DNA of 64,000 nt from Sphingobacteriales bacterium (GTDB taxonomy: Bacteria; Bacteroidota; Bacteroidia; Sphingobacteriales; Sphingobacteriaceae), in assembly GCA_004293485.1 (NCBI GenBank), contig RDYW01000039.1:1-64000 (forward strand), given 5' to 3'. The translations under genes were made by a program, and so were the position numbers. Positions 1 to 64,000 of this stretch are shown here, piece by piece (position 1 is the first letter of the stretch; each line of letters starts with the position of its first letter). The notes beneath the pieces are model-generated. The model worked only from the letters and a program-made list of their open reading frames with translations, did not search any database and was not told where the DNA came from.

Positions 1-7
1 ATTGTCA

Positions 8-68
8 GCATAAATCCTATGGGAACTTCGTTTCGCTACGCTCAACTTTGTTCCCATAGGATTTATGC
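8..68. repeat. perfect 19-bp inverted repeat
   Basis: Bases 8-26 are the exact reverse complement of 50-68, enclosing a 23-nt loop. No T-run follows, so it is not a standard terminator. It lies at the window edge, next to no recognisable gene. It may be the end of a mobile or dispersed repeat, or an RNA hairpin belonging to a gene left of the window. The pairing is read directly from the sequence; the role is unknown. Confidence 0.6.
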
Positions 69-431
69 CTGTTGCACTTATCAATTGAACTTACATTATT
101 AGAAAATAAGAAAAACAAAACTTTTAAAGAATTTAATGATTTTTTGAAACCGCAACTAAAAATAGAGACCTACAATAAATTCACGTTAAAATAAATGCCA
201 ACCCTAAAAGCAAACACATTTGCAATTCGAACAAGCCAACGCACCGACCAAAAATTGTAAAAGAGCTTGCTTTGCCAACGCTGACAAAATTGTTATTAAA
301 AAATTTCACAACGCTTCAAAAAAATAAAAATACACCAACACATAGCCAGTCATACACAGCAGACAATGTCAGCAACTAAATATTTTCAAGGCATACAGCT
401 ACACGGTGAGTAAAAGGCTAGCAAGTAACAC

Positions 432-541
432 GGGTTTGACAAAAGTGGCGGTTCAGTACTCCAAAGTCACATTTGTGGTTAACCAAACTTTTGTTCTCCG
501 CATCAACATTTGTGGTAAAATTCGCCACATTCGCCAAGCCC
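432..541. repeat. attC-like imperfect hairpin element with internal direct repeats
   Basis: Bases 432-450 and 523-541 are imperfect inverted repeats (15 of 19 positions pair). Between them lie two direct repeats, 459-479 and 496-516, each starting CTCC and ending ATTTGTGGT. An element bounded by inverted arms, just ahead of a toxin-antitoxin pair, resembles integron cassette recombination sites or a dispersed Bacteroidota intergenic repeat. I see no integrase here. The repeat structure is observed; the recombination-site reading is inference. The rest of 70-600 holds no gene that I recognise. Confidence 0.4.
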
Positions 542-596
542 TAAAACGATATTTTTGGAGTTTATTAAGCGTGAAATTATAAACTAAATTTCCATC

Positions 597-627
597 AAAG
601 CCGATAAATAAAATTATCGGCTTTTTT
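597..627 (+). terminator. rho-independent terminator-like hairpin
   Basis: A nine-base stem (599-607 with 614-622) with a six-base loop is followed by a T-run. No plus-strand gene ends just upstream, so it may end a transcript of the preceding repeat element or insulate the higBA promoter. Confidence 0.6.
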
Positions 628-684
628 GTTTTCTATTAGAAAACTTTATTACCTTTGTTTAAATCAAAAAACTTTATACAATTA

Positions 685-993
685 ATGTTTAATATCATTA
701 ACCGAAAAACACTTTTAGAATACGGCAAAAAATATCCAGCTGCCAAAAATGCGTTATCCGAATGGTATTATGAGTTTTTAGATTGCGATTTTAAAACTTT
801 TCAGGAGTTAAAAGCGGTTTATGCCAATGCGAGTATAGTGAGTGATAATCGTGTGGTAATAAACATAATGGGCAATCATTATCGCCTAGTAATAAGGGTG
901 TTATTTTTGTACAAGACTATACAGATTAAATGGTTTGGTACACACGCAGAGTACGATAAAATAAATGTTAAAAATATAAAATTTAAAAACTAA
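685..993 (+). CDS. higB: HigB-family mRNA interferase toxin
   Basis: Toxin of a type II toxin-antitoxin pair, related to RelE and expected to cleave mRNA on the ribosome. The reading frame is open from a TTG at 655, but the ATG at 685 gives the normal HigB start (MFNIINRKTLLEYGKKYP), so I chose it; the product is about 102 residues, usual for the family. Family features seen are an early ALSEWYYE stretch, the VVINIMGNHYRLVIRV core and the C-terminal WFGTHAEYDKI motif. It is followed after 3 bases by the antitoxin gene, in the toxin-first order typical of higBA. The family call is strong; activity is not shown by sequence. Confidence 0.85.
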   Translation: MFNIINRKTLLEYGKKYPAAKNALSEWYYEFLDCDFKTFQELKAVYANASIVSDNRVVINIMGNHYRLVIRVLFLYKTIQIKWFGTHAEYDKINVKNIKFKN

Positions 994-996
994 GCC

Positions 997-1353
997 ATGC
1001 ATTTACAAATTATAAAAACCGAAAACGAATATCAAAATTTATTAAATTGGGTAGATACTCAATTTGATTTAGGCTACGCACCAGATACCGCCGAAGGCGA
1101 AAAACTACAAATTGCCTTACTACTTATTAAACAATACGAGGATGCAAATTACGCTATACCTGTACCTAATGCTTTAGCAGTTGTAAAATTAAAAATGGAA
1201 GAAAACGGTTTACAAAACAAAGATTTGGTTAGCTGGTTAGGTAGCAAAGGTTATGTATCGGCAATTTTAAACGGCAAAAAACCGCTTACCTTAAATATTG
1301 CAAGGCAATTGCATCAAAAATTAGGCATACCAGCAGCGGTGCTGTTGGCTTAG
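997..1353 (+). CDS. higA: HigA-family antitoxin, XRE helix-turn-helix
   Basis: Antitoxin partner of the toxin just upstream. It should bind the toxin and repress the operon through its helix-turn-helix. The 118-residue product has an acidic N-terminal half (toxin-binding region, about residues 1-60) and a C-terminal XRE-like HTH around residues 70-112, with KDLVSWLGSKGYVSAILNGKK matching the family pattern for recognition of the operator. Start ATG at 997 lies 3 bases after the higB stop, so the pair is co-transcribed. The gene converges on a broken DUF2442 gene. Confidence 0.85.
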   Translation: MHLQIIKTENEYQNLLNWVDTQFDLGYAPDTAEGEKLQIALLLIKQYEDANYAIPVPNALAVVKLKMEENGLQNKDLVSWLGSKGYVSAILNGKKPLTLNIARQLHQKLGIPAAVLLA

Positions 1354-1362
1354 GTTGTAAAT

Positions 1363-1577
1363 TTAAAACTGCCTTTGGTGCAAATCCCAAATAGGAAAAC
1401 ATAGCTCATAATCGTTCCAAACAATATCTCCGTATTGGATATTAAAGTTTTTGAAAATTGTTTTATCCAAGTGTATTTCCTAGTCATATTGTTTGTTGCT
1501 GAAGATAAAAAAATTTCAAAATCAATAACCTTAATTATGCCATCCGAAAATTCAAAACTGATGGTATAATCTTTCAA
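1363..1577 (-). pseudogene. frameshifted DUF2442-like protein
   Basis: The first half reads DYTISFEFSDGIIKVIDFE and continues to MTRK in one frame. A different frame then gives HLDKTIFKNFNIQYGDIVW followed by NDYELCFPIWDLHQ and a stop at 1363-1365. Joined, the two halves match the DUF2442 pattern (short Bacteroidota and cyanobacterial proteins, often beside toxin-antitoxin genes). Restoring one A in the homopolymer at plus-strand 1476-1478 would rejoin the frames, so this is a single-base deletion or a sequencing error. The start is unclear: a TTG at 1577, with the frame open further upstream but no ATG. The function of the family is unknown. Confidence 0.6.
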
Positions 1578-2014
1578 ATAATTTGCTTTTAACCTAAGTT
1601 CGATAATTATTTTCGATAAAATTAAGTAATCAACCTCTTATTATATATATATTTAAGTGTTTGAAATTCAACTATTTATTTAAAAAATAACGCTAATTAC
1701 TTATTAAATTTTACGAAGCAATGGCTTTTCGGTTTATCATTTTTTAAAATGTTGAATTTTTGTAGGGTGTAGGTGGGTTTACAGTTGATTTATGAACTAA
1801 ACTGCCAAATTTAAATTTACTTCAAAAATGCTTCTTATTTATAATAGTAGTTGTTAGCCCTATTTAATTGTAAACATTAGTAATACTACATTATTTAACA
1901 AGCAAGCTACGCTGTTTTACTTGTACAGTAATGTTAATAAAAGTTTGTTTTATTGTATTTTAGTAAGCGTTTCACCCCGAAAGTGGTTTACTAAATTGTA
2001 CTTAAAAAGCTAAT
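1578..2014. other. AT-rich intergenic stretch without recognisable gene
   Basis: No open frame with family features, no RNA gene and no strong hairpin was seen. It separates the accessory higBA patch from the core genes. Confidence 0.5.
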
Positions 2015-2263
2015 TTATTTAACTTCTTCGTAAGCAATAAAATCGTTGTTATCTTTTACTTTAGGTTGTTTTTTTGCATTAGGGGGTATGTAATCAACAC
2101 TAATAGTACCTTCGGGTTTATGCTTTGCTTGGTTTTGTGCATCCATGTTGTTTTGCATTTTACTTGCTACTTTTTTAAATAAAAAAGGCATTAAAATTTT
2201 AGCCAGTGCTTTTATCACATACAAAATACAGATGGCTATTATCAAAATTCTTATTAATCCCAT
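2015..2263 (-). CDS. DUF4834 family small membrane protein
   Basis: A protein of about 82 residues with one N-terminal transmembrane helix (MGLIRILIIAICILYVIKAL), then a basic segment (MPFLFKKVASKMQ) and a charged soluble tail ending in a YEEVK motif. This arrangement matches the Bacteroidota-specific DUF4834 family, whose function is unknown. An upstream ATG at 2290 would add nine residues, but 2263 gives the conserved MGL start. It is divergent from rbfA, so the 200-bp gap probably holds both promoters. Confidence 0.65.
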   Translation of the reverse strand: MGLIRILIIAICILYVIKALAKILMPFLFKKVASKMQNNMDAQNQAKHKPEGTISVDYIPPNAKKQPKVKDNNDFIAYEEVK

Positions 2264-2396
2264 AATTTTGCAAATATAATAATTTAACATTTTTAGAACC
2301 TAAGGGAGGGTAAATGTTACAAAAAAATTAAATTTATTTATACTTAATTAACAACTTTAACATTAAAAAAAAGGCCAAAAATGTAAGATGGAAACT

Positions 2397-2404
2397 TATA
2401 TTTG
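2397..2404 (+). promoter_or_regulatory. candidate -7 box upstream of rbfA
   Basis: TATATTTG fits the Bacteroidota TAnnTTTG -7 consensus and lies 60 bp before the chosen rbfA start. No clear -33 TTTG partner is visible at the usual distance, so this is tentative. Confidence 0.35.
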
Positions 2405-2463
2405 TGCCTAAAGCCCGTACAGTTAATGTAATTATTGGCATGGCTATTACTTCACATAAAAAT

Positions 2464-2826
2464 ATGGAATCGAAACGACAACAAAAATTTTCTAGATTGA
2501 TACAGAAAGAGTTAAGCGAAATTTTTCAACGCGATACAAACACTCTGCTTCCAAATTCGATGATAACTATTACCAAAGTGCGGGCATCGCCCGATTTGGG
2601 TACGGTACGTGTTTTTTTAAGTTTTTTTAATACCGACGACCATACTTTGGCTATAAATACCATAAACGCTCATAACAGCGAAATTAGGTATAATTTAGGT
2701 AAACGCATTAAAGACCAAGTACGTGGCATACCTCAATTAGATTTTTTTATAGATGACACAAATGAATACGTAGATAGGATAGATAAAATTTTTAACCGAA
2801 TAAATAAAGATTTGGGTGGGGTTTAA
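2464..2826 (+). CDS. rbfA: ribosome-binding factor A
   Basis: RbfA matures the 30S subunit by acting on the 5' end of 16S rRNA. The chosen start ATG at 2464 gives MESKRQQKFSRLIQKELSEI, the usual family N-terminus; the frame is open upstream from a GTG at 2404 but that extension has no family match. The product is 120 residues, normal for the family, with the KH-like fold signature ITITKVRASPDLGTVRVFLS in the middle and the conserved tail region VRGIPQLDFFIDDTNEYVDRID. Cytoplasmic. The gene stands alone; the downstream oxidoreductase starts 100 bp later. Confidence 0.9.
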   Translation: MESKRQQKFSRLIQKELSEIFQRDTNTLLPNSMITITKVRASPDLGTVRVFLSFFNTDDHTLAINTINAHNSEIRYNLGKRIKDQVRGIPQLDFFIDDTNEYVDRIDKIFNRINKDLGGV

Positions 2827-2927
2827 ATACTCGAATCAATAAATTTTTGCCAATAAATATCGAAGAATATAAATTCTAAAAAAATGTAATTTCCTTTCTG
2901 CTTACCTTTCAACTTCAAACACAAAAA

Positions 2928-4223
2928 ATGTACTTAAAAGTAGTAATTATAGGTAACGGAATTACAGGCATTACCACTGCTAGGCATATTAGAAAACTTA
3001 ACAATGCCCATATTACCGTAATATCCGACGAAACAGCCTACTTTTTTTCGCGTACCGCCCTTATGTATGTATATATGGGCCATTTAAAATTCGAGCATAC
3101 GCAACCTTACGAAAACTGGTTTTGGAAAAAAAATAAGATAAATTTGTTACAGGCAAGGGTTGATAAAATTGACTTTTTACACAAAAAAATATTGCTGAAC
3201 GATGAAAGTTTTTTAAATTATGATAAACTGATAATTGCTACTGGCTCGCTACCCCGAACGGTAGATGTACCAGGCCAGCATTTAAAAGGTGTGCAAGGTT
3301 TATACCACAAGCAAGATGTGGAACTGATGGAAAAAAACACCGCTGGCATACGCAAAGCAGTAATAATAGGTGGTGGCTTAATTGGGATTGAGATGGCCGA
3401 AATGCTACATTCGAGAAACATAGCGGTTGATTTTTTGATACGCGAACAACACTACTGGGCAAGCGTATTGCCTATACCCGAAGCCACAATGATAAGTAAG
3501 CATATTGCCGAATACCACATTAATTTACACCCCCAAACCGAGCTAAAGGAAATTATTGGCGATAAAAATGGTGCAGTAAAAAGCATCATCACTAGCGATA
3601 ATACCGAAATAGAATGCCAATTTGTAGGCATAACCATAGGCGTACAACCCAATGTAAATTTTTTAAAAAACAGCGAAATTGCTATTGATAAAGGTATTTT
3701 GGTAAACGATTTTTTAGAAACTAATATAGCCGATGTATATGCCGCAGGCGATTGTGCGCAGTTTATACATCCTAAGCATAAGCACCCCGCCATTGAGCAA
3801 TTGTGGTACACAGGTAAAATGCAAGGCGAGGCTTTAGCGCAAACAATATGTGGACATAAAACAATGTATAACAGAGGTGTATGGTTTAATTCGGCTAAGT
3901 TTTTGGCTATCGAATACCAGACCTATGGTGCTATGTTTAATACACCTGCCAAAGGCGATACTACTTTTTATTGGGAACACCCCAAAGGAAAAATTGCCAT
4001 GCGGGCTAATTTTAATGCAAGCAATTTTACCCTTACGGGTTTTAATTTTATGGGAATTCGGTTTAGGCAAGCCGTGGCCGAAAACTGGATAATAGCACAA
4101 AAAAATATTTGGGAAGTTATGGAAAATTTGAGTTTAGGATTTTTTGATCCCGAATTTTTTACCAACCACCATCAACCAATTTTAACCCAATTTTTACAGC
4201 AATATCCCAAACCTATAGCATGA
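2928..4223 (+). CDS. FAD/NAD(P)-dependent oxidoreductase
   Basis: A 431-residue pyridine nucleotide-disulfide oxidoreductase-type flavoprotein. It has an N-terminal FAD Rossmann motif (IIGNGITG, about 7-14), a central NAD(P) motif (IIGGGLIGIEMAEML, 146-160) and the C-terminal FAD-binding motif (DVYAAGDC, 269-276). The redox-active CxxxxC pair of disulfide reductases is missing, so it resembles ferredoxin reductases or NADH dehydrogenases rather than thiol reductases. Its stop overlaps the start of the membrane Fe-S protein by 4 bases (ATGA), so the two are translationally coupled and probably exchange electrons. Substrate unknown. Confidence 0.75.
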   Translation: MYLKVVIIGNGITGITTARHIRKLNNAHITVISDETAYFFSRTALMYVYMGHLKFEHTQPYENWFWKKNKINLLQARVDKIDFLHKKILLNDESFLNYDKLIIATGSLPRTVDVPGQHLKGVQGLYHKQDVELMEKNTAGIRKAVIIGGGLIGIEMAEMLHSRNIAVDFLIREQHYWASVLPIPEATMISKHIAEYHINLHPQTELKEIIGDKNGAVKSIITSDNTEIECQFVGITIGVQPNVNFLKNSEIAIDKGILVNDFLETNIADVYAAGDCAQFIHPKHKHPAIEQLWYTGKMQGEALAQTICGHKTMYNRGVWFNSAKFLAIEYQTYGAMFNTPAKGDTTFYWEHPKGKIAMRANFNASNFTLTGFNFMGIRFRQAVAENWIIAQKNIWEVMENLSLGFFDPEFFTNHHQPILTQFLQQYPKPIA

Positions 4224-5545
4224 AAAACGAACAAATATCTATGGCACTTACCGATAATTCGGAGGCAAGCACCCTGCAAAAAACAGGTATTATACTTTTT
4301 GCGTCGGGTATATTATCAGCTATTATTGCCGCTGCTGGCGCAGGCAATGCACAGCCTGTATTATTTTTTTGGTTGGCATTTGGCCTAAGCACAGCGGGCG
4401 GCTTGCTGTATGCTTATACTTATTTTAAAAATCCTATTAGCATACAAAACAATGGTATTTTTAACCACGGCATAAGCAATCGTGGCGCAATAGCTTGGTT
4501 AACAGGGCTTTTATTTACAGGATTTTATATTATTTTATATTGGTTTCCGCAATATTTAGAGGGTTTAATTAGGGCTACCGATACCCTTAGTATGTTGCTT
4601 CGTAACCGCCCTGCCGACCAATGGTTTTTATACGGCACTATTTATACCGTTGCCGTATTGGTAATGGGCATACGGTTTATAGGTAAATATAGGCATAGCC
4701 GGTACCAGGTTGTGCGTACACTTTCGGTTATGTTTTTTCAAACAGGGTTTGCCTTTTTACTGCCTGCTGTACTTTTGCGCTTAAACCAACCCGAATTTTA
4801 TTTCTCCTACTTTTGGCCTTTAAAATACAGTTACCTGTTTCCCAACGATGTAAACTATTTTTTAAACTCGGGATCCGTAGGCTATTTTATGGTTTTTTGG
4901 GGAGCCGTAATGACTTTTATTGCCACCCCTTTGCTTACCTATAATTATGGTAAAAGATGGTACTGCTCGTTTGTATGTGGCTGTGGCGGCCTGGCCGAAA
5001 CCGTAGGCGACCCTTTTAGGCAAAATTCAAACAAATCGTTACTATCTTGGAAAATAGAACGTTACAGCGTACACTCGGTGTTGGTTTTGGTAAGCCTTGC
5101 TACTATTTTGCTTTGGGTAAATTCATATACTAATGGAGCTGTGCTGGGCAATTTTTCGGGAAGCTTTGCCAAAAGTTATGGTTTTTTTATTGGTTCGATA
5201 TTTTCGGGCGTGGTAGGCACAGGCTTTTACCCTATTTTTGGTAGCCGCGTATGGTGCCGTTTTGGCTGCCCTATGGCGGCTATTTTAGGTATTTTTCAAC
5301 GCTTTAAATCCAAGTTTCGCATCACTACCAATGGTGGCCAGTGTATATCGTGTGGCAATTGCAGTACCTATTGCGAAATGGGAATTGATGTGCGGGCTTA
5401 TGCCCAAAAAGGCGAAAACATTATCAGGGCCAGTTGTGTAGGTTGTGGGATATGCTCGGCAGTGTGCCCACGTGGCGTATTAAAATTAGAAAACCTGGAC
5501 GAAAAAAGTAGATTTGAAGGCTATACCAAACCCGAAATCAATTAA
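4220..5545 (+). CDS. polytopic membrane protein with two 4Fe-4S clusters
   Basis: A 441-residue protein with about seven or eight hydrophobic helices. A cysteine motif follows one helix (CSFVCGCGG) and another lies in RFGCPM. The C-terminal ferredoxin domain has two clusters (CISCGNCSTYC at about 375-385 and CVGCGICSAVCP at 406-417). The layout resembles NapH/NosR/RdxA-type membrane ferredoxins that move electrons across or along the inner membrane. It overlaps the upstream FAD oxidoreductase by 4 bases, which suggests a flavoprotein-to-membrane electron path. The final acceptor is not visible from sequence; the adjacent glycosyltransferases do not explain it. Confidence 0.7.
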   Translation: MKNEQISMALTDNSEASTLQKTGIILFASGILSAIIAAAGAGNAQPVLFFWLAFGLSTAGGLLYAYTYFKNPISIQNNGIFNHGISNRGAIAWLTGLLFTGFYIILYWFPQYLEGLIRATDTLSMLLRNRPADQWFLYGTIYTVAVLVMGIRFIGKYRHSRYQVVRTLSVMFFQTGFAFLLPAVLLRLNQPEFYFSYFWPLKYSYLFPNDVNYFLNSGSVGYFMVFWGAVMTFIATPLLTYNYGKRWYCSFVCGCGGLAETVGDPFRQNSNKSLLSWKIERYSVHSVLVLVSLATILLWVNSYTNGAVLGNFSGSFAKSYGFFIGSIFSGVVGTGFYPIFGSRVWCRFGCPMAAILGIFQRFKSKFRITTNGGQCISCGNCSTYCEMGIDVRAYAQKGENIIRASCVGCGICSAVCPRGVLKLENLDEKSRFEGYTKPEIN

Positions 5546-5552
5546 AAATAAA

Positions 5553-6245
5553 ATGATTAAACCTTTAGTTTACGTTATCATACCCGCTTATAACGAGGAA
5601 AAATCTATAGCAAAAGTAATAGCCCATATACCTCAAAATATAGTCAGCGAAATTATTGTATGTAACAATAACTCTCATGATAATACCGCTGCAGTAGCCA
5701 CCGCCGCAGGCGCAACCGTAGTTTTCGAAGCCAAAGCAGGTTATGGCAATGCCTGCCTTAAAGGCATATCATACCTAAAAAATAAAGCCCAAGCTAATGA
5801 TATTGTGGTATTTATGGATGCCGATTTTTCGGATTATCCCGAAGAAATCATAAAAATTATTGCCCCATTGCAAGCCAATATTGCCGATGTAATAATAGGT
5901 AGTCGCAGTTTAGGTAAGCGAGAACGTGGTGCGATGACGGTACCACAAATATTTGGCAACTGGCTAGCCACGCACCTTATTTATATTTTTTACAAGGTTA
6001 AATTTACCGACCTTGGCCCATTTAGAGCCATAAAATGGGGGAAACTAATGGCCTTAAATATGCAAGATAAAACCTACGGCTTTACGGTAGAAATGCAGGT
6101 AAAATCCGCAAAACAAAAATTTATTTGCCTCGAAGTACCTGTAAATTACCGCAAACGCATTGGTACAAGTAAAATTTCGGGAACTGTAAAAGGCGTAATA
6201 TTAGCAGGCTACAAAATCATTTTTACCATATTTAAAAATATGTAG
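5553..6245 (+). CDS. family 2 glycosyltransferase, dolichyl-phosphate-mannose synthase-like
   Basis: A GT-A fold transferase of 231 residues. It starts MIKPLVYVIIPAYNEEKSIA (start ATG 5553, 7 bases after the Fe-S protein stop; the frame is open further back inside the upstream gene). It has the DxD metal/sugar-nucleotide motif DAD at 89-91 and the later GSR and LGPFRAI stretches typical of polyprenyl-phosphate glycosyltransferases. It lacks C-terminal transmembrane helices, so it is probably a soluble or peripheral enzyme charging a lipid carrier. It lies in the same run as the next glycosyltransferase (12 bases apart). Donor and acceptor are unknown. Confidence 0.8.
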   Translation: MIKPLVYVIIPAYNEEKSIAKVIAHIPQNIVSEIIVCNNNSHDNTAAVATAAGATVVFEAKAGYGNACLKGISYLKNKAQANDIVVFMDADFSDYPEEIIKIIAPLQANIADVIIGSRSLGKRERGAMTVPQIFGNWLATHLIYIFYKVKFTDLGPFRAIKWGKLMALNMQDKTYGFTVEMQVKSAKQKFICLEVPVNYRKRIGTSKISGTVKGVILAGYKIIFTIFKNM

Positions 6246-6257
6246 CTTTGCGCTTAT

Positions 6258-7709
6258 ATGTTGTTGCCCTACCTTATTTTATATGTTTATATTTTTACGC
6301 TTTCGCTGATTTTAATTTTTAGTATTGGGCAGGCTTATTTGATATATTTTTACCTTCGAAATAAAATACAAACTCCAACAAATCAAAACCTAAAACCTAT
6401 ACAACAACCTTTAGTAACGGTACAATTGCCTTTGTATAACGAGGTATATGTGGTAGCGCAATTAATTAATGCGGTATGTGCGCTTAATTATCCCATCCAA
6501 AAACTAGAAATACAAGTGCTAGACGATTCGGATGATGAATGTTACACCTTAGCACAACAATTGGTAAAAAATAAGCAAGCCCAAGGTTTTAACATACAGC
6601 ACATAAGCCGTAAAATAAATACTGGCTTTAAAGCGGGTGCCTTACAACATGGTTTACAATTGGCCAAGGGCGAGTTTATCGCTATTTTTGATGCCGACTT
6701 TATCCCGGAAAAGGAATTTTTAAACCAGCTTTTACCTTTTTTTACACCCAATGTGGGCATGGTACAAAGCCGATGGGAACATGTAAACGCTAACTATTCC
6801 TTACTTACACAAGTGCAAGCGTTTGCCTTAGATGGGCATTTTACCATCGAGCAAAGTGGCCGAAACAGTGCTGGCCTGTTTATAAATTTTAACGGTACGG
6901 CTGGTATATGGCGCAAAGCCTGTATTATAGATGCGGGTGGCTGGCAACACGATACGCTTACCGAAGATTTAGATTTAAGCTACCGAGCACAGTTAAAAGG
7001 CTGGAAATTCCACTATTTTGAAAACGTATATACGCCAGCCCAATTGCCTGCCCAACTTAACGCTTTTAAATCGCAACAGCACCGCTGGACTAAGGGAGCC
7101 ATCGAAACATCAAAAAAAATGTTAAACCCTATTTGGAAAAATAAACACCTATCGTTTAAAATTAAACTTTTTGCCACCTTACATTTAAGCAATGCGTATA
7201 ATTTTTTATTGGCTTTTATTAGTATTTTTTTAAGTGTACCCGTTTTATATATCAAAAATCAGCACTTAATTAATCCTTTTTATTTTCAAATTATCTCGGT
7301 TTTTTTGGTGGGATTTTTGGTGCTTTTGGTGTTTTACAGCATTTCATTTTTCTCGAAACGGAAAGGAGTTCTAAATTTTATTGCTTTGTTTCCAACGTTT
7401 GTTTCGGTGGCTATGGCCATGAGTTTTCATAACTCGCTTGCCGTGGTTGAAGGTATATTTGGTTTTAAGTCGCCTTTTATTCGTACGCCCAAGTTTAATA
7501 CCCAAAGTATTACACACAATAAATATGTAAACCAGCATATTCACTTTACTTTTTATATAGAGTTAATCCTGGTTTTTTACTTTTTGGCAGCTATATATTT
7601 AGGGTTTTATTACCATGATTTTGGCTTACTTCCCTTTCATATTATGCTATGTTTCGGTTTTTTTACCTTGGTTTTTTATGGCTTAAAGCAAAGGTATATA
7701 AGGTGCTGA
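6258..7709 (+). CDS. membrane family 2 glycosyltransferase, cellulose-synthase-like
   Basis: A 483-residue processive-type glycosyltransferase. It has one N-terminal helix (about 5-32), the D,D,D,QxxRW catalytic series (DDSDD at 89-93, DAD at 145-147, TED at 235-237, QQHRW at 273-277) and about four C-terminal helices. These motifs are shared by cellulose synthases and glucomannan, mannosyl and ceramide transferases; the protein is shorter than BcsA and lacks a PilZ domain. It is last in the plus-strand run that begins with the FAD oxidoreductase. A polysaccharide or glycolipid product is likely but not identifiable. Confidence 0.8.
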   Translation: MLLPYLILYVYIFTLSLILIFSIGQAYLIYFYLRNKIQTPTNQNLKPIQQPLVTVQLPLYNEVYVVAQLINAVCALNYPIQKLEIQVLDDSDDECYTLAQQLVKNKQAQGFNIQHISRKINTGFKAGALQHGLQLAKGEFIAIFDADFIPEKEFLNQLLPFFTPNVGMVQSRWEHVNANYSLLTQVQAFALDGHFTIEQSGRNSAGLFINFNGTAGIWRKACIIDAGGWQHDTLTEDLDLSYRAQLKGWKFHYFENVYTPAQLPAQLNAFKSQQHRWTKGAIETSKKMLNPIWKNKHLSFKIKLFATLHLSNAYNFLLAFISIFLSVPVLYIKNQHLINPFYFQIISVFLVGFLVLLVFYSISFFSKRKGVLNFIALFPTFVSVAMAMSFHNSLAVVEGIFGFKSPFIRTPKFNTQSITHNKYVNQHIHFTFYIELILVFYFLAAIYLGFYYHDFGLLPFHIMLCFGFFTLVFYGLKQRYIRC

Positions 7710-7755
7710 TAAAAAAAAATGAAAGCAGCGAAATTTTTTATACGATGCTTTCTAG

Positions 7756-7795
7756 TATCTTAAAGTATTTATAAGAATATAAATACTTTAAGATA
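7756..7795. repeat. perfect 18-bp inverted repeat with 4-nt loop
   Basis: Bases 7756-7773 pair exactly with 7778-7795 around an AGAA loop, 46 bp after the glycosyltransferase stop. The stem is AT-rich and lacks a T-run, so it may act as a 3' mRNA-stabilising hairpin or a weak terminator. Confidence 0.6.
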
Positions 7796-7924
7796 TAATA
7801 TATACAACATACTTAAAAAATATTTAGAGGCATTTTTTAAAACAAACTTTCATTAATTCTATGGCGCATGCTTAATTTTTTACGCCAATAGGGTTTCTGT
7901 TATAATAATGTTGAGTATATCTTA

Positions 7925-8290
7925 TAGCTTGTTAGATGGTTGGTAGTAGCCCCTTTTGTTCCCAAGTTAATCTTTTAACACAGTCGGTTAAAAAACCAAT
8001 GTCGATGCTTCGCTGTCGGTAACAGATAGTTCAAGAGTTTCTAAATCTTTTACAATAAACTTTTAATTCATTGATTAGTTAATTGTCGGTATTTGATTGA
8101 TTTAAAAAAACGTTAGTAAATATTTCTTTAAAATTAGCCAAATCTTTTTTTAAAATATCAAAAAGTACAGAACTATAAAAGGTTTCTTTGTGTACAAAAG
8201 CTATACATTTTCGCTTTTCGGGATAAAAAAATGACCATTCCAATTTTTTAAAGAAATTGATGGAAGCTTTGTTTTAAGATTAATAAATTT
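7925..8290 (-). pseudogene. decayed gene of unknown family
   Basis: On the minus strand one frame reads LEWSFFYPEKRKCIAFVHKE and continues with about 35 more plausible codons to a stop. Further coding-like stretches then appear in other frames (DLETLELSVTDSEAST, then TDCVKRLTWEQKGLLPT) interrupted by stops. The amino acid makeup and the order of pieces suggest a single small gene broken by several frameshifts and stops. I do not recognise the family with confidence. The flanking 8290-8592 is AT-rich and shows nothing. Confidence 0.35.
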
Positions 8291-8592
8291 TGATAATTTT
8301 AACGAACAAAATAGAGTTAAAATAAATAAAAATAACTTAAGTATTTGGTTTATTTTAACGCTATTTTCCTTTACGTTTTTTATAATTTGCCATTGTTTAA
8401 CTACAATTGCACAATTTTATAAATAACACAAAAACTAAAATAACTTAAACAATTTAAAAAATATACTTACAAAAACTTAAATTTTCGCTACAATATAGTT
8501 TAAATAGCTTAGCTAACAGTTATTTAATTTTTACATTAACTACAAATAATTTATAGTTTCAAAATTCTAACTCAAAAATCACAAATCCTGTA

Positions 8593-9903
8593 TCACAAAA
8601 CCTGCAGACCCTCTTTATAAACCTTTAAACATCTTTCGCGGGCTTGTTTATGTTCTACAATTGGTTTTGGGTATATAAAAGCATCGCCAAACTCGGGTAT
8701 CCATTTTTTAATATACAGCAAGTCTTTATCAAATTTTTTAATTTGTTCGGCAGGATTAAAAATTCTAAAATACGGGGCGGCATCTACCCCACTTCCCGCA
8801 GCCCACTGCCAGCCTCCTACATTGCTCGATAATTCAAAATCTAAAAGTTTTTTGGCAAAATATCGCTCGCCCCAGCGCCAATCTATCAATAAATGTTTGG
8901 TTAAAAAGCTTGCAACCACCATACGCACACGGTTATGCATAAAACCTGTACGGTTAAGTTGACGCATACCAGCATCTACCATGGGGTACCCAGTTTTACC
9001 AGCGCACCATGCTTCAAACTCTTGAGGGTTATTGCGCCATTTAATATTATCGTATTCGGGCCTAAAACTTTGCCTAGCCGAATGAGGGAAATGCCACAAA
9101 ATCGAAAAATAAAAATCACGCCATATAAGTTCGTTTAACCATACTTCGCTTGCATTTTTTGCCACATTTACCAGTTGCCTAATGCTAAGTGTACCAAACC
9201 TTAAATGCAGGCTAATGTGCGATGTAGCGTCTTTTGCAGGAAAATCTCTATCACGAGCATAATTTTTTAAAATAGGGGCATAAATTTTATTGGGTAAGGC
9301 AAGCGAACTTTTTTCGAAACCCATGGTTTGTAACGTAGGCATTGGGCTTGTTGTAGTATGATAGAGGTTACCCAACAGATTTTCTGATGGGTAAGGTTTT
9401 GTATAATAAGCGTTTAGTTTTTCAAGCCATTTGCGTTTATAAGGCGTAAACACAACATAAGGCTTGCCATCGTCTTTGGTTACTTCATCTTTTTCAAATA
9501 TAGCTTGATCTTTATACGTTTTAAATATAATGTTATTAAGGGCAAATAATTTTGCTAATTCAGCATCTCTTTGTAGGGCGTAGGGTTCGTAATCGTGGTT
9601 GGTAAATACAGCTGATATGTGGTATGTAGCCATTAATTTTTCCCAAATTTGGGCGGGGTAACCATACTCCACACACACATCCGAATGGTAATTTGTACAC
9701 TGGTGTTTTAGTTTTTCAATTTCTTGATGCAAAAATGTTAGCCTTGCATCATGTTTGTCTTCAAGTTTATCTAGTATGTTTTTATCAAAAATAAACAGCG
9801 GTAATACAGGTTTATCGGCTTTTAAGGCCCTATATAATGCAGCGTTATCGGTTAAGCGTAAATCTCGCCTAAACCAAAATACGTTAATATTTTGTTTAAC
9901 CAT
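8593..9903 (-). CDS. phrB: deoxyribodipyrimidine photolyase / cryptochrome family
   Basis: A flavoprotein that uses light to repair UV-induced pyrimidine dimers. It has 436 residues, with an N-terminal alpha/beta antenna domain (NVFWFRRDLRLTDNAALYRA at about 6-25) and a C-terminal FAD-binding helical domain with LNELIWRDFYFSILW, the QLNRTGFMHNRVRM stretch and the conserved DWRWGERYFAKKLLDFELSS and NVGGWQWAAGSG segments. These are hallmarks of class I CPD photolyases; a cryptochrome role cannot be ruled out by eye. It overlaps the upstream epimerase gene by 8 bases, so the two form an operon. Confidence 0.88.
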   Translation of the reverse strand: MVKQNINVFWFRRDLRLTDNAALYRALKADKPVLPLFIFDKNILDKLEDKHDARLTFLHQEIEKLKHQCTNYHSDVCVEYGYPAQIWEKLMATYHISAVFTNHDYEPYALQRDAELAKLFALNNIIFKTYKDQAIFEKDEVTKDDGKPYVVFTPYKRKWLEKLNAYYTKPYPSENLLGNLYHTTTSPMPTLQTMGFEKSSLALPNKIYAPILKNYARDRDFPAKDATSHISLHLRFGTLSIRQLVNVAKNASEVWLNELIWRDFYFSILWHFPHSARQSFRPEYDNIKWRNNPQEFEAWCAGKTGYPMVDAGMRQLNRTGFMHNRVRMVVASFLTKHLLIDWRWGERYFAKKLLDFELSSNVGGWQWAAGSGVDAAPYFRIFNPAEQIKKFDKDLLYIKKWIPEFGDAFIYPKPIVEHKQARERCLKVYKEGLQVL

Positions 9904-10801
9904 AAATATTTTTAAGTGCGTTTTTTAGCTCTGCGAATGCGAAAGTAAAGCCAGCATGTTGTATTTTACTAACATCCATTTTGGTACTTCCAAGTACCAC
10001 CAAACTCATTTCGCCCAGCAATAATTTAAGGGCTAAAGCAGGTACATTGGGCATCCATAGCGGTTTTTGCAATTGTTGTGCAATGGCATTAGTTAATTGC
10101 AGGTTGGTAACAGGCATGGGTGTAGCCATGTTAAAAACGCCTTCGAGCTGTTGGTTTTGTAAGGCAAATTCGTACATGTTTACCACATCGTTCATTGCTA
10201 TCCACGAAATCCATTGCTTACCACTACCTAACGAAGCACCCAAACCTAGTTTTATGGGTTGGGCGATTTTTTGCAAAGCACCCGAATGTTTATCAAGCAC
10301 CACACCTGTTCTAAATTTAACGACGCGTAATCCCAACTCGCTTCCTTTATTTACGGCTTGCTCCCATAACTGGCAACAGTTACTCATAAAATCGTTTATT
10401 GGAGGGGTATTTTCGTTAAGCAATTGGTTTCCTCTGTGGCTATAAAACCCTGATGCCGATGCCGAAATGATGGTTTTAACGTTATTTTTTTTATGTTTTA
10501 ATAACGTGTAAATTAAAGTGATAGATTGGGTACGGCTTTCGATAATTTCGGTTTTTCGCTTTGCTGTCCATCGGCTATCGGCTATGCCAGCACCCGCCAA
10601 ATGTATAATCGTATCAACGCCCTCTATGCATCGTTCATCAATTTGCCCTGCTTCTATATTCCAAATAAAAGTGGCTATATCAGGGTTTTTACCTACACTT
10701 CTACTCAAATGGCACACTTCGTAACCTTTTTGCAATAGCGAGGCCGATAGTGCTTTACCTACACTCCCACTTCCACCTGTAATTAATATGCGTTTTACCA
10801 T
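9896..10801 (-). CDS. TIGR01777-type SDR family epimerase (YfcH-like)
   Basis: A 301-residue extended short-chain dehydrogenase with the N-terminal NAD(P) motif ITGGSGSVGKAL, the DTIIHLAGAGIAD stretch and the family C-terminal domain (DUF1731; LQKPLWMPNVPALALKLLLG then LLLGEMSLVVLGSTK). Members are called nucleoside-diphosphate-sugar epimerases, but the true reaction is not established. It is first in a two-gene operon with the photolyase, overlapping it by 8 bases, a pairing often seen in Bacteroidota. Confidence 0.8.
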   Translation of the reverse strand: MVKRILITGGSGSVGKALSASLLQKGYEVCHLSRSVGKNPDIATFIWNIEAGQIDERCIEGVDTIIHLAGAGIADSRWTAKRKTEIIESRTQSITLIYTLLKHKKNNVKTIISASASGFYSHRGNQLLNENTPPINDFMSNCCQLWEQAVNKGSELGLRVVKFRTGVVLDKHSGALQKIAQPIKLGLGASLGSGKQWISWIAMNDVVNMYEFALQNQQLEGVFNMATPMPVTNLQLTNAIAQQLQKPLWMPNVPALALKLLLGEMSLVVLGSTKMDVSKIQHAGFTFAFAELKNALKNIYG

Positions 10802-11081
10802 AGTTGTATTTTATACGGCGTATTTTTGTTTTTAAGGCTTTTTACCGTAAAATTGAAACATTTTAAATAATTGTTATTATTTTAAGAAAATATATAATAA
10901 ACAATGTTTGTTAAAAATAAATGCGGTTTGATAATTAAATTTTACCCAATATGTAGCGAATATTTTGGTTATAAACTCACAAAATGTATCCAAATATAAT
11001 ATAAATACCAACTTGTATAAGTAATAATTTGTTTTAAAAATGATGAAATATTTTAAATTGCGCTTATAGAAATTCAAAAAA

Positions 11082-11870
11082 ATGGATAACAACTACGGCA
11101 TATGCCATTTACCACTTATCCCGATTAGGGCTAACGCTTCGCACCCATCAGAAATGATATCGCAACTTATTTTTGGGCAAATGTATACCATTACAAAATG
11201 GGAAGAAAAATGGCTTAAAATTAAAGTAATTGACGACGCTTACGAAGGCTGGATAGATAAAAATCAATACCAAGAAATTGATAATTTACTAGCGCAAAAA
11301 ACATGTACACAAAATCATTATTACACGCAAAACATTTTTAGCGAGGTAACAAACATTGCCAATACCCAAAATATGTATCTGCCTTTTGGGGCTGCGTTGC
11401 ACAATTTACAAAACCTTACTTTTACTTTAGGGAATAATAATTATGAGTTAATAAACGGGAATGCTGTTTTGCCTAATGCAAAAAATTTTATGCAAACTGT
11501 TGAAAAAACGGCTATGCTATTTATAAATGCACCTTATTTATGGGGCGGTAAAACTCATTTTGGTATTGATTGTTCGGGCTTTAGCCAGCAGGTTTTTAAA
11601 TTATGCGGCATACAATTACCCCGCGATGCATGGCAACAAGCATTACAGGGCAATGTGGTTGATTTTTTAGAAACTGCCAAACTGGGAGATTTAGCTTTTT
11701 TTGATAATAACGAAGGAAAAATAACCCATGTAGGTATATTGCTTAACAAGCATAAAATTATTCACGCATCGGCCAAAGTAAAAATTAATTCGATAGATAA
11801 TTATGGGATTTTAGCGGATAATAATAACGGATATACGCATAAGCTGCGGATAATAAAACGTTGGCTGTAA
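11082..11870 (+). CDS. NlpC/P60 family cell-wall peptidase with SH3-like N-terminus
   Basis: A 262-residue C40 cysteine peptidase. Residues 1-60 form a bacterial SH3-like domain (LPLIPIRANASHPSEMISQL, then IKVIDDAYEGWIDK). The C-terminal NlpC/P60 domain has the catalytic Cys in GIDCSGFSQQVF and the His in THVGILLNKHKIIHA. Such enzymes cut D-Glu/meso-diaminopimelate bonds in peptidoglycan stem peptides. No clear signal peptide is visible, so a role in recycling imported muropeptides (YkfC-like) is plausible. It is a single gene, divergent from the epimerase-photolyase operon. Confidence 0.8.
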   Translation: MDNNYGICHLPLIPIRANASHPSEMISQLIFGQMYTITKWEEKWLKIKVIDDAYEGWIDKNQYQEIDNLLAQKTCTQNHYYTQNIFSEVTNIANTQNMYLPFGAALHNLQNLTFTLGNNNYELINGNAVLPNAKNFMQTVEKTAMLFINAPYLWGGKTHFGIDCSGFSQQVFKLCGIQLPRDAWQQALQGNVVDFLETAKLGDLAFFDNNEGKITHVGILLNKHKIIHASAKVKINSIDNYGILADNNNGYTHKLRIIKRWL

Positions 11871-12216
11871 TAGTATTAGATTTGCCAACCAATATTTGCA
11901 AGCCAACCCTTAGTAATATTTAAAAAAGTGTAAAATACACACGGCCAATGCTATTTTAAAACGTTTAATTTTTACTTAAAGGCACCCAAGAATACCCATT
12001 TTACCAAACAATTGAAGATAATGAAATTTAAGACCAAATGGTAGCAAACAACTTATTTTTAAAAATATTAATAAGCAACCTAAGCTTTTTTGTTGTAGTT
12101 TATTTTATATAATCCGATTGCTAATCAAATTTGTAAAATGTTTACGTTTGAGAAACGTTTTGGTTATTTACAATGATAGAGGGATTTTTGTTTGAAAGTG
12201 TTGTATTTAATGTAAT
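11871..12216. other. intergenic stretch without clear gene
   Basis: AT-rich; a short coding-like fragment near 11980-12040 is too broken to assign. Nothing else is supported. Confidence 0.4.
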
Positions 12217-12252
12217 ATGCAACCACTACATTTTAAAACATAGTGGTTGCAT
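12217..12252. terminator. strong hairpin downstream of the DUF3276 gene
   Basis: A perfect 12-bp stem (12217-12228 with 12241-12252) with a 12-nt loop lies about 30 bp past the stop of the minus-strand DUF3276 gene. Both flanks are AT-rich, but no long T-run follows. It is probably a transcript end or a 3' stability hairpin. Confidence 0.5.
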
Positions 12253-12283
12253 GTTAATCTAATTATAATTTTATTATGTTTCG

Positions 12284-12598
12284 TTAAAAATCTTCATCGG
12301 GTTTTATACCTGTAGTATCAGGATGATACTCATATCGTTTTTCTTCTACTTCTTGGTGTTGTTTAACATAATCTAAAATTTCAAACAAACCTTCTGTAAA
12401 TTTTTCAAAATCTTCTTTATACAAAAATATTTTATGTTTTAAAAAAACACCATCTTCAAGTCGTTTTTTACTTTCGGTAATGGTTACATAATAATCGTTG
12501 GATCGTGTAGCTTTTACATCAAAAAAGTAGGTGCGTTTACCAGCTCTTACTTTTTTTGAATATACTTCATCTCTGTCTTTGTTATCGTAATCTCTCAT
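12284..12598 (-). CDS. DUF3276 (PUR-alpha-like) nucleic-acid-binding protein
   Basis: A 104-residue protein with the PUR-like core YSKKVRAGKRTYFFDVKATR followed by NDYYVTITESKKR and FLYKEDFEKFTEGL. The family is widespread in Bacteroidota and related spirochetal proteins bind single-stranded DNA or RNA. It is monocistronic and ends near a 12-bp hairpin. The specific target is unknown. Confidence 0.75.
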   Translation of the reverse strand: MRDYDNKDRDEVYSKKVRAGKRTYFFDVKATRSNDYYVTITESKKRLEDGVFLKHKIFLYKEDFEKFTEGLFEILDYVKQHQEVEEKRYEYHPDTTGIKPDEDF

Positions 12599-12725
12599 TG
12601 CGTTTTATTCAGTAAAAATTATATTTTTTTTGTGTGGCTAAATAAAGAAATAAAATACCGAAGTTCCAAACGCAATTATGTTAAAACTACTAAAGGAGCC
12701 AAAAGTATAAAATTATACCTTATTA

Positions 12726-13112
12726 ACCCGTTGGTGCAATTATATAGTGTAAAAAAAGTGAAATAAATATTAGCCAATATACTAAAATACAGTATTTTGA
12801 AGCCGCTAAACAAGCAATATTAATGTTAAATGTAATAAAATTTTAGAGGTTATAACTTCGTTAGATATTGTTTTAAATTATAGTTTATAGGCGGGTAGAA
12901 AGTTTAAAATAAATGATTTAGAGAAAATTGCTTTTAGCTTAACTGTTGAATACAAGACCATTATTAATTAAAACTCGCTTTTTAACCAATGCTTTGTTCA
13001 ACTGATGTATGCAAATTTATTTCATGTTTATTAAAATAATTTTTAATATGATGGGCATTACAAAAGTAAAAAAATGAATTAGCCAAAAAACAAATAATTA
13101 TCATCAACAGTG
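12726..13112 (+). pseudogene. decayed IS982-family transposase fragment (copy A)
   Basis: From 12837 the plus strand reads KILEVITSLDIVLNYSL, a stop, AGRKFKINDLEKIAFSLTVE, YKTIIN, a stop, NSLFNQ. This follows the N-terminal region of Bacteroidota IS982-type transposases. A left-end-like sequence starts at 12726 (ACCCGTTGGTGCAATT), resembling the ends of copy B at 29668-30421. A degenerate right-end candidate lies at 13096-13112. The catalytic region is gone. The similarity between copies A and B over about 160 bp is visible by eye; the family name rests on recognised motifs. The flanks out to 12599 and 13171 hold nothing else. Confidence 0.6.
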
Positions 13113-13171
13113 TTGTGAAACTTATTAGATACCTTGTATTTAATTCACATAAAAATTTTTAACTTTAGAGC

Positions 13172-14455
13172 ATGCAAAAATTACCACTCTTAATTGTTAC
13201 AACTTTTTATTTTTTATCCTGCCAAAATCCCACCAAAAAAAATACCGAAAACGCTTTTAGGCAAGCCGCCGAGTACGAACCTACCGAAGCCGTGTGGCTA
13301 TTGTACCCAAAAGTTACGCACAAAAAAAGCGAACCCATAACGGCGGTAACTTTAGAAATAATACAAGCCTTAGCACCTTACACCAACATAAAATTTGTAG
13401 TTGCCAACGATAGTTTAGAGGCTTTAGCAAAAAAATTAATTCCAGCTAACTTATTAAAAAACAGCACCGTAAGTATTTTTAAATTTCCATATAGAGAATT
13501 TTGGACAAGAGATTTTGGGCCATCGTTTTTGGTAAATGATAATGGCGAAAAGGCTATGGCCGATTTTATGTTTAACACCTGGGGCTATAACGATACCAGC
13601 GATGTAAGTGCAAAAATTGATGAGAAATTAGATGAAGCCGTTGCCAATTATTACAAAATCCCAATAATATCTACAAACATTGTAAGCGAAGGTGGCGACC
13701 ACGAAGTAAACAGTAAAGGCACATTATTACTGGTTGAAGCCGTAGAAAAACACCGCAACCCAGGCCAAACATTAAACGAAATTGCCGCCGAATGTAAACG
13801 CGTTTTGGGCGTTACCAAAGTTATTTGGCTAAAACAAGGGGTACGCGACGATGATAACTCCACCTTCGGTAAAATTGAAGGCCCCGATAAAAAAATGTTT
13901 TATACAGTACTTACCACCAATGGCCACGTAGATGAGTTTGCCCGTTTTGTAAACGATAGCACCATTTTATTGGCTTGGGTTAAACCCGAAGATAGAAAAA
14001 GTGCGGTAGAAATAGAATCGGCAAAGCGGATGGAAGTAAATTACAACATTTTAAAAAACAGTACCGACCAAAACGGTAAACCCTTTAAAATTATTAAAGT
14101 ACCTATGCCCTACCCTGTGCTAAATACCTTAAAAACAGGCGATGGCGTGTATGGTATTTTAAGCGAATTAACTTACAAAGACGGCAGCAAATTTCCGAAA
14201 GGTAAAACCATTGATGTAATTGCAGCAGCAAGTTACCTTAACTTTTTAATTGCCAACAAAGTAGTTTTAATGGCAAAATATTGGAAACCTGGTTTACCCG
14301 ATGAGATTAAAAAACGAGACGAAGAAGCATTTAATATGATACAAAACGTATTCCCCGATAAAAAAATAATTGCCATAAACACCCTTGCCGTAAACCTTGG
14401 CGGCGGCGGTATGCACTGCATAACCATTAACGAACCCAAAGCAATAAAAAAATAA
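13172..14455 (+). CDS. aguA: agmatine deiminase family lipoprotein
   Basis: Agmatine deiminase turns agmatine into N-carbamoylputrescine and ammonia. It has 427 residues. Family motifs are FWTRDFGPSF (about 110-119), SEGGDHEVNSKGTLL, GHVDEFARFV (the general acid/base His region) and the catalytic Cys in GGGGMHC (Cys 416). The first 20 residues form a signal peptide with a lipobox (FYFLSC followed by QN), so it should be a lipoprotein acting outside the cytoplasm, unlike typical AguA. It is followed after 7 bases by an amidase that would use its product. A peptidyl-arginine deiminase activity is an alternative for this superfamily. Confidence 0.8.
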   Translation: MQKLPLLIVTTFYFLSCQNPTKKNTENAFRQAAEYEPTEAVWLLYPKVTHKKSEPITAVTLEIIQALAPYTNIKFVVANDSLEALAKKLIPANLLKNSTVSIFKFPYREFWTRDFGPSFLVNDNGEKAMADFMFNTWGYNDTSDVSAKIDEKLDEAVANYYKIPIISTNIVSEGGDHEVNSKGTLLLVEAVEKHRNPGQTLNEIAAECKRVLGVTKVIWLKQGVRDDDNSTFGKIEGPDKKMFYTVLTTNGHVDEFARFVNDSTILLAWVKPEDRKSAVEIESAKRMEVNYNILKNSTDQNGKPFKIIKVPMPYPVLNTLKTGDGVYGILSELTYKDGSKFPKGKTIDVIAAASYLNFLIANKVVLMAKYWKPGLPDEIKKRDEEAFNMIQNVFPDKKIIAINTLAVNLGGGGMHCITINEPKAIKK

Positions 14456-14462
14456 TATATAT

Positions 14463-15314
14463 ATGACCAACCACGTACGCATAGCCATTTTGCAGCTAAC
14501 TTGTAGCACCAGCGTTGCCCAAAACGAAGCAAAAACCATCGAAAAAATTAAAGAAGCCGCCAGCAATGGCGCACAAATTGTTTGCCTGCAAGAGTTGTAC
14601 AATGCCGTTTACTTTGCCCAAAATGTAAAAGTAGAAAACTACAAATACGCACAAAAAATTGGCGATGCGGGCACTTCAAAATTGCAAGCATTGGCCAAAG
14701 AACTGGGCATAGTTTTAATTGTACCCATTTACGAAGAGGCCCTACCTGGATTGTATTTTAACACTGTTTTAATTTACGATGCCAATGGCGATTATTTAGG
14801 TAAATACCGTAAAAACCACATTCCGGATGGGCCGCAATACCACGAAAAATATTACTTTACCCCTAGCGATTTAGGCTACCCCGTTTTTGATACCCAATTT
14901 GGCAGGATTGCCGTAGGCATTTGTTGGGACGAGTGGTTCCCCGAAGTAGCCCGAATTTTTGCATTACAAGGAGCATCAATTTTATTTTATCCATCGGCCA
15001 TTGGTACCGAACCCGATAGGCCAGAGTACAGCAGTGCCGATGCTTGGAAAACCGTAATACGCAGCCACAGCATTACAAACGGCGTTTTTGTAGCTGCCCC
15101 CAACCGTGTAGGTACCGAAGATGAGATGACTTTTTACGGCAACAGCTTTATTAGCGACCCTTTTGGTACCTTAATAGCCGAAGCCAACGACCAAGAAAAT
15201 GTTTTGTATGCCGATTGCGATTTTGCAAAAATTAAAGAAGCCCGAGAGTTGTTACACTTTTTACGCGACCGACGTACCGATACTTACGCCCCATTGTTGA
15301 AACAAGCTTTATAA
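14463..15314 (+). CDS. aguB: N-carbamoylputrescine amidase
   Basis: A nitrilase-superfamily amidase of 283 residues that converts N-carbamoylputrescine to putrescine, CO2 and ammonia. The catalytic triad is visible: Glu44 in CLQELYN, Lys117 in YRKNHIP and Cys154 in GICWDEWFPE. The DGPQYHEKYYFTPSDLGYPV stretch is typical of plant and bacterial AguB. It starts 7 bases after the agmatine deiminase stop, so the pair is an operon completing putrescine synthesis from agmatine. No signal peptide, hence cytoplasmic, while its partner appears exported. A GC-rich hairpin with a T-run follows. Confidence 0.88.
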   Translation: MTNHVRIAILQLTCSTSVAQNEAKTIEKIKEAASNGAQIVCLQELYNAVYFAQNVKVENYKYAQKIGDAGTSKLQALAKELGIVLIVPIYEEALPGLYFNTVLIYDANGDYLGKYRKNHIPDGPQYHEKYYFTPSDLGYPVFDTQFGRIAVGICWDEWFPEVARIFALQGASILFYPSAIGTEPDRPEYSSADAWKTVIRSHSITNGVFVAAPNRVGTEDEMTFYGNSFISDPFGTLIAEANDQENVLYADCDFAKIKEARELLHFLRDRRTDTYAPLLKQAL

Positions 15315-15390
15315 GTAAGATTGATTGTTAAAATTTAACATAACTTTCTGTTAATCAATTTATCTAATCTTTTTGCGTTAACGATTGCAG

Positions 15391-15423
15391 CGGCCTGCCT
15401 ACGCAGGCAGGCATCCTTTTTTT
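15391..15423 (+). terminator. GC-rich palindrome with T-run after aguB
   Basis: An eight-base stem (15393-15400 with 15405-15412) and ACGC loop are followed by a T-rich tract. It probably serves as the terminator of the aguAB operon, and it shares its CCTGCC/GGCAGG core with another palindrome at 15498-15514. Confidence 0.55.
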
Positions 15424-15426
15424 ACG

Positions 15427-15516
15427 CCATATCTCCCCCTTCGGGGGTTGGGGGGATAGACCAATAAAAAAAAGATAAAGCGAAAAGCGTGTTACCTTGC
15501 CTGTCCGGCAGGCAGG
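15427..15516. repeat. GC-rich intergenic palindromes (REP-like)
   Basis: This holds a C5-TTCG-G5 hairpin (about 15433-15447, extended by a following G-run) and a TGCCTG/CAGGCA hairpin (15498-15503 with 15509-15514). Both are far more GC-rich than the surroundings. Such cores recur between genes in Bacteroidota; a mobile REP-like origin is inferred, not shown. Confidence 0.5.
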
Positions 15517-15576
15517 AAAGCCCAAATCATTATCAAAAAATAATATTTTATTCCTCTTAACTCAATTATATAAACT

Positions 15577-17061
15577 ATGCAATCCCAATTTACCGAAGCC
15601 AACACCCACGATATTGACCAAATAATGCAACTTTCGTTTGCAGCTTACGAAGCTTACCAAAGCCAAACATGCCAGCAAAAAGCAGTTTTTTTAGATGAAA
15701 TAGCAACGCAAATAGATATTTTGGGCGACGATTTAATAAACCTAGCCAGCAGCGAAACCAACCTGCCCTACCCAAGGTTAAAGGGCGAACGAGACCGCAC
15801 CACGAGCGGTTTACGCATGTTTGCCGACATGTTACGTGAAGGCAGTTGGGTGGATGCTAGTATTGATACCACCCAGCCCGATAGGTTGCCAATGGCCAAA
15901 CCCGATATTCGTAAAATGTTGTTTCCACTGGGGCCTATTGTGGTTTTTGGAGCTAGCAATTTCCCTTTTGCGTATTCAACCGCTGGTGGCGATACCGCAA
16001 GTGCTTTAGCAGCAGGTTGTAGCGTGGTAGTAAAAGCGCACCCTGCACACGCACAAACATCCGAAATGGTTTTTGGTGCCATTAAAACAGCGATTGAAAT
16101 TTGCGAAATGCCCGAGCATATTTTTATGCACTTGCACAGCTCATCTTTTGATGTAGGCAAAGCATTGGTACAGCATCCCGCAACAGCGGCCGTAGGTTTT
16201 ACAGGCTCGTATATAGGCGGCAAGGCATTGTTTGATTATTCGGCGGAACGGAAACATCCTATTCCCGTATTTTCGGAAATGGGTAGCGTAAACCCGGTGT
16301 TGTTTTTACCCGAAACGTTGAAAGAAAATGCAGCACAATTGGCCACACAATTTTCTGCATCTATTACAGGCAGTATGGGGCAGTTTTGTACCAATCCGGG
16401 TGTAATGATTGGAATAGATTCGGCCGAGTTAGACCATTTTTTAGATTTGCTTTGCGCCGAAGTTAACCAAGTTTTACCTGCCAAAATGTTGCATCAAGGT
16501 ATTTATAATTCGTTTAATACCCACCGCGAAAAAGCTTTAAACCAAAGCGATGTGGTTTTAATTACAGATGAAAATCATCCCACCCAAAACCTAGAGGCTA
16601 TGCCAAGTATAGCCACCGTTAGCGGGATTGAGTTTTTAGAAAACCCTGTTTTACACGAAGAAATTTTTGGACCTTATTCGTTAATGGTAATTTGCCAAAA
16701 CAAAACCGAATTAATTGCCGTTTGGAAAGCCTTAACTGGCCAACTAACTACCACTTTGATAGGTACCGATGTTGATTTTGAGAACCACTTAGATTTGATT
16801 TTACTTGCCAAAACCATTGCTGGCCGTGTAATATTTAACGGCGTACCTACGGGGGTTGAGGTGTGCGCAAGTATGGTACACGGTGGGCCAATGCCTGCCA
16901 CCACCGATGGGCGCTTTACTGCCGTGGGCATAAACTCGGTAAAACGTTGGGTTAGGCCTGTGTGTTTCCAAAACTGCCCGCAGCATTTATTGCCATTGGC
17001 TTTGCAGGATGATAATGTGGATGGGATTTGGAGAATGGTTAATGGAAAGATGGAGCGGTAA
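15577..17061 (+). CDS. NADP-dependent aldehyde dehydrogenase, 2,5-dioxovalerate type
   Basis: Oxidises an aldehyde to the acid. The 494-residue protein looks like alpha-ketoglutaric semialdehyde dehydrogenase, which feeds pentose, hydroxyproline or glucarate breakdown into 2-oxoglutarate. Motifs are FGASNFPFAYSTAGGDTASA (cofactor site, about 124-143), the general base Glu234 in SEMGSVNP and the catalytic Cys271 in GSMGQFCTNPG. The C-terminal segment with PTGVEVCASMVHGGPMPATT is characteristic of this subgroup. No pathway neighbour is present, so the physiological substrate is open. Confidence 0.8.
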   Translation: MQSQFTEANTHDIDQIMQLSFAAYEAYQSQTCQQKAVFLDEIATQIDILGDDLINLASSETNLPYPRLKGERDRTTSGLRMFADMLREGSWVDASIDTTQPDRLPMAKPDIRKMLFPLGPIVVFGASNFPFAYSTAGGDTASALAAGCSVVVKAHPAHAQTSEMVFGAIKTAIEICEMPEHIFMHLHSSSFDVGKALVQHPATAAVGFTGSYIGGKALFDYSAERKHPIPVFSEMGSVNPVLFLPETLKENAAQLATQFSASITGSMGQFCTNPGVMIGIDSAELDHFLDLLCAEVNQVLPAKMLHQGIYNSFNTHREKALNQSDVVLITDENHPTQNLEAMPSIATVSGIEFLENPVLHEEIFGPYSLMVICQNKTELIAVWKALTGQLTTTLIGTDVDFENHLDLILLAKTIAGRVIFNGVPTGVEVCASMVHGGPMPATTDGRFTAVGINSVKRWVRPVCFQNCPQHLLPLALQDDNVDGIWRMVNGKMER

Positions 17062-17349
17062 TTTGGATTGATTTTATAGAAATTGTAGGCTTTAATTACA
17101 ACTATTTTTTTTAGTAAGCCTATTTTGTGTAAAATTTCGTTAGTGCTTGTTATTTTTTTGAAGAAAAAAATTACGTTATTTTATTTAACAAACCAATAAT
17201 TAAAAGGAAACAATAGGAGTATTTAAATGCTTTATTGCCTCAACTTTTATACACTAAATCTGATTGTTTTTTAAAATTAAGTGTATTGTAAATTAATACT
17301 AATTTTTTTAATGGTTATGCTACAAAAAAAAAGCTATAAAGCACAGCAG

Positions 17350-18087
17350 TTAATACACTACTTTACCAATAGCTTCTTTAGCTTCAATTAATATTTCATC
17401 TGCAGTTTTACTTTCGGTATCAATGGCATCTAACACAGTAAAAAGTAAATGATAGCCAGGCATAAGCAAAATTGAACCATTTTGAACTACTTTCCATGAA
17501 TTATTTATGGCAATAGGAACTACCAAGGCCTGCGGTACTTTTTTAAGTAAGGTAGCTACACCACCCGCCTGAAAATCTTTTAGTTTACCGTTTTTAGCCC
17601 TAGTACCTTCGGGAAAAATAACAACTGACCAGTTTTTATCCCGCATACGCTCGCCTAATTTTAATATTTCGCTTATAGCTTGCCTGGCGTCTTTACGATT
17701 AATATTGGCACCGCCACCATTTTTTAAATTAAACGAAATAGAAGGTATGTTTTTTGTGAGTTCGATTTTAGATATAAACTTTGCGTGATATTTTCGTAAA
17801 AACCAAATTAATGCTGGCACATCGTACATACTTTGGTGGTTGGATACAAAAATAATAGATTTGCCCAAAGGCAGTTTTTTATTTCCTTTAAACGATACAC
17901 GTAATCCCAAAAGATAATAAGTGCATACCAAAAAAAAATTTAATAAATCTACCGATTTTTTATGTGTACTATAGCCACCCAATTTTAAGCTTAACCATTG
18001 TATAGGTTGAAACACGCACAACGTAAGCCCAAAAAATAAATGATGAATAGGGGAGAATAAAATACTAAAAAAACGGCGTAATATCAT
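17350..18087 (-). CDS. plsC: 1-acyl-sn-glycerol-3-phosphate acyltransferase
   Basis: Adds the second acyl chain to lysophosphatidic acid, making phosphatidic acid at the inner membrane. It has 245 residues, with hydrophobic N-terminal segments, the acyltransferase box HQSMYD (84-89, HX4D) and FPEGTR (158-163), plus the GGGANINRKDARQA block between them. It lies 5 bases downstream of the Nudix gene, probably in one operon. The paralogues of this family include ornithine-lipid acyltransferases, so the acceptor is not certain. Confidence 0.85.
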   Translation of the reverse strand: MILRRFFSILFSPIHHLFFGLTLCVFQPIQWLSLKLGGYSTHKKSVDLLNFFLVCTYYLLGLRVSFKGNKKLPLGKSIIFVSNHQSMYDVPALIWFLRKYHAKFISKIELTKNIPSISFNLKNGGGANINRKDARQAISEILKLGERMRDKNWSVVIFPEGTRAKNGKLKDFQAGGVATLLKKVPQALVVPIAINNSWKVVQNGSILLMPGYHLLFTVLDAIDTESKTADEILIEAKEAIGKVVY

Positions 18088-18092
18088 GTTAA

Positions 18093-18644
18093 TTAAAACT
18101 TTAAAGGTAAATTTTTTATTTTTAAAATAGCAGCAACACTAATAGCATCGGTAATGTTGCCATTAAGTACCATTTCATAGGCTTCAGCAAAAGGTATTTT
18201 TTTTATTTGAAGTTGTTCGGTTTCTTCGGGTTCGGGTGTAAGCTGCTGTAAGCCTGTGGCTAGGTAAATAATACTTAACTCATCGCTTACCGAGTTAGAT
18301 AGGTGCATTCGTAAAATTTCTTTCCATTCAAGCGCTTTTAGCCCAGTTTCTTCAAGCAACTCACGTTTGGCCGAATCAAGTGGCGGAATGTTTAAATCGC
18401 CACCACCTTCGGGTATTTCCCAGCTGTAAGCATCAATAGCTAACCTATATTGCCCTACCAAATAAATATTTTGATGCGCATCTAAAGCCACAATTCCGAT
18501 GGCATAGTTTTTAAAATGTACAATCCCGTATATCCCATTTTTGCCCGAAGGGTTTATTACTTTATGTTCGCTTAGGCTAATCCAATTATTATCATACACC
18601 ACGGCGGTATCGGTTATTTTCCAAGGATTTTTGTTTTTAAGCAT
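18093..18644 (-). CDS. Nudix hydrolase, ADP-ribose pyrophosphatase-like
   Basis: Hydrolyses a nucleoside diphosphate linked to another moiety, most likely ADP-ribose. Start ATG 18644 (MLKNKNPWKITD) is preferred to a TTG at 18656. The product is 183 residues. The Nudix box reads GGGDLNIPPLDSAKRELLEE then TG; the catalytic REXXEE core is intact, but the usual first Glu of GX5E is replaced by Ile, a variant I believe occurs in related Bacteroidota proteins. It is the first gene of a pair with plsC. Confidence 0.8.
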   Translation of the reverse strand: MLKNKNPWKITDTAVVYDNNWISLSEHKVINPSGKNGIYGIVHFKNYAIGIVALDAHQNIYLVGQYRLAIDAYSWEIPEGGGDLNIPPLDSAKRELLEETGLKALEWKEILRMHLSNSVSDELSIIYLATGLQQLTPEPEETEQLQIKKIPFAEAYEMVLNGNITDAISVAAILKIKNLPLKF

Positions 18645-18769
18645 ATTTATAATCAAAGTTAGTTTAACACATTTGTTACTTAAATTTTAAAATAATGCTA
18701 AAATGATAATTTTTACAATTATATTAGCTTAATTTTAATTTTAATAAATTAAAAAACCAATTTTAAACC

Positions 18770-19636
18770 ATGAAACCTCATTTACTTTTTGTTCCGTTAG
18801 GGCCAAATCAATCTTTTAGTGTACGTCATGATATAGTACCATTTTTTTTAAATCGTTTGCATTACCATGCCGAAATAGAATTGATACATATTGTAAAAGG
18901 CAAAGGAACTCAATTTATTGGCGATAGTATTCATCATTTTAACGACGGTGATGTAGTATTGGTAGGTTCTAATTTACCACACTACTGGAAATGCGATGAT
19001 ATGTATTTTCAAAATAATACCGATTTAAACGTTGAAGCCAAAGTAGTTCATTTTTCAGAAGACCTTTGGGGAGAAAAATTTTTAGAATTACCCGAAAATA
19101 AAGTTTTAAATGATTTATACAAAAAATCATCGAAAGGAATATTAATAACTGGTAAAACTAAAGAAAAAGTTATCCAAATTATCGATAAAATGCTTTTAGA
19201 GAAAAACATGAAACGTGTACTATTACTTTTAGAGGTTTTAGAAAGTATTGCTAACTCAAACGAATATTCTTTTTTATCATCTTCAATAGCAACAAATAAC
19301 TATAACGAAGCCGAAGCAAAGCGTTTAAACAATATTTACCAATACTCGCTAGCCAATTTTAAAAAGAAAATTACTTTAGAAGAAATTGCCGATGTGGCTA
19401 ATATAAGTACAAACTCGTTTTGTAGATATTTTAAAACCAAAACCCAAAAAACATATTCGCAATATTTAATCGAAACAAGGGTGTTATACTCATGCAAACT
19501 GTTAATAGAAAATAAACTTACCATTAGTGGTGTATGTTATGAAAGTGGTTTTAATAATTTTTCTAATTTTAACAAATTTTTTAAAAGCATAGTAGGTAAA
19601 AGCCCTTTGCAGTACAAAAAAGAGTTTACTAAATAA
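18770..19636 (+). CDS. AraC family transcriptional regulator
   Basis: A 288-residue regulator with an N-terminal cupin-like sensing domain (LHYHAEIELIHIVKGKGTQF, about 26-45) and a C-terminal double helix-turn-helix (ITLEEIADVANISTNSFCRY and later GVCYESGFNNFSNFNKFFKS, ending in the usual GKSPLQYKKE). This arrangement is typical of sugar-responsive activators. It stands 33 bp before a secreted glycosidase-like gene on the same strand, a likely target or operon partner. Inducer unknown. Confidence 0.85.
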   Translation: MKPHLLFVPLGPNQSFSVRHDIVPFFLNRLHYHAEIELIHIVKGKGTQFIGDSIHHFNDGDVVLVGSNLPHYWKCDDMYFQNNTDLNVEAKVVHFSEDLWGEKFLELPENKVLNDLYKKSSKGILITGKTKEKVIQIIDKMLLEKNMKRVLLLLEVLESIANSNEYSFLSSSIATNNYNEAEAKRLNNIYQYSLANFKKKITLEEIADVANISTNSFCRYFKTKTQKTYSQYLIETRVLYSCKLLIENKLTISGVCYESGFNNFSNFNKFFKSIVGKSPLQYKKEFTK

Positions 19637-19669
19637 AAACATAATTTTAACCTATTTTTTGCTTTCATA

Positions 19670-21967
19670 ATGTTTACACAAGTTATAAATAAAGCCTTAA
19701 TTACCTTACTTTTTTGTGCAGTTATTAGTTTAAATACTTTTGCACAACTAGCTAGCGATATTAATAATTTAAGTTTATCGGCACAGGTTACACAATACGA
19801 TACCCAGCACTACAACAAAGTAATATACCGAAAAAAAGTGGCACTAAACACTACCCAAGCGTTATTATCGCTTGATAGTTCGAGCTGGATGATTACCAAA
19901 AACATACAAACCACAGTAAATAATGGTTACTCCATAAATTTAGTTTTTAAATGCATTTCGGGCAAATCTCCCTCAAGTGCAGTATCGTTAGTTTTAGGTT
20001 TTGATGATTGGTCGGTAAAAAATTATGTACTAATGCCAGCAGCTTTGTATAACGGCAATAGGGTAAAAGCAATAGTGCATCCTTATTTATCATTTTTAAT
20101 GGATACACAAGATATTGGCCCCAATAAACCTCAAGTAGTTTCGGATATACCACGTTTAAATATAAAAGATGGCCCATCGGGTGTGCAGCAACGTAGTGGC
20201 GATATGAGCACACCGGCAATTGGTTTTCACAATCCTACTCATAATAGTGGCTTTTGGTTATTAACCAAGCAAGGCAATGGTGTAACTGATTATGGTATTG
20301 ATATTGAGGAAAATAACCAGCGTACCCATGCTTCAATAAGCATAACTTCGCCCGTAGTGCGAGAAAACTTCCAGTACATTATAGCAGATATGCAAGCCCC
20401 CGCAACCGATAAGCCAGCAAATTTTAGTGCAGGCGACTCGGTGGTATTATCGGCAAAAATTTATTTTTTTACATCGCCCAATGTGCAGGCATTGTACAAT
20501 AAATTTACACAAATACGTAACGATTTAATCCCGCAAGGTAAAGTAAACTATACCATACCGTTTTCGGCAGCTTTTAAAATTCAAGAAGAAAAATTTAACC
20601 GTCAAAATTTCGAACCTACCTTTGGTTATTACTCGGTAGGTATGCGTGAAAACTATTACCAAGATTGGCAAATAGGGTGGACAGGTGGCATGATTTCGCC
20701 CTACCCATTATTAGCCATAGGCGGCCAGCAAAGCCGTAAAAATGTGGTGCGTAATTTCGATTGGTTGTTTCCTAACGGGATTTCTCCCTCGGGCTATTTT
20801 TGGGATAGTGGGCAAAAAGGAAACCAATGGTTTGGCATTTTCCAAGATATTGCTACCGCCAAAAATCTACATTTGGTACGCAAAAGCGGCGATGGCTTGT
20901 TTTATATTTTTAAACAATTTGCCACTTTTAAAGCATTAAATATCCCCATAAAAACCAGTTGGAACAGCGGAGCAAAAACTGTAGCCGATGCCTTTGTAAA
21001 TACTTGGCAAAAATATGGTCAGCTAGGCCAATATGTGCATAATACTACAGGAGAAATTGTAATTGGAGGTTCGGCAAGTGCAGCCATTGTGCCAGCCACA
21101 TTAACCTTAGCTGCACAACATTTTAACCACCCCCCTTACCTTGAAGTAGCCAAACAAATTGCCGAAAACTTTAACCAAAATTATGTAAGCAAAGGTTTAA
21201 TTTACGGTGCCGCTGGCGATGCTATGCAAAACTTTGATAGCGAGGCTACTTACGCTTTACTGGAATCGTATATAACTTTATTTGAAGCTACTGGCGATGA
21301 AAAATGGTTGCAAATAGCTCAAAACGTAGCCATACAATTTAGCACTTGGGTAAGCTCGTACGATTTTGTTTTTCCACCATCATCAACCCTTGCAAAACTA
21401 GGTAAAAAAACTACTGGTGCAGTATGGGCAAATACGCAAAACAAACATGGGGCACCAGGTATATGCACACACTCGGGCGTAGCTTTGTTACGATTATACC
21501 GAGCCACGGGTAATATATTTTATTTAAACCTTTTACAAAATATTGCCCAAGCCATACCGCAGTACATGAGTACAGTAAAAAATCCAATACCTGCATTACA
21601 ACCCGGCTGGCTATCCGAAAGGGTAAGCACCACCGACTGGCTCGAAGGAATAGGCGAAATATACCCAGGTTCTACATGGGCCGAAACAGCTTTGATGCTT
21701 ACCATTTTAGAGCTACCTAGCATTTATTTAAACACCCAATCCTTGGCTTTAGCAAACTTCGATCAGGTAAAATCAAAAATTGTAAAACAAACCAATAAAA
21801 CTATTATTCTTCAAATACAAAACCCAACTACTTACGATTGCGAAATAAAAATATTAGCTGAAAATAAAACAAAAGCCAAGTTGATATTAAGCAATTTAAC
21901 CAAATCAGCATTTATTAGCGCTAAGTTAAAAGCAGGCGAAACTAAGCAAATATCAATTTCTAAATAA
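19670..21967 (+). CDS. secreted protein with a six-hairpin glycosidase-like domain
   Basis: A 765-residue protein with a signal peptide (ALITLLFCAVISLNTFAQ). An N-terminal beta-rich region (about 30-290) is followed by a helical region (about 300-690) whose repeated helix pairs, Trp/Gly-rich loops and segments such as GDAMQNFDSEATYALLESYI and HGAPGICTHSGVALLRLYRA resemble (alpha/alpha)6 toroid glycosidases and lyases. A short beta segment closes it, with no T9SS sorting domain. It follows an AraC regulator and overlaps queE by 1 base. I do not recognise a specific CAZy family. A role in glycan breakdown is inferred from fold and context. Confidence 0.5.
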   Translation: MFTQVINKALITLLFCAVISLNTFAQLASDINNLSLSAQVTQYDTQHYNKVIYRKKVALNTTQALLSLDSSSWMITKNIQTTVNNGYSINLVFKCISGKSPSSAVSLVLGFDDWSVKNYVLMPAALYNGNRVKAIVHPYLSFLMDTQDIGPNKPQVVSDIPRLNIKDGPSGVQQRSGDMSTPAIGFHNPTHNSGFWLLTKQGNGVTDYGIDIEENNQRTHASISITSPVVRENFQYIIADMQAPATDKPANFSAGDSVVLSAKIYFFTSPNVQALYNKFTQIRNDLIPQGKVNYTIPFSAAFKIQEEKFNRQNFEPTFGYYSVGMRENYYQDWQIGWTGGMISPYPLLAIGGQQSRKNVVRNFDWLFPNGISPSGYFWDSGQKGNQWFGIFQDIATAKNLHLVRKSGDGLFYIFKQFATFKALNIPIKTSWNSGAKTVADAFVNTWQKYGQLGQYVHNTTGEIVIGGSASAAIVPATLTLAAQHFNHPPYLEVAKQIAENFNQNYVSKGLIYGAAGDAMQNFDSEATYALLESYITLFEATGDEKWLQIAQNVAIQFSTWVSSYDFVFPPSSTLAKLGKKTTGAVWANTQNKHGAPGICTHSGVALLRLYRATGNIFYLNLLQNIAQAIPQYMSTVKNPIPALQPGWLSERVSTTDWLEGIGEIYPGSTWAETALMLTILELPSIYLNTQSLALANFDQVKSKIVKQTNKTIILQIQNPTTYDCEIKILAENKTKAKLILSNLTKSAFISAKLKAGETKQISISK

Positions 21968-22611
21968 TGGGCATTAATAGCATGATAACTAAACAATTAA
22001 TCCCCCAAGACGGAACACTACTGCCCTTAATGGAACATTTTTATACCATACAAGGTGAGGGCTATAACACCGGAAAAGCTGCTTACTTTATTCGCTTAGG
22101 CGGATGCGATGTAGGCTGCCATTGGTGCGATGTTAAAGAAAGCTGGGATGCAACTTTACACCCATTAACTTTATCTGACGAAATAATACAAAATGCCAAT
22201 AAATACCCTAGCAAAGCTGTAGTAATAACAGGGGGCGAACCTTTACTATATAACCTCGATTATTTAACACAAGGCTTAAAAAAAATAGGAATAAAAACCT
22301 TTATCGAAACATCGGGCGCTTACCCCTTATCGGGCAATTGGGATTGGATATGCTTATCGCCCAAAAAATTTAAAGCGCCACGGCCCGATATTTTACCCCA
22401 TGCTAATGAACTTAAAGTAATTATTTTTAACAAAAGTGATTTTGCCTGGGCCGAAGAGCATGCTAAAATGGTAGGTGCACATTGTAAATTATACTTACAA
22501 CCCGAGTGGGCTAAATCAAAAGAAATTACCCCTTTAATAATTGATTATGTAATGAATAACCCGCAGTGGGAAATTTCGTTACAAACACATAAATACTTAC
22601 ATATACCCTAA
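21967..22611 (+). CDS. queE: 7-carboxy-7-deazaguanine synthase
   Basis: A radical SAM enzyme making 7-carboxy-7-deazaguanine, the ring contraction step of queuosine synthesis. It has 214 residues. The cluster motif is GCDVGCHWCDV (Cx3Cx2C, near 48-58), preceded by the family YTIQGEGYNTGKAAYFIRLG segment and followed by TGGEPLLYNLDYL. ATG 21967 overlaps the upstream stop by 1 base; an internal ATG at 21982 is equally possible. No other queuosine genes are in the window. The upstream overlap and the 22-bp gap to the next gene suggest co-transcription. Confidence 0.88.
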   Translation: MGINSMITKQLIPQDGTLLPLMEHFYTIQGEGYNTGKAAYFIRLGGCDVGCHWCDVKESWDATLHPLTLSDEIIQNANKYPSKAVVITGGEPLLYNLDYLTQGLKKIGIKTFIETSGAYPLSGNWDWICLSPKKFKAPRPDILPHANELKVIIFNKSDFAWAEEHAKMVGAHCKLYLQPEWAKSKEITPLIIDYVMNNPQWEISLQTHKYLHIP

Positions 22612-22633
22612 TAAAATTTTTAATAAATTTTAA

Positions 22634-24538
22634 ATGAAAAAACTGCTTTTAGTATTTTTTGTGTTATGGATTAATGCCCCTTGTATAGCACAAACCCAGC
22701 TTAATACTACAAGCAAAGCCGCACTTAAAAACTACCGTATAGCAAATAGTTATTTAGACCAAAATAATATTAGGCTGGCCATTATTGAGCTTAACGAAGC
22801 TACCGAAAACGATCCTAATTTTATTGAGGCATTTTTGCTTCTTGGCGATGCCTACCGTTCGGTAATAAATTATGATGATGCTTTTATTGCTTACCAAAAA
22901 GCATACGCCATAAACCCCAATTATGCCCCCGAGCGTACTTTTTTTTATGCCGAGGCAGCTCTTAAAACAGGTAAATACGCTTTAGCTAAAACTCTTTTTA
23001 TCAAATACTTAGATAATGTTACCGTTTCGAGTAATAATATTGCTAAGGCCAAAAAATATATTAAAGATTGTGATTTTAGCCAAGTGGCAATAAAAAATCC
23101 AGTAAAATTTAAACCAGTAAACATGGGTGCTGCAGTAAATTCGGTGCATGATGAATATATGGCTGCCGTAACTGCCGACGAAAGTAAGCTAATATTTACC
23201 CGCCAAATAGATTTTAAAGAAGACTTTTATCAAAGCGATAAAATAAACAACACTTGGAACGAAGCCCAATTTTTAAGTCCTGTATTAAGTACAGCCGATT
23301 ATAATGAAGGTGCCCAATGTATATCGCCCGATGGGCAATACCTTTTTTTTACAGGTTGTAATAGGCCAGATGGCTTTGGTAGGTGCGATATTTTTATATC
23401 TAAAAAAGATGGAAACAATTGGCTAGTTCCAAAAAATTTAGGTTTCCCAATAAATACCCGAAACTGGGAATCGCAACCTTCTATATCGGCCGATGGCAGA
23501 ACGATATATTTTGTAAGCGATAGAAAAGGGGGCTTTGGTGGCTACGATATCTGGGAAAGCGAATTAGATAGTACAGGCTCTTGGGGTATTCCTACCAACC
23601 TAGGGCCCACTATTAATACCCCTTATGATGATATGACACCTTTTATACACCCCGATAATAAAACCCTTTACTTCTCGTCGGATGGATGGATAGGGCTTGG
23701 TAGTAAAGATATTTTTTTATCACGCCTTAGCGAAAATAATAAATGGGGATTACCCGAAAACCTAGGCTACCCGATTAATACCTTTAATGATGAGGCCGGT
23801 TTAATTATCAACCCTAGTGGCGATACCGCTTATTTTTCATCAAATCAATTTGCTGGTTTTGGTGGCCTAGATTTATACCATTTTGATATTGAAGCAAAAA
23901 AAATAAAACCCATTTATACCAATTATGTAAAAGGAAAGGTATATGATGCTAAAACTAAACTTCCGCTAGAGGCCGAAATACAAATTTTGGATTTAAAAAC
24001 AGGAGATATTTTACTTCATTCGTACGCAAACAAAATGGATGGCAGTTTTTTAGATATTTTACCTCAAGGTACAGAGTTTGCCCTAATTGCTAGTGCCAAT
24101 GGTTATTTGTTTTTTTCGGAAAGTTTTGAACCTACTTACCACAAATTAAACGAGCCAGTGGAATTAGATATCCCATTACAAATGATAGAAGTAGGAAAAA
24201 ATGTAGTTTTAAAAAATATATATTTCGAAAACAATAAATATAATTTAAAGCCACAATCAAAAGCCGAACTTCAAAAACTTTTTGTTTTTTTAGGGTTAAA
24301 CCCCACTGTAAAAATTGATATTGAAGGGTTTACCGATAATATAGGTAACAATGAACAAAATCAACTTTTATCTGAAAATAGGTCGAAATCGGTGTATCAA
24401 TATTTAATTAATAACGGCATTAAGCCCAACAGGTTACATTACCGAGGTTTTGGTGCCAGCAAACCTATTGCCGATAATAGTACTGAACTTGGTAAAGCTA
24501 GCAATAGGCGTACCGAAATTGTGATTAAAGGTAAATAG
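22634..24538 (+). CDS. TPR-PD40-OmpA protein, PorE-like
   Basis: A 634-residue envelope protein with a signal peptide (residues 1-19, ending in IAQ), TPR repeats (about 28-130), a PD40/WD40-like propeller (about 160-410; blades such as AQCISPDGQYLFFTG and QPSISADGRTIYFVSDRKGG), a carboxypeptidase regulatory-like beta domain (about 420-510) and a C-terminal OmpA peptidoglycan-binding domain (IEGFTDNIGNNEQNQLLSEN then RGFGASKP). This order matches PorE of the T9SS, which anchors the machinery to peptidoglycan. Many Bacteroidota carry paralogues of this layout, so PorE identity is tentative. It lies 22 bp after queE. Confidence 0.7.
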   Translation: MKKLLLVFFVLWINAPCIAQTQLNTTSKAALKNYRIANSYLDQNNIRLAIIELNEATENDPNFIEAFLLLGDAYRSVINYDDAFIAYQKAYAINPNYAPERTFFYAEAALKTGKYALAKTLFIKYLDNVTVSSNNIAKAKKYIKDCDFSQVAIKNPVKFKPVNMGAAVNSVHDEYMAAVTADESKLIFTRQIDFKEDFYQSDKINNTWNEAQFLSPVLSTADYNEGAQCISPDGQYLFFTGCNRPDGFGRCDIFISKKDGNNWLVPKNLGFPINTRNWESQPSISADGRTIYFVSDRKGGFGGYDIWESELDSTGSWGIPTNLGPTINTPYDDMTPFIHPDNKTLYFSSDGWIGLGSKDIFLSRLSENNKWGLPENLGYPINTFNDEAGLIINPSGDTAYFSSNQFAGFGGLDLYHFDIEAKKIKPIYTNYVKGKVYDAKTKLPLEAEIQILDLKTGDILLHSYANKMDGSFLDILPQGTEFALIASANGYLFFSESFEPTYHKLNEPVELDIPLQMIEVGKNVVLKNIYFENNKYNLKPQSKAELQKLFVFLGLNPTVKIDIEGFTDNIGNNEQNQLLSENRSKSVYQYLINNGIKPNRLHYRGFGASKPIADNSTELGKASNRRTEIVIKGK

Positions 24539-24805
24539 CCATTCATAAAAATAATTTAAGTAATATAAAAATTAAACACTTATACCTTTGAAAAAAAGTA
24601 TTGTGCCACAAAATCTATTAAGAGATACCCCTTTTTACAATATATTTGGAGTTATTATTAAAAAACTAAAGTGCGATTTGCTGTTAAATCTTAATTCTTA
24701 TTTTCTTAAAATTTTTTTATAAAAAATTTTTTACCAAAAAAAGTTTTTATCTTTATTAAATCGGTACTTTTTTGAATATCTATTTTTGTATTTTATTTAT
24801 CAAAT
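24539..24805. other. AT-rich leader region before the cupin gene
   Basis: Contains two -7-like boxes (TACCTTTG at 24583-24590 and TATTTTTG at 24781-24788). The second is 18 bp before the cupin-like gene. The first precedes a tiny 38-codon open frame at 24603 that I do not accept as a gene. Confidence 0.35.
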
Positions 24806-25687
24806 ATGAGTTTTATATTAAACCCTGTTGATGTTGTTGAAACTATTGATTGTAATGATTTTACAAAAAACTATCTTAAAGCAAATAAGCCACTTGTAAT
24901 TAAAAACCTTGCTAAAGAGTGGCCAGCGTACAATAAATGGAACCCCGAGTATCTAAAAAAAATGGTAGGTAACCCTTTGGTACCCCTTTACGATAACGCT
25001 AAAGCCGACCCATCAAAACCAATAAATGCCGCAGCTACAACTATGCATTTTGGCGATTATATAAATTTGATACAAAACCAACCTACCGAATTACGAATAT
25101 TTTTTTTTAACATTTTTAAGCATGCACCTCAATTGTTAAACGATGTAGTTATTCCTAAAAATCTAATGGGTGGCTTTATAGAAACTATGCCTGCTATGTT
25201 TTTTGGAGGTTCAAATTCGGTAACATTTTTACATTATGATATTGATTTACCGCATATATTTCACACACATTTTTGTGGTAAAAAGCATGTTATACTTTTC
25301 GAAAATAAATGGAAACGAAGGCTATATTGCTTGCCTAACGCTACCTATGCGCTAGAAGATTATGACGTATTACACCCCGATTTTAAAAAATTTCCTGCCC
25401 TAAAGGGTGTAATAGGCCAACAAGTGTATTTACAACATGGCGATACGCTATTCATGCCTAGTGGTTACTGGCATTGGATGAAATATGTAGAAGGTTCGTT
25501 TTCGTTAAGTTTACGAGCGTGGGATGCATCGTGGCCACGTAAAGCACATAGCCTGTATAATTTGGCTATAAAAGGTGGCCTTGATAGTGTTTTAAAAATG
25601 ATGTTTAAAAAAAAATATATCAGTTTTAAAGAAAAACTAGCTATTAAATGGGCCGAAGAAGCTTTTCTTAAAAACAGTCCACAATAG
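24806..25687 (+). CDS. cupin-like / JmjC-type Fe(II) oxygenase
   Basis: A 293-residue protein of the cupin_8 family, related to JmjC hydroxylases that use Fe(II) and 2-oxoglutarate. The likely metal site is HYDIDLPHIFHTHFCG (HxD near 142-144), with a distal His in GDTLFMPSGYWHWMKY (about 222). The N-terminal PLVIKNLAKEWPAYNKWNPE matches the family start. Substrates in this family are proteins or small molecules; none is evident here. The gene is followed convergently by a sensor kinase. Confidence 0.75.
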   Translation: MSFILNPVDVVETIDCNDFTKNYLKANKPLVIKNLAKEWPAYNKWNPEYLKKMVGNPLVPLYDNAKADPSKPINAAATTMHFGDYINLIQNQPTELRIFFFNIFKHAPQLLNDVVIPKNLMGGFIETMPAMFFGGSNSVTFLHYDIDLPHIFHTHFCGKKHVILFENKWKRRLYCLPNATYALEDYDVLHPDFKKFPALKGVIGQQVYLQHGDTLFMPSGYWHWMKYVEGSFSLSLRAWDASWPRKAHSLYNLAIKGGLDSVLKMMFKKKYISFKEKLAIKWAEEAFLKNSPQ

Positions 25688-25712
25688 TAAAAATATTTTT
25701 ATCGTATAAATT

Positions 25713-27536
25713 TTAGCCACTAATTTCGGTATCTGAAGGTAGCCAAACACTTATTGCTGTACCTTTGCCTAAGCTCGAATCTATTTCAATAGTTCCATTT
25801 AATAATTTTATACGTGTGTGTAAGTTTTTAAACCCAATTCCTTTAAAATTAGCAATTTGGGAGCTATCAAAACCCTTACCATTATCCTCAATCATAATAG
25901 CTAGCCCATCATTATCTTTTAAAATTTGAATATCTAAAACCGATGCACCAGCATGTTTAATTACATTATTAACTGCTTCTTGTATTACACGGTATAATAC
26001 AGTTTCGGTATTGGTAGCTAGGCGTTTGGTAATGCCAGTTACGTCTAAATTTATTTTTAAACGGCGTTCATCTACTTTGTTTATAAAATCTCGTAATGCC
26101 GAAACCAATCCCATTTTGAGCAATACGTTTGGCATCATTTGATGCGAAATGCTTCGTATTTCTTTGCAACTTTCATCAACCAATAAAATAGTTTTTTCGA
26201 AATTTAATTGCGTAGCTTTTTCTTTAAAAACTAAATCATGTTGCATTCCCGAAAGGTTCATTTTTACTGTCGAAAACAATTGCCCAACACCATCGTGTAA
26301 GTCGCTCGCAATCCTACTTCGTTCGTTATCTTCGGCTTCAATAATAGCTTTTGTAGCAATATCTTGTTGTTTAATAATAGTTTGTTGTAAAATATTTTGT
26401 TGTTTTATTTTATTTCGATTAAAAAATAATACAGAAAAAGCAACAGACAGCAAAAAGAAAACACCCAAAAAAGTGGCTAAGTAATTTCGTTTATTGATAG
26501 TAAGTTTTTGAATAATGTTTTCTTTATTTAGTAACGATATTTTTTTTTCTTTGCTTAACACATCGTATTTAGTTTGTAGTTGAAGCATTTCTTTTGTGTT
26601 TTCGGCATTTATAAATTCACTTTTAGCTTGTGCACTTAGTTTGTAGTAGTTAAATGCTAATTTATAATTGTTATTTTTTGATGCAAGGGTAGATAGGTTT
26701 TCTAGTGCATCATGCACCAGTTCTTTTGCATTTATTTTTTTTGCAAGCGTTAAAGCATTAATAAGATATACTTCGCTTCGTTTTAATTCCCCCATTTCGC
26801 AATATAAATTTCCCAAATTATTGCCTATAGCGGCTAAAAGCCAGTCGTTTTTGGTTTTTGATGCGTAATGCACTGCAAACTTATAATGCTTAGCAGCTTG
26901 AGAAAATTTACCAGTTACTTTATTTAAAATGGCTAAGTTATTGTGTGTAATGCAAATATTTGTATTTATATCAAGTTTTTTATAGTAACTTAAAGCTTTA
27001 TAATAAACATGTTCGGCTTTACTATACGCTTTTTGCTGTTCGTAAACAGTACCCATGTTATTTAAACAATCGGCTATTAATTTACCGTCTTTAGCTTTTA
27101 ACCCCAAATTATATGCCGTTTGATAATATTTCAAGGCAACATTAAATTTTTTCCAGCTCAAATACAATGCACCAATATTTTTAAATATTTTGGCATTAAG
27201 TACAGGGTTGTTTTTAGTATTAAATTTTAAAGCATTTTGATAATGTTTAAAGGCTTGGGTGTTATTACCAAAGTCGGCTTCTAAATTGCCTATTTCGTTA
27301 AAATAATACGATAGTAAATCTACTTTTTTATCTTTAAATGCTTCATTTAAACCTGTTTTATAAACCAATAATGCTTTTTTAGTTTCGCCTTGTTCGCACA
27401 ATTTTTGTGCTTTAATGTTATACGTATTAAATTTACTATGTGTAGTTAAATGGGTTGCTTCTCCGTTATTTTTGTCGGATGCGCATACAAAAATACTTAG
27501 GATAAAAAAAAGTAAAACTGTAAAAATTTTAAGCAT
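25713..27536 (-). CDS. TPR-containing sensor histidine kinase
   Basis: A two-component sensor of the NarL/LiaS type (HisKA_3). ATG 27536 gives a clean signal peptide (MLKIFTVLLFFILSIFVCAS), so I prefer it to the ATG at 27584. A periplasmic region of about six TPRs (residues 40-310) is followed by a coiled coil, one transmembrane helix (NYLATFLGVFFLLSVAFSVL), the H-box RSRIASDLHDGVGQLFSTVK and the HATPase domain (NVIKHAGAS, IEDNGKGFD, GIGFKNLHTRIKLLNG). No LuxR-type response regulator is adjacent, so its partner lies elsewhere. Confidence 0.85.
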   Translation of the reverse strand: MLKIFTVLLFFILSIFVCASDKNNGEATHLTTHSKFNTYNIKAQKLCEQGETKKALLVYKTGLNEAFKDKKVDLLSYYFNEIGNLEADFGNNTQAFKHYQNALKFNTKNNPVLNAKIFKNIGALYLSWKKFNVALKYYQTAYNLGLKAKDGKLIADCLNNMGTVYEQQKAYSKAEHVYYKALSYYKKLDINTNICITHNNLAILNKVTGKFSQAAKHYKFAVHYASKTKNDWLLAAIGNNLGNLYCEMGELKRSEVYLINALTLAKKINAKELVHDALENLSTLASKNNNYKLAFNYYKLSAQAKSEFINAENTKEMLQLQTKYDVLSKEKKISLLNKENIIQKLTINKRNYLATFLGVFFLLSVAFSVLFFNRNKIKQQNILQQTIIKQQDIATKAIIEAEDNERSRIASDLHDGVGQLFSTVKMNLSGMQHDLVFKEKATQLNFEKTILLVDESCKEIRSISHQMMPNVLLKMGLVSALRDFINKVDERRLKINLDVTGITKRLATNTETVLYRVIQEAVNNVIKHAGASVLDIQILKDNDGLAIMIEDNGKGFDSSQIANFKGIGFKNLHTRIKLLNGTIEIDSSLGKGTAISVWLPSDTEISG

Positions 27537-27795
27537 AAAAATTGGTTTAAAAATGCAGGACTTACACAAATTCAATTTTAACAAAAAAATTGTTTTTAAA
27601 AATAATATACATGCGATTTTAGCTAAATACTTAATAAATAATCAAATACGTATTATTCACATACTTTAATTGAATTAACCATTATCGATAATTTTCCTAA
27701 AATTAATAGAATAATAATTTTAATGGCTTAACATTGGTAAAAAAATTAGGCATATACTAATAAATGGCGCATTTAGTTTATTTTTACAAAAATAA

Positions 27796-29580
27796 ATGAA
27801 AGAGCTAGCATACCTAAATAAATTTTTATACAAATACCGCTATAAATTACTCCCCGGTGCATTGTTTGTAATTTTATCAAACCTTTTTGCTGTATTACCA
27901 GCACAAGTAATTCGGTTAGCTTTTGATTTGGTGAACGATAATATTGCATTGTACCAACTTTTTTACGGGTTTAATCGCCAAACAATTATACACCAAGTAT
28001 TTGGTAATAGTTTATTAATGTTTGGTATGTTGGTGCTATTATTGGCTTTAATAAGAGGCATGTTTTTGTTTTTTATGCGCCAAACAATCATTTTAACTTC
28101 AAGGCGCATCGAGTTTGACTTAAAAAACGAAATTTATAATCATTATCAGCAACTTTCGCTTTCATTTTATAGACGAAACAATACAGGCGATTTAATGGCC
28201 AGGGCCACCGAAGATGTAGGCCGAGTGCGCATGTATGTTGGCCCAGCCATTATGTACACCATTAATACAGCAGTTCTTTTTGTACTTACCATTGCCGCAA
28301 TGTTAAGTGTAAATATCACACTTACAATATTTTGCTTGTTACCTTTGCCCGTATTGGTATTTAGTATATACAAGGTTAACAGGTTAGTAAACTTAAAAAG
28401 CGAAAAAATTCAACAACGTTTAAGCACATTATCGGCTTTTGTGCAAGAAACATTTTCGGGCATCAGAGTATTAAAATCGTACGGACGATTGGCTTATGTG
28501 CGTATGGGCTTTAATACACATAGCGATAGTTACAAACACGAATCGCTTGATTTGGTAAAAACACAGGCATTATTTTTTCCTTTAATGCTAATGATGGTAG
28601 GCTTAAGCACCTTAATAACGGTGTATGTTGGCGGTTTGCAAGTAATTTCAGGTAGCATTACAGCTGGTAATATTGTAGAATTTATAGTGTATGTAAATCA
28701 ACTTACTTTCCCCATTACTTCATTGGGATGGGTTACTTCGCTTATACAACGTGGGGCAGCATCACAAAAAAGAATTAACGAATTTTTAAAAACAAGCTCC
28801 GAAATTAAAAATCCAAACCAACATATACAACTTATCGAAGGTGATGTTAGTTTTAAAAATGTATCGTTTACATACCCCGATACAGGTATTAAAGCTTTAA
28901 ATAATGTATCGTTCGAAGTTAAAAAAGGTACGGTTTTGGCTATAATTGGCAAAACAGGTTCGGGTAAATCAACCATTGCCAACTTATTAATGCGAATGTA
29001 CGATGTTAATAGTGGTCAAATTAAAATCAATAACAATGAAATAAAACAAATAAACTTAGAACATTACCGTAGCCAAACAGGTTTTGTGCCTCAAGAGGTT
29101 TTTTTGTTTTCGGATACTATTGCCCGCAATATTGCATTTGCAAACCTCCAAATAAATATGCCCCAAATTATTAAAGCAGCAAAAGATGCTGTGGTTTACG
29201 ATAATATTATGGGTTTTGAAAAACAGTTTGATACCCTTATTGGCGAAAGAGGAATTACCCTTTCGGGAGGACAAAAACAACGTATATCTATTGCTAGAGC
29301 CATTATAAACGAACCCAAAATACTTATTTTTGACGATTGCCTATCGGCAGTAGATACACAAACCGAAGAAAAAATTTTAAAAAATTTATTCAAATTAATG
29401 CAACATAAAACCAGTATTATTATTGCACATCGAATTTCGACCATAAAAAATGCCGATAACATTATTGTTTTAGATAATGGAAGCATTGTTGAACAAGGTA
29501 ATCATACCCACCTGATGGCTTTAAAAGGAGTTTATTCAAGTTTATTTAAGCAGCAACTACTCGAAGAACAAAAAAAATAA
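27796..29580 (+). CDS. ABC exporter, fused permease-ATPase
   Basis: A 594-residue half-transporter with about six transmembrane helices (1-310) and a C-terminal ATPase: Walker A GKTGSGKST, Q-loop TGFVPQEVFLFSD, signature LSGGQKQRISIARA, Walker B LIFDDCLSAVD and the H-loop IIAHRIS. The Walker B Glu is replaced by Asp, as in the degenerate half of MdlA/YheI-type heterodimers, so it may work with a second half-transporter, none of which is nearby. Substrate unknown (lipid or drug export possible). Confidence 0.85.
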   Translation: MKELAYLNKFLYKYRYKLLPGALFVILSNLFAVLPAQVIRLAFDLVNDNIALYQLFYGFNRQTIIHQVFGNSLLMFGMLVLLLALIRGMFLFFMRQTIILTSRRIEFDLKNEIYNHYQQLSLSFYRRNNTGDLMARATEDVGRVRMYVGPAIMYTINTAVLFVLTIAAMLSVNITLTIFCLLPLPVLVFSIYKVNRLVNLKSEKIQQRLSTLSAFVQETFSGIRVLKSYGRLAYVRMGFNTHSDSYKHESLDLVKTQALFFPLMLMMVGLSTLITVYVGGLQVISGSITAGNIVEFIVYVNQLTFPITSLGWVTSLIQRGAASQKRINEFLKTSSEIKNPNQHIQLIEGDVSFKNVSFTYPDTGIKALNNVSFEVKKGTVLAIIGKTGSGKSTIANLLMRMYDVNSGQIKINNNEIKQINLEHYRSQTGFVPQEVFLFSDTIARNIAFANLQINMPQIIKAAKDAVVYDNIMGFEKQFDTLIGERGITLSGGQKQRISIARAIINEPKILIFDDCLSAVDTQTEEKILKNLFKLMQHKTSIIIAHRISTIKNADNIIVLDNGSIVEQGNHTHLMALKGVYSSLFKQQLLEEQKK

Positions 29581-29667
29581 TTTTAACAGGCGTATTATTA
29601 TTAATTTTTGATTTATTTTTTTTATTTAATAAAGATGTAAAATTTTGAATTATAAATAGTTAATAAA

Positions 29668-30421
29668 ACCTCTAGGGTGTAATTATTTAGTAAAAAAAAT
29701 GAAACATGTATAGTAAAAAATTATTTTAAAATTTTAGAGGTTATAACTTAGTTAAATATTGTTTTAAATTATAGTATAAAGGCGGGTATAAACTTTAAAA
29801 TGTATGATTTATAGATAGTTGCTTAGGGCTTAACTACTGCATACATATCCATTGATAGTGAAAACTTGCTTTTCAATTAGTTACCAAACGGGCAAATATC
29901 TAATTTAATTGAATGCAGTTAAAATAATAAAAGGAGAAAAATGTTGTTGCATTTTACAGAATCAATCAGGCAACATTTGTACTCAAAGATTACATAATTC
30001 GAAGATTTTTTTGTTAATGATTTTATGCTTTTTGAGATTTGTAAAATGGCTTGTAATAATAGAATTAAAATCTGCAAAGCTGATTTTTCAAACCGCACCC
30101 GACAAAGGTTTCTGCACTTCTCAAGATACTTGGATTTATGGTTATAAACTTCATTGAGTTTGTACTCTTTATAAAAATCAATTCGGATGTAAAAAACAAG
30201 CTTAAATCTTTAAAAAATCAAGGGAAAGAATAGAAACTTCATTTTATTAACAGTGCCACAAATTTATGATTAGGCGATTACGCTAAGTATTTGGGTTGTT
30301 TTAAAACTAGAATTTTAGCTAAAATAACTACTTAAACTCCGATTAAATTCACCATAAAATTATTTTTGACATACTTACTAACAATATCGAAACACAAATA
30401 ATTCAATTACACCCAACGGGT
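29668..30421 (+). mobile_element. decayed IS982-family insertion sequence (copy B)
   Basis: Ends: 29668-29684 and the reverse complement of 30405-30421 agree at 14 of 17 positions (consensus ACCCGTTGGGTGTAATT). Inside, the plus strand carries transposase pieces in broken frames: KILEVITXLNIVLNYSIKAG from 29728, SIDSENLLFN, NKRRKMLLHFTESIRQHLYS, FEDFFVNDFMLFEICKMACN, FQTAPDKGFCTSQDTWIYGY, and C-terminal KKSRERIET then KYLGCFKTRILAKITT. The order fits IS982-type DDE transposases. About 300 bp appear lost after the YGYKLH motif, and the first catalytic Asp region is mutated, so the element is dead. X marks a stop. Confidence 0.7.
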
Positions 30422-30510
30422 AAAAAATAAATTTTTAAGCACTGCTACGGCGGATATTAAATTTAAAACCTGAAAATTTTGTTTAAGCAAAGTTATTTTG
30501 GTAGTAGATA

Positions 30511-31899
30511 TTAAATTGTTGTTTCATCGTACTTTGAATACGCAGTAAAATATTTATAAAATAAGGGTATAGTTTCGATGCCTTTGTAGAAGTTAAAAAC
30601 ATCATATTTTTCGTTGGGCGAGTGTAAGCTATCGCTATCTAAACCAAAACCCATTAAAACGGTTTTTAAACCTAGTTCTTCTTCAAAAAGTGCAACAATA
30701 GGTATACTACCACCACCCCGTGTAGGTACTGGTTTTTTGCCAAATGCTTCTTCAATAGCTAATTGTGCTGCTTTAAAAGCAATAGAATTTGTGGGTGTTA
30801 AATAGGGTTGTCCGCCATGGTGCGCTATAACATTTACTTTTACGCTTGGTGGTGCAATGGCTTTAAAATGAGCAGTAAATAAATCGGATATATTTCGCCA
30901 ACATTGCCCAGGCACTAGGCGCATAGATATTTTTGCATAAGCTTTTGAGGGTAAAACAGTTTTTGTACCTACACCAGTATAACCTCCCCAAATACCGTTA
31001 ACTTCTAAAGTAGGTCTTATGCCTGTACGCTCGATGGTGGTATATCCAACTTCACCCCATACTTCATTAATACCTAAATCAGTTTTATAATCGTTTAAAT
31101 TAAAAGGCGCTGCGTTTAATTCTTTCCGTTCACTATCTGTTAGCTGTATAATATTATCGTAAAACCCAGGTATGTTTACCCGGTTATTTTCATCGTGTAG
31201 GCTGGCTATCATTTGGCATAAAATGGTGGCTGGGTTGGCCACTGCGCCTCCGTAAACGCCCGAGTGTAAATCTTTATTGGGCCCAGTAATTTCTACTTCC
31301 ATGTAAGCAAGGCCACGGAGGCCCGTTTCAAGCGATGGGTTTTCCATACTTATCATCGAAGTATCAGATATTAAAACTACATCGGCTTTTAAGCGTGTTT
31401 TATTTGCTGTCACAAAATCGCCTAAATTATCGGAACCTACTTCCTCTTCGCCTTCTATCATAAATTTAATATTACAGGGTAGGGTTTGGGTTTGCATCAT
31501 TAGTTCAAAAGCTTTTATGTGCATATAAAACTGGCCTTTATCATCGCAAGCACCACGGGCGTAAATTTTACCCTCTCGTACAGTAGGTTCAAACGGTGGG
31601 GTATGCCAAAGGTCTAAAGGGTCGGGAGGCTGCACATCGTAATGGCCATACACCAATACGGTGGGCAGGTTTTTATCTATAATTTTTTCGCCATATACAA
31701 TAGGATTGCCTGCGGTTTGGCAAACTTCAACGGCATCGGCACCAGCCAAAATTAATTTTTGGGCCACAAAATTTGCTGTATTAATAATATCGGTGTGGTA
31801 TGCAGGGTTAGCACTTATTGATGGGAAACGAAGTAACTCGAAAAGCTCGTTTAGAAAGCGTTGTTTATGGATTTCGATATAGGTTTTAATGATTTGCAT
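30511..31899 (-). CDS. M20 family dipeptidase
   Basis: A 462-residue zinc metallopeptidase of the CNDP/PepV-like group that cleaves dipeptides in the cytoplasm. Metal-binding motifs are VYGHYDVQPPDPLDLW (His and Asp near 85-89), GACDDKGQFYMH (about 114-125) and EGEEEVGSDNL (about 148-158). The C-terminal RGGGSIPIVALFEEELGLK and LHSPNEKYDV complete the site. Length matches the family. Monocistronic; the upstream 220 bp separates it from the divergent pirin gene. Confidence 0.87.
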   Translation of the reverse strand: MQIIKTYIEIHKQRFLNELFELLRFPSISANPAYHTDIINTANFVAQKLILAGADAVEVCQTAGNPIVYGEKIIDKNLPTVLVYGHYDVQPPDPLDLWHTPPFEPTVREGKIYARGACDDKGQFYMHIKAFELMMQTQTLPCNIKFMIEGEEEVGSDNLGDFVTANKTRLKADVVLISDTSMISMENPSLETGLRGLAYMEVEITGPNKDLHSGVYGGAVANPATILCQMIASLHDENNRVNIPGFYDNIIQLTDSERKELNAAPFNLNDYKTDLGINEVWGEVGYTTIERTGIRPTLEVNGIWGGYTGVGTKTVLPSKAYAKISMRLVPGQCWRNISDLFTAHFKAIAPPSVKVNVIAHHGGQPYLTPTNSIAFKAAQLAIEEAFGKKPVPTRGGGSIPIVALFEEELGLKTVLMGFGLDSDSLHSPNEKYDVFNFYKGIETIPLFYKYFTAYSKYDETTI

Positions 31900-32091
31900 A
31901 AAGTATTTTTTTGTAAAAATGTAATAGATTAGGTACTTAAAACAATAAATTTAACAATTTCTAATAATAAATAATTTTTAAAAGCAATTTTACATCACAT
32001 TGTAAAAATTATGTAAAACGTAGCAAAGCATAAATTGCGAGCAAACAAATACGGCTAGTGTAATTAAGATTTTTTTATCTTGGCAATAAAA

Positions 32092-32099
32092 TAGCTTTG
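32092..32099 (+). promoter_or_regulatory. candidate -7 box of the pirin gene
   Basis: TAGCTTTG fits TAnnTTTG and lies 22 bp before the start codon. No well-spaced -33 element is visible. Confidence 0.4.
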
Positions 32100-32121
32100 T
32101 AATTAAAAAAACTTTTAAATT

Positions 32122-32844
32122 ATGTTAAAAAACTCGGTTTTACACAAAAATAATACCCGTGGTGGTGCTAATCATGGTTGGTTAATAGCCAGGCATTCGT
32201 TTAGTTTTGCTAATTATTATAACCCCGATAAAATGCATTTTGGTGCATTAAGGGTACTTAACGATGATATTATTGCTGCAGCAAAAGGGTTTGGTATGCA
32301 CCCACATAACAATATGGAAATTATTACTATACCCTTAGCTGGAGAGCTAGAGCATAAAGATAGCATGGGCAATACAGCCGTAATAAAAAAAGGTGATATT
32401 CAAATATTGAGTGCGGGTAGTGGTATTAAACACAGCGAATACAATAAAAGTAAAGATAGCGAAGTGCAACTATTGCAAATATGGGTAATGCCCAATTGTA
32501 TAAATATTACCCCTTCGTACGATCAAATATCGTTAAACGTTGCAGATAGATACAATAATTTACAGCTAATAGTTTCGCCTAATAAAACCGATGAAGGAGT
32601 TTTTATTAGGCAAAATGCGTGGTTTTACTTGGCCGATTTTGATACCAATTTTACGCAAAATTATACGTTAAAAAGCAAAGGGAATGGGGTGTATGTATTT
32701 AACCTAAAGGGGCAACTAAAAGTAAATGATACCCTACTAGATAGCCGAGATGGCTACGGTGTGTGGGATGTAGCGGAAATTAATTTAACCGCACAATCGC
32801 GAACCGAGTTTTTAATGATGGAAGTACCCATGGCAGGATTTTAA
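32122..32844 (+). CDS. pirin family protein (YhaK/quercetinase-like)
   Basis: A 240-residue bicupin. The metal site is visible as FGMHPHNNMEIITIPLAG and GSGIKHSEYNKSKDSE in the N-terminal cupin (His57-area pair, Glu and a further His). The start ARHSFSFANYYNPDKMHFGA is the signature of the YhhW/pirin group, which includes quercetin dioxygenases and redox sensors. The C-terminal cupin ends in the usual SRTEFLMMEVPM. Single gene. Confidence 0.85.
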   Translation: MLKNSVLHKNNTRGGANHGWLIARHSFSFANYYNPDKMHFGALRVLNDDIIAAAKGFGMHPHNNMEIITIPLAGELEHKDSMGNTAVIKKGDIQILSAGSGIKHSEYNKSKDSEVQLLQIWVMPNCINITPSYDQISLNVADRYNNLQLIVSPNKTDEGVFIRQNAWFYLADFDTNFTQNYTLKSKGNGVYVFNLKGQLKVNDTLLDSRDGYGVWDVAEINLTAQSRTEFLMMEVPMAGF

Positions 32845-33276
32845 AGTATAAGGTTTTGGGCGCTTAGCTAAGTTGGCGTTTTTTTACCTCAAAACAGCTA
32901 TTTGGCAAGCTAATATTGATGCAAAACCAAAATTGAATACCCAAAAATTATTTGATTGCATGTGATTATCAATACTGTATTTTTAAAATTTTATAAAATA
33001 TTTATTTCTTACACCTAAGGTTGTTTAGTATCAAAACAAAATGCTTGTTTTTTTTGTAAAATTAATAGTATGTAAAAAAATTGTTTTTTATTTATAAATA
33101 ACTAATTTACAGTAAATTAAAACATATTAACAACAATTAATATGTTTAACTTGAAAAAAAAAAAGTTACAAAATTAGTTTCAAAATATAAATTATTCTTT
33201 TTTATAAAAAAACATGCTACATTAGCCGTGTAAACAATAACCAATCACCATTTATTAATTTAATTGATTAAATAAA
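32845..33276. other. long AT-rich leader of the histone H1-like gene
   Basis: Contains a 10-bp inverted repeat (33120-33129 with 33138-33147, 8-nt loop), which could be an operator or RNA hairpin about 130 bp before the gene. No other gene or RNA is seen. Confidence 0.4.
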
Positions 33277-33462
33277 ATGAAAAAATTTGAAGAAGTAAAA
33301 AAATTAATTGCCGACTTAGAAAGCGATGCTGACAAATTTTACAACAAAGGCAATAGCGCTGCAGGTACAAGGGTAAGAAAAGGAATGCAAGATTTAAAAA
33401 ACTTGTCGCAAGCGATTCGTTTAGAAGTGCAAGAAACTAAAAACAAAGAAGCAGGAAAATAG
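33277..33462 (+). CDS. histone H1-like nucleoid protein
   Basis: A 61-residue lysine-rich protein: MKKFEEVKKLIADLESDADK, then FYNKGNSAAGTRVRKGMQDL. This matches the short histone H1 / Hc1-like family of Bacteroidota, thought to bind and compact DNA. It has the characteristic helical N-terminus and Ala/Arg/Lys core but lacks the long basic tail of chlamydial Hc1. A clear terminator follows, and a long AT-rich leader precedes, consistent with a separately regulated, highly expressed gene. Confidence 0.75.
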   Translation: MKKFEEVKKLIADLESDADKFYNKGNSAAGTRVRKGMQDLKNLSQAIRLEVQETKNKEAGK

Positions 33463-33484
33463 TAGTATTTACTTGTTTTTTTTT

Positions 33485-33518
33485 AATGCCTCACTTTATA
33501 AAAAGGGAGGCATTTTTG
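33485..33518 (+). terminator. rho-independent terminator of the histone H1-like gene
   Basis: An eight-base stem AATGCCTC/GAGGCATT (33485-33492 with 33507-33514) followed by a T-run, 22 bp after the stop codon. Confidence 0.75.
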
Positions 33519-33584
33519 TTTTTATATTACAATATAATAGTTTATCTACACACAATTTTATTTAAAATTGTAATTTATTATAAA

Positions 33585-34394
33585 ATGATATTTAATAATC
33601 AACAATTATTTAAACATATACTTGATAAGCAAAAACAACTTGAACTTGTGCCATCAAATATAGTAATTGCTAATTGGGCTAAACATTTAATCGAATTTTT
33701 ATTTCCCGAGCAAGCTACCAAATTATTTGTATCAGTTGAAGCCATGCAAGTACAATTTGATGGCTTGGCAGCCGAGCTTACCGCCATATTAAACGCTACC
33801 ACAGCCTGTTATAATTGTAATAATGAGGCTAAAGTAACTGCTTTTTTTGAAAATGTACCTGCTTTATATGCCCTTTTAAACACTGATATACAGGCCTTGC
33901 TTGAAGGCGACCCAGCCGCTTTAACCGAATTTGAAGTTATACGTACGTACCCTGGCTTTTATGCAGTTTCGTTTTACCGAATTGCCCACGCATTATTAAA
34001 ATTACACATTCCGCTTTTGCCCCGTATTTTAACCGAATATGCCCACTCGGTAACAGGTATTGATATACACCCAGCGGCTCAAATTGGCGAATATTTACAC
34101 ATCGACCATGGCACAGGCATTGTAATAGGCGAAACTGTGGTAATAGGTAAGCATGTAAAAATTTATCAAGGCGTTACCCTAGGCGCATTAAGCGTCGAAA
34201 AACAATTGGCAGGTACTAAACGACACCCTACCGTGGGTAATAATGTGGTAATATATTCTGGTGCTACCATTTTGGGAGGACAAACCATTATAGGAAACAA
34301 CTGTATTATAGGCGGTAATGTTTGGCTTACACATAGTGTAGCCGATTATACAAAAGTTTATCACGAAAGTGGCACAAAAATTATAAGTGTATAA
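33585..34394 (+). CDS. cysE: serine O-acetyltransferase
   Basis: Acetylates L-serine to O-acetylserine, the first step of cysteine synthesis. The frame is open back to an ATG at 33486, but that start lies inside the preceding terminator stem; ATG 33585 (MIFNNQQLFKHILDKQ) gives a 269-residue product of normal size. The C-terminal left-handed beta helix is plain: HPAAQIGEYLHIDHGTGIVI, GETVVIGKHVKIYQGVTLGA, then HPTVGNNVVIYSGATILGG, with the catalytic His-Asp in DHGTG. It is followed after 5 bases by cysM. Confidence 0.88.
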   Translation: MIFNNQQLFKHILDKQKQLELVPSNIVIANWAKHLIEFLFPEQATKLFVSVEAMQVQFDGLAAELTAILNATTACYNCNNEAKVTAFFENVPALYALLNTDIQALLEGDPAALTEFEVIRTYPGFYAVSFYRIAHALLKLHIPLLPRILTEYAHSVTGIDIHPAAQIGEYLHIDHGTGIVIGETVVIGKHVKIYQGVTLGALSVEKQLAGTKRHPTVGNNVVIYSGATILGGQTIIGNNCIIGGNVWLTHSVADYTKVYHESGTKIISV

Positions 34395-34399
34395 AATAT

Positions 34400-35272
34400 A
34401 TGGCTGGCATTATAGATTTAATAGGCAATACCCCTTTGGTAGAAATAAAAAGGCTAAACCCCTACCCTAATGTAAAAATATTTGGTAAGCTTGAAGGTAA
34501 CAACCCGGGCGGAAGCGTAAAAGATAGAGCCGCTTATAATATGATTAGCAGTGCTTTGCAGCGAGGCGAAATTAACAGCAATACGATACTTATTGAGGCT
34601 ACAAGTGGCAATACTGGTATTGCATTAGCTATGATAGCATCGTTATATAGCTTAACTATCGAACTAGTAATGCCTGCCAACTCTACCCGCGAGCGTACTT
34701 TAACAATGGAGGCTTTTGGCGCTAAAGTTACGCTTTTAGATAGCATCGAAACCTGCAGAGATTATGCCGAAGAAAAAGGGAAACAAGCCAATTACTTTTT
34801 GCTCAACCAATTTGCCAACCCCGATAATTATTTAGCACATTATAAAACCACAGGACCAGAAATTTGGCGAGATACCGAAGGCGAAATAACTCATTTTGTA
34901 AGCTCAATGGGTACAACAGGTACCATTATGGGTAACTCTATGTTTTTAAAACAACAAAACCCAGCTATACAAATTATAGGTTGCCAACCTACTGAGGGGG
35001 CTAGCATTCCGGGCATTCGCCGATGGCCCGAAGCCTACTTACCCAAAATATTTGATGCCACAAGGGTAGATAGAGTTATGGAGGTATCCGATACCGAAGC
35101 TATAACAATGGCTCGAAAAATGGCAAAAGCAGAAGGCATTTTTGCAGGCATGAGCTCGGGAGGTGGGCTAAGTTGTGCTTTAAAACTTGCTGCCGAACTA
35201 CAAAGTGGTTTTATTGTATTTATTGTATGCGACCGAGGCGATAGGTATTTAAGCAGTAACTTATTTGGTTAA
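34400..35272 (+). CDS. cysM: cysteine synthase B
   Basis: A PLP-dependent enzyme making cysteine from O-acetylserine and sulfide (or thiosulfate). It has 290 residues, the shorter CysM length. The PLP lysine is in NNPGGSVKDRAAYNMI (about residue 41), followed by the substrate loop EATSGNTGIALAM and the phosphate loop SSMGTTGTIMG. The PGIRRWPEAYLPKIFD segment is also a CysM feature. Immediately downstream of cysE (5 bases), so both steps sit in one operon. Confidence 0.9.
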   Translation: MAGIIDLIGNTPLVEIKRLNPYPNVKIFGKLEGNNPGGSVKDRAAYNMISSALQRGEINSNTILIEATSGNTGIALAMIASLYSLTIELVMPANSTRERTLTMEAFGAKVTLLDSIETCRDYAEEKGKQANYFLLNQFANPDNYLAHYKTTGPEIWRDTEGEITHFVSSMGTTGTIMGNSMFLKQQNPAIQIIGCQPTEGASIPGIRRWPEAYLPKIFDATRVDRVMEVSDTEAITMARKMAKAEGIFAGMSSGGGLSCALKLAAELQSGFIVFIVCDRGDRYLSSNLFG

Positions 35273-35396
35273 AAGCAATCAATAAAAAATTAAGTGCATT
35301 ACTTACTACAAATGGTAATATAAAGGTAAAAAGCAATCAATTTAATGGTTTGATAAAAGGATTTTATAAATTTGTAACATCTAAAAAAAAATAAAA

Positions 35397-35807
35397 ATGT
35401 ATCCAGAATATTTAGTTGCCCCCATGCGTAGCGATTTAACAAATGCGGGATTTGAAGATTTAAAATCGGCCGAAGCCGTAAAAAACGCTATTGAAGCCAC
35501 AGGTACTACCTTTGTTGTTGTAAATTCGGTATGTGGTTGTGCCGCAGCCAATGCCCGACCAGCTGCCAAAATAGCCGCTTCGGGTAAACACAAGCCCGAT
35601 AAATTAATTACCGTTTTTGCAGGCGTAGAAAAAGATGCCGTAAATGCAGCCCGAAATTTTATGGCTCCATACCCACCATCATCACCCTCTATGGCCTTAT
35701 TTAAAAATGGTAAATTGGTACACATTATCGAACGCCACCAAATAGAAGGCCGCCCAGCTCAAATGATAGCCGATAACTTAGCCAATGCCTTTGAGCAGTA
35801 TTGCTAG
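35397..35807 (+). CDS. bacilliredoxin BrxA/BrxB family (YphP/YqiW)
   Basis: A 136-residue thioredoxin-fold protein with the CGC redox motif in NSVCGCAAANARPA (about 46-59). Bacilliredoxins remove bacillithiol from S-bacillithiolated proteins, and some Bacteroidota make bacillithiol, so a low-molecular-weight thiol role is plausible. The N-terminal MYPEYLVAPMRSDLTNAGFE and C-terminal HHQIEG-like segment (ERHQIEGRPAQMIA) match the family. Position after cysE-cysM fits thiol metabolism, but a 124-bp gap separates them. Confidence 0.85.
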   Translation: MYPEYLVAPMRSDLTNAGFEDLKSAEAVKNAIEATGTTFVVVNSVCGCAAANARPAAKIAASGKHKPDKLITVFAGVEKDAVNAARNFMAPYPPSSPSMALFKNGKLVHIIERHQIEGRPAQMIADNLANAFEQYC

Positions 35808-35925
35808 CAATTTTAACACCATTTAAAAAAAGCTATAAAAAATAAGCTTGGCATTTTAAACTTAGCAAAATTGATTACGAAGGTCGAAATCAATTTTACC
35901 ATTTGTAATAAATATTTTTAACCTT

Positions 35926-37009
35926 ATGACAAAAGAAAACTTGCAGGATTTAAGAGATAGGGTAACTTCTCTGAGGAGGCATCTTTGACCTTGATACCAA
36001 AACATATCAACTACACCGCGAGCAAGACTTAACCCTACAACCAGGCTTTTGGGATAAGCCCAAAGAAGCCGAAAAGGTACTACACGCCATCAACACCAAA
36101 AAAATATGGATTGATGGCTACCAAAAAGCTGTTTCGGCAATTGATGATTTGGGTATACTATTCGAGTTTTTTCAGGATGGCGATGCCACCAACCAAGAAG
36201 TAGATGAGGCTTACACCGATGCCTTAAAAATTGTTGAAGAACTGGAATTTAAAAATATGCTTTCGGCCGAGGAAGACCAACTTAATGCCGTATTGCAAAT
36301 TACCGCTGGGGCGGGAGGTACCGAAAGTTGCGATTGGGCGGCCATGCTAATGCGCATGTACATTATGTGGGGCGAAAAAAATGGCTACAAAGTTACCGAG
36401 CAAGATGCACAAGAAGGCGATGTAGCGGGTATAAAAACGGTTACGATACAGTTTGAAGGTGCTTTTGCCTACGGTTACCTTAAAGGCGAAAACGGCGTAC
36501 ACCGCCTAGTGCGTATTTCGCCATTTGATGCCAATGCCAAACGCCACACATCTTTTGCATCGGTATATGTGTACCCACTGGTAGATGATACGATTGAAAT
36601 TGAGGTAAACCCATCGGAAATCGAATTCGAAACTTTTAGGTCGGGCGGGGCGGGTGGCCAAAATGTAAACAAGGTTGAAACCGCTGTACGCTTATACCAT
36701 AAACCAAGTGGCATAATAATAAAAAACCAAGAATCTCGCTCGCAGTTACAAAATAAAGAAAACGCTATAAGGCTTTTAAAATCACAGCTATACGAAATAG
36801 AAATCCGTAAACGCATGGAAGCATCGGCCACGGTGGAGGGAAATAAAAAGAAAATTGAATGGGGTTCGCAAATACGAAATTATGTTTTACACCCCTACAA
36901 ATTAGTGAAAGATTTGCGCACAAATTACGAAACATCTAACGCACAAGCAGTATTAGATGGCGAATTAAACGAGTTTTTAAAATCTTATTTAATGGAGTTT
37001 GGCGGGTAG
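35926..37009 (+). CDS. prfB: peptide chain release factor 2 with programmed +1 frameshift
   Basis: RF2 ends translation at UGA and UAA. The gene starts at ATG 35926 and reads 20 codons to an in-frame TGA at 35986-35988. The CTT-TGA-C slippery site, with a Shine-Dalgarno-like AGGAGG at 35974-35979 three bases upstream of CTT, is the classic autoregulatory frameshift; reading resumes one base on at GAC 35987 and stays open to 37009. Downstream are the SPF stop-codon motif ([15 protein letters not shown]) and the catalytic GGQ loop ([16 protein letters not shown]). Low RF2 permits frameshifting, so the gene controls its own level. Confidence 0.93.
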
Positions 37010-37446
37010 TTTTTTTGATGTGATGTAAAATTTATACAAACCATTTAAAATAACTTACGCCTGAAAATTTAATAGATGGATAAATAATTTTTTATTCAAA
37101 ATTTAAATTAATGAAATAAAATTTGGTTAAAACCACATTTTTGCTTTTTATCAAATATAAAACACAAGCAAAATAAAGTAATTAAGTTTACATTAAATAT
37201 TTGTTTGTTATAAGTTTTTACTTTTAAAAACTTAGTTTTTTTAGCGTAAAATAACCTGCAATATTATTGGGATATTAGAATGTTTGTACACTTTAAAATA
37301 ATTTTTTAGGCTTTTGCAAGCAATACTAGCTTTTTTAACACAAAAAAAAAACAAACATATCGAACGATATTTTAAGAAAATGATGTTTTAATTAGATACA
37401 AAATAATTTATCGTTATTTGCACCTAAACAACAGAATTTTAAACTC
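37010..37446. other. AT-rich intergenic stretch
   Basis: No coding frame, RNA gene or strong hairpin recognised between prfB and the MuiA-like gene. Confidence 0.5.
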
Positions 37447-39060
37447 ATGAAAATCCTTATATTTATCTCTTTTTTAGGTTTAACTAGCATTAGCCAAGCC
37501 CAAAAACCTATATTTACTAGTGCAAAAGTAAAAGCAGTAAAAGTTTACAATAGCTCTGCACAAATACAACAGCAAGCAAGCATAAACTTACCCAAAGGTA
37601 CAAGCGAAATTATAGTAAAAAATATAGCCGATGATATTCAAGAGAATAGTATACTAATAAACGCTCCAGCATCGCTTACTATTTTATCGGTACAATTTAC
37701 TAATAATTATATTGCAGAATTTGAGCTAAACGAAAATAATCCCACCATAAAAAAAGTAAGAGACAGCATTATTTTTTACACTAAAAGCTTACAAAAACTA
37801 GAAATCGAAAAAACATCTTTATACAAAACCTTAGAAGTATTAGACAAAAACCAGCAAGTATATGGGCAAAATTCGGGTTTAAATTTTACCGAATTGGTAA
37901 AATTGATTGACTATTATAAAACAAAACGTACCGAAATAAACCTACAAATTACTTCTTTAGACGATAAAGTTACATTATTTAACGAAACCCTTAAAAAACT
38001 AAATACCAAACTCGAAATAGGTACTAAAAACGCCGAAAAAACATCAAACGGAAAATTAATTATACAGGTAATAAACGATTTGCCAAGCAAAACCGACCTT
38101 TTTATTAGTTATTTATCAAACAATGCCAGCTGGACACCCTTTTACGATTTGCGAGCCAACATTATTACCGAGCCTATTAGCTTAATGTACAAAGCACAGG
38201 TTACACAAAATACGGGTATTGATTGGCTTGAAGCAAAACTTAGCTTATCAAGCGAAAATCCGAACCAAAATAATACCGAGCCTATTCTTTACCCTTGGAT
38301 ATTACAGTACAAACTACCTATGGCGCAATATATTAAAAGAAGCACTAACCACATTGCTAACGAAGTGCTTGCAAATGCGCCTACTCCATTACTTGAAAAT
38401 AAAGCTAGCGATATGATGATATCTACGGTGAATACATCGATAAACGAAAACAAATTGAGTTTAACATTTGATACAGCCACACCTTACACCATTTTATCTA
38501 ACGGAAAAGTGCACAACGTAGCCTTAAAACAAGTAAAACTACCTGCATTATACCAATATTATGCTGCCCCCAAAATAGAAAATGAGGCTTTTTTAATAGC
38601 CAAAATAACAGATTATGCCAAGTATAATTTACTAGAGGGCCAAGCTAATATAATTTTTGAGGATACGTATATAGGTAAAACAAATATTAACCCAAGTGCT
38701 ACAACAGATACTTTAAAGCTAAGCATGGGGCGTGATAAAAAAATAACCATTTCACGCAATAAAGTACTTGAAAAATCGGGGATAAAATTTTTATCAACAA
38801 AAAAAGAGCAAACATTTACTTACGAAGTTATTATACGTAACAATAAAAAAGAAAGTATACAACTACTACTTAACGACCAATACCCATTAAGCAACGATAA
38901 AGAAATTGAAATAAATTTGCTACAAAGCGATAAAGCCGAAATAAATACCGAAACAGGTAACCTGTTGTGGTTGCTAAGCCTTAAACCTTACGAAACTAAA
39001 AAAATAAGATTTAGCTATACTATAAAATATGCCAAAGAAAAAGTGATTGATAACTTGTAA
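37447..39060 (+). CDS. MuiA-like DUF4139/DUF4140 domain secreted protein
   Basis: A 537-residue protein with a signal peptide (MKILIFISFLGLTSISQAQ). An N-terminal DUF4140 region (KAVKVYNSSAQIQQQASINL) is followed by a coiled coil of about 90 residues and a C-terminal DUF4139 beta domain (INDLPSKTDLFISYLSNNAS, WTPFYDLRANI). This order matches the mucoidy inhibitor MuiA family, whose function is unclear. It precedes the T9SS cargo block but with its own 160-bp gap, so co-regulation is uncertain. Confidence 0.8.
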   Translation: MKILIFISFLGLTSISQAQKPIFTSAKVKAVKVYNSSAQIQQQASINLPKGTSEIIVKNIADDIQENSILINAPASLTILSVQFTNNYIAEFELNENNPTIKKVRDSIIFYTKSLQKLEIEKTSLYKTLEVLDKNQQVYGQNSGLNFTELVKLIDYYKTKRTEINLQITSLDDKVTLFNETLKKLNTKLEIGTKNAEKTSNGKLIIQVINDLPSKTDLFISYLSNNASWTPFYDLRANIITEPISLMYKAQVTQNTGIDWLEAKLSLSSENPNQNNTEPILYPWILQYKLPMAQYIKRSTNHIANEVLANAPTPLLENKASDMMISTVNTSINENKLSLTFDTATPYTILSNGKVHNVALKQVKLPALYQYYAAPKIENEAFLIAKITDYAKYNLLEGQANIIFEDTYIGKTNINPSATTDTLKLSMGRDKKITISRNKVLEKSGIKFLSTKKEQTFTYEVIIRNNKKESIQLLLNDQYPLSNDKEIEINLLQSDKAEINTETGNLLWLLSLKPYETKKIRFSYTIKYAKEKVIDNL

Positions 39061-39166
39061 ATGTATATAGATGCTTATAAACTATTGGTAACGTTTTGCA
39101 ATAAAGCACCAATATAAGTTATTATTTTTTTGTTGTTAATTTACTGTTAATAAATACGATACCTTA

Positions 39167-39195
39167 TTGTTTGATAAAAAAAATTATTATTTTTG
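39167..39195 (+). promoter_or_regulatory. candidate promoter of the T9SS type A protein
   Basis: TTG (39167-39169), 18 bp, then TATTTTTG (39188-39195), matching the Bacteroidota TTG-N17-20-TAnnTTTG arrangement, 26 bp before the start codon. Confidence 0.5.
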
Positions 39196-39221
39196 AAGCT
39201 TAAGTTTTAATTTATCAAATT

Positions 39222-42200
39222 ATGGATAAAAATTTTACATTGCTTAACTTATTAAAAATCAACATCTGTAATTTTAAAAACAACTTTTTATACCTCATTT
39301 TATATGCAGTTATCGCCTTTTGCCCTCTGTTTACCTTTTCACAATCTATATTTAGCAACCCCATTACTGGCACTAACCCTAGCTATACCAACCCCTATAC
39401 AGCTGGTCAAGTTGTTGATGCCAACCTAAGTGTATCGGGTATAGGTTATGGTAGTGGCTTAACTGCCACTGCAGGAAACGATAGATATAACTTAAAATCG
39501 TGGCCAACTGGGGCATTGTCTGCTAATGCATATATCGAGTTTGTATTAACCCCTAACAGTACTTTTAAAATAAATTTTACAAGTTTAGTTTATACAGGTT
39601 CGAGTTCTGCAAACGCACCAGCTAATTTAGTATTACGTTCAAGTGTAGATAATTTTACTACCGATATTTCGGTAGTTAGCCCTTTAGGTGCTACTATTGG
39701 TTTATCGGCTGCTGTTTTTCAAAATATTACCAATGCTATTACCTTTCGTATTTATGGCTATAATGCCATTGCGGCTACAGGAACTTTTTCGATAAATAAT
39801 TTTACATTTAACGGTACAGTAGTACCCACCAATCCTATTTTACCCGTAATATCAAGCCCATTAACAGTAAGTAATGTAATAAATATTCCCTCGGTACCCT
39901 ACCAAATTACTGCTAGCAATTTCCCTTCTAGCTTTAATGCTACGGGTTTACCACCAGGTTTAAGCATTAATACCTCCACTGGGCGCATTACAGGCACCCC
40001 CACCAGTTTAGCCGGTTCCCCTTACAGTGTAACTATTTCGGCTATAAATGCTGCTGGTACCAGTAGTACAACTTTGGTTTATACTGTAAGCCCACAATCT
40101 TGTGCGGTTACAGGAAATATAACATGGAGTTTTGATGCACCAAGTGCGAGCCCATCATCAAACACAACTAGTAATTTAACCATTTCGGATATTACAAGAG
40201 TTAATAATAGATCATCATTAACTATGCTCGAAAAAAGTTCAATTTCGTCTGGTTATTTGGGGGTTTCGGGTAATTATAATGCTGGGGTAGGTGTATTTGA
40301 TGATGTATTAAACACCAGCACAAGTACCTATTTCGAGTTTACATTAACACCAGCCGCCAATTATACCAGTACACTTACGGCAATAGAATTTGGCACACGA
40401 AGCTCGGGCTCAGGTCCAGTAAATTACAGTATTAGATCTAGCCTTAACAGCTATGCAAGCGATATTGCAACCGAAGCAATTTCAAATAATAGTACTTGGA
40501 CATTAAGAACACCCAGTTTAAGTCCCACACAAAGCGGCACTGGCACAGCTGTAACTTATAGAATATATGGATATGGCGGTGCTGGAGCCACCGCTGGAGC
40601 TGTAAAACAATGGCGCATTGATGATGTAAAACTTACTGTTGATGTTACACGTACTCCTCCTACTGTATATGCCATTACCAACAATGGCACAAGCTATTGT
40701 GCTGGCGGTGTAGGCATAGCTGTTGGTCTTTCTGGGTCGCAAACCGGGGTAGATTATCAATTAATTTTAAACAGCAATACTACTATTGGGCCAATAGTAG
40801 CTGGTACTGGTTCGGCCATTTCGTTTGGTAACCAAACATCTGCCGGCACATATACAGTAAATGCTGTGTATAATGGTACTACTTGCGTATCTGATATGAG
40901 CAATCCTTTTAACCTATCAATAAATAGTGTAAACACCTGGACAGGTACCACAAGTACCGCCTGGGAAGATGCTACCAACTGGGCTTGCGGTGTAGTACCT
41001 AATGCTGGTACAGCACAAATAAATATAGGTACAGCAGCTAACCAACCGGTGCTTAATAGCAATATATTAATTTCGGGGATTTTAAATTTGCAAACAGGTG
41101 CCACACTTCACATAAATGGGCAAACGCTAACTTTAAATAGCATCATTATGGGTAACGGTAGTTTAATAGGTTCAGCAACTTCAAACCTTGTGGTAGATAA
41201 CGAAACTGGTGCTGGCTTTAGCCTAAACTTTAATCAAAATAACGCAAGTAACCGTACTTTAAATAATTATACCCAAAACCGCAACGCTACAGTAACTCTT
41301 AGCAACCCCTTATGGATAAAGGGTGTACTCAACATTACTAGCAATACTGGCGTGTTAGGTTCGGGTGCCGGCACAGGTAACCTTACGTTACTAGCCTCGG
41401 CTGGTAATGTATCAAGCATATCATACCTTAATGCAGGTGCCGATGTAAGCGGAAACGTAAATGTACAAACTTACTTTACAGGCGGCCCACAACTAAGCAA
41501 ACGAGGTACCCGCATGATAGCCTTTCCGGTGAAAGATAACCAAGCACAGCCTAAATATATTTTCGAACAAATAAAAAGCCAAATGTTTTTTACCGGCCCA
41601 GGTAATACAAGTAACAATTTTGATTTAGGTGGAAATACAAGACCTAATGCTGTAAGCATGGTAACACAAGATGAATTTAAACCCCAAGGTACTTACGCAT
41701 TTACTGTAATACCTAACCTTATAACACGCACCATACCCGCAACTGCTTATTTCTTTTTTTACCGTGGCGATAGAGTTAACAATGTTTTTAACAAACTAAA
41801 CGAACCCTTTGCCGACCCCGAAAATGTTACTGTAACCTACAATGGTCCTATTAACAAAGGTAATATTGATATTGCCGTTACCCACACCCCAAACATAGGC
41901 GATAATTATAACGGTATATGTGCCATAGGCAACCCTTACCCTTCTATTATTGATTTTGATGCCTTTTTAACTGATAATAGCGCTAGGATCGAAGATATTA
42001 TTTCAATAATTAAACCCGACCGTACAGGCCAAATAACCAAAGTAGGCAATGTAAGCACCAATAATAATTTTAACGAACCATTAGGCTCAGTATTTAATAC
42101 CCCTAATACTGGTATACGTTATGTGCAACCCTGCCAATCGTTTTATGTAAAAGTAAAACCAGGGCAAAGCGGCTTGGTATCTTTCAACGAATTACACAAA

Positions 42201-43268
42201 GCTAGCAACATTACCACCCCCGCCCGCTTACTAAGCAGCCCTACAAAACCAATACGCAAAAATATTTTAAACGCAAAAAGTGAATTTACAGCCGAAGCTC
42301 AAAAAGTATTGATATTAGCCATTAACAATCAAACCATTAATAACGAAACAGCTATCATATTTAAAGATGGCTACCAAACTGCATACGAAAGTGTTGATGC
42401 CCCGTTACTTTCGAACCCTATATTAAACTGCGCCACTTTAAGTAGCGATGGTGTAGCCTTAGCTATAAATTTAATGCCTAATGTAAATAAAGTAAATAGC
42501 GTAAAATTATTGATTGATGCCGAAACAAGTCAAACAAATTTAAGCTTAAACTTTAAAGGGTTAAGCAATTTTACTAACCAAAACATGGTATTAAAAGATA
42601 AATATTTAAACATAAGCCAGCCCCTAGATAACGCAACTAACAATTATGTTTTTGGTATTGATAAAAGTGTGGCAGCATCTTTTGGTAGCGAACGGTTTGA
42701 ACTCCAAATAAGCCCCAAAGCCACTTTAGCATTACATATTACAAAATTTGAAGTTACAGCTAAAAATAATACAGCCCTATTAAAATGGGAAGTAAGCAGC
42801 AATAAAGAAATACAAAAATTTGAAATACAAAAATCTGAAGATGGGCTCAGGTTTATCAAAACTGGCGAAACATTTATCAACACCGATACACAAAATAATA
42901 GCTACACTTTCGTGGATAATTACCCCTACCCTACCACCTATTATAAAATAAAACAAATAAATACCACAGGCAGCGATTACAGCGAAATTAAAGTATTAAA
43001 CAACAACATTAAAAACCCTAACGATTACCAAATATACCCCACCAGCGTAACCGATAAGCTAAACATTAATTGTAAAAACAATATACCTACAAACCTAAGC
43101 ATACAAATAATTAGCCTAAACGGTAATATTATACAAACTTACAAAGCACAACAAGCCAGTAACCTACAAGTACCCATGCAACAAATAAAACCAGGAATGT
43201 ATATTGTAAAAATAAGCAATCCCAAGTCCAAAGAAAATTTATACATTAGCAAAATTACAAAGCAGTAA
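39222..43268 (+). CDS. large T9SS type A secreted protein with tandem beta-sandwich domains
   Basis: A 1348-residue protein with an N-terminal signal (LYLILYAVIAFCPLFTFSQS). Two related beta-sandwich domains follow (about 50-200 and 300-470, each with YIEFVLTP or YFEFTLTP and a later FRIYGY or YRIYGY), separated by a putative Ig/cadherin-like module (LPPGLSINTSTGRITGTPTS). A beta-rich middle region comes next, and the C-terminal T9SS type A sorting domain (YQIYPTSVTDKLNINCKNN, ending PGMYIVKISNPKSKENLYIS). It should be exported across the outer membrane and anchored or released. No catalytic motif is seen; a surface adhesion role is possible. Confidence 0.8.
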   Translation: MDKNFTLLNLLKINICNFKNNFLYLILYAVIAFCPLFTFSQSIFSNPITGTNPSYTNPYTAGQVVDANLSVSGIGYGSGLTATAGNDRYNLKSWPTGALSANAYIEFVLTPNSTFKINFTSLVYTGSSSANAPANLVLRSSVDNFTTDISVVSPLGATIGLSAAVFQNITNAITFRIYGYNAIAATGTFSINNFTFNGTVVPTNPILPVISSPLTVSNVINIPSVPYQITASNFPSSFNATGLPPGLSINTSTGRITGTPTSLAGSPYSVTISAINAAGTSSTTLVYTVSPQSCAVTGNITWSFDAPSASPSSNTTSNLTISDITRVNNRSSLTMLEKSSISSGYLGVSGNYNAGVGVFDDVLNTSTSTYFEFTLTPAANYTSTLTAIEFGTRSSGSGPVNYSIRSSLNSYASDIATEAISNNSTWTLRTPSLSPTQSGTGTAVTYRIYGYGGAGATAGAVKQWRIDDVKLTVDVTRTPPTVYAITNNGTSYCAGGVGIAVGLSGSQTGVDYQLILNSNTTIGPIVAGTGSAISFGNQTSAGTYTVNAVYNGTTCVSDMSNPFNLSINSVNTWTGTTSTAWEDATNWACGVVPNAGTAQINIGTAANQPVLNSNILISGILNLQTGATLHINGQTLTLNSIIMGNGSLIGSATSNLVVDNETGAGFSLNFNQNNASNRTLNNYTQNRNATVTLSNPLWIKGVLNITSNTGVLGSGAGTGNLTLLASAGNVSSISYLNAGADVSGNVNVQTYFTGGPQLSKRGTRMIAFPVKDNQAQPKYIFEQIKSQMFFTGPGNTSNNFDLGGNTRPNAVSMVTQDEFKPQGTYAFTVIPNLITRTIPATAYFFFYRGDRVNNVFNKLNEPFADPENVTVTYNGPINKGNIDIAVTHTPNIGDNYNGICAIGNPYPSIIDFDAFLTDNSARIEDIISIIKPDRTGQITKVGNVSTNNNFNEPLGSVFNTPNTGIRYVQPCQSFYVKVKPGQSGLVSFNELHKASNITTPARLLSSPTKPIRKNILNAKSEFTAEAQKVLILAINNQTINNETAIIFKDGYQTAYESVDAPLLSNPILNCATLSSDGVALAINLMPNVNKVNSVKLLIDAETSQTNLSLNFKGLSNFTNQNMVLKDKYLNISQPLDNATNNYVFGIDKSVAASFGSERFELQISPKATLALHITKFEVTAKNNTALLKWEVSSNKEIQKFEIQKSEDGLRFIKTGETFINTDTQNNSYTFVDNYPYPTTYYKIKQINTTGSDYSEIKVLNNNIKNPNDYQIYPTSVTDKLNINCKNNIPTNLSIQIISLNGNIIQTYKAQQASNLQVPMQQIKPGMYIVKISNPKSKENLYISKITKQ

Positions 43269-43457
43269 AATTAAAAAACACTTGCTATAAATAAGTTATT
43301 AGTACAATAATGTAAATAAAAATTTTTATTTTGCATAGCTTTATATATCTTTAGAATGAGGTTATATTTAATTCACCTTTATTTTAGAAAAAAAAACTAT
43401 TTTTAGCGCAAACATATTTATTTTATCAAAAACCGATTAAATTATTAAATAAGATAC

Positions 43458-46253
43458 ATGAATAACAATTACAAAAAGTTTTTATTAAGGAATAGCGTTT
43501 TTAGTAAAGTAAAAAATAGCTTTAAGTTTTTTTTAACCACTTTCGCAACATTTTTAAGTTTACAAAGTGTTTTATTTGCCCAAATTACTAACGTTACTTT
43601 AACACCAACAAACCCACAATGTGCCGAATACACAAATGGCTCGATTTCTGTAGCTGTTAGTGGTGGTACTGCCCCTTTTAGTTACTTGTGGAACGATGGA
43701 AATACATCAGGACCGGTTAGGGCAAATTTAACCCAAGGAACATATTCTGTTGTAGTTACAGATAATTTAGGTGCTACCTTTCCAGCTCAATCTACCACCT
43801 TAGTAGATCCTTTAAAATTACAAGCAATTGGAGCAGGCTTGGGTATAGTTGATGTAGATTGTTTCGGTAAATCAACAGGTTCTATAGAAGTTAATATTAT
43901 TAATGCAGTACCGCCAATTAACTATAAATGGACAAAAAATGGAGCACTAATTGGAGGTAATACCAATAAATTAGAAAATCTTTCGGCTGGAGTATATAAA
44001 TTAATTGCAACAGACTCAAGAGGTTGCTTTGCCGCCCCAGATTTCCCAATTACTCAACCCACCGAAATTATGGTAAATGAATTGCCAGGCACACACGTAA
44101 ACAATACCGACTTTGGGCAAAATAACGGAGTAATTAAATTAAATGTTACCGGTGGAGTATCCGGTACAAACCCAACCCCAACGTTTACATATTTATGGAA
44201 CGATGGAAACACAAATAAAGAAAGGCTTAACCTACCATCAGGAACTTACACCGTTACTGTAACAGATAATAAAGGATGCTTTAAGGTTTATGAATCTAAG
44301 ATTTTACCCTTAGTTATTTTTGATGTACAAGGAACTTCAGTAAATAATAAATGTTTCGCATCACCAAATGGAAGTATTACCATAACTGCAAAAGACGGTG
44401 TACCTCCGTACAAATTCAAATGGGCCGACCAAGCTAATTTTGTAACCAACCCCAACAGAAGTGGACTATCAGCTGGTACCTATACTTTAGTAGCTCAAGA
44501 TGCTAACGGGTTAGGTGCTATTAGAAATTTAAATTTTACAATTACCGAACCACCACTATTATCGTTTACCAAAACTTTCACTAGCAACAAATGCTTTGGT
44601 GAAACATCTGGTGCAATTAGCTTAGATGTAGCTGGTGGTGCCCCCCCTTACCGATACATATTAAATGGGGTTACATCAGCACCATTTAGTGGTAACAATG
44701 TATCTATACCTAATTTAGCATCTGGAAGTTATACTGTTTCAATTATTGATAATGGCGGTTGCCCTACCCCTGCACAAAATGTGGATATACTTCCTCTAAC
44801 GGCTTTGGCATTTAGCAGTCAGCCAGCCCCAATACCAGTACGGTGCGATAACGATAACTCGGGTGGTATTGTAGTTACTGTTGTAGGAGGTTTGCCACCT
44901 TATACCTACAACTGGTCTAACAATCCAAGCAATAACACTAACGAAAACCTTAATATTCCAGCAGGAAACTACACCTTACTAGTTTCTGATGCTTTAGGAT
45001 GCCAATTACCTGCCTACAATGTTAATGTTATACGAGAAGCTAGCCCCGTAACTATAGTCGAATCGACCTTACCAAATACACATATTAATAATGATTGTTT
45101 TTTAAATACCGATGGTACCCCACAAAAAAATGGTAAAGCAACCATAGTTATAAGCGGTGGGCTTGCCCCTTTTACCGCTACATGGCTTTTCGAAAACCAA
45201 CCTTTGCCTTCGCCAGTAGATAGAAATGCTAACCCTAGGCTTTTAGCCGTTGATAATTTGGCATCTGGCAGGTATTCGGTAATCATAAGCGATAATATTG
45301 GTTGCCAATCTACTCCTTTAATTATCGATATTAAACCTTTAAAAAACATTGCTAGCAACCCAATGATAGAGAACGAAAATTGCGTGGACGCTGCAAACGG
45401 TACTATTACGGTAAACCCCACCGGCGGAACACCATTTCTACCACCTTCTACCTCACCTTATACCTATCAATGGGGGCCTAACATTCCGTTAGTGCAACGT
45501 AATAGCCCAACGGTTGGGCCATTAGCCCCAGGAATTTATAGGTTAAGAATATTTGATTCAAACTCTTGTCCTTTAGATACTTCTTTTGTTATTCTTCCGG
45601 CTATCCCAATAGAAATTGGTATTGATGTAATCGAAAAATCAAACACTTGTGAAGGTGGCTCGGGTAATGGCGTTATTACTGTACCTATATCGGGCGGTAA
45701 GCCAGGTTATACCTATAAATGGTATAAAGCCGACCCTACAACTGGCGAAATTATTGGTAACGAATTACCCGAACTACCCCGAAACCCTGCATTACCTAAC
45801 GATGTGGCATACCGCGACCAATTACCCGCTGGTAATTATAAAGTTGTAGTTACCGATGCCAATAATTGTGAAACAGAACTCCCCGAATTTGTGGCCACGG
45901 GCTCTATTGAAAATACTTTTTTAGTAGAAGCTGTAAGTTGTGGTAGCGCTAATTCGGGCATCGAGCCGATTCCGCTTATGTCGCCTAATGGCGATGGGAT
46001 AAACGATTTCTTTAAAATTAAAGACATCGAAAAATTCCCCGATAACCAAGTAATTATTTATAACCGCTATGGTATGGAGGTATTTACACGTAAAAGGTAC
46101 AATAATACCGATAGAACATTTACAGGTATAGCCAATTCGGCAATTACCAACACTGATACTAATTTAGTAGATGGGGTATATTTTTACACCATACGTACCG
46201 TACAAGACAAAAAACCTCGTTTAAATAAAGGATATATTGTAATAAAAAGATAA
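43458..46253 (+). CDS. SprB-repeat surface protein with T9SS type B C-terminal domain
   Basis: A 931-residue protein with an N-terminal signal region (about 1-42). About nine SprB-type repeats follow, each with a GG-x-PPY/FxYxW start and a GxYxVxVxDxxGC end, for example GGTAPFSYLWNDG and LPSGTYTVTVTDNKGC. The C-terminal gliding-associated type B sorting domain begins PLMSPNGDGINDFFKIKDIE and includes VIIYNRYGMEVF and DGVYFYTIR. This is the layout of gliding adhesins like SprB, though shorter. It is followed 41 bp later by a PorP/SprF protein, the usual partner for secretion of such proteins. Confidence 0.88.
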   Translation: MNNNYKKFLLRNSVFSKVKNSFKFFLTTFATFLSLQSVLFAQITNVTLTPTNPQCAEYTNGSISVAVSGGTAPFSYLWNDGNTSGPVRANLTQGTYSVVVTDNLGATFPAQSTTLVDPLKLQAIGAGLGIVDVDCFGKSTGSIEVNIINAVPPINYKWTKNGALIGGNTNKLENLSAGVYKLIATDSRGCFAAPDFPITQPTEIMVNELPGTHVNNTDFGQNNGVIKLNVTGGVSGTNPTPTFTYLWNDGNTNKERLNLPSGTYTVTVTDNKGCFKVYESKILPLVIFDVQGTSVNNKCFASPNGSITITAKDGVPPYKFKWADQANFVTNPNRSGLSAGTYTLVAQDANGLGAIRNLNFTITEPPLLSFTKTFTSNKCFGETSGAISLDVAGGAPPYRYILNGVTSAPFSGNNVSIPNLASGSYTVSIIDNGGCPTPAQNVDILPLTALAFSSQPAPIPVRCDNDNSGGIVVTVVGGLPPYTYNWSNNPSNNTNENLNIPAGNYTLLVSDALGCQLPAYNVNVIREASPVTIVESTLPNTHINNDCFLNTDGTPQKNGKATIVISGGLAPFTATWLFENQPLPSPVDRNANPRLLAVDNLASGRYSVIISDNIGCQSTPLIIDIKPLKNIASNPMIENENCVDAANGTITVNPTGGTPFLPPSTSPYTYQWGPNIPLVQRNSPTVGPLAPGIYRLRIFDSNSCPLDTSFVILPAIPIEIGIDVIEKSNTCEGGSGNGVITVPISGGKPGYTYKWYKADPTTGEIIGNELPELPRNPALPNDVAYRDQLPAGNYKVVVTDANNCETELPEFVATGSIENTFLVEAVSCGSANSGIEPIPLMSPNGDGINDFFKIKDIEKFPDNQVIIYNRYGMEVFTRKRYNNTDRTFTGIANSAITNTDTNLVDGVYFYTIRTVQDKKPRLNKGYIVIKR

Positions 46254-46294
46254 ACTACAAAAATTAGATTTTATAAAAAAATATTTTAAAATAT

Positions 46295-47242
46295 ATGACA
46301 ATTAGTACAATTTCAAATTATAAGCTATCCTTCAAAAAAGTAATAATATCGGGTGTTTTTATATTGGCTATTAGCCAGTTGAAAGCACAACAAAAACCTT
46401 TGTATACACAATATATGTTTAACCCTATGGCTATAAACCCATCGTTTATGGCTATGGACGAAATGCTAAACATTACCTTACTAGGCCGCAGCCAATGGGT
46501 TGGCTTTGAAGGTGCACCCAATACCCAAACAGTATCTATGCACACCCCTTTTAAAACCTCGAATAGTTTTTATGGTGCCATACTTACTCGCGATAATATA
46601 GGCCAAGTAATTACCGAAACTGGGGGTAACTTAGCCTATAGCCGTAGGGTAAAAATAGGCGATATTTCGTGGTTAGCATTGGGTGTAAATGGCGGTTTTA
46701 GTTATTATAATGCACTTTATAGTACCATAAGCCCAAGTAGTGTAGGCGACCCAGTTTTTATTGATGACAGAAATACCCGTTTAAACCTTGGTATGGGATT
46801 TACTTTTTTTAACAAAAAATATTATTTCGGTGTTTCATCGCCACATTTTTACGGACGCGATTTATCAGTTGAAAAAAATAATACAAAAACCTTTACCCGC
46901 CCACACTTTTTACTACAAACAGGTGGTATTTTCAAATTAAATTACGATTTAAAACTAAGGCCAAGTATTTTGATGAAATATGTAGATGGTTCGCCAGCGC
47001 AAGTAGATATTAATACTAATTTACTTGTTAAAGATTTATATTGGTTTGGTGCTGCTTACCGCTACCAAGATAGTTTTTCGTTGCTTGCTTCGGCTTATAT
47101 TACACCAACTATTTTAATTGGTTATTCGTACGATATACCTAATTTTAATAACCCTAACTCGGCTCGAAAAAGCTCACACGAAATTATGTTACAGTTTAGG
47201 ATGCCTGTAAAAGGTCGCGATCCATTAGCTTGTTTCTTTTAA
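46295..47242 (+). CDS. PorP/SprF family T9SS membrane protein
   Basis: A 315-residue outer-membrane beta-barrel protein with a signal peptide (VIISGVFILAISQLKAQQ) and the family start KPLYTQYMFNPMAINPSFMA. The pattern of short amphipathic strands (LLGRSQWVGFEGAPNTQTVS, then FGAAYRYQDSFSLLASAYIT) and the end GYSYDIPNF ... SSHEIMLQFRM are typical. In Flavobacterium SprF is needed for secretion of SprB; here it directly follows an SprB-repeat protein, so it is probably that protein's partner. Confidence 0.9.
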   Translation: MTISTISNYKLSFKKVIISGVFILAISQLKAQQKPLYTQYMFNPMAINPSFMAMDEMLNITLLGRSQWVGFEGAPNTQTVSMHTPFKTSNSFYGAILTRDNIGQVITETGGNLAYSRRVKIGDISWLALGVNGGFSYYNALYSTISPSSVGDPVFIDDRNTRLNLGMGFTFFNKKYYFGVSSPHFYGRDLSVEKNNTKTFTRPHFLLQTGGIFKLNYDLKLRPSILMKYVDGSPAQVDINTNLLVKDLYWFGAAYRYQDSFSLLASAYITPTILIGYSYDIPNFNNPNSARKSSHEIMLQFRMPVKGRDPLACFF

Positions 47243-47563
47243 TTTTAAAGCGCATAAACCTTTACAGACCGAGCTAACGCATTTAGATTTCGTAAATAAT
47301 ATTACTAACTAAATCTTGTAAGTACTTGCTATTAAAAAAATAATAAAACTGCATACAATAAAAAATTTGAGTGTTGTCTCTCTATAAGTGTAACTAAGCG
47401 TCTTAAAACACGTTTTTTAAAAGCTTTATTTCTTGTGTTTTTATTCTTCATCAAGTTTTTAACAAAGTACTTTATTTAAATTGGTATTGTAAATATTTGT
47501 ATAACTTTATTACATTAATTTAGCTAATTATTAACAAAATAATACTTTACCAAACTAGGATTT
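47243..47563. other. intergenic stretch between convergent genes
   Basis: AT-rich, no gene or strong hairpin recognised between the PorP/SprF gene and the coiled-coil gene. Confidence 0.5.
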
Positions 47564-48136
47564 TTAAAGCCCTAATTTGATATTTGCCTTATCGAGTTTG
47601 TTTTGTAACTTTAGGTTACGTTCAATTATTTTATCAATTTTTTCGAGGCGTTTTATTTCATCATTAGGCGAAATTTTACCATCTCGTTTGTCTTTTTCAA
47701 GTTTGGTTTTTTCTTTTTCAATTTTTAATCGGTTATCAGCAATTTCCTCTTTAAGGTTAGCTATATCATCTTTAGCATCTTGTATTTTTTCTTTTTCTTT
47801 TATGGCTTTGTCACGTTCTTTTTTTGCTTGATTTCTTAGTTTCTCGGCCTCGTTCCTTTCTTTTTCTAAGGCATCTCGCTCTTTTTCGGCAGCTTTTTTT
47901 TCTTTATTTAATACTTTTTGCTCCTCTTTAATTTTATCTTCGGCATTTTTCTTTACTATTTCGGCTTCTTTGGCTTGTTTTTCGGCTATTTCTATTTGCT
48001 TTAAAGCTTCAAATTTTGCTTTTTCAATTGCTTTTAAAGAATCTGATACCAAAAGTAACGAATCAGTTTTTACCATTTGCGCTGATGCTGAAGCTGAAGC
48101 ATATAATAGTGTACATATAAATATTGCTTTTTTCAT
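47564..48136 (-). CDS. secreted coiled-coil protein of unknown function
   Basis: A 190-residue protein with a signal peptide (MKKAIFICTLLYASASASAQ) followed by a nearly unbroken highly charged helix (about 35-185) rich in Lys and Glu with heptad spacing, for example KKAAEKERDALEKERNEAEK. No family domain is recognised. Being exported yet filamentous, it may bridge periplasmic components or bind peptidoglycan-side partners, but this is speculative. It lies downstream of hisF on the same strand with a 200-bp gap, so it is probably not part of the his operon. Confidence 0.65.
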   Translation of the reverse strand: MKKAIFICTLLYASASASAQMVKTDSLLLVSDSLKAIEKAKFEALKQIEIAEKQAKEAEIVKKNAEDKIKEEQKVLNKEKKAAEKERDALEKERNEAEKLRNQAKKERDKAIKEKEKIQDAKDDIANLKEEIADNRLKIEKEKTKLEKDKRDGKISPNDEIKRLEKIDKIIERNLKLQNKLDKANIKLGL

Positions 48137-48336
48137 AATTTAAGGGTTTAATTTTTAGACATAAAATTTATCTTTACCAAAAAATGTTATTTAATACTTG
48201 ATTATAATAACGGCAATAGTATCGATAAATTATTTTGAGTATAATGTTATGTTAGTTAAAATAAAAAATAGTAATTAATAAAACAATAGTTTATAATTAA
48301 TTTACCATATATAAACTACAGGCACTAATTATTATT

Positions 48337-49092
48337 TCAAATCCTTACCTCAATACCTTTTAGTTTAAGCATTGCTTTTAAATCGGGTATTAATATTTCG
48401 CCGTAATGAAAAACCGAAGCTGCCAAGGCGGCATCTACATTGCTTTTTTCAAAAACATCTACAAAATGTTGTGCATTACCTGCCCCGCCCGAAGCAATTA
48501 TAGGTATGCTAATCAATTGGTTTATCTGCGTAAGCAACACATTATCAAAACCCGATTTGGTGCCGTCTTTATCCATCGAGGTAAGTAAAATTTCGCCAGC
48601 ACCACGTTGTTCGGCTTGGGTAATCCAATGCTGGGTTTGCAATTGGGTAGCTATACGGCCACCGTTTAAGTGTACAAAATCGCCCCCAGGCAAATGCTTG
48701 GTATCAACCGCTAATACCACAAATTGTACACCAAATGCAGCTGCTAAATCGTTTATTAATTGTGGGTTACGTACTGCTGCCGAGTTAATAGATATTTTAT
48801 CGGCACCGGCATTTAGCAATGCTTCGGCATCATGTACCGAGCTTATGCCACCGCCAATGGTAAAGGGTATATTAATTTGCTGGGCTACGGCTTTGCACAT
48901 TTCAATGGTGGTTTTGCGGTTTTCTACCGTGGCGGTAATATCTAAAAACACCAACTCATCGGCCCCTTGTTGCGAGTATTGCCAAGCCAGTTCAACAGGG
49001 TCGCCAGCATCTCGCAAATCAACAAAGTTTACGCCTTTTACGGTGCGGCCATCTTTAACATCTAAACAGGGGATAATTCTTTTACTTAGCAA
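48337..49092 (-). CDS. hisF: imidazole glycerol phosphate synthase, cyclase subunit
   Basis: Closes the imidazole ring using ammonia from HisH, giving IGP and AICAR. I chose the TTG at 49092, which gives [15 protein letters not shown], the normal HisF start and a 252-residue product; a TTG at 49146 also opens the frame but would overlap hisA by 47 bases. The two catalytic Asp residues are in [12 protein letters not shown] and [10 protein letters not shown]. The (beta/alpha)8 phosphate loops [20 protein letters not shown] and [12 protein letters not shown] are intact. Last his gene in the cluster. Confidence 0.9.
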
Positions 49093-49099
49093 AGTTTTT

Positions 49100-49849
49100 T
49101 TATAAGGAGGTAAGCGTTTGTAAATTCCAGTTTTTAATTTCGGCAATACTAATGTGATTTTCGTAAATGGCTTTACCTACCACACAGCTTTCTATTTTTA
49201 AGTCGTTTAGTTCTTCAATATCGGCCATTGAGCTTATACCGCCCGATGCTATTAGTTTTATAAACGGCGATTGGTTTAGTAGTTTTTTATACAAATCAAC
49301 CCCTGCGCCGCCTAATTTACCGTCTTTGGTAATATCGGTACAAAGGAAACGGAAGAAACCCAGTTGCAGGCATTTATCTACATAATCCATCAGTTTTATG
49401 GGCGAGCTTTCCATCCATCCCGAGTATTTTATTACCTCATCTAGCACATCAATAGCTACTACAACCTTATCCGAACATTGGTTTTTTGCACATAGTTCGG
49501 TTGCTAATTCTTGCAAAAAAGTAGGCTGTGTAATGGCTTGTGTACCTACAATTACACGGTGCATCCCATTATCTATCAATTCTTTTACTTTATCTATACT
49601 TCGCACACCGCCACCGTATTGTACTTTCATATCGGTTTTTTTAATAATATTAGCCAAGTATTTTTGGTTGCTAAAATCGCCTTTGGCACCGTTTAAATCT
49701 ATAATATGTACAAGTTCGGTGCCATGGGCTTGGTACAATTCTATTTGCTCTTCTAAAGCTACTTCGTAGGTGGTTACTTGCTTGTAATCGCCCTCAACAA
49801 GGCGTACAACTTTTTTGTTTAAAACATCAATAGCTGGTATAATATACAT
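49100..49849 (-). CDS. hisA: ProFAR isomerase
   Basis: Phosphoribosylformimino-5-aminoimidazole carboxamide ribotide isomerase, an Amadori rearrangement in histidine synthesis. It has 249 residues. The (beta/alpha)8 features are [19 protein letters not shown] (catalytic Asp8), [19 protein letters not shown] (phosphate loop), [12 protein letters not shown] (second catalytic Asp) and [15 protein letters not shown]. Starts at ATG 49849, 8 bases after the hisH stop, and ends just ahead of hisF. Confidence 0.92.
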
Positions 49850-49857
49850 TTTTTTTG

Positions 49858-50481
49858 TTAAATATGTGCAAAGTTTTGTAATAGTTTTTCGCCAGCTTCG
49901 CCCGATTTTTCGGGATGAAACTGTACGCCATAAAAGTTATTTTTTTGTATTGCTGCTGCAAAAATGTTGCCATAATTACAACTAGCGATGGTAAAATTAG
50001 TATTAAATTCTATAAAATAAGAGTGTACAAAATAAAAGTAAGTTTCGTTGGCTATTTGTGCAAACAATTTATTATTTGGATTAATAGAAACATTATTCCA
50101 GCCTATATGCGGTACTTTTTTTGATATTTGGGTATTAAAGCGTAAAGTTTTTATTGGGATAATGCCCGTCATTTCCGAGTTTCCTTCTTCGGAATAATTG
50201 GTTATCAACTGCATACCTACACAAATACCCAAAACCGGCTTGCTTAGCGCCTTAATGGAAGGCAATAAACCAGTATCAATTAATTTTTGCATGGCTGCAC
50301 CCGCGTGGCCTACTCCTGGGATGATGATATGCGTATAATTATCAAAATCTTGTGCTTGGTTTATCATTCCGTAAGGTAAAGTCAACCTATCTAAAGCCGC
50401 TTTTAACGAAAATATATTGCCTGCGCCATAATTTACTATGCCTATTTTTGGGTTGGATACTTGTTGGGGAAGATTGTTCAT
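49858..50481 (-). CDS. hisH: imidazole glycerol phosphate synthase, glutamine amidotransferase subunit
   Basis: Releases ammonia from glutamine and channels it to HisF. A 207-residue class I glutamine amidotransferase with the start IGIVNYGAGNIFSLKAALDR, the nucleophile Cys in GICVGMQLI and the His-Glu pair in QFHPEKSGEAG. The VPHIGWNNVSIN segment is HisH-specific. hisH-hisA-hisF are packed tightly, while 80 bases separate hisH from the ATPase gene upstream. Confidence 0.92.
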   Translation of the reverse strand: MNNLPQQVSNPKIGIVNYGAGNIFSLKAALDRLTLPYGMINQAQDFDNYTHIIIPGVGHAGAAMQKLIDTGLLPSIKALSKPVLGICVGMQLITNYSEEGNSEMTGIIPIKTLRFNTQISKKVPHIGWNNVSINPNNKLFAQIANETYFYFVHSYFIEFNTNFTIASCNYGNIFAAAIQKNNFYGVQFHPEKSGEAGEKLLQNFAHI

Positions 50482-50561
50482 TTTTTGTTTGGGCTATGGC
50501 CGATTTTATAAAACATATTCTTGCTGTATTGAATGCAATCCATACTTATGTTAAATTTTTT

Positions 50562-52271
50562 CTACTTAATAATTTTGTACATTAAATCTAATTTTTCCAC
50601 TATTTCTTTATCTATATTATTTGGTTCAAGAAGGTTAATAAGTTGGTAATAATCTCGCTTGTAAAAATCTTGTGGCAAATCCAGTTGTTTGTAAAATTCA
50701 TTAAAAATCATATCGAGCCATTCACTACTTAATTTAGCATCGGCCCACCATGGGTGGTTTAAATTTCGAAGATATAACGGCAAAGTACATAACTCGATAC
50801 TGTTTTGCATTTTTTCTGTTAATGTATTAATTTCGAAATGTTTATGTTTAGCATTAAGCGATTGGGCATATTCAATTAAAATTTGAGGACTTGCAAAATA
50901 ATTTTCTATTTCTCTTTTTTTCCAATATACCACATTTAAGGCTTTTATATCTTCTACATTTTTTTCTATTTTATCAAATAATGCAAGTGCTTTTAAATCA
51001 GGGAAAAACTCTTTTAAGGCTTTATAATTTTGAACGGCAGTATTTGGTACATTATCGCCCGTATATTGTACGTTGGCTAATGTTAAAAGAGGTGTAATTT
51101 TATGGTTTAGTTTTTTTGCAAATTGAATAAGCATTTGTAAATCGGTTGAACCTTCAACGTACAAAACGTGTTTTTTTTGTTTGGCTAAATAGTACTTTTT
51201 CCACCCAATTTCGGTTAATGCTTTTTTAATATGTTTTAACGATTGGCTGTTGGCTGCAGTATTTAACTCAATAGCTTGGTTTTCTATTAACGCAATTACT
51301 TTTGAAGCATCGGCAGCTTCATCTAACACCACCTCGGAGTGTGAGGCAATAATAATTTGGGTATTATTTTGATTTGCCAATTCATTAATTAATTGAAATG
51401 CTTGCCTTTGCCTTATAACTTCAAGGTGAGCATCGGGCTCATCAAGCAGTAAAATAGTGTTAGGCGATGCAAACATATAGGCTAATAAAAGCAGCATTTG
51501 CTGAAAACCACGCCCACCCGAAGAAATATCGTAGCGAATTTTATTTTCGATATACTCTAACTGTATGGTGCCATTTATTTTTATAAACTCGGGTTTTTGC
51601 AACGCTGCACCAAACATTGATTTGATAGCTTCACAAAGTTTCTCCCAGTTTTCTTCGGTATTTAATTTAGCAGTTTCGGGATACAAAACTTCGTAACATA
51701 TATTTCTAAGCACTTCGGCGGTTTTACCCTCGCCAAGTCGCCTATCAATTGCTCCTTGTTGCAACTTATCTTCAACCGATGATATACCCGACATGGGTTG
51801 CAAAAAACCGAAATGAATGCCATTATCGTTTTCGTACAAATTGGCAATTTGTTTAAGTCCGGTAACTATTCTACAAGTAAACGATTCGGCATTGGTAAAT
51901 GTAAACTCTACTTTACAACTCCATTTTATGCCTTTATTTTCACCCTCTAATTCTATTTCTAATTTTATGTGTTGTGTTTTGTTTTCAATAGAATGTTCGG
52001 TTACTTTTTTATCTCTCCATAAAAATCGAGCATCAGATATGGGGCTGTTTAATAAATCTTTTCGGTTGATAACTACAAAACCACGCCTATCTAAATTGTT
52101 TTTTTTATGCGCAATAAGATAATTAGTAACACCTATTTCCCACAAACACAATGCCTGAAAAATAGTGGATTTACCAGAATTATTGGGTCCAATAATAACC
52201 AATGTTTGCGATAAAGGAAAAGCTACGTTTTCCAATTTCTTAAAATTGTTAATAATAATTCTTGTTATCAT
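50562..52271 (-). CDS. AAA ATPase with OLD-like Toprim domain
   Basis: A 569-residue SMC/RecF-like ATPase: Walker A IGPNNSGKSTIFQAL (about 28-42), signature ISSGGRGFQQMLLL, Walker B ILLLDEPDAHLEVIRQ and switch IIASHSEVVLDEA. A C-terminal Toprim-like region has the conserved Glu in VLYVEGSTDLQML, but the DxD pair reads FDKIE, with only the first Asp kept, and then KKREIENY. Relatives include OLD nucleases and Gabija GajA; here there is no helicase or other partner. It sits inside the his operon between hisB and hisH. DNA repair, phage defence or another role is possible; nuclease activity is doubtful. Confidence 0.7.
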   Translation of the reverse strand: MITRIIINNFKKLENVAFPLSQTLVIIGPNNSGKSTIFQALCLWEIGVTNYLIAHKKNNLDRRGFVVINRKDLLNSPISDARFLWRDKKVTEHSIENKTQHIKLEIELEGENKGIKWSCKVEFTFTNAESFTCRIVTGLKQIANLYENDNGIHFGFLQPMSGISSVEDKLQQGAIDRRLGEGKTAEVLRNICYEVLYPETAKLNTEENWEKLCEAIKSMFGAALQKPEFIKINGTIQLEYIENKIRYDISSGGRGFQQMLLLLAYMFASPNTILLLDEPDAHLEVIRQRQAFQLINELANQNNTQIIIASHSEVVLDEAADASKVIALIENQAIELNTAANSQSLKHIKKALTEIGWKKYYLAKQKKHVLYVEGSTDLQMLIQFAKKLNHKITPLLTLANVQYTGDNVPNTAVQNYKALKEFFPDLKALALFDKIEKNVEDIKALNVVYWKKREIENYFASPQILIEYAQSLNAKHKHFEINTLTEKMQNSIELCTLPLYLRNLNHPWWADAKLSSEWLDMIFNEFYKQLDLPQDFYKRDYYQLINLLEPNNIDKEIVEKLDLMYKIIK

Positions 52272-52320
52272 TTTTTAATATCCTACCAAAACTACAATAT
52301 TTTTTGGCTTTCGCCGATTT

Positions 52321-53514
52321 TTACAGCATACCTTTAGTACTAGGCAATTTCATATTATTTATATCTTGCTTTACGGCCATTTTAATGGCTTTGGCAAAGG
52401 CCTTAAATATGGCTTCAATTTTATGGTGTTCGTTATCGCCTTCGGCTTTTATGTTTAGGTTACATTTACTGGCATCCGAAAACGATTTAAAAAAATGAAA
52501 AAACATTTCGGTGGGCATATCTCCTACTTTTTCTCGTTTAAATTCGGCATCCCACACTATCCAGTTTCGTCCGCCAAAATCCAAGGCTACTTGTGCCAAG
52601 CAATCGTCCATAGGTAGGCAAAATCCGTACCTTTCTATACCACGTTTATCGCCAAGGGTGGTTAAAAAAGCTTCGCCAAGGGCAATGCCCGTATCTTCAA
52701 TGGTGTGGTGCTCATCAATATGTAAATCGCCTTGGGCTTTTATGGTTAGGCCTAAATTACCGTGGCGGGCAATTTGTTCGAGCATGTGGTCAAAAAAATG
52801 CAGGCCTGTTACAATCTCGTTTTTGCCCTCGCCATCTAAATTTAGCTTTATGTAAATATCGGTTTCTTTGGTGGTGCGGCGGTGTTCGGTTTGGCGTGTT
52901 CCCAGTTTTAAAAATTGGTAAATATTTTGCCAAGCTCCGTTCTCAAATTTATCAACACCAAAATTAGAGTTAACTGTTTTGGCTATATATTGCTGTATAT
53001 TGGCTACTTGGTTATGGGTTTCGGTGGCACCTAGGTTGGTTTGGTTATCAATAAAAATACCTTTTGCACCTAGGTTTTTAGCCAAAACCATATCGTTTAG
53101 CCTATCGCCTATTACAAACGAGTTTGCTAAATCGTATTTTTCGGTATCAAAAAACTGGGTTAATAAACCTGTTTGTGGCTTGCGGGTTGGGGCGTTATCT
53201 CGAGCAAAAGTACGGTCGATAAAAATCTCATCAAAAATAATCCCTTCGTTTTTTAAGGTGTTGATGATAAAGTTTTGTACTGGCCAAAACGTATTTTCGG
53301 GATAAACAGCCGTACCTAAACCATCCTGATTGGTAACCATTACCAGTTTATAGTTTAATTCTTTAGCGATTTTGGCCAGCCAAAAAATAGCACCTGGGTA
53401 AAAGGTAAGTTTCTCGAAACTATCTATTTGCTCGTCGGCGGGTTCTAAAATTAGAGTACCATCACGGTCGATAAATAGGAGGAGTTGGGGTGGGGTGGGG
53501 TTTTGGTTATTCAT
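52321..53514 (-). CDS. hisB: bifunctional histidinol-phosphatase / imidazoleglycerol-phosphate dehydratase
   Basis: A fusion of a HAD phosphatase (about 1-170) and IGP dehydratase (about 200-397). The HAD nucleophile is FIDRDGTL (about 14-21), followed by [10 protein letters not shown] and [17 protein letters not shown]. The dehydratase part shows metal-binding repeats [30 protein letters not shown] and [14 protein letters not shown]. Thus one protein performs steps 7 and 9 of the pathway, as in Enterobacteria and many Bacteroidota. It lies 2 bases after hisC, so it is translationally linked to it. Confidence 0.93.
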
Positions 53515-53516
53515 TT

Positions 53517-54569
53517 TTATATTACCAATATGCGTAATGTATTTAGCAAACTCTCATTCTCTTGTGGTGTGCCTACCGTAATTCTTATACAACCTTCGCA
53601 AAGTTCTATTTTATTACGATTGCGTACAATAATACCTTTGGCTACCAAAAAATTGTAAATGGCGTTGGCATCGGTGGTTTTTACCAAAATAAAGTTAGCA
53701 TCGGATGGGTAAATATCCAAAACAAAAGCCATAGATTTTAAAGCAAGAACCAGTTTATCTCGTTCAGAGAGAATTTCTTTAATCCAGTTGTTTATTTGGC
53801 TTACGTTTTGCAAAGCATCTAAAGCCAGCTGTTGCGATGCTTGATTGATATTGTACGGCGGTTTTACGCGGTTAAAAACTTCGATAATTTCTTCGCTGGC
53901 AAAGGCCATGCCTATACGTAAACCTGCCAAACCCCAAGCTTTTGATAGGGTTTGCAATACCACCAAATTGGCGTATTCGGTAAGTTCTTGTATAAAACTT
54001 TTTTGGCGTGAATAGTTGATATATGCCTCGTCAACAACTACTAAGCCATTAAAATTGGCCAATAAAGTTTCTATATCTTCACGGTTAATAGAGTTACCTG
54101 TGGGATTATTGGGCGAGCATATAAAAATTAATTTGGTATAGGCATCAATAGCTTCGGCAATGCCATCAAGGTTTAGTTGGTAATCGAGGGTTAGGTTTAC
54201 TTTTTTAAGTTGTACATCGTTAATGTTTGCCGAAACTTCGTACATACCATACGTTGGCGGCACAATAATTACATTATCAATACCTGGGTTGCAAAAGCTA
54301 CGGAATAAGATATCAATGGCTTCATCGCTACCATTACCTAAAAAAATATTGCGGGGTGGTACGCCTTTTATATGGCTTAGTTTGGTTTTTAGGGCAAATT
54401 GTAAAGGGTCGGGGTAGCGGTTATAATTTGTTGCCAGTGGCGAACCAAAAGCATTTTCGTTGGCATCTAAATACACCGAAGCTTCGCCCTTAAACTCATC
54501 CCGAGCTGAGGAGTAGGGTTTAAGGTTTTTAATGTTTGGGCGAATGATGGTGTTTATATTGAAGGGCAT
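53517..54569 (-). CDS. hisC: histidinol-phosphate aminotransferase
   Basis: A PLP-dependent class I/II aminotransferase of 350 residues, transferring an amino group from glutamate to imidazole-acetol phosphate. Features seen are the start [19 protein letters not shown], the substrate segment [32 protein letters not shown], the PLP Lys in [13 protein letters not shown] and the C-terminal Arg in CIRITVGT. Upstream is a small lipoprotein gene (17-bp gap), downstream hisB (2 bases). Confidence 0.93.
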
Positions 54570-54586
54570 AAAATAATTCTAAAAAA

Positions 54587-55249
54587 CTACTTTGTTTTGT
54601 AATTGTAAATAAACTCTTGTACTGCAACGGTATCGGTGGTTTGTAGCTTTGCTAAAAATGCAGCATCAATACTAATTAGTTGGTTATAAATTGTACCCTG
54701 CTTTAAACCGTTGGCATGTTTAATTTTATAACTTAATGCCGAAAAATTTAAGTTTAAATAACTACCCTTAGCAACTTTTACTTCTTTTGTGGTATAAATT
54801 AAGTTTGGAGCTGTACCAACTGTAACCAAAGGCGGTTTAACTTTTAATAAAATATAAGTTAAATCTTGTGGATTTACTGCAATTGATTTTTGCGAGAAAA
54901 AAAGAAACTCGGTTTTTTTAATTACAAAATCACTATTTAAATCGTAGGCTTGTTTTGGGTTGCCAATTTGCGCCACACTTTTAGATTCGAAAACCAAAGT
55001 TTGCGAAGCATCAAAGGATTGGATTTGTAGGTTAAAATTGGGTTCGTTTTTTATAAAATTAGCAATGGTATCGGTGTTGGTAATTTCTCGGTTTTTGGTA
55101 AAAAGCCTAACTTCCGACTGCTTAGAGATATTTTTAAGATAAAGTTTTTCGGGAAAGAACACATATTTTTGCTCATCATTTTTTTTGCATGATGCTAAGC
55201 ATCCGCATAAAGCGAAAAGAAAAAATATTTTAGAGTTAATGTTTTTCAT
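54587..55249 (-). CDS. hypothetical lipoprotein inside the his cluster
   Basis: A 220-residue protein with a lipoprotein signal (KIFFLFALCGCLASC, lipobox LAS-C, Cys at about 21). The rest is beta-rich with no family that I recognise; segments such as DLTYILLKVKPPLVTVGTAP suggest an immunoglobulin-like fold. It lies 17 bp ahead of hisC on the same strand, so it is probably co-transcribed with the his genes, although an envelope lipoprotein has no obvious link to histidine synthesis. Confidence 0.6.
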   Translation of the reverse strand: MKNINSKIFFLFALCGCLASCKKNDEQKYVFFPEKLYLKNISKQSEVRLFTKNREITNTDTIANFIKNEPNFNLQIQSFDASQTLVFESKSVAQIGNPKQAYDLNSDFVIKKTEFLFFSQKSIAVNPQDLTYILLKVKPPLVTVGTAPNLIYTTKEVKVAKGSYLNLNFSALSYKIKHANGLKQGTIYNQLISIDAAFLAKLQTTDTVAVQEFIYNYKTK

Positions 55250-55438
55250 TTTGATATTTTATTTAAAATAAAATTAAAAAAAAATCAAGTGATAAATTAA
55301 AATTTTTTAATTGGTATTGTTTGCATTTACCTTTCTATTCTTTATTTTTTGTTTTTTGCGATTTGTTAAGTTTTATTTAGATAAGAGATTGAGTTAAAAA
55401 ATCACATACATTTAACAATTAATAATTTAAAATATATT

Positions 55439-56031
55439 TTATTCAATTTTTTGTTGAAGTAAATTATAAATTCTTTTTTCTTTAACTTCCTTATCATTAA
55501 CGAAGCAAATAGAAATTCTTTCATTTTCAATAAACACTACGCCGCATCGCCACCAAATTGAAGAAACACTTCTTTCATAAGTATTTATAGGGAAAGGTGA
55601 AATATCTTCTAGCATATGCCGCTTCAAAAATTCTCCTTTTTCGTTGTAAAAAGCCATCACATCTAGACCGCACCCCATAGAATGTCAAATGTCACAACAA
55701 ACTTACCATTTTTAGAAACTAAGGCTTTTAGAGGTGCTATCTGATTAATTAATTTTTGTTTCCAAATTAAACTATCCTCCCCAATTTTAACTTTAAACAG
55801 CATAGCATAACAAGGCGTAATTAAAGTATCTAAATGACTAAACTTTTTTTTCTTGTTTTTTGAAGCTTCTATCCACTTAGAATATTTTTCTGGAATACTT
55901 TGTGGATAAATTCTAACATAAAATGAACTGTCGGAATTATAGTAATCTTTGATTTTTGGTAGTTCCCAAGTATCAGCCATTACCATTTCAGTCAAAAAAA
56001 ATGTAAATATGAAAACAATGTACTTCTTCAT
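55439..56031 (-). pseudogene. frameshifted secreted hypothetical protein
   Basis: Two overlapping frames appear to be one gene. The first (56031-55663) starts MKKYIVFIFTFFLTEMVMAD, a signal peptide, and runs to GKFVVTFDILWGAV. The second (55678-55439) starts MGCGLDVMAFYNEKGEFLKR and continues to KRIYNLLQQKIE. The join FVVTFD...GCGLDVMAFYN reads as continuous protein, so a single-base indel near 55679-55690 probably split it. It is either a recent pseudogene or a sequencing error. Function unknown. It lies between hisD (92 bp upstream) and the lipoprotein gene. Confidence 0.6.
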
Positions 56032-56123
56032 CTTAAATGCACTTTTAATTTATAAAATTTACAATTTTAACAGTATTTCAAAATTTATTACTCTCATCTA
56101 AAAATACACGTATTAGACTTATT

Positions 56124-57431
56124 TTAAACCTTTTTCCCCAACCTTACCGTTACCGCATTTTTATGCGCACCCAATCCCTCTAACGCTGCCAGCACTTCGA
56201 TAGTTGGCCCTAGGTTTTGTATGCCAGCTTGGCTAATGTGCTGAAACGTAATTTTTTTTACAAACGAATCAACCGATACGCCCGAATACGATTTTGCGTA
56301 CCCACTTGTTGGCAAAGTATGGTTAGTACCCGATGCGTAATCGCCAGCACTTTCGGGAGTTAAATTACCCAAAAATACCGAGCCTGCATTTATAATTTGT
56401 GGCGTAATTTGCGCCCAATTATTGGTAGCTAATATCAAATGTTCGGGGGCGTAATGGTTGCTATAATCCATAGCTTGGCTTAAATTATCGGTTAAAATTA
56501 CATACGAATTTTCTAAAGCTTTGGCAGCTATTTCTTTTCGAGGCAAGGTATTTAATTGTATTTGTAGTTGTTGCAAGGTTTGCGCAATAATATCCACGCA
56601 AGTGCAAACCAAAACCGCTTGACTATCTACACCGTGTTCGCATTGAGCTAAAATATCAGCCGCTACAAAAATAGGGCTTGCGGTTTCATCTGCAATTACC
56701 AAGACCTCTGATGGGCCTGCGGGCATATCAATACTTGTATTGGTAGTTGCTTGTACCATAGTTTTTGCCATAGTAACAAATTGATTGCCAGGACCAAAAA
56801 TTTTATCCACCTTGGTAATGGTTGTTGTGCCATAAGCCATTGCGGCAACGGCTTGTGCGCCACCTACCAAGTAAATTTTACCAATACCTAAAAGTTGCGC
56901 TACAAAAGCCAAATAGCCATTTATGCTGACTTTGCCTTCTGCATTTTTTTGCGGAGGAGAGCATACTATAATTTCGTTGCAACCCGCAATTTTTGCGGGT
57001 ACGCCCAACATTAAAAACGTACTGGGCAAAACTGCAGTGCCACCGGGTATATACAACCCCACTTTCTCAATCGCTCGCACCTCTCGCCAGCAAGTTACGC
57101 CTGCGGTGGTTTCTACTTTTTGCTCTTTGGATATTTGTGTTTCGTGAAATTTTTTGATGTTGTTGTAAGCCACCGTTAAGGCCGCTTTTGCTTCGGTAGA
57201 AATGGTGTTGGCTAAGGCCGATATTTCATCGGCATCTACAAATAATTTATCGAGTTTTAAACCGTCGAATTTATCGGCGAAAGCCACCAAAGCGGCATCA
57301 CCATTTTGCTGTACATCGGCAATAATGTTGTTTACCGTTTCGCGGATGGTATTATTTGTGTCGGTGTTGCGCAATACCAATTTTGCCACATCGGACTGGC
57401 TTAAATTTTTATAATTGTATTGTTTTAGCAT
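56124..57431 (-). CDS. hisD: histidinol dehydrogenase
   Basis: A zinc enzyme performing the last two oxidations, histidinol to histidine, with NAD+. It has 435 residues. Family motifs are YIPGGTAVLPSTFLMLGVPA, AYGTTTITKVDKIFGPGNQF, MPAGPSEVLVIADETA, AEHGVDSQAVLV-like QCEHGVDSQAVLVC, NHYAPEHLIL and SAGDYASGTNHTLPT (metal ligands). Starts at ATG 57431, overlapping the end of hisG by 1 base. After it, the cluster is interrupted by two non-his genes before hisC. Confidence 0.93.
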   Translation of the reverse strand: MLKQYNYKNLSQSDVAKLVLRNTDTNNTIRETVNNIIADVQQNGDAALVAFADKFDGLKLDKLFVDADEISALANTISTEAKAALTVAYNNIKKFHETQISKEQKVETTAGVTCWREVRAIEKVGLYIPGGTAVLPSTFLMLGVPAKIAGCNEIIVCSPPQKNAEGKVSINGYLAFVAQLLGIGKIYLVGGAQAVAAMAYGTTTITKVDKIFGPGNQFVTMAKTMVQATTNTSIDMPAGPSEVLVIADETASPIFVAADILAQCEHGVDSQAVLVCTCVDIIAQTLQQLQIQLNTLPRKEIAAKALENSYVILTDNLSQAMDYSNHYAPEHLILATNNWAQITPQIINAGSVFLGNLTPESAGDYASGTNHTLPTSGYAKSYSGVSVDSFVKKITFQHISQAGIQNLGPTIEVLAALEGLGAHKNAVTVRLGKKV

Positions 57432-58282
57432 TACAAAATAATTTTTTCGATAGGCATTACCACAATTCCTTGTGCGCCTAGGCTTTTTAATTCGTTAATT
57501 TTATCCCAAAAATCTCGCTCTTGTATTACGCTGTGTACGGCTACCCAGCCGGTTTCGGAAAGGGGCAACACCGACGGACTTTTTACCCCGGGTAGCATTT
57601 GTAATACTTTATCGAGGTTTGTTTTTTCTACATTTAGCACCACGTATTTTGTTTCTTTGGCCCGCAAAACCGATTGTATGCGTTGTATTAACTCTACAAT
57701 TAAGTGGTTGTTTTCTTCGCCTTTGCGGCCAATTAATATAGCCTCTGATGCCATTACATCGCAAAATGGTTTTAAGCCATTGCTGCGCAAAGTACCCCCT
57801 GTAGATACGATATCAAAAATAGCATCGCTTAAACCTAAGCCTGGCGAAATTTCTACCGAGCCCGAAATCATTTTAATATCGGCAGTGATGTTGTTTTGGG
57901 CAAGGTATTTCCCTAATATATTTGGGTACGATGTGGCTATGGCTTTGCCCTCAAAATCTTGCAAAGTTTGAATGGTGCTGTTGTTAGGAATGGCAATTTT
58001 TAAATCACATTTACCAAAGCCTAAACGCTGTAAATAAGCTACATCTACCTCGGTTTCGGCAATTACGTTTTCGCCCACTAGGCCAATATCGGCTATGCCA
58101 TCTTGCACATATTCGGGTATATCATCATCACGCAAAAAAAGAATTTCTAAAGGGAAATTAGATACCTGCGATATCAACGAACTTTTATAGTTTTCGAAAT
58201 TTAAACCACAGTTTTTTAATAGTTGTACCGATTTTTCGTTAAGCCTGCCCGACTTTTGAATAGCAATTTTTAAAGTTTTCAA
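57431..58282 (-). CDS. hisG: ATP phosphoribosyltransferase, long form
   Basis: First enzyme of histidine synthesis, joining ATP and PRPP, and the point of histidine feedback. TTG 58282 gives LKTLKIAIQKSGRLNEKS, the usual start, and 283 residues; a TTG at 58312 also opens the frame. Catalytic-domain features are DDDIPEYVQDGIADIGLVG and the PRPP loop DAIFDIVSTGGTLRSNGL. The C-terminal regulatory domain (about 210-283; KSPSVLPLSETGWVAVHSVI) marks the long, hisZ-independent form. First gene of the operon. Confidence 0.92.
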   Translation of the reverse strand: MKTLKIAIQKSGRLNEKSVQLLKNCGLNFENYKSSLISQVSNFPLEILFLRDDDIPEYVQDGIADIGLVGENVIAETEVDVAYLQRLGFGKCDLKIAIPNNSTIQTLQDFEGKAIATSYPNILGKYLAQNNITADIKMISGSVEISPGLGLSDAIFDIVSTGGTLRSNGLKPFCDVMASEAILIGRKGEENNHLIVELIQRIQSVLRAKETKYVVLNVEKTNLDKVLQMLPGVKSPSVLPLSETGWVAVHSVIQERDFWDKINELKSLGAQGIVVMPIEKIIL

Positions 58283-58362
58283 GTATTTTTTATTATTTCT
58301 TATTAAAGGCAATAGTTTTTAAATATACATTTGCCATTGTTAGTAGTACAATTGGTGGCTAT

Positions 58363-59175
58363 TTATTTATTGGTTTGTAATTTTATCACTTGCTCAATGG
58401 TTAAACCAGTTCCTTCGGCTGTTTTTTCAATGGTTAAACCCATTGATAATAATTTATTTGCAATATATTTTTTAACTTTTAAGGATACAATTCCTCTCTC
58501 GTCTTGCTCTCTCATCAAAACATAATCGTACGCCTCTAGTTCATCTTTTGTCCAATTATGTTTGGCGGCATCTTGGTAAGCATTTTTTAAACCTTCATCT
58601 TTTATACCTTCGGGAATTACCACTAAGTCTTCTGCATTTTTAATAAAATATATCCATTGGTCGATAATGGTTTCTAGTTCATTTTCTTTTTTATTGAATT
58701 TGGGTAATTCAATAAAATTAAATTCTATGTCTTTAACAAAATTTTCTTTTGTTTCTATGTCGATTATTTTGTGTCGGCTTAGGTAATTTTTGTTTTGCGT
58801 TACTTCAAAATCTAAAATTCCGATAAAAAACGTTGGGTTAAGTTTTTCGTATAAATCGCTTCTATCTATTTGGGATGAATAACTTTTTGAAGCATAATAT
58901 AAAACTCGTTTATCAAAACCATCTACTTCGGCTACTTGCATTTCTACGATGTAGTTTTTATTGCTTTGGTCTTTGGCTTTTACATCCACAATGGTAACTT
59001 TTCCTCCTTTTAAAGCAGGTAATTGATAAGGCGTTAAAATATCAACAGAAACTATTTTTTTATCATTTTCGAGCAATAAAACGGCATTCAAAAAAGAAAT
59101 TAATACTTCTTTTCTGTTTTCGTTACCGAAAATTTTTCGGAACGCTACATCGTTTTTTACATCTACAAATTTCAT
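58363..59175 (-). CDS. Rpn-family PD-(D/E)XK nuclease (transposase_31-like)
   Basis: A 270-residue protein of the Rpn/TIGR01784 family (recombination-promoting nucleases, PDDEXK_2). Seen are MKFVDVKNDVAFRKIFGNEN, the strand with the catalytic Asp in TIVDVKAKDQSNKNYIVEMQ (with E-M-Q as the second acidic element), then FIGILDFEV. The C-terminal part is helical and ends in repeated EKTAEGTGLTIEQVIKLQ-type segments, common in this family. Such genes are multi-copy and spread horizontally. It lies 50 bp upstream of the hisG region. Confidence 0.8.
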   Translation of the reverse strand: MKFVDVKNDVAFRKIFGNENRKEVLISFLNAVLLLENDKKIVSVDILTPYQLPALKGGKVTIVDVKAKDQSNKNYIVEMQVAEVDGFDKRVLYYASKSYSSQIDRSDLYEKLNPTFFIGILDFEVTQNKNYLSRHKIIDIETKENFVKDIEFNFIELPKFNKKENELETIIDQWIYFIKNAEDLVVIPEGIKDEGLKNAYQDAAKHNWTKDELEAYDYVLMREQDERGIVSLKVKKYIANKLLSMGLTIEKTAEGTGLTIEQVIKLQTNK

Positions 59176-59350
59176 GTGGTAAAAGTACTAAAATTTCGGG
59201 TTGTTAGCAACAAATGTGAAGGCTTGGGGGTTTTCAAAAATTGCCGCTTAACAAAAAATAATAACCTAACTTTTATAATGATAATAAATTTTGTGTTGCT
59301 TTGTTTATTAAAATTTTACACCAAACACCCATTTTATTTTTTTTAAAATT

Positions 59351-59358
59351 TATATTTG
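59351..59358 (+). promoter_or_regulatory. candidate -7 box of gpsA
   Basis: TATATTTG fits TAnnTTTG, 55 bp before the chosen gpsA start. It also argues against a start at 59356, which overlaps the box. No clear -33 partner. Confidence 0.4.
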
Positions 59359-59412
59359 AAACCACACAGCCTTTATGCTCAAAGTATTTTTAGGCATAAT
59401 TATTTTTTTTTA

Positions 59413-60420
59413 ATGGATAAAAATACACTAAATATAGCCATAGTAGGTGGTGGCAGTTGGGCCACAGCATTAGTTAAAATGCTAAACGATAACCCCATAC
59501 CCAAAAATATAAGCTGGTGGATGCGTTGCCAAAACACCGTTAACCACATTAAAAAATATCAACATAACCCCAATTACCTATCGTCGGTTGAAATCAAAAT
59601 TAACCCCAATGCAATAAGTAACCATTTACCAACGGTTGTAAAAAGTGCCAATACCATATTATTAAATGTACCTGCTGCTTTTTTAAAAGATGCCTTAAAC
59701 GATATTAGTACCGAGGATTTAAAAGGTAAAAAGATAATATCGGCCATAAAAGGAATTGTACCTACCGAAAACCTAATTATAGCCGATTTTATGCACCAAA
59801 ATTACGGTATTCCGCTACAAGATATTACCGTTATTAGTGGCCCCTGCCATGCCGAAGAGGTAGCGTTAGAAAAACTATCGTACCTTACTATTGCCTCGTT
59901 TGATGCAACATTTGCGGCAATATTTGCCAGCAATATTAGTACCCGATACGTAAATACCACCCTATCAGATGATATTTATGGTACCGAATACGCTGCCGTT
60001 TTAAAAAATATTTACGCCGTAGCCAGCGGTATTTGCCATGGCGTAGGCTTTGGCGATAATTTTCAGGCAGTACTTATTTCAAATGCAATACGCGAAACCG
60101 AACGATTTTTAAATGCCATACACCCTAACCATCGTGATATTAAAGAATCGGCATATTTGGGAGATTTACTAGTAACCGCTTATTCGCAATTTAGCCGAAA
60201 CCGTACTTTTGGCAACATGATAGGCAAAGGTTATACGGTAACATCGGCTCAGCTTGAAATGAATATGATTGCCGAAGGATACTACGCCGTAAACTCGCTA
60301 CACCAAATCAATAAAAAATACCATGTACACCTGCCCATTGCCCAGGCTGTTTATACCATACTGTACCAAAAAAAATCGCCACAATTGGCCATGCAACAGC
60401 TAGCCAGCCTACTTACATAA
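59413..60420 (+). CDS. gpsA: NAD(P)-dependent glycerol-3-phosphate dehydrogenase
   Basis: Reduces dihydroxyacetone phosphate to sn-glycerol-3-phosphate for phospholipid synthesis. ATG 59413 starts MDKNTLNIAIVGGGSWATAL, placing the Rossmann motif GGGSWATA near residues 12-19; an open frame from 59356 would add 19 unlikely residues. Other marks are ISGPCHAEEVALEKLSYLTI, the Lys in AAVLKNIYAVASGICHGVGF and RNRTFGNMIGKGYTV. The product is 335 residues. It is followed after 7 bases by an alpha/beta hydrolase gene. Confidence 0.9.
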   Translation: MDKNTLNIAIVGGGSWATALVKMLNDNPIPKNISWWMRCQNTVNHIKKYQHNPNYLSSVEIKINPNAISNHLPTVVKSANTILLNVPAAFLKDALNDISTEDLKGKKIISAIKGIVPTENLIIADFMHQNYGIPLQDITVISGPCHAEEVALEKLSYLTIASFDATFAAIFASNISTRYVNTTLSDDIYGTEYAAVLKNIYAVASGICHGVGFGDNFQAVLISNAIRETERFLNAIHPNHRDIKESAYLGDLLVTAYSQFSRNRTFGNMIGKGYTVTSAQLEMNMIAEGYYAVNSLHQINKKYHVHLPIAQAVYTILYQKKSPQLAMQQLASLLT

Positions 60421-60427
60421 CTATCAA

Positions 60428-61243
60428 ATGCCTTTTTTCGAAAATAATTTTGTTCGTTTACATTATTACCAATATGGCATAGGAAAACAGATACTTATAG
60501 CTTTCCACGGTTTTGGTATGCGTGGAAATCAGTTTGCTAAACTTGAAGATGCACTAGGTAATAAATACACTATTTACAGCTTCGATTTGTTTTTTCATGG
60601 CCAAACCCAACTATCTGACGATACCGTTAACACTATACGCAAAGGGTTTGATACAAGCCAAATTGCCAACGCTATTACCGAATTTTTAACCTCAATAAAC
60701 CAACCTGAAAGTCCATTTTCGCTGTTATCTTATAGCATTGGTGCAAAACTAGCTTTAGCTTTACTTGTGCAAATGCCACAACGTGTAAAAAAGGCATACT
60801 TTATTGCCGCCGACGGCTTCGAAACAAATACGGTTTTAAAAATTTGCTCAAGTAGGTATATTAATAATTGGTTGCTAAAACTAGTATATCACCCCAAAAC
60901 ATTACACTACATTTTAAAAAAATTATACCAATTAGGTTATATCGACGAAGCATTACACCGCATTTTATCTTTCGAATTTAGCACCCAAGCCTACCGTATG
61001 GTTTCTTACAAAACCATTACCTACTACTCGCGTTTAAGGTTTAATAAAATTCAATTGGCACAAATTATAAATAAAAACCATATAGAAACGCATTTTTTTT
61101 TCGGAAAATACGATAAACTTTTCCCTGCTGGCATTGCCTATCGCTTTGGTAAACTGCTTCGTACACCACATATACACATATTTAACCAAGGCCACGAGCT
61201 AATAAACGATGAGTTAAACAATTACTTAAAAACAATTCTTTGA
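60428..61243 (+). CDS. alpha/beta hydrolase
   Basis: A 271-residue alpha/beta-hydrolase fold protein. The oxyanion segment is AFHGFGMRGNQF, the nucleophile elbow LLSYSIGAKLAL (SxSxG, with the usual first Gly replaced by Ser), the acid probably Asp in GKYDKLFPA and the His in NQGHELIND. The substrate is unknown. The 7-base spacing to gpsA suggests an operon, so a lipid-related ester is possible but unproven. No signal peptide. Confidence 0.75.
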   Translation: MPFFENNFVRLHYYQYGIGKQILIAFHGFGMRGNQFAKLEDALGNKYTIYSFDLFFHGQTQLSDDTVNTIRKGFDTSQIANAITEFLTSINQPESPFSLLSYSIGAKLALALLVQMPQRVKKAYFIAADGFETNTVLKICSSRYINNWLLKLVYHPKTLHYILKKLYQLGYIDEALHRILSFEFSTQAYRMVSYKTITYYSRLRFNKIQLAQIINKNHIETHFFFGKYDKLFPAGIAYRFGKLLRTPHIHIFNQGHELINDELNNYLKTIL

Positions 61244-61345
61244 TTTTTTTTTATCAAGGTCAGTACTTATTAGTACACTACATAAGAAATTCTAATGTCA
61301 ATAGGTAAAATTCAAAAGGCTAGCTGCTAGTAGCTAGATAGTCCA

Positions 61346-63619
61346 TTAATAACCCAAAACCACACCTACACCTAGGCCCATATCGCTATCGTAATGTGTT
61401 GAAAATGCAATATTTCTTTTTGCTATGTATTTAAAGCCTGCCATATATTCTTTATCGGTATTTACCATAAATGAGGCTCTTAATCGTTTTGTTACTGGAA
61501 TATCTTCTCTCATTAGTTGTACTCTTAAATTTCCATCGTGGTAAATTTCGGTTTGTAAAATCACAAGCAAGGGCAAAGTATATTGTACACCAGCACTTAA
61601 TAATGCTCTATGGTTTTTAGTATTTTTTTGTCGAAACAAATTTTTCTCATGATTTGGGAATTGAACACCATTGTGTTCGTGTGTATCTAATTTTCTATAT
61701 CGCCAATCAAACCCGATAAAAGGCATTAGCCATTGCATTTTACCTATATATTTTCCTAGATGCGTTTCTATTTCGTAGCCATGCATGGCGTGGTAGCCCA
61801 GTCGCCATTCTGAACCAATGCTCCATCGTGTATTTTGAAGCATAGCCATACCGTCGTTACCGTTTGTGGCAAAGTCGTTTTCTGCCATAAAATGAAATTT
61901 ACGGTCGTCTGCAAAAAGTTTTCTTTGTGTTAATTTGGGATTGGGTATTAATGGATTTAGTGCTTGGTTTTCATAGGAAAAAACTCTGCCCATTCCGCTC
62001 ATCATATGGTACAAAATATGACAATGAAAAAACCATTCGCCTTCAACGTTGGCGTTAAATTCTAGAGTGTCTGTTTCCATTGGCATAATATCCACTATGT
62101 TTTTTAAAGGTGCATTTTCTCCTTGTCCGTTTAGTAATCTAAAATCGTGTCCGTGTAAGTGCATTGGATGTCGCATCATAGAACCGTTGTACAAAACGAT
62201 GCGGACGTTCTCGCCTTTTTTGATGAGGATTTTATCGTTTTCTGAAACTACTTTATTATCCATACTCCACACGTAGCGGTTCATATTTCCCGAAAGCTCA
62301 AATTTAAGTTCTTTTACAGGTGTACTTTTGGGAAGTGTGGTATTTTGGGTAGATTTTAGCATTGCATAATTGAGTGTTACGATGTCTGCCAAAGCGTTTG
62401 TGTTATATCTGTTTGGGTCATTATCGGTTTGTTTGGATTTAGTTTCGCCAGTTATTTCGGGATACATTACCACGTTCATATCCATTTGATTGAGGCTCAT
62501 TTGCATCCCCATATCATCTAATTCACCATTCATCTTCATCATATCGTTCATCATCTTCATACCTTCAAAATACTTTAATCGTGGTTGTGGCGATTTCAGT
62601 TGTTTGATGCCATTGCCTATATAAATTGATGCTGAATTGGTTCGGTCTTCGGTGGATGCTAAAAATTCAAAAGCCGTATTTTCTGCTGGAATAGTAAGGA
62701 TTACATCGTAAGTTTCAGAAACAGCAATAATTAATCTGTCCACTTCTACAGGTTCTACATCGTTGCCATCGTTGGCTACAACAGTAATTTTTCTACCTGC
62801 ATAGGTAAGCCAAAAGTAAGAAGAAGCACCTCCGTTGGCAATCCTTAACCGCACTTTATCGCCTGCTTTTAAATCCTTTCCGTCAATGTTTTTTAGGTCT
62901 GTACTTTGTTTTCCGTTCATTAATATTTTATCATAATACACATCGCTTACATCCATAGCCAACATTCTTTTCCATTCGTTATTGAGTTTGGTTTTAAAAT
63001 GTCCTGCTTTGATAGCTTCGGCATAGCTTTGAACGGAATTTTTTTTCAAAGCTGCATAATCGTTGGCATTGTGCAACATTCTGTGAATATTCTCAGGCTT
63101 TATGTTTGTCCATTCACTCAAAACGATGGGTACGGTTGGCAAATCGTCAATTCCTTTTCTAAATGTTGGGTCACTTGGTCTTTTTAGCATTACAAAATTG
63201 CCATACATACCAATTTGCTCTTGTAATCCCGAATGGCTATGATACCAATGTGTACCGTTTTGAATAATCGGAAACCGATATACAAAAGTATCGCCAGGTG
63301 CAATTGGCATTTGCGTAAGATAGGGTACTCCATCTTCTTTGTTTGGCAAAAATAAACCATGCCAATGCAAAGATGTTTCTTCTTTAAGCAAATTATGAAC
63401 GTGAATTTCAGCTGTATCGCCTTCGGTAAAAGTGAGTGTAGGCATTGGTATTTGTCCGTTTACGGCAATGGCTCGTTTTTCTTTGCCAGCAAAATTTACC
63501 AAAGTGTCTTTTACATACAAATCGTATCGCACCACTTTTTGGGCATATATTATTTGGGTTGTCAATAGCAAAATTGCTAACAACAACACTTTTTTATAAA
63601 GAGTTTTTTGAATATCCAT
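61346..63619 (-). CDS. multicopper oxidase (CopA-like) with C-terminal CopB-like barrel
   Basis: A 757-residue protein with a signal peptide (KVLLLAILLLTTQIIYAQK). Three cupredoxin domains carry the copper motifs HWHG (SLHWHGLFLPN), HWYHSHSG, HPMHLHGHDF and HCHILYHMMSGM. A Met-rich stretch (GMKMMNDMMKMNGELDDMGM) resembles CopA/CueO regions binding Cu(I). After the oxidase (about residue 555) comes a beta-rich domain of about 200 residues (GSEWRLGYHAMHGYEIETHL, then MPFIGFDWRYRK and AGFKYIAKRNIAFSTHY) ending in a Tyr, like the CopB outer-membrane barrel. It probably oxidises periplasmic Cu(I). It is 18 bp after a MauE-like gene. Confidence 0.82.
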   Translation of the reverse strand: MDIQKTLYKKVLLLAILLLTTQIIYAQKVVRYDLYVKDTLVNFAGKEKRAIAVNGQIPMPTLTFTEGDTAEIHVHNLLKEETSLHWHGLFLPNKEDGVPYLTQMPIAPGDTFVYRFPIIQNGTHWYHSHSGLQEQIGMYGNFVMLKRPSDPTFRKGIDDLPTVPIVLSEWTNIKPENIHRMLHNANDYAALKKNSVQSYAEAIKAGHFKTKLNNEWKRMLAMDVSDVYYDKILMNGKQSTDLKNIDGKDLKAGDKVRLRIANGGASSYFWLTYAGRKITVVANDGNDVEPVEVDRLIIAVSETYDVILTIPAENTAFEFLASTEDRTNSASIYIGNGIKQLKSPQPRLKYFEGMKMMNDMMKMNGELDDMGMQMSLNQMDMNVVMYPEITGETKSKQTDNDPNRYNTNALADIVTLNYAMLKSTQNTTLPKSTPVKELKFELSGNMNRYVWSMDNKVVSENDKILIKKGENVRIVLYNGSMMRHPMHLHGHDFRLLNGQGENAPLKNIVDIMPMETDTLEFNANVEGEWFFHCHILYHMMSGMGRVFSYENQALNPLIPNPKLTQRKLFADDRKFHFMAENDFATNGNDGMAMLQNTRWSIGSEWRLGYHAMHGYEIETHLGKYIGKMQWLMPFIGFDWRYRKLDTHEHNGVQFPNHEKNLFRQKNTKNHRALLSAGVQYTLPLLVILQTEIYHDGNLRVQLMREDIPVTKRLRASFMVNTDKEYMAGFKYIAKRNIAFSTHYDSDMGLGVGVVLGY

Positions 63620-63637
63620 TTTAATATTTTCATGGTT

Positions 63638-64000
63638 TTAAATAATATTAGTAAACATAATAGCACTCATACCAATCATTAAAGCATCTTCAATAATGGT
63701 AACGGTACTCATTGGCAAATTGAACACTGCACCCAAACAAGCACATTGAATTTTTTGATTATTGAGAACCGATTGCAAAACACCCACGATACTAATGATC
63801 ATTACTACCAATGTTACTATATTGGTTAAAAGTGGATTGAAGTTGGTAAGGTAAGCAATGCCCAAAGCCAGTTCTACAAAAGCATAAATGTAAGCCCACG
63901 CTGGGATTCGTTTTGCAACCACATCGTACATTACATAACTTTCGGCAAATCCTTTTAAGTTTAACAATTTGAAAAAAGAAAATACCAAAAAAAAACCTGC
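63638..64000 (-). CDS. MauE/DoxX-like membrane protein, partial
   Basis: The gene runs off the right end of the window, so its N-terminus is missing; the frame stays open to 64000. The visible 121 residues hold about three or four transmembrane helices (IPAWAYIYAFVELALGIAYL, NIVTLVVMIISIVGVLQSVL, VTIIEDALMIGMSAIMFTNI) and a CxC pair in KIQCACLGAVFNLP. This matches MauE-type, DoxX-related redox membrane proteins often found with metal-resistance genes. It is upstream of, and probably co-transcribed with, the multicopper oxidase gene. Confidence 0.7.
   Translation of the reverse strand, partial: AGFFLVFSFFKLLNLKGFAESYVMYDVVAKRIPAWAYIYAFVELALGIAYLTNFNPLLTNIVTLVVMIISIVGVLQSVLNNQKIQCACLGAVFNLPMSTVTIIEDALMIGMSAIMFTNII

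Follow-up and report, generated by a model that had tools for sequence, protein, structure and literature searches.

A predicted PARIS-like ATPase–Toprim gene of probable defensive role between hisB and hisH in a Sphingobacteriales bacterium

The gene and its setting in the his operon

The window, i.e., the whole stretch of 64,000 nucleotides analysed from a Sphingobacteriales bacterium, harbors a gene for a 569-aa protein in which an SMC/Rad50-like ATPase is fused to a Toprim-fold domain (Table 1). An initial annotation had placed this ATPase gene between hisB and hisH with two short gaps; the ORF detected there agrees with it exactly in extent, strand, and spacing. In the ORF list of the window, all three genes share one strand. 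The arrangement recurs on contig RDXP01000130.1 of a second assembly, that of a close relative (G016), with identical junctions and a protein 99% identical; hence, the hisB–gene–hisH junction is real and does not represent an artefact of a single assembly.

Table 1. Coordinates of the ATPase–Toprim gene, its encoded domains and motifs, and the flanking features (window positions)
Feature	Coordinates	Strand	Remarks
OLD/PARIS-like ATPase gene	50562..52271	-	ATG start, 569 aa, P0001; single-chain ABC-ATPase plus Toprim-like
hisB	52321..53514	-	49 bp upstream of the ATPase gene; named from translation and position
hisH	49858..50481	-	80 bp downstream of the ATPase gene; named from translation and position
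SMC/Rad50/PtuA-like ATPase, N-terminal, ~residues 1–340	51252..52271	-	Pfam AAA_21/AAA_15 above cut-off; VIA
GPNNSGKST, residues 28–36	52164..52190	-	G28, N30, N31, G33, K34 invariant (family alignments)
ILLLDEPDAHL, residues 273–283	51423..51455	-	D277–H282 invariant (family alignments)
SHS, residues 310–312	51336..51344	-	H311 invariant (family alignments)
AriB/DUF4435-like Toprim domain, residues 343–569	50565..51245	-	predicted model, VIA, hhalign
Toprim E373-G-S-T-D377	51141..51155	-	both acidic residues invariant, 26/26 and 28/28 in family alignments
Altered DxD, D433-K434-I435	50967..50975	-	D433 invariant
E454-I-E456-N-Y-F	50895..50912	-	aligned with DUF4435 'SIENYL'-like motif; E456 invariant
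Short repeat AAAATCGGCGAAAGCC	52306..52321	-	at hisB stop
Matching repeat AAAATCGGCCATAGCC	50492..50507	-	just before hisH

In a consensus scan, both gaps flanking the gene were free of terminator-like sites on the operon strand, and a single one was noted on the opposite strand (52304–52317). Considering the common strand, the short gaps, and this lack of operon-strand terminator-like sites, the gene is probably co-transcribed with the his genes. Promoter-like matches (15 vs. a shuffle mean of 16.9) showed no excess in a scan whose consensus does not cover Bacteroidota promoters.

The insert is bracketed by a 16-mer, AAAATCGGCNNNAGCC, which occurs in the window two more times (13552–13567 and 35462–35477). 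It is present on both sides of the insert in the window genome and in G016, and also in another relative, G004, with one mismatch on the left. The reading of this repeat as the scar of a mobile element was set aside in view of its 22 further copies elsewhere: the window genome possesses 24 exact copies, those flanking the insert included, vs. none of a reversed control pattern. Each of the four small-genome relatives (the window genome among them) has 21–27 copies and the other 14 genomes of the genus have 1–10. The surroundings of 20 of the 22 further copies appeared by eye to be mostly coding, and a word-frequency scan of the window returned no uptake-signal-like word. Some copies could, as seen by eye, form a GGC/GCC mini-hairpin.

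The hisB–hisH junction and the spread of the gene

In the genus, the end of hisB was readable in 17 of 18 genomes (G010, 77% complete, gave none). The two his genes are uninterrupted in 13 of these 17, with hisH located 33–227 bp on; an insert is found in four, including the window genome, all 2.2–2.8 Mb in size. In the wider family, some HisH match was obtained in 57 of 61 genomes, and among the best 30 hisH loci read, all 29 besides the window have the hisB end within 277 bp of hisH (three of these 29 are also counted among the genus genomes). The early suggestion of a cargo gene landing in an operon is supported. The opposite prospect, raised along with it, of an insertion conserved across a wide clade and tied to his regulation did not hold, the insertion not being widely conserved and nothing linking the gene to his regulation.

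The contents of the junction differ between the four genomes. In the window genome and G016, it houses the ATPase–Toprim gene. In G006 (L115:3993–5684), it is occupied by a 99-aa ORF, a PD-(D/E)XK-like ORF (PDDEXK_5 20.4 bits, under the cut-off of 26.1), and a TonB_C gene. In G004 (L116:5063–6776), a TonB_C gene, by eye like that of G006, is accompanied by a YoeB toxin gene (105.5 bits) and a putative antitoxin gene without a meaningful Pfam match, the latter two on the opposite strand. Since the junction is uninterrupted elsewhere and carries differing inserts in the four small genomes, it constitutes an insertion site local to one group, for which three or more sets of contents are on record.

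Foreign genes in such operons are not a novelty: passages of PMC8305728 report alien or ORFan genes in Bacteroidota his operons as well as a conserved foreign gene that separates hisB from hisH in nearly all of the Rhodothermota covered there. The window gene is similar in being foreign and lodged between his genes. It differs in that these passages, the gene table aside, name no defence gene, and in that the content of the junction described here changes between close species. PMC3948609 reports a metagenomic clone in which his genes occur along with a relBE pair. Among the papers listed in a literature search, which was not exhaustive, none describes defence genes inside a his operon.

Several minor peculiarities of the his loci were recorded as well. 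Between hisD and hisC in the window, there are two further ORFs without a Pfam match (54587–55249, 220 aa, and 55663–56031, 122 aa, both on the minus strand), and two tandem relatives of the 220-aa ORF are present in G004. Downstream of hisF in G006 (L115:8000–9847), there are a 153-aa phospholipase D-looking ORF and a 432-aa transposase-like ORF, both recognized by eye. In the longer uninterrupted hisB–hisH gaps of L088, L092, and L094 (177–227 bp), GAGTAAAGAA-like runs recur together with CTCCTTATTC-like ones that match them; by eye, these may constitute a palindromic repeat element.

The ATPase–Toprim protein shares 83% identity with its counterpart in Arcicella rosea and 64% with that of an Ignavibacteriales metagenome-assembled genome (MAG). 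HisF identity between the same genomes amounts to 63% and 55%, respectively, so the identity of the gene product exceeds that of HisF, suggesting horizontal transfer. The gene was found in 2 of 18 genomes of the genus and in at least 6 of 395 sampled class genomes at E 1e-90, the window's own included; three candidates were scored per genome in the phylum and class searches, so these tallies are lower bounds. By these comparisons, the gene is patchily distributed and horizontally transferred. It is also under purifying selection, judging by a dN/dS of 0.17 against G016; against Arcicella, dN was 0.11 with dS near saturation (2.8). At E 1e-5, tblastn against phage records gave no match, and against plasmid records 12 matches, all below 60% identity, two of them covering 80% of the query. 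Of 20 matches on viral contigs, two were analysed.

Gene neighborhoods were compared for 20 loci (14 of the inner clade and six of the outer group; 218 ORFs of at least 80 aa within 7 kb, E 1e-8). No neighbor was shared between divergent inner-clade loci, and the sole inner-clade pair sharing neighbors was that of the window and G016. Other shared ORFs belonged to close outer-group relatives or represented single distant inner–outer matches: the AAA ATPase of L104 with L109 and L112, the methylase of L054 with L109 and L112, and an ORF of L105 with the AAA gene of L111. The gene is thus stand-alone and, as the initial annotation had it, devoid of a GajB-type partner, its flanks being his genes.

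The surroundings of individual relatives are diverse. With names read from translations, the gene directly follows trpC in the trpE-G-D-C cluster of Arcicella and is situated between a DedA-like gene and dxr in the Ignavibacteriales MAG. In the inner clade, L054 (a viral contig, 1–8653) adjoins genes of the phage portal and head-tail kind and lies 2.3 kb from a DNA methyltransferase; L104 adjoins an AAA_15+HNH pair, and L099 has HsdR/HsdS-like ORFs nearby, by eye. In the outer group, L109 adjoins an AAA_15/AAA_21 ATPase; L112 adjoins an AAA ATPase matching that of L109 at 94%, with a DNA methylase nearby, and L111 has AAA and subtilase genes beyond an intervening 937-aa ORF. No phage or defence neighbors were seen by eye for L100, L101, L106, Arcicella, and the Ignavibacteriales MAG. 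The family search identified such neighbors in 2 of the 14 inner-clade loci (L054 and L104) among the neighbors searched, L102, L103, and L106 lying near contig ends.

Two domains in one chain

The N-terminal part is an SMC/Rad50/PtuA-like ATPase. Pfam assigned AAA_21 with 64.1 bits (cut-off 27), SMC_N with 60.7 (40), and AAA_15 with 58.2 (32.1). In the whole-chain structure model (mean pLDDT 86, pTM 0.67), residues 1–354 gave VIA Z scores of ~18–21 against SMC, PtuA, and Rad50 heads. The GPNNSGKST, ILLLDEPDAHL, and SHS stretches are Walker A, Walker B, and the H-switch, respectively. With its P-loop residues, DEPDAH motif, and H311 unvaried across the family alignments, the ATPase looks intact. 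The best PADLOC models for the whole protein were ATPase-only ones (NsnB, 85.7 bits; mad3, 79.4), followed by AriAB (75.4), with GajA (63.6) and Old (56.1) further down. The best NCBIfam model, MADS3, scored 46.3 bits, far under its cut-off of 420.

The C-terminal domain (residues 343–569) was folded alone, because ATPase heads filled the VIA list of the whole model; the resulting prediction had a mean pLDDT of 89.9 and a pTM of 0.86. VIA-align ranked AriB first (8ux9_A, Z 11.1, 197 aligned, 4.4 Å; 8v46_D, Z 10.0), ahead of the OLD Toprims (6nk8, 8.5; 6njx, 7.9; 6p74, 6.9), the uncharacterised archaeal 2p62 (6.8), Retron-Eco8 (6.6), and GajA (at most 6.4). Profile comparison by hhalign pointed in the same direction. 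The alignment with a profile of five DUF4435 proteins reached 92.6% (E 4.7e-7) and brought EG..D, D.D, and IENY into register, and the whole-family profile aligned with a fused AriAB at 68.8% (E 4.5e-5). The match to nine OLD-type Toprims, collected by the OLD profile, reached 16% over 23 columns, and DUF4435 against OLD gave 2%; these nine come from 12 loci, L143 (internal stop), L151, and L153 (both partial) having been left out. Foldseek behaved differently: it put TsOLD (6p74) at the top for the whole-chain model, GajA also being ranked, whereas the C-terminal model had the OLD Toprims 6njw/6nk8 at the head of its list at E ~5e-3. For the latter model, the top 50 contained no AriB chain and nothing at E 0.001 or better. 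Hence, the AriB fold, which serves as the PARIS criterion for the effector domain, is seen by VIA in the predicted model, and the Foldseek top 50 are without it.

The sole PADLOC match of the isolated C-terminal domain of the window protein was AriAB (E 3.7e-4). Among the C-terminal domains of five family members, AriAB was matched by four, AriB by two, and at least one of them by all five; in L077, one of the five, PDC-M55B outscored AriAB. Pfam DUF4435 did not match the whole window protein (E up to 10) or its C-terminal domain, and matched weakly 5 of 26 C-terminal domains in the family (best E 0.018). With AriAB model PDLC02981, the window protein scored 75.4 bits vs. 62.8 for the fused AriAB at L140; with PDLC02982, the latter scored 466 bits, and the model was absent from the 25 best of the window protein. 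An AriAB family search at E 1e-40 was uninformative (0 of 247 genomes, but also 0 of 14 controls), and DUF4435 was used instead. The C-terminal profile gave eight low-scoring PDB matches (cobalamin adenosyltransferases, YvqK 1rty; best E 0.066), which were taken as chance, and searching the PDB sequences with a DUF4435 protein did not retrieve AriB either.

Overall, two of the three methods (VIA and hhalign) place the effector domain closer to the AriB/DUF4435 domain of PARIS than to either OLD or GajA, whereas Foldseek prefers OLD. On the VIA and hhalign values, OLD or GajA was rejected as its closest match. In this respect, the initial OLD-type designation is to be amended.

The altered DxD motif deserves separate consideration. 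The early reading of it as D-K-I is correct (D433-K434-I435), and the replacement is not confined to the window gene. Among 28 family members, 13 have I or L at the third DxD position, 11 have D, and four have N; E373, D377, D433, and E456 do not vary in any of the 28, the 13 altered ones included. On the tree, the I/L members require one change (shuffle mean 9.6; 0 of 500 shuffles as low), with weak branch support (66/65) and outer groups on long branches. D-x-I/L thus appears to be a trait of the whole lineage (13/13 members) and not a mutation of the window gene alone, weak as the tree support is. The alignments A2–A4 and the tree do not include L001 and L005/L117, which are one contig (G016) and nearly duplicate the window; the rows of L040 (near-identical to L039) and L045 (internal stop) were dropped, and A4 is also without L039 and L052. 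Five of five DUF4435 relatives retain DxD, unlike the window lineage. At the same time, D-x-P stands in place of DxD in four of the nine OLD-profile proteins read (L147–L150), so this position may simply be flexible.

The initial annotation had supposed that nuclease chemistry may be lost or changed. The second Asp is indeed replaced. However, the replacement is lineage-wide, and the four other acidic residues remain invariant (28/28), for which reason nuclease loss is possible but not established; loss, weakening, or change of catalysis would all be compatible with DKI. As to an intact active site, sequence alignment, as distinct from a solved structure, retains four of five acidic positions, the second DxD Asp being the one altered.

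Possible mode of action and competing explanations

Among known systems, fused PARIS is the closest in kind. PMC9122126 describes fused AriAB and gives a two-gene rule for PARIS: AAA_15 of at least 32 or AAA_21 of at least 27 bits, plus DUF4435 of at least 27 bits. The window protein exceeds the ATPase thresholds (58.2 and 64.1 bits) and stays below the DUF4435 one; lacking a DUF4435 match, it is not filed as PARIS by the published threshold, and its domain order, motifs, and predicted fold make it PARIS-like. It shares with fused PARIS the N-terminal ABC ATPase and the predicted AriB-fold Toprim in one chain, the EG..D and IENY motifs, and weak AriAB/AriB profile matches. It differs in having no DUF4435 match and no close match to either AriAB model, and in the I/L replacing the second Asp of DxD in its lineage. 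Gabija GajA (Class 2 OLD) is likewise an ATPase–Toprim fusion, but the window gene lacks GajB, and its Toprim is distant from that of GajA by VIA. Class 3 (retron) OLD is accompanied by a reverse transcriptase and an ncRNA; no reverse transcriptase adjoins the window gene, the flanking ORFs being his genes. IbfA/HEC-04, according to PMC12111858 a single-gene ABC ATPase plus Toprim with a demonstrated anti-phage effect, is comparable by description.

Taken together, these findings indicate a real, horizontally acquired gene, closest in kind to fused PARIS and probably defensive in role; in this sense, the early suggestion of a stand-alone defence ATPase is retained. More specifically, the gene may encode a single-gene anti-phage protein that was acquired horizontally, lodged in the his operon, and works like fused PARIS, a reading to which about even credence is given. 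The mode of working is drawn by analogy from the conserved ATPase and the predicted AriB-like domain in one chain. According to PMC11455837 and PMC12409363, the AriA oligomer of PARIS holds AriB until a phage protein, e.g., Ocr, releases it; AriB then dimerises and cuts tRNA. By the same logic, the ATPase part of the window protein would assemble into an oligomer holding the Toprim part inactive and would sense a phage protein; upon triggering, the Toprim part would be freed and would cleave RNA, probably tRNA, halting growth of the infected cell. With the second Asp of DxD hydrophobic in this lineage, catalysis would depend on E373, D377, D433, and E456, and the second metal site might be weaker.

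A divergent Class 1 (stand-alone) OLD, i.e., an ATP-regulated DNA nuclease attacking phage DNA, is kept as a rival because Foldseek prefers OLD for both models. PMC10568477 describes Class 1 OLD (P2 Old, TsOLD) as a single gene with an ATPase followed by Toprim, which is the order and the one-gene layout seen here, and a PDB profile search also puts 6p74 first, through its ATPase part. This explanation seems unlikely, although not negligibly so: the Toprim is nearer to AriB by both VIA and hhalign and bears DKI instead of DxD, and the PADLOC Old score of the window protein (56 bits) stands against the 324–647 bits that the same model gave for its top three matches in the phylum sample.

The Toprim may alternatively have ceased to be a nuclease and serve as a binding or dimerising module, with the work left to the ATPase, e.g., in sensing or as a clamp on phage DNA. 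The lineage-wide loss of the second Asp agrees with this, as does E. coli YbjD, whose Toprim is dispensable and whose ATPase is essential for the anti-phage phenotype (PMC13261556). The invariance of the four acidic residues, unexpected of a dead site, and the apparent flexibility of the position in OLD-profile proteins make such a function improbable. A housekeeping gene engaged in DNA repair or linked to histidine synthesis, and hence not in defence, could reside within a his operon or directly after trpC, as in Arcicella, and could be under strong purifying selection. Such a role is very hard to reconcile with the sparse occurrence of the gene in the genus and the class, and with the other relatives read, in which it is not beside his genes and in some cases adjoins phage or defence genes.

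Under the favored reading of a fused-PARIS-like defence protein, a broader and more doubtful proposal can be made with reserve. The protein would represent a new single-chain PARIS-like lineage with an AriB-type Toprim departing from the canonical two-metal DxD while retaining the four invariant acidic residues, maybe with a single metal or a changed reaction. The hisB–hisH junction in one group of small-genome Bacteroidota would be an exchange site for defence-like and toxin–antitoxin genes under the expression of a biosynthetic operon. If true, PARIS-like immunity would extend past the published detection rule to one gene with an altered catalytic site, and the lineage would provide a natural experiment on the extent to which a defence effector requires the Toprim two-metal site. 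A biosynthetic operon would likewise become a cargo site for immune genes outside the classic defence islands. As a separate observation, the fused AriAB used above for comparison (L140:604–2223) is itself a genuine single-gene PARIS, from a genome of the same phylum.
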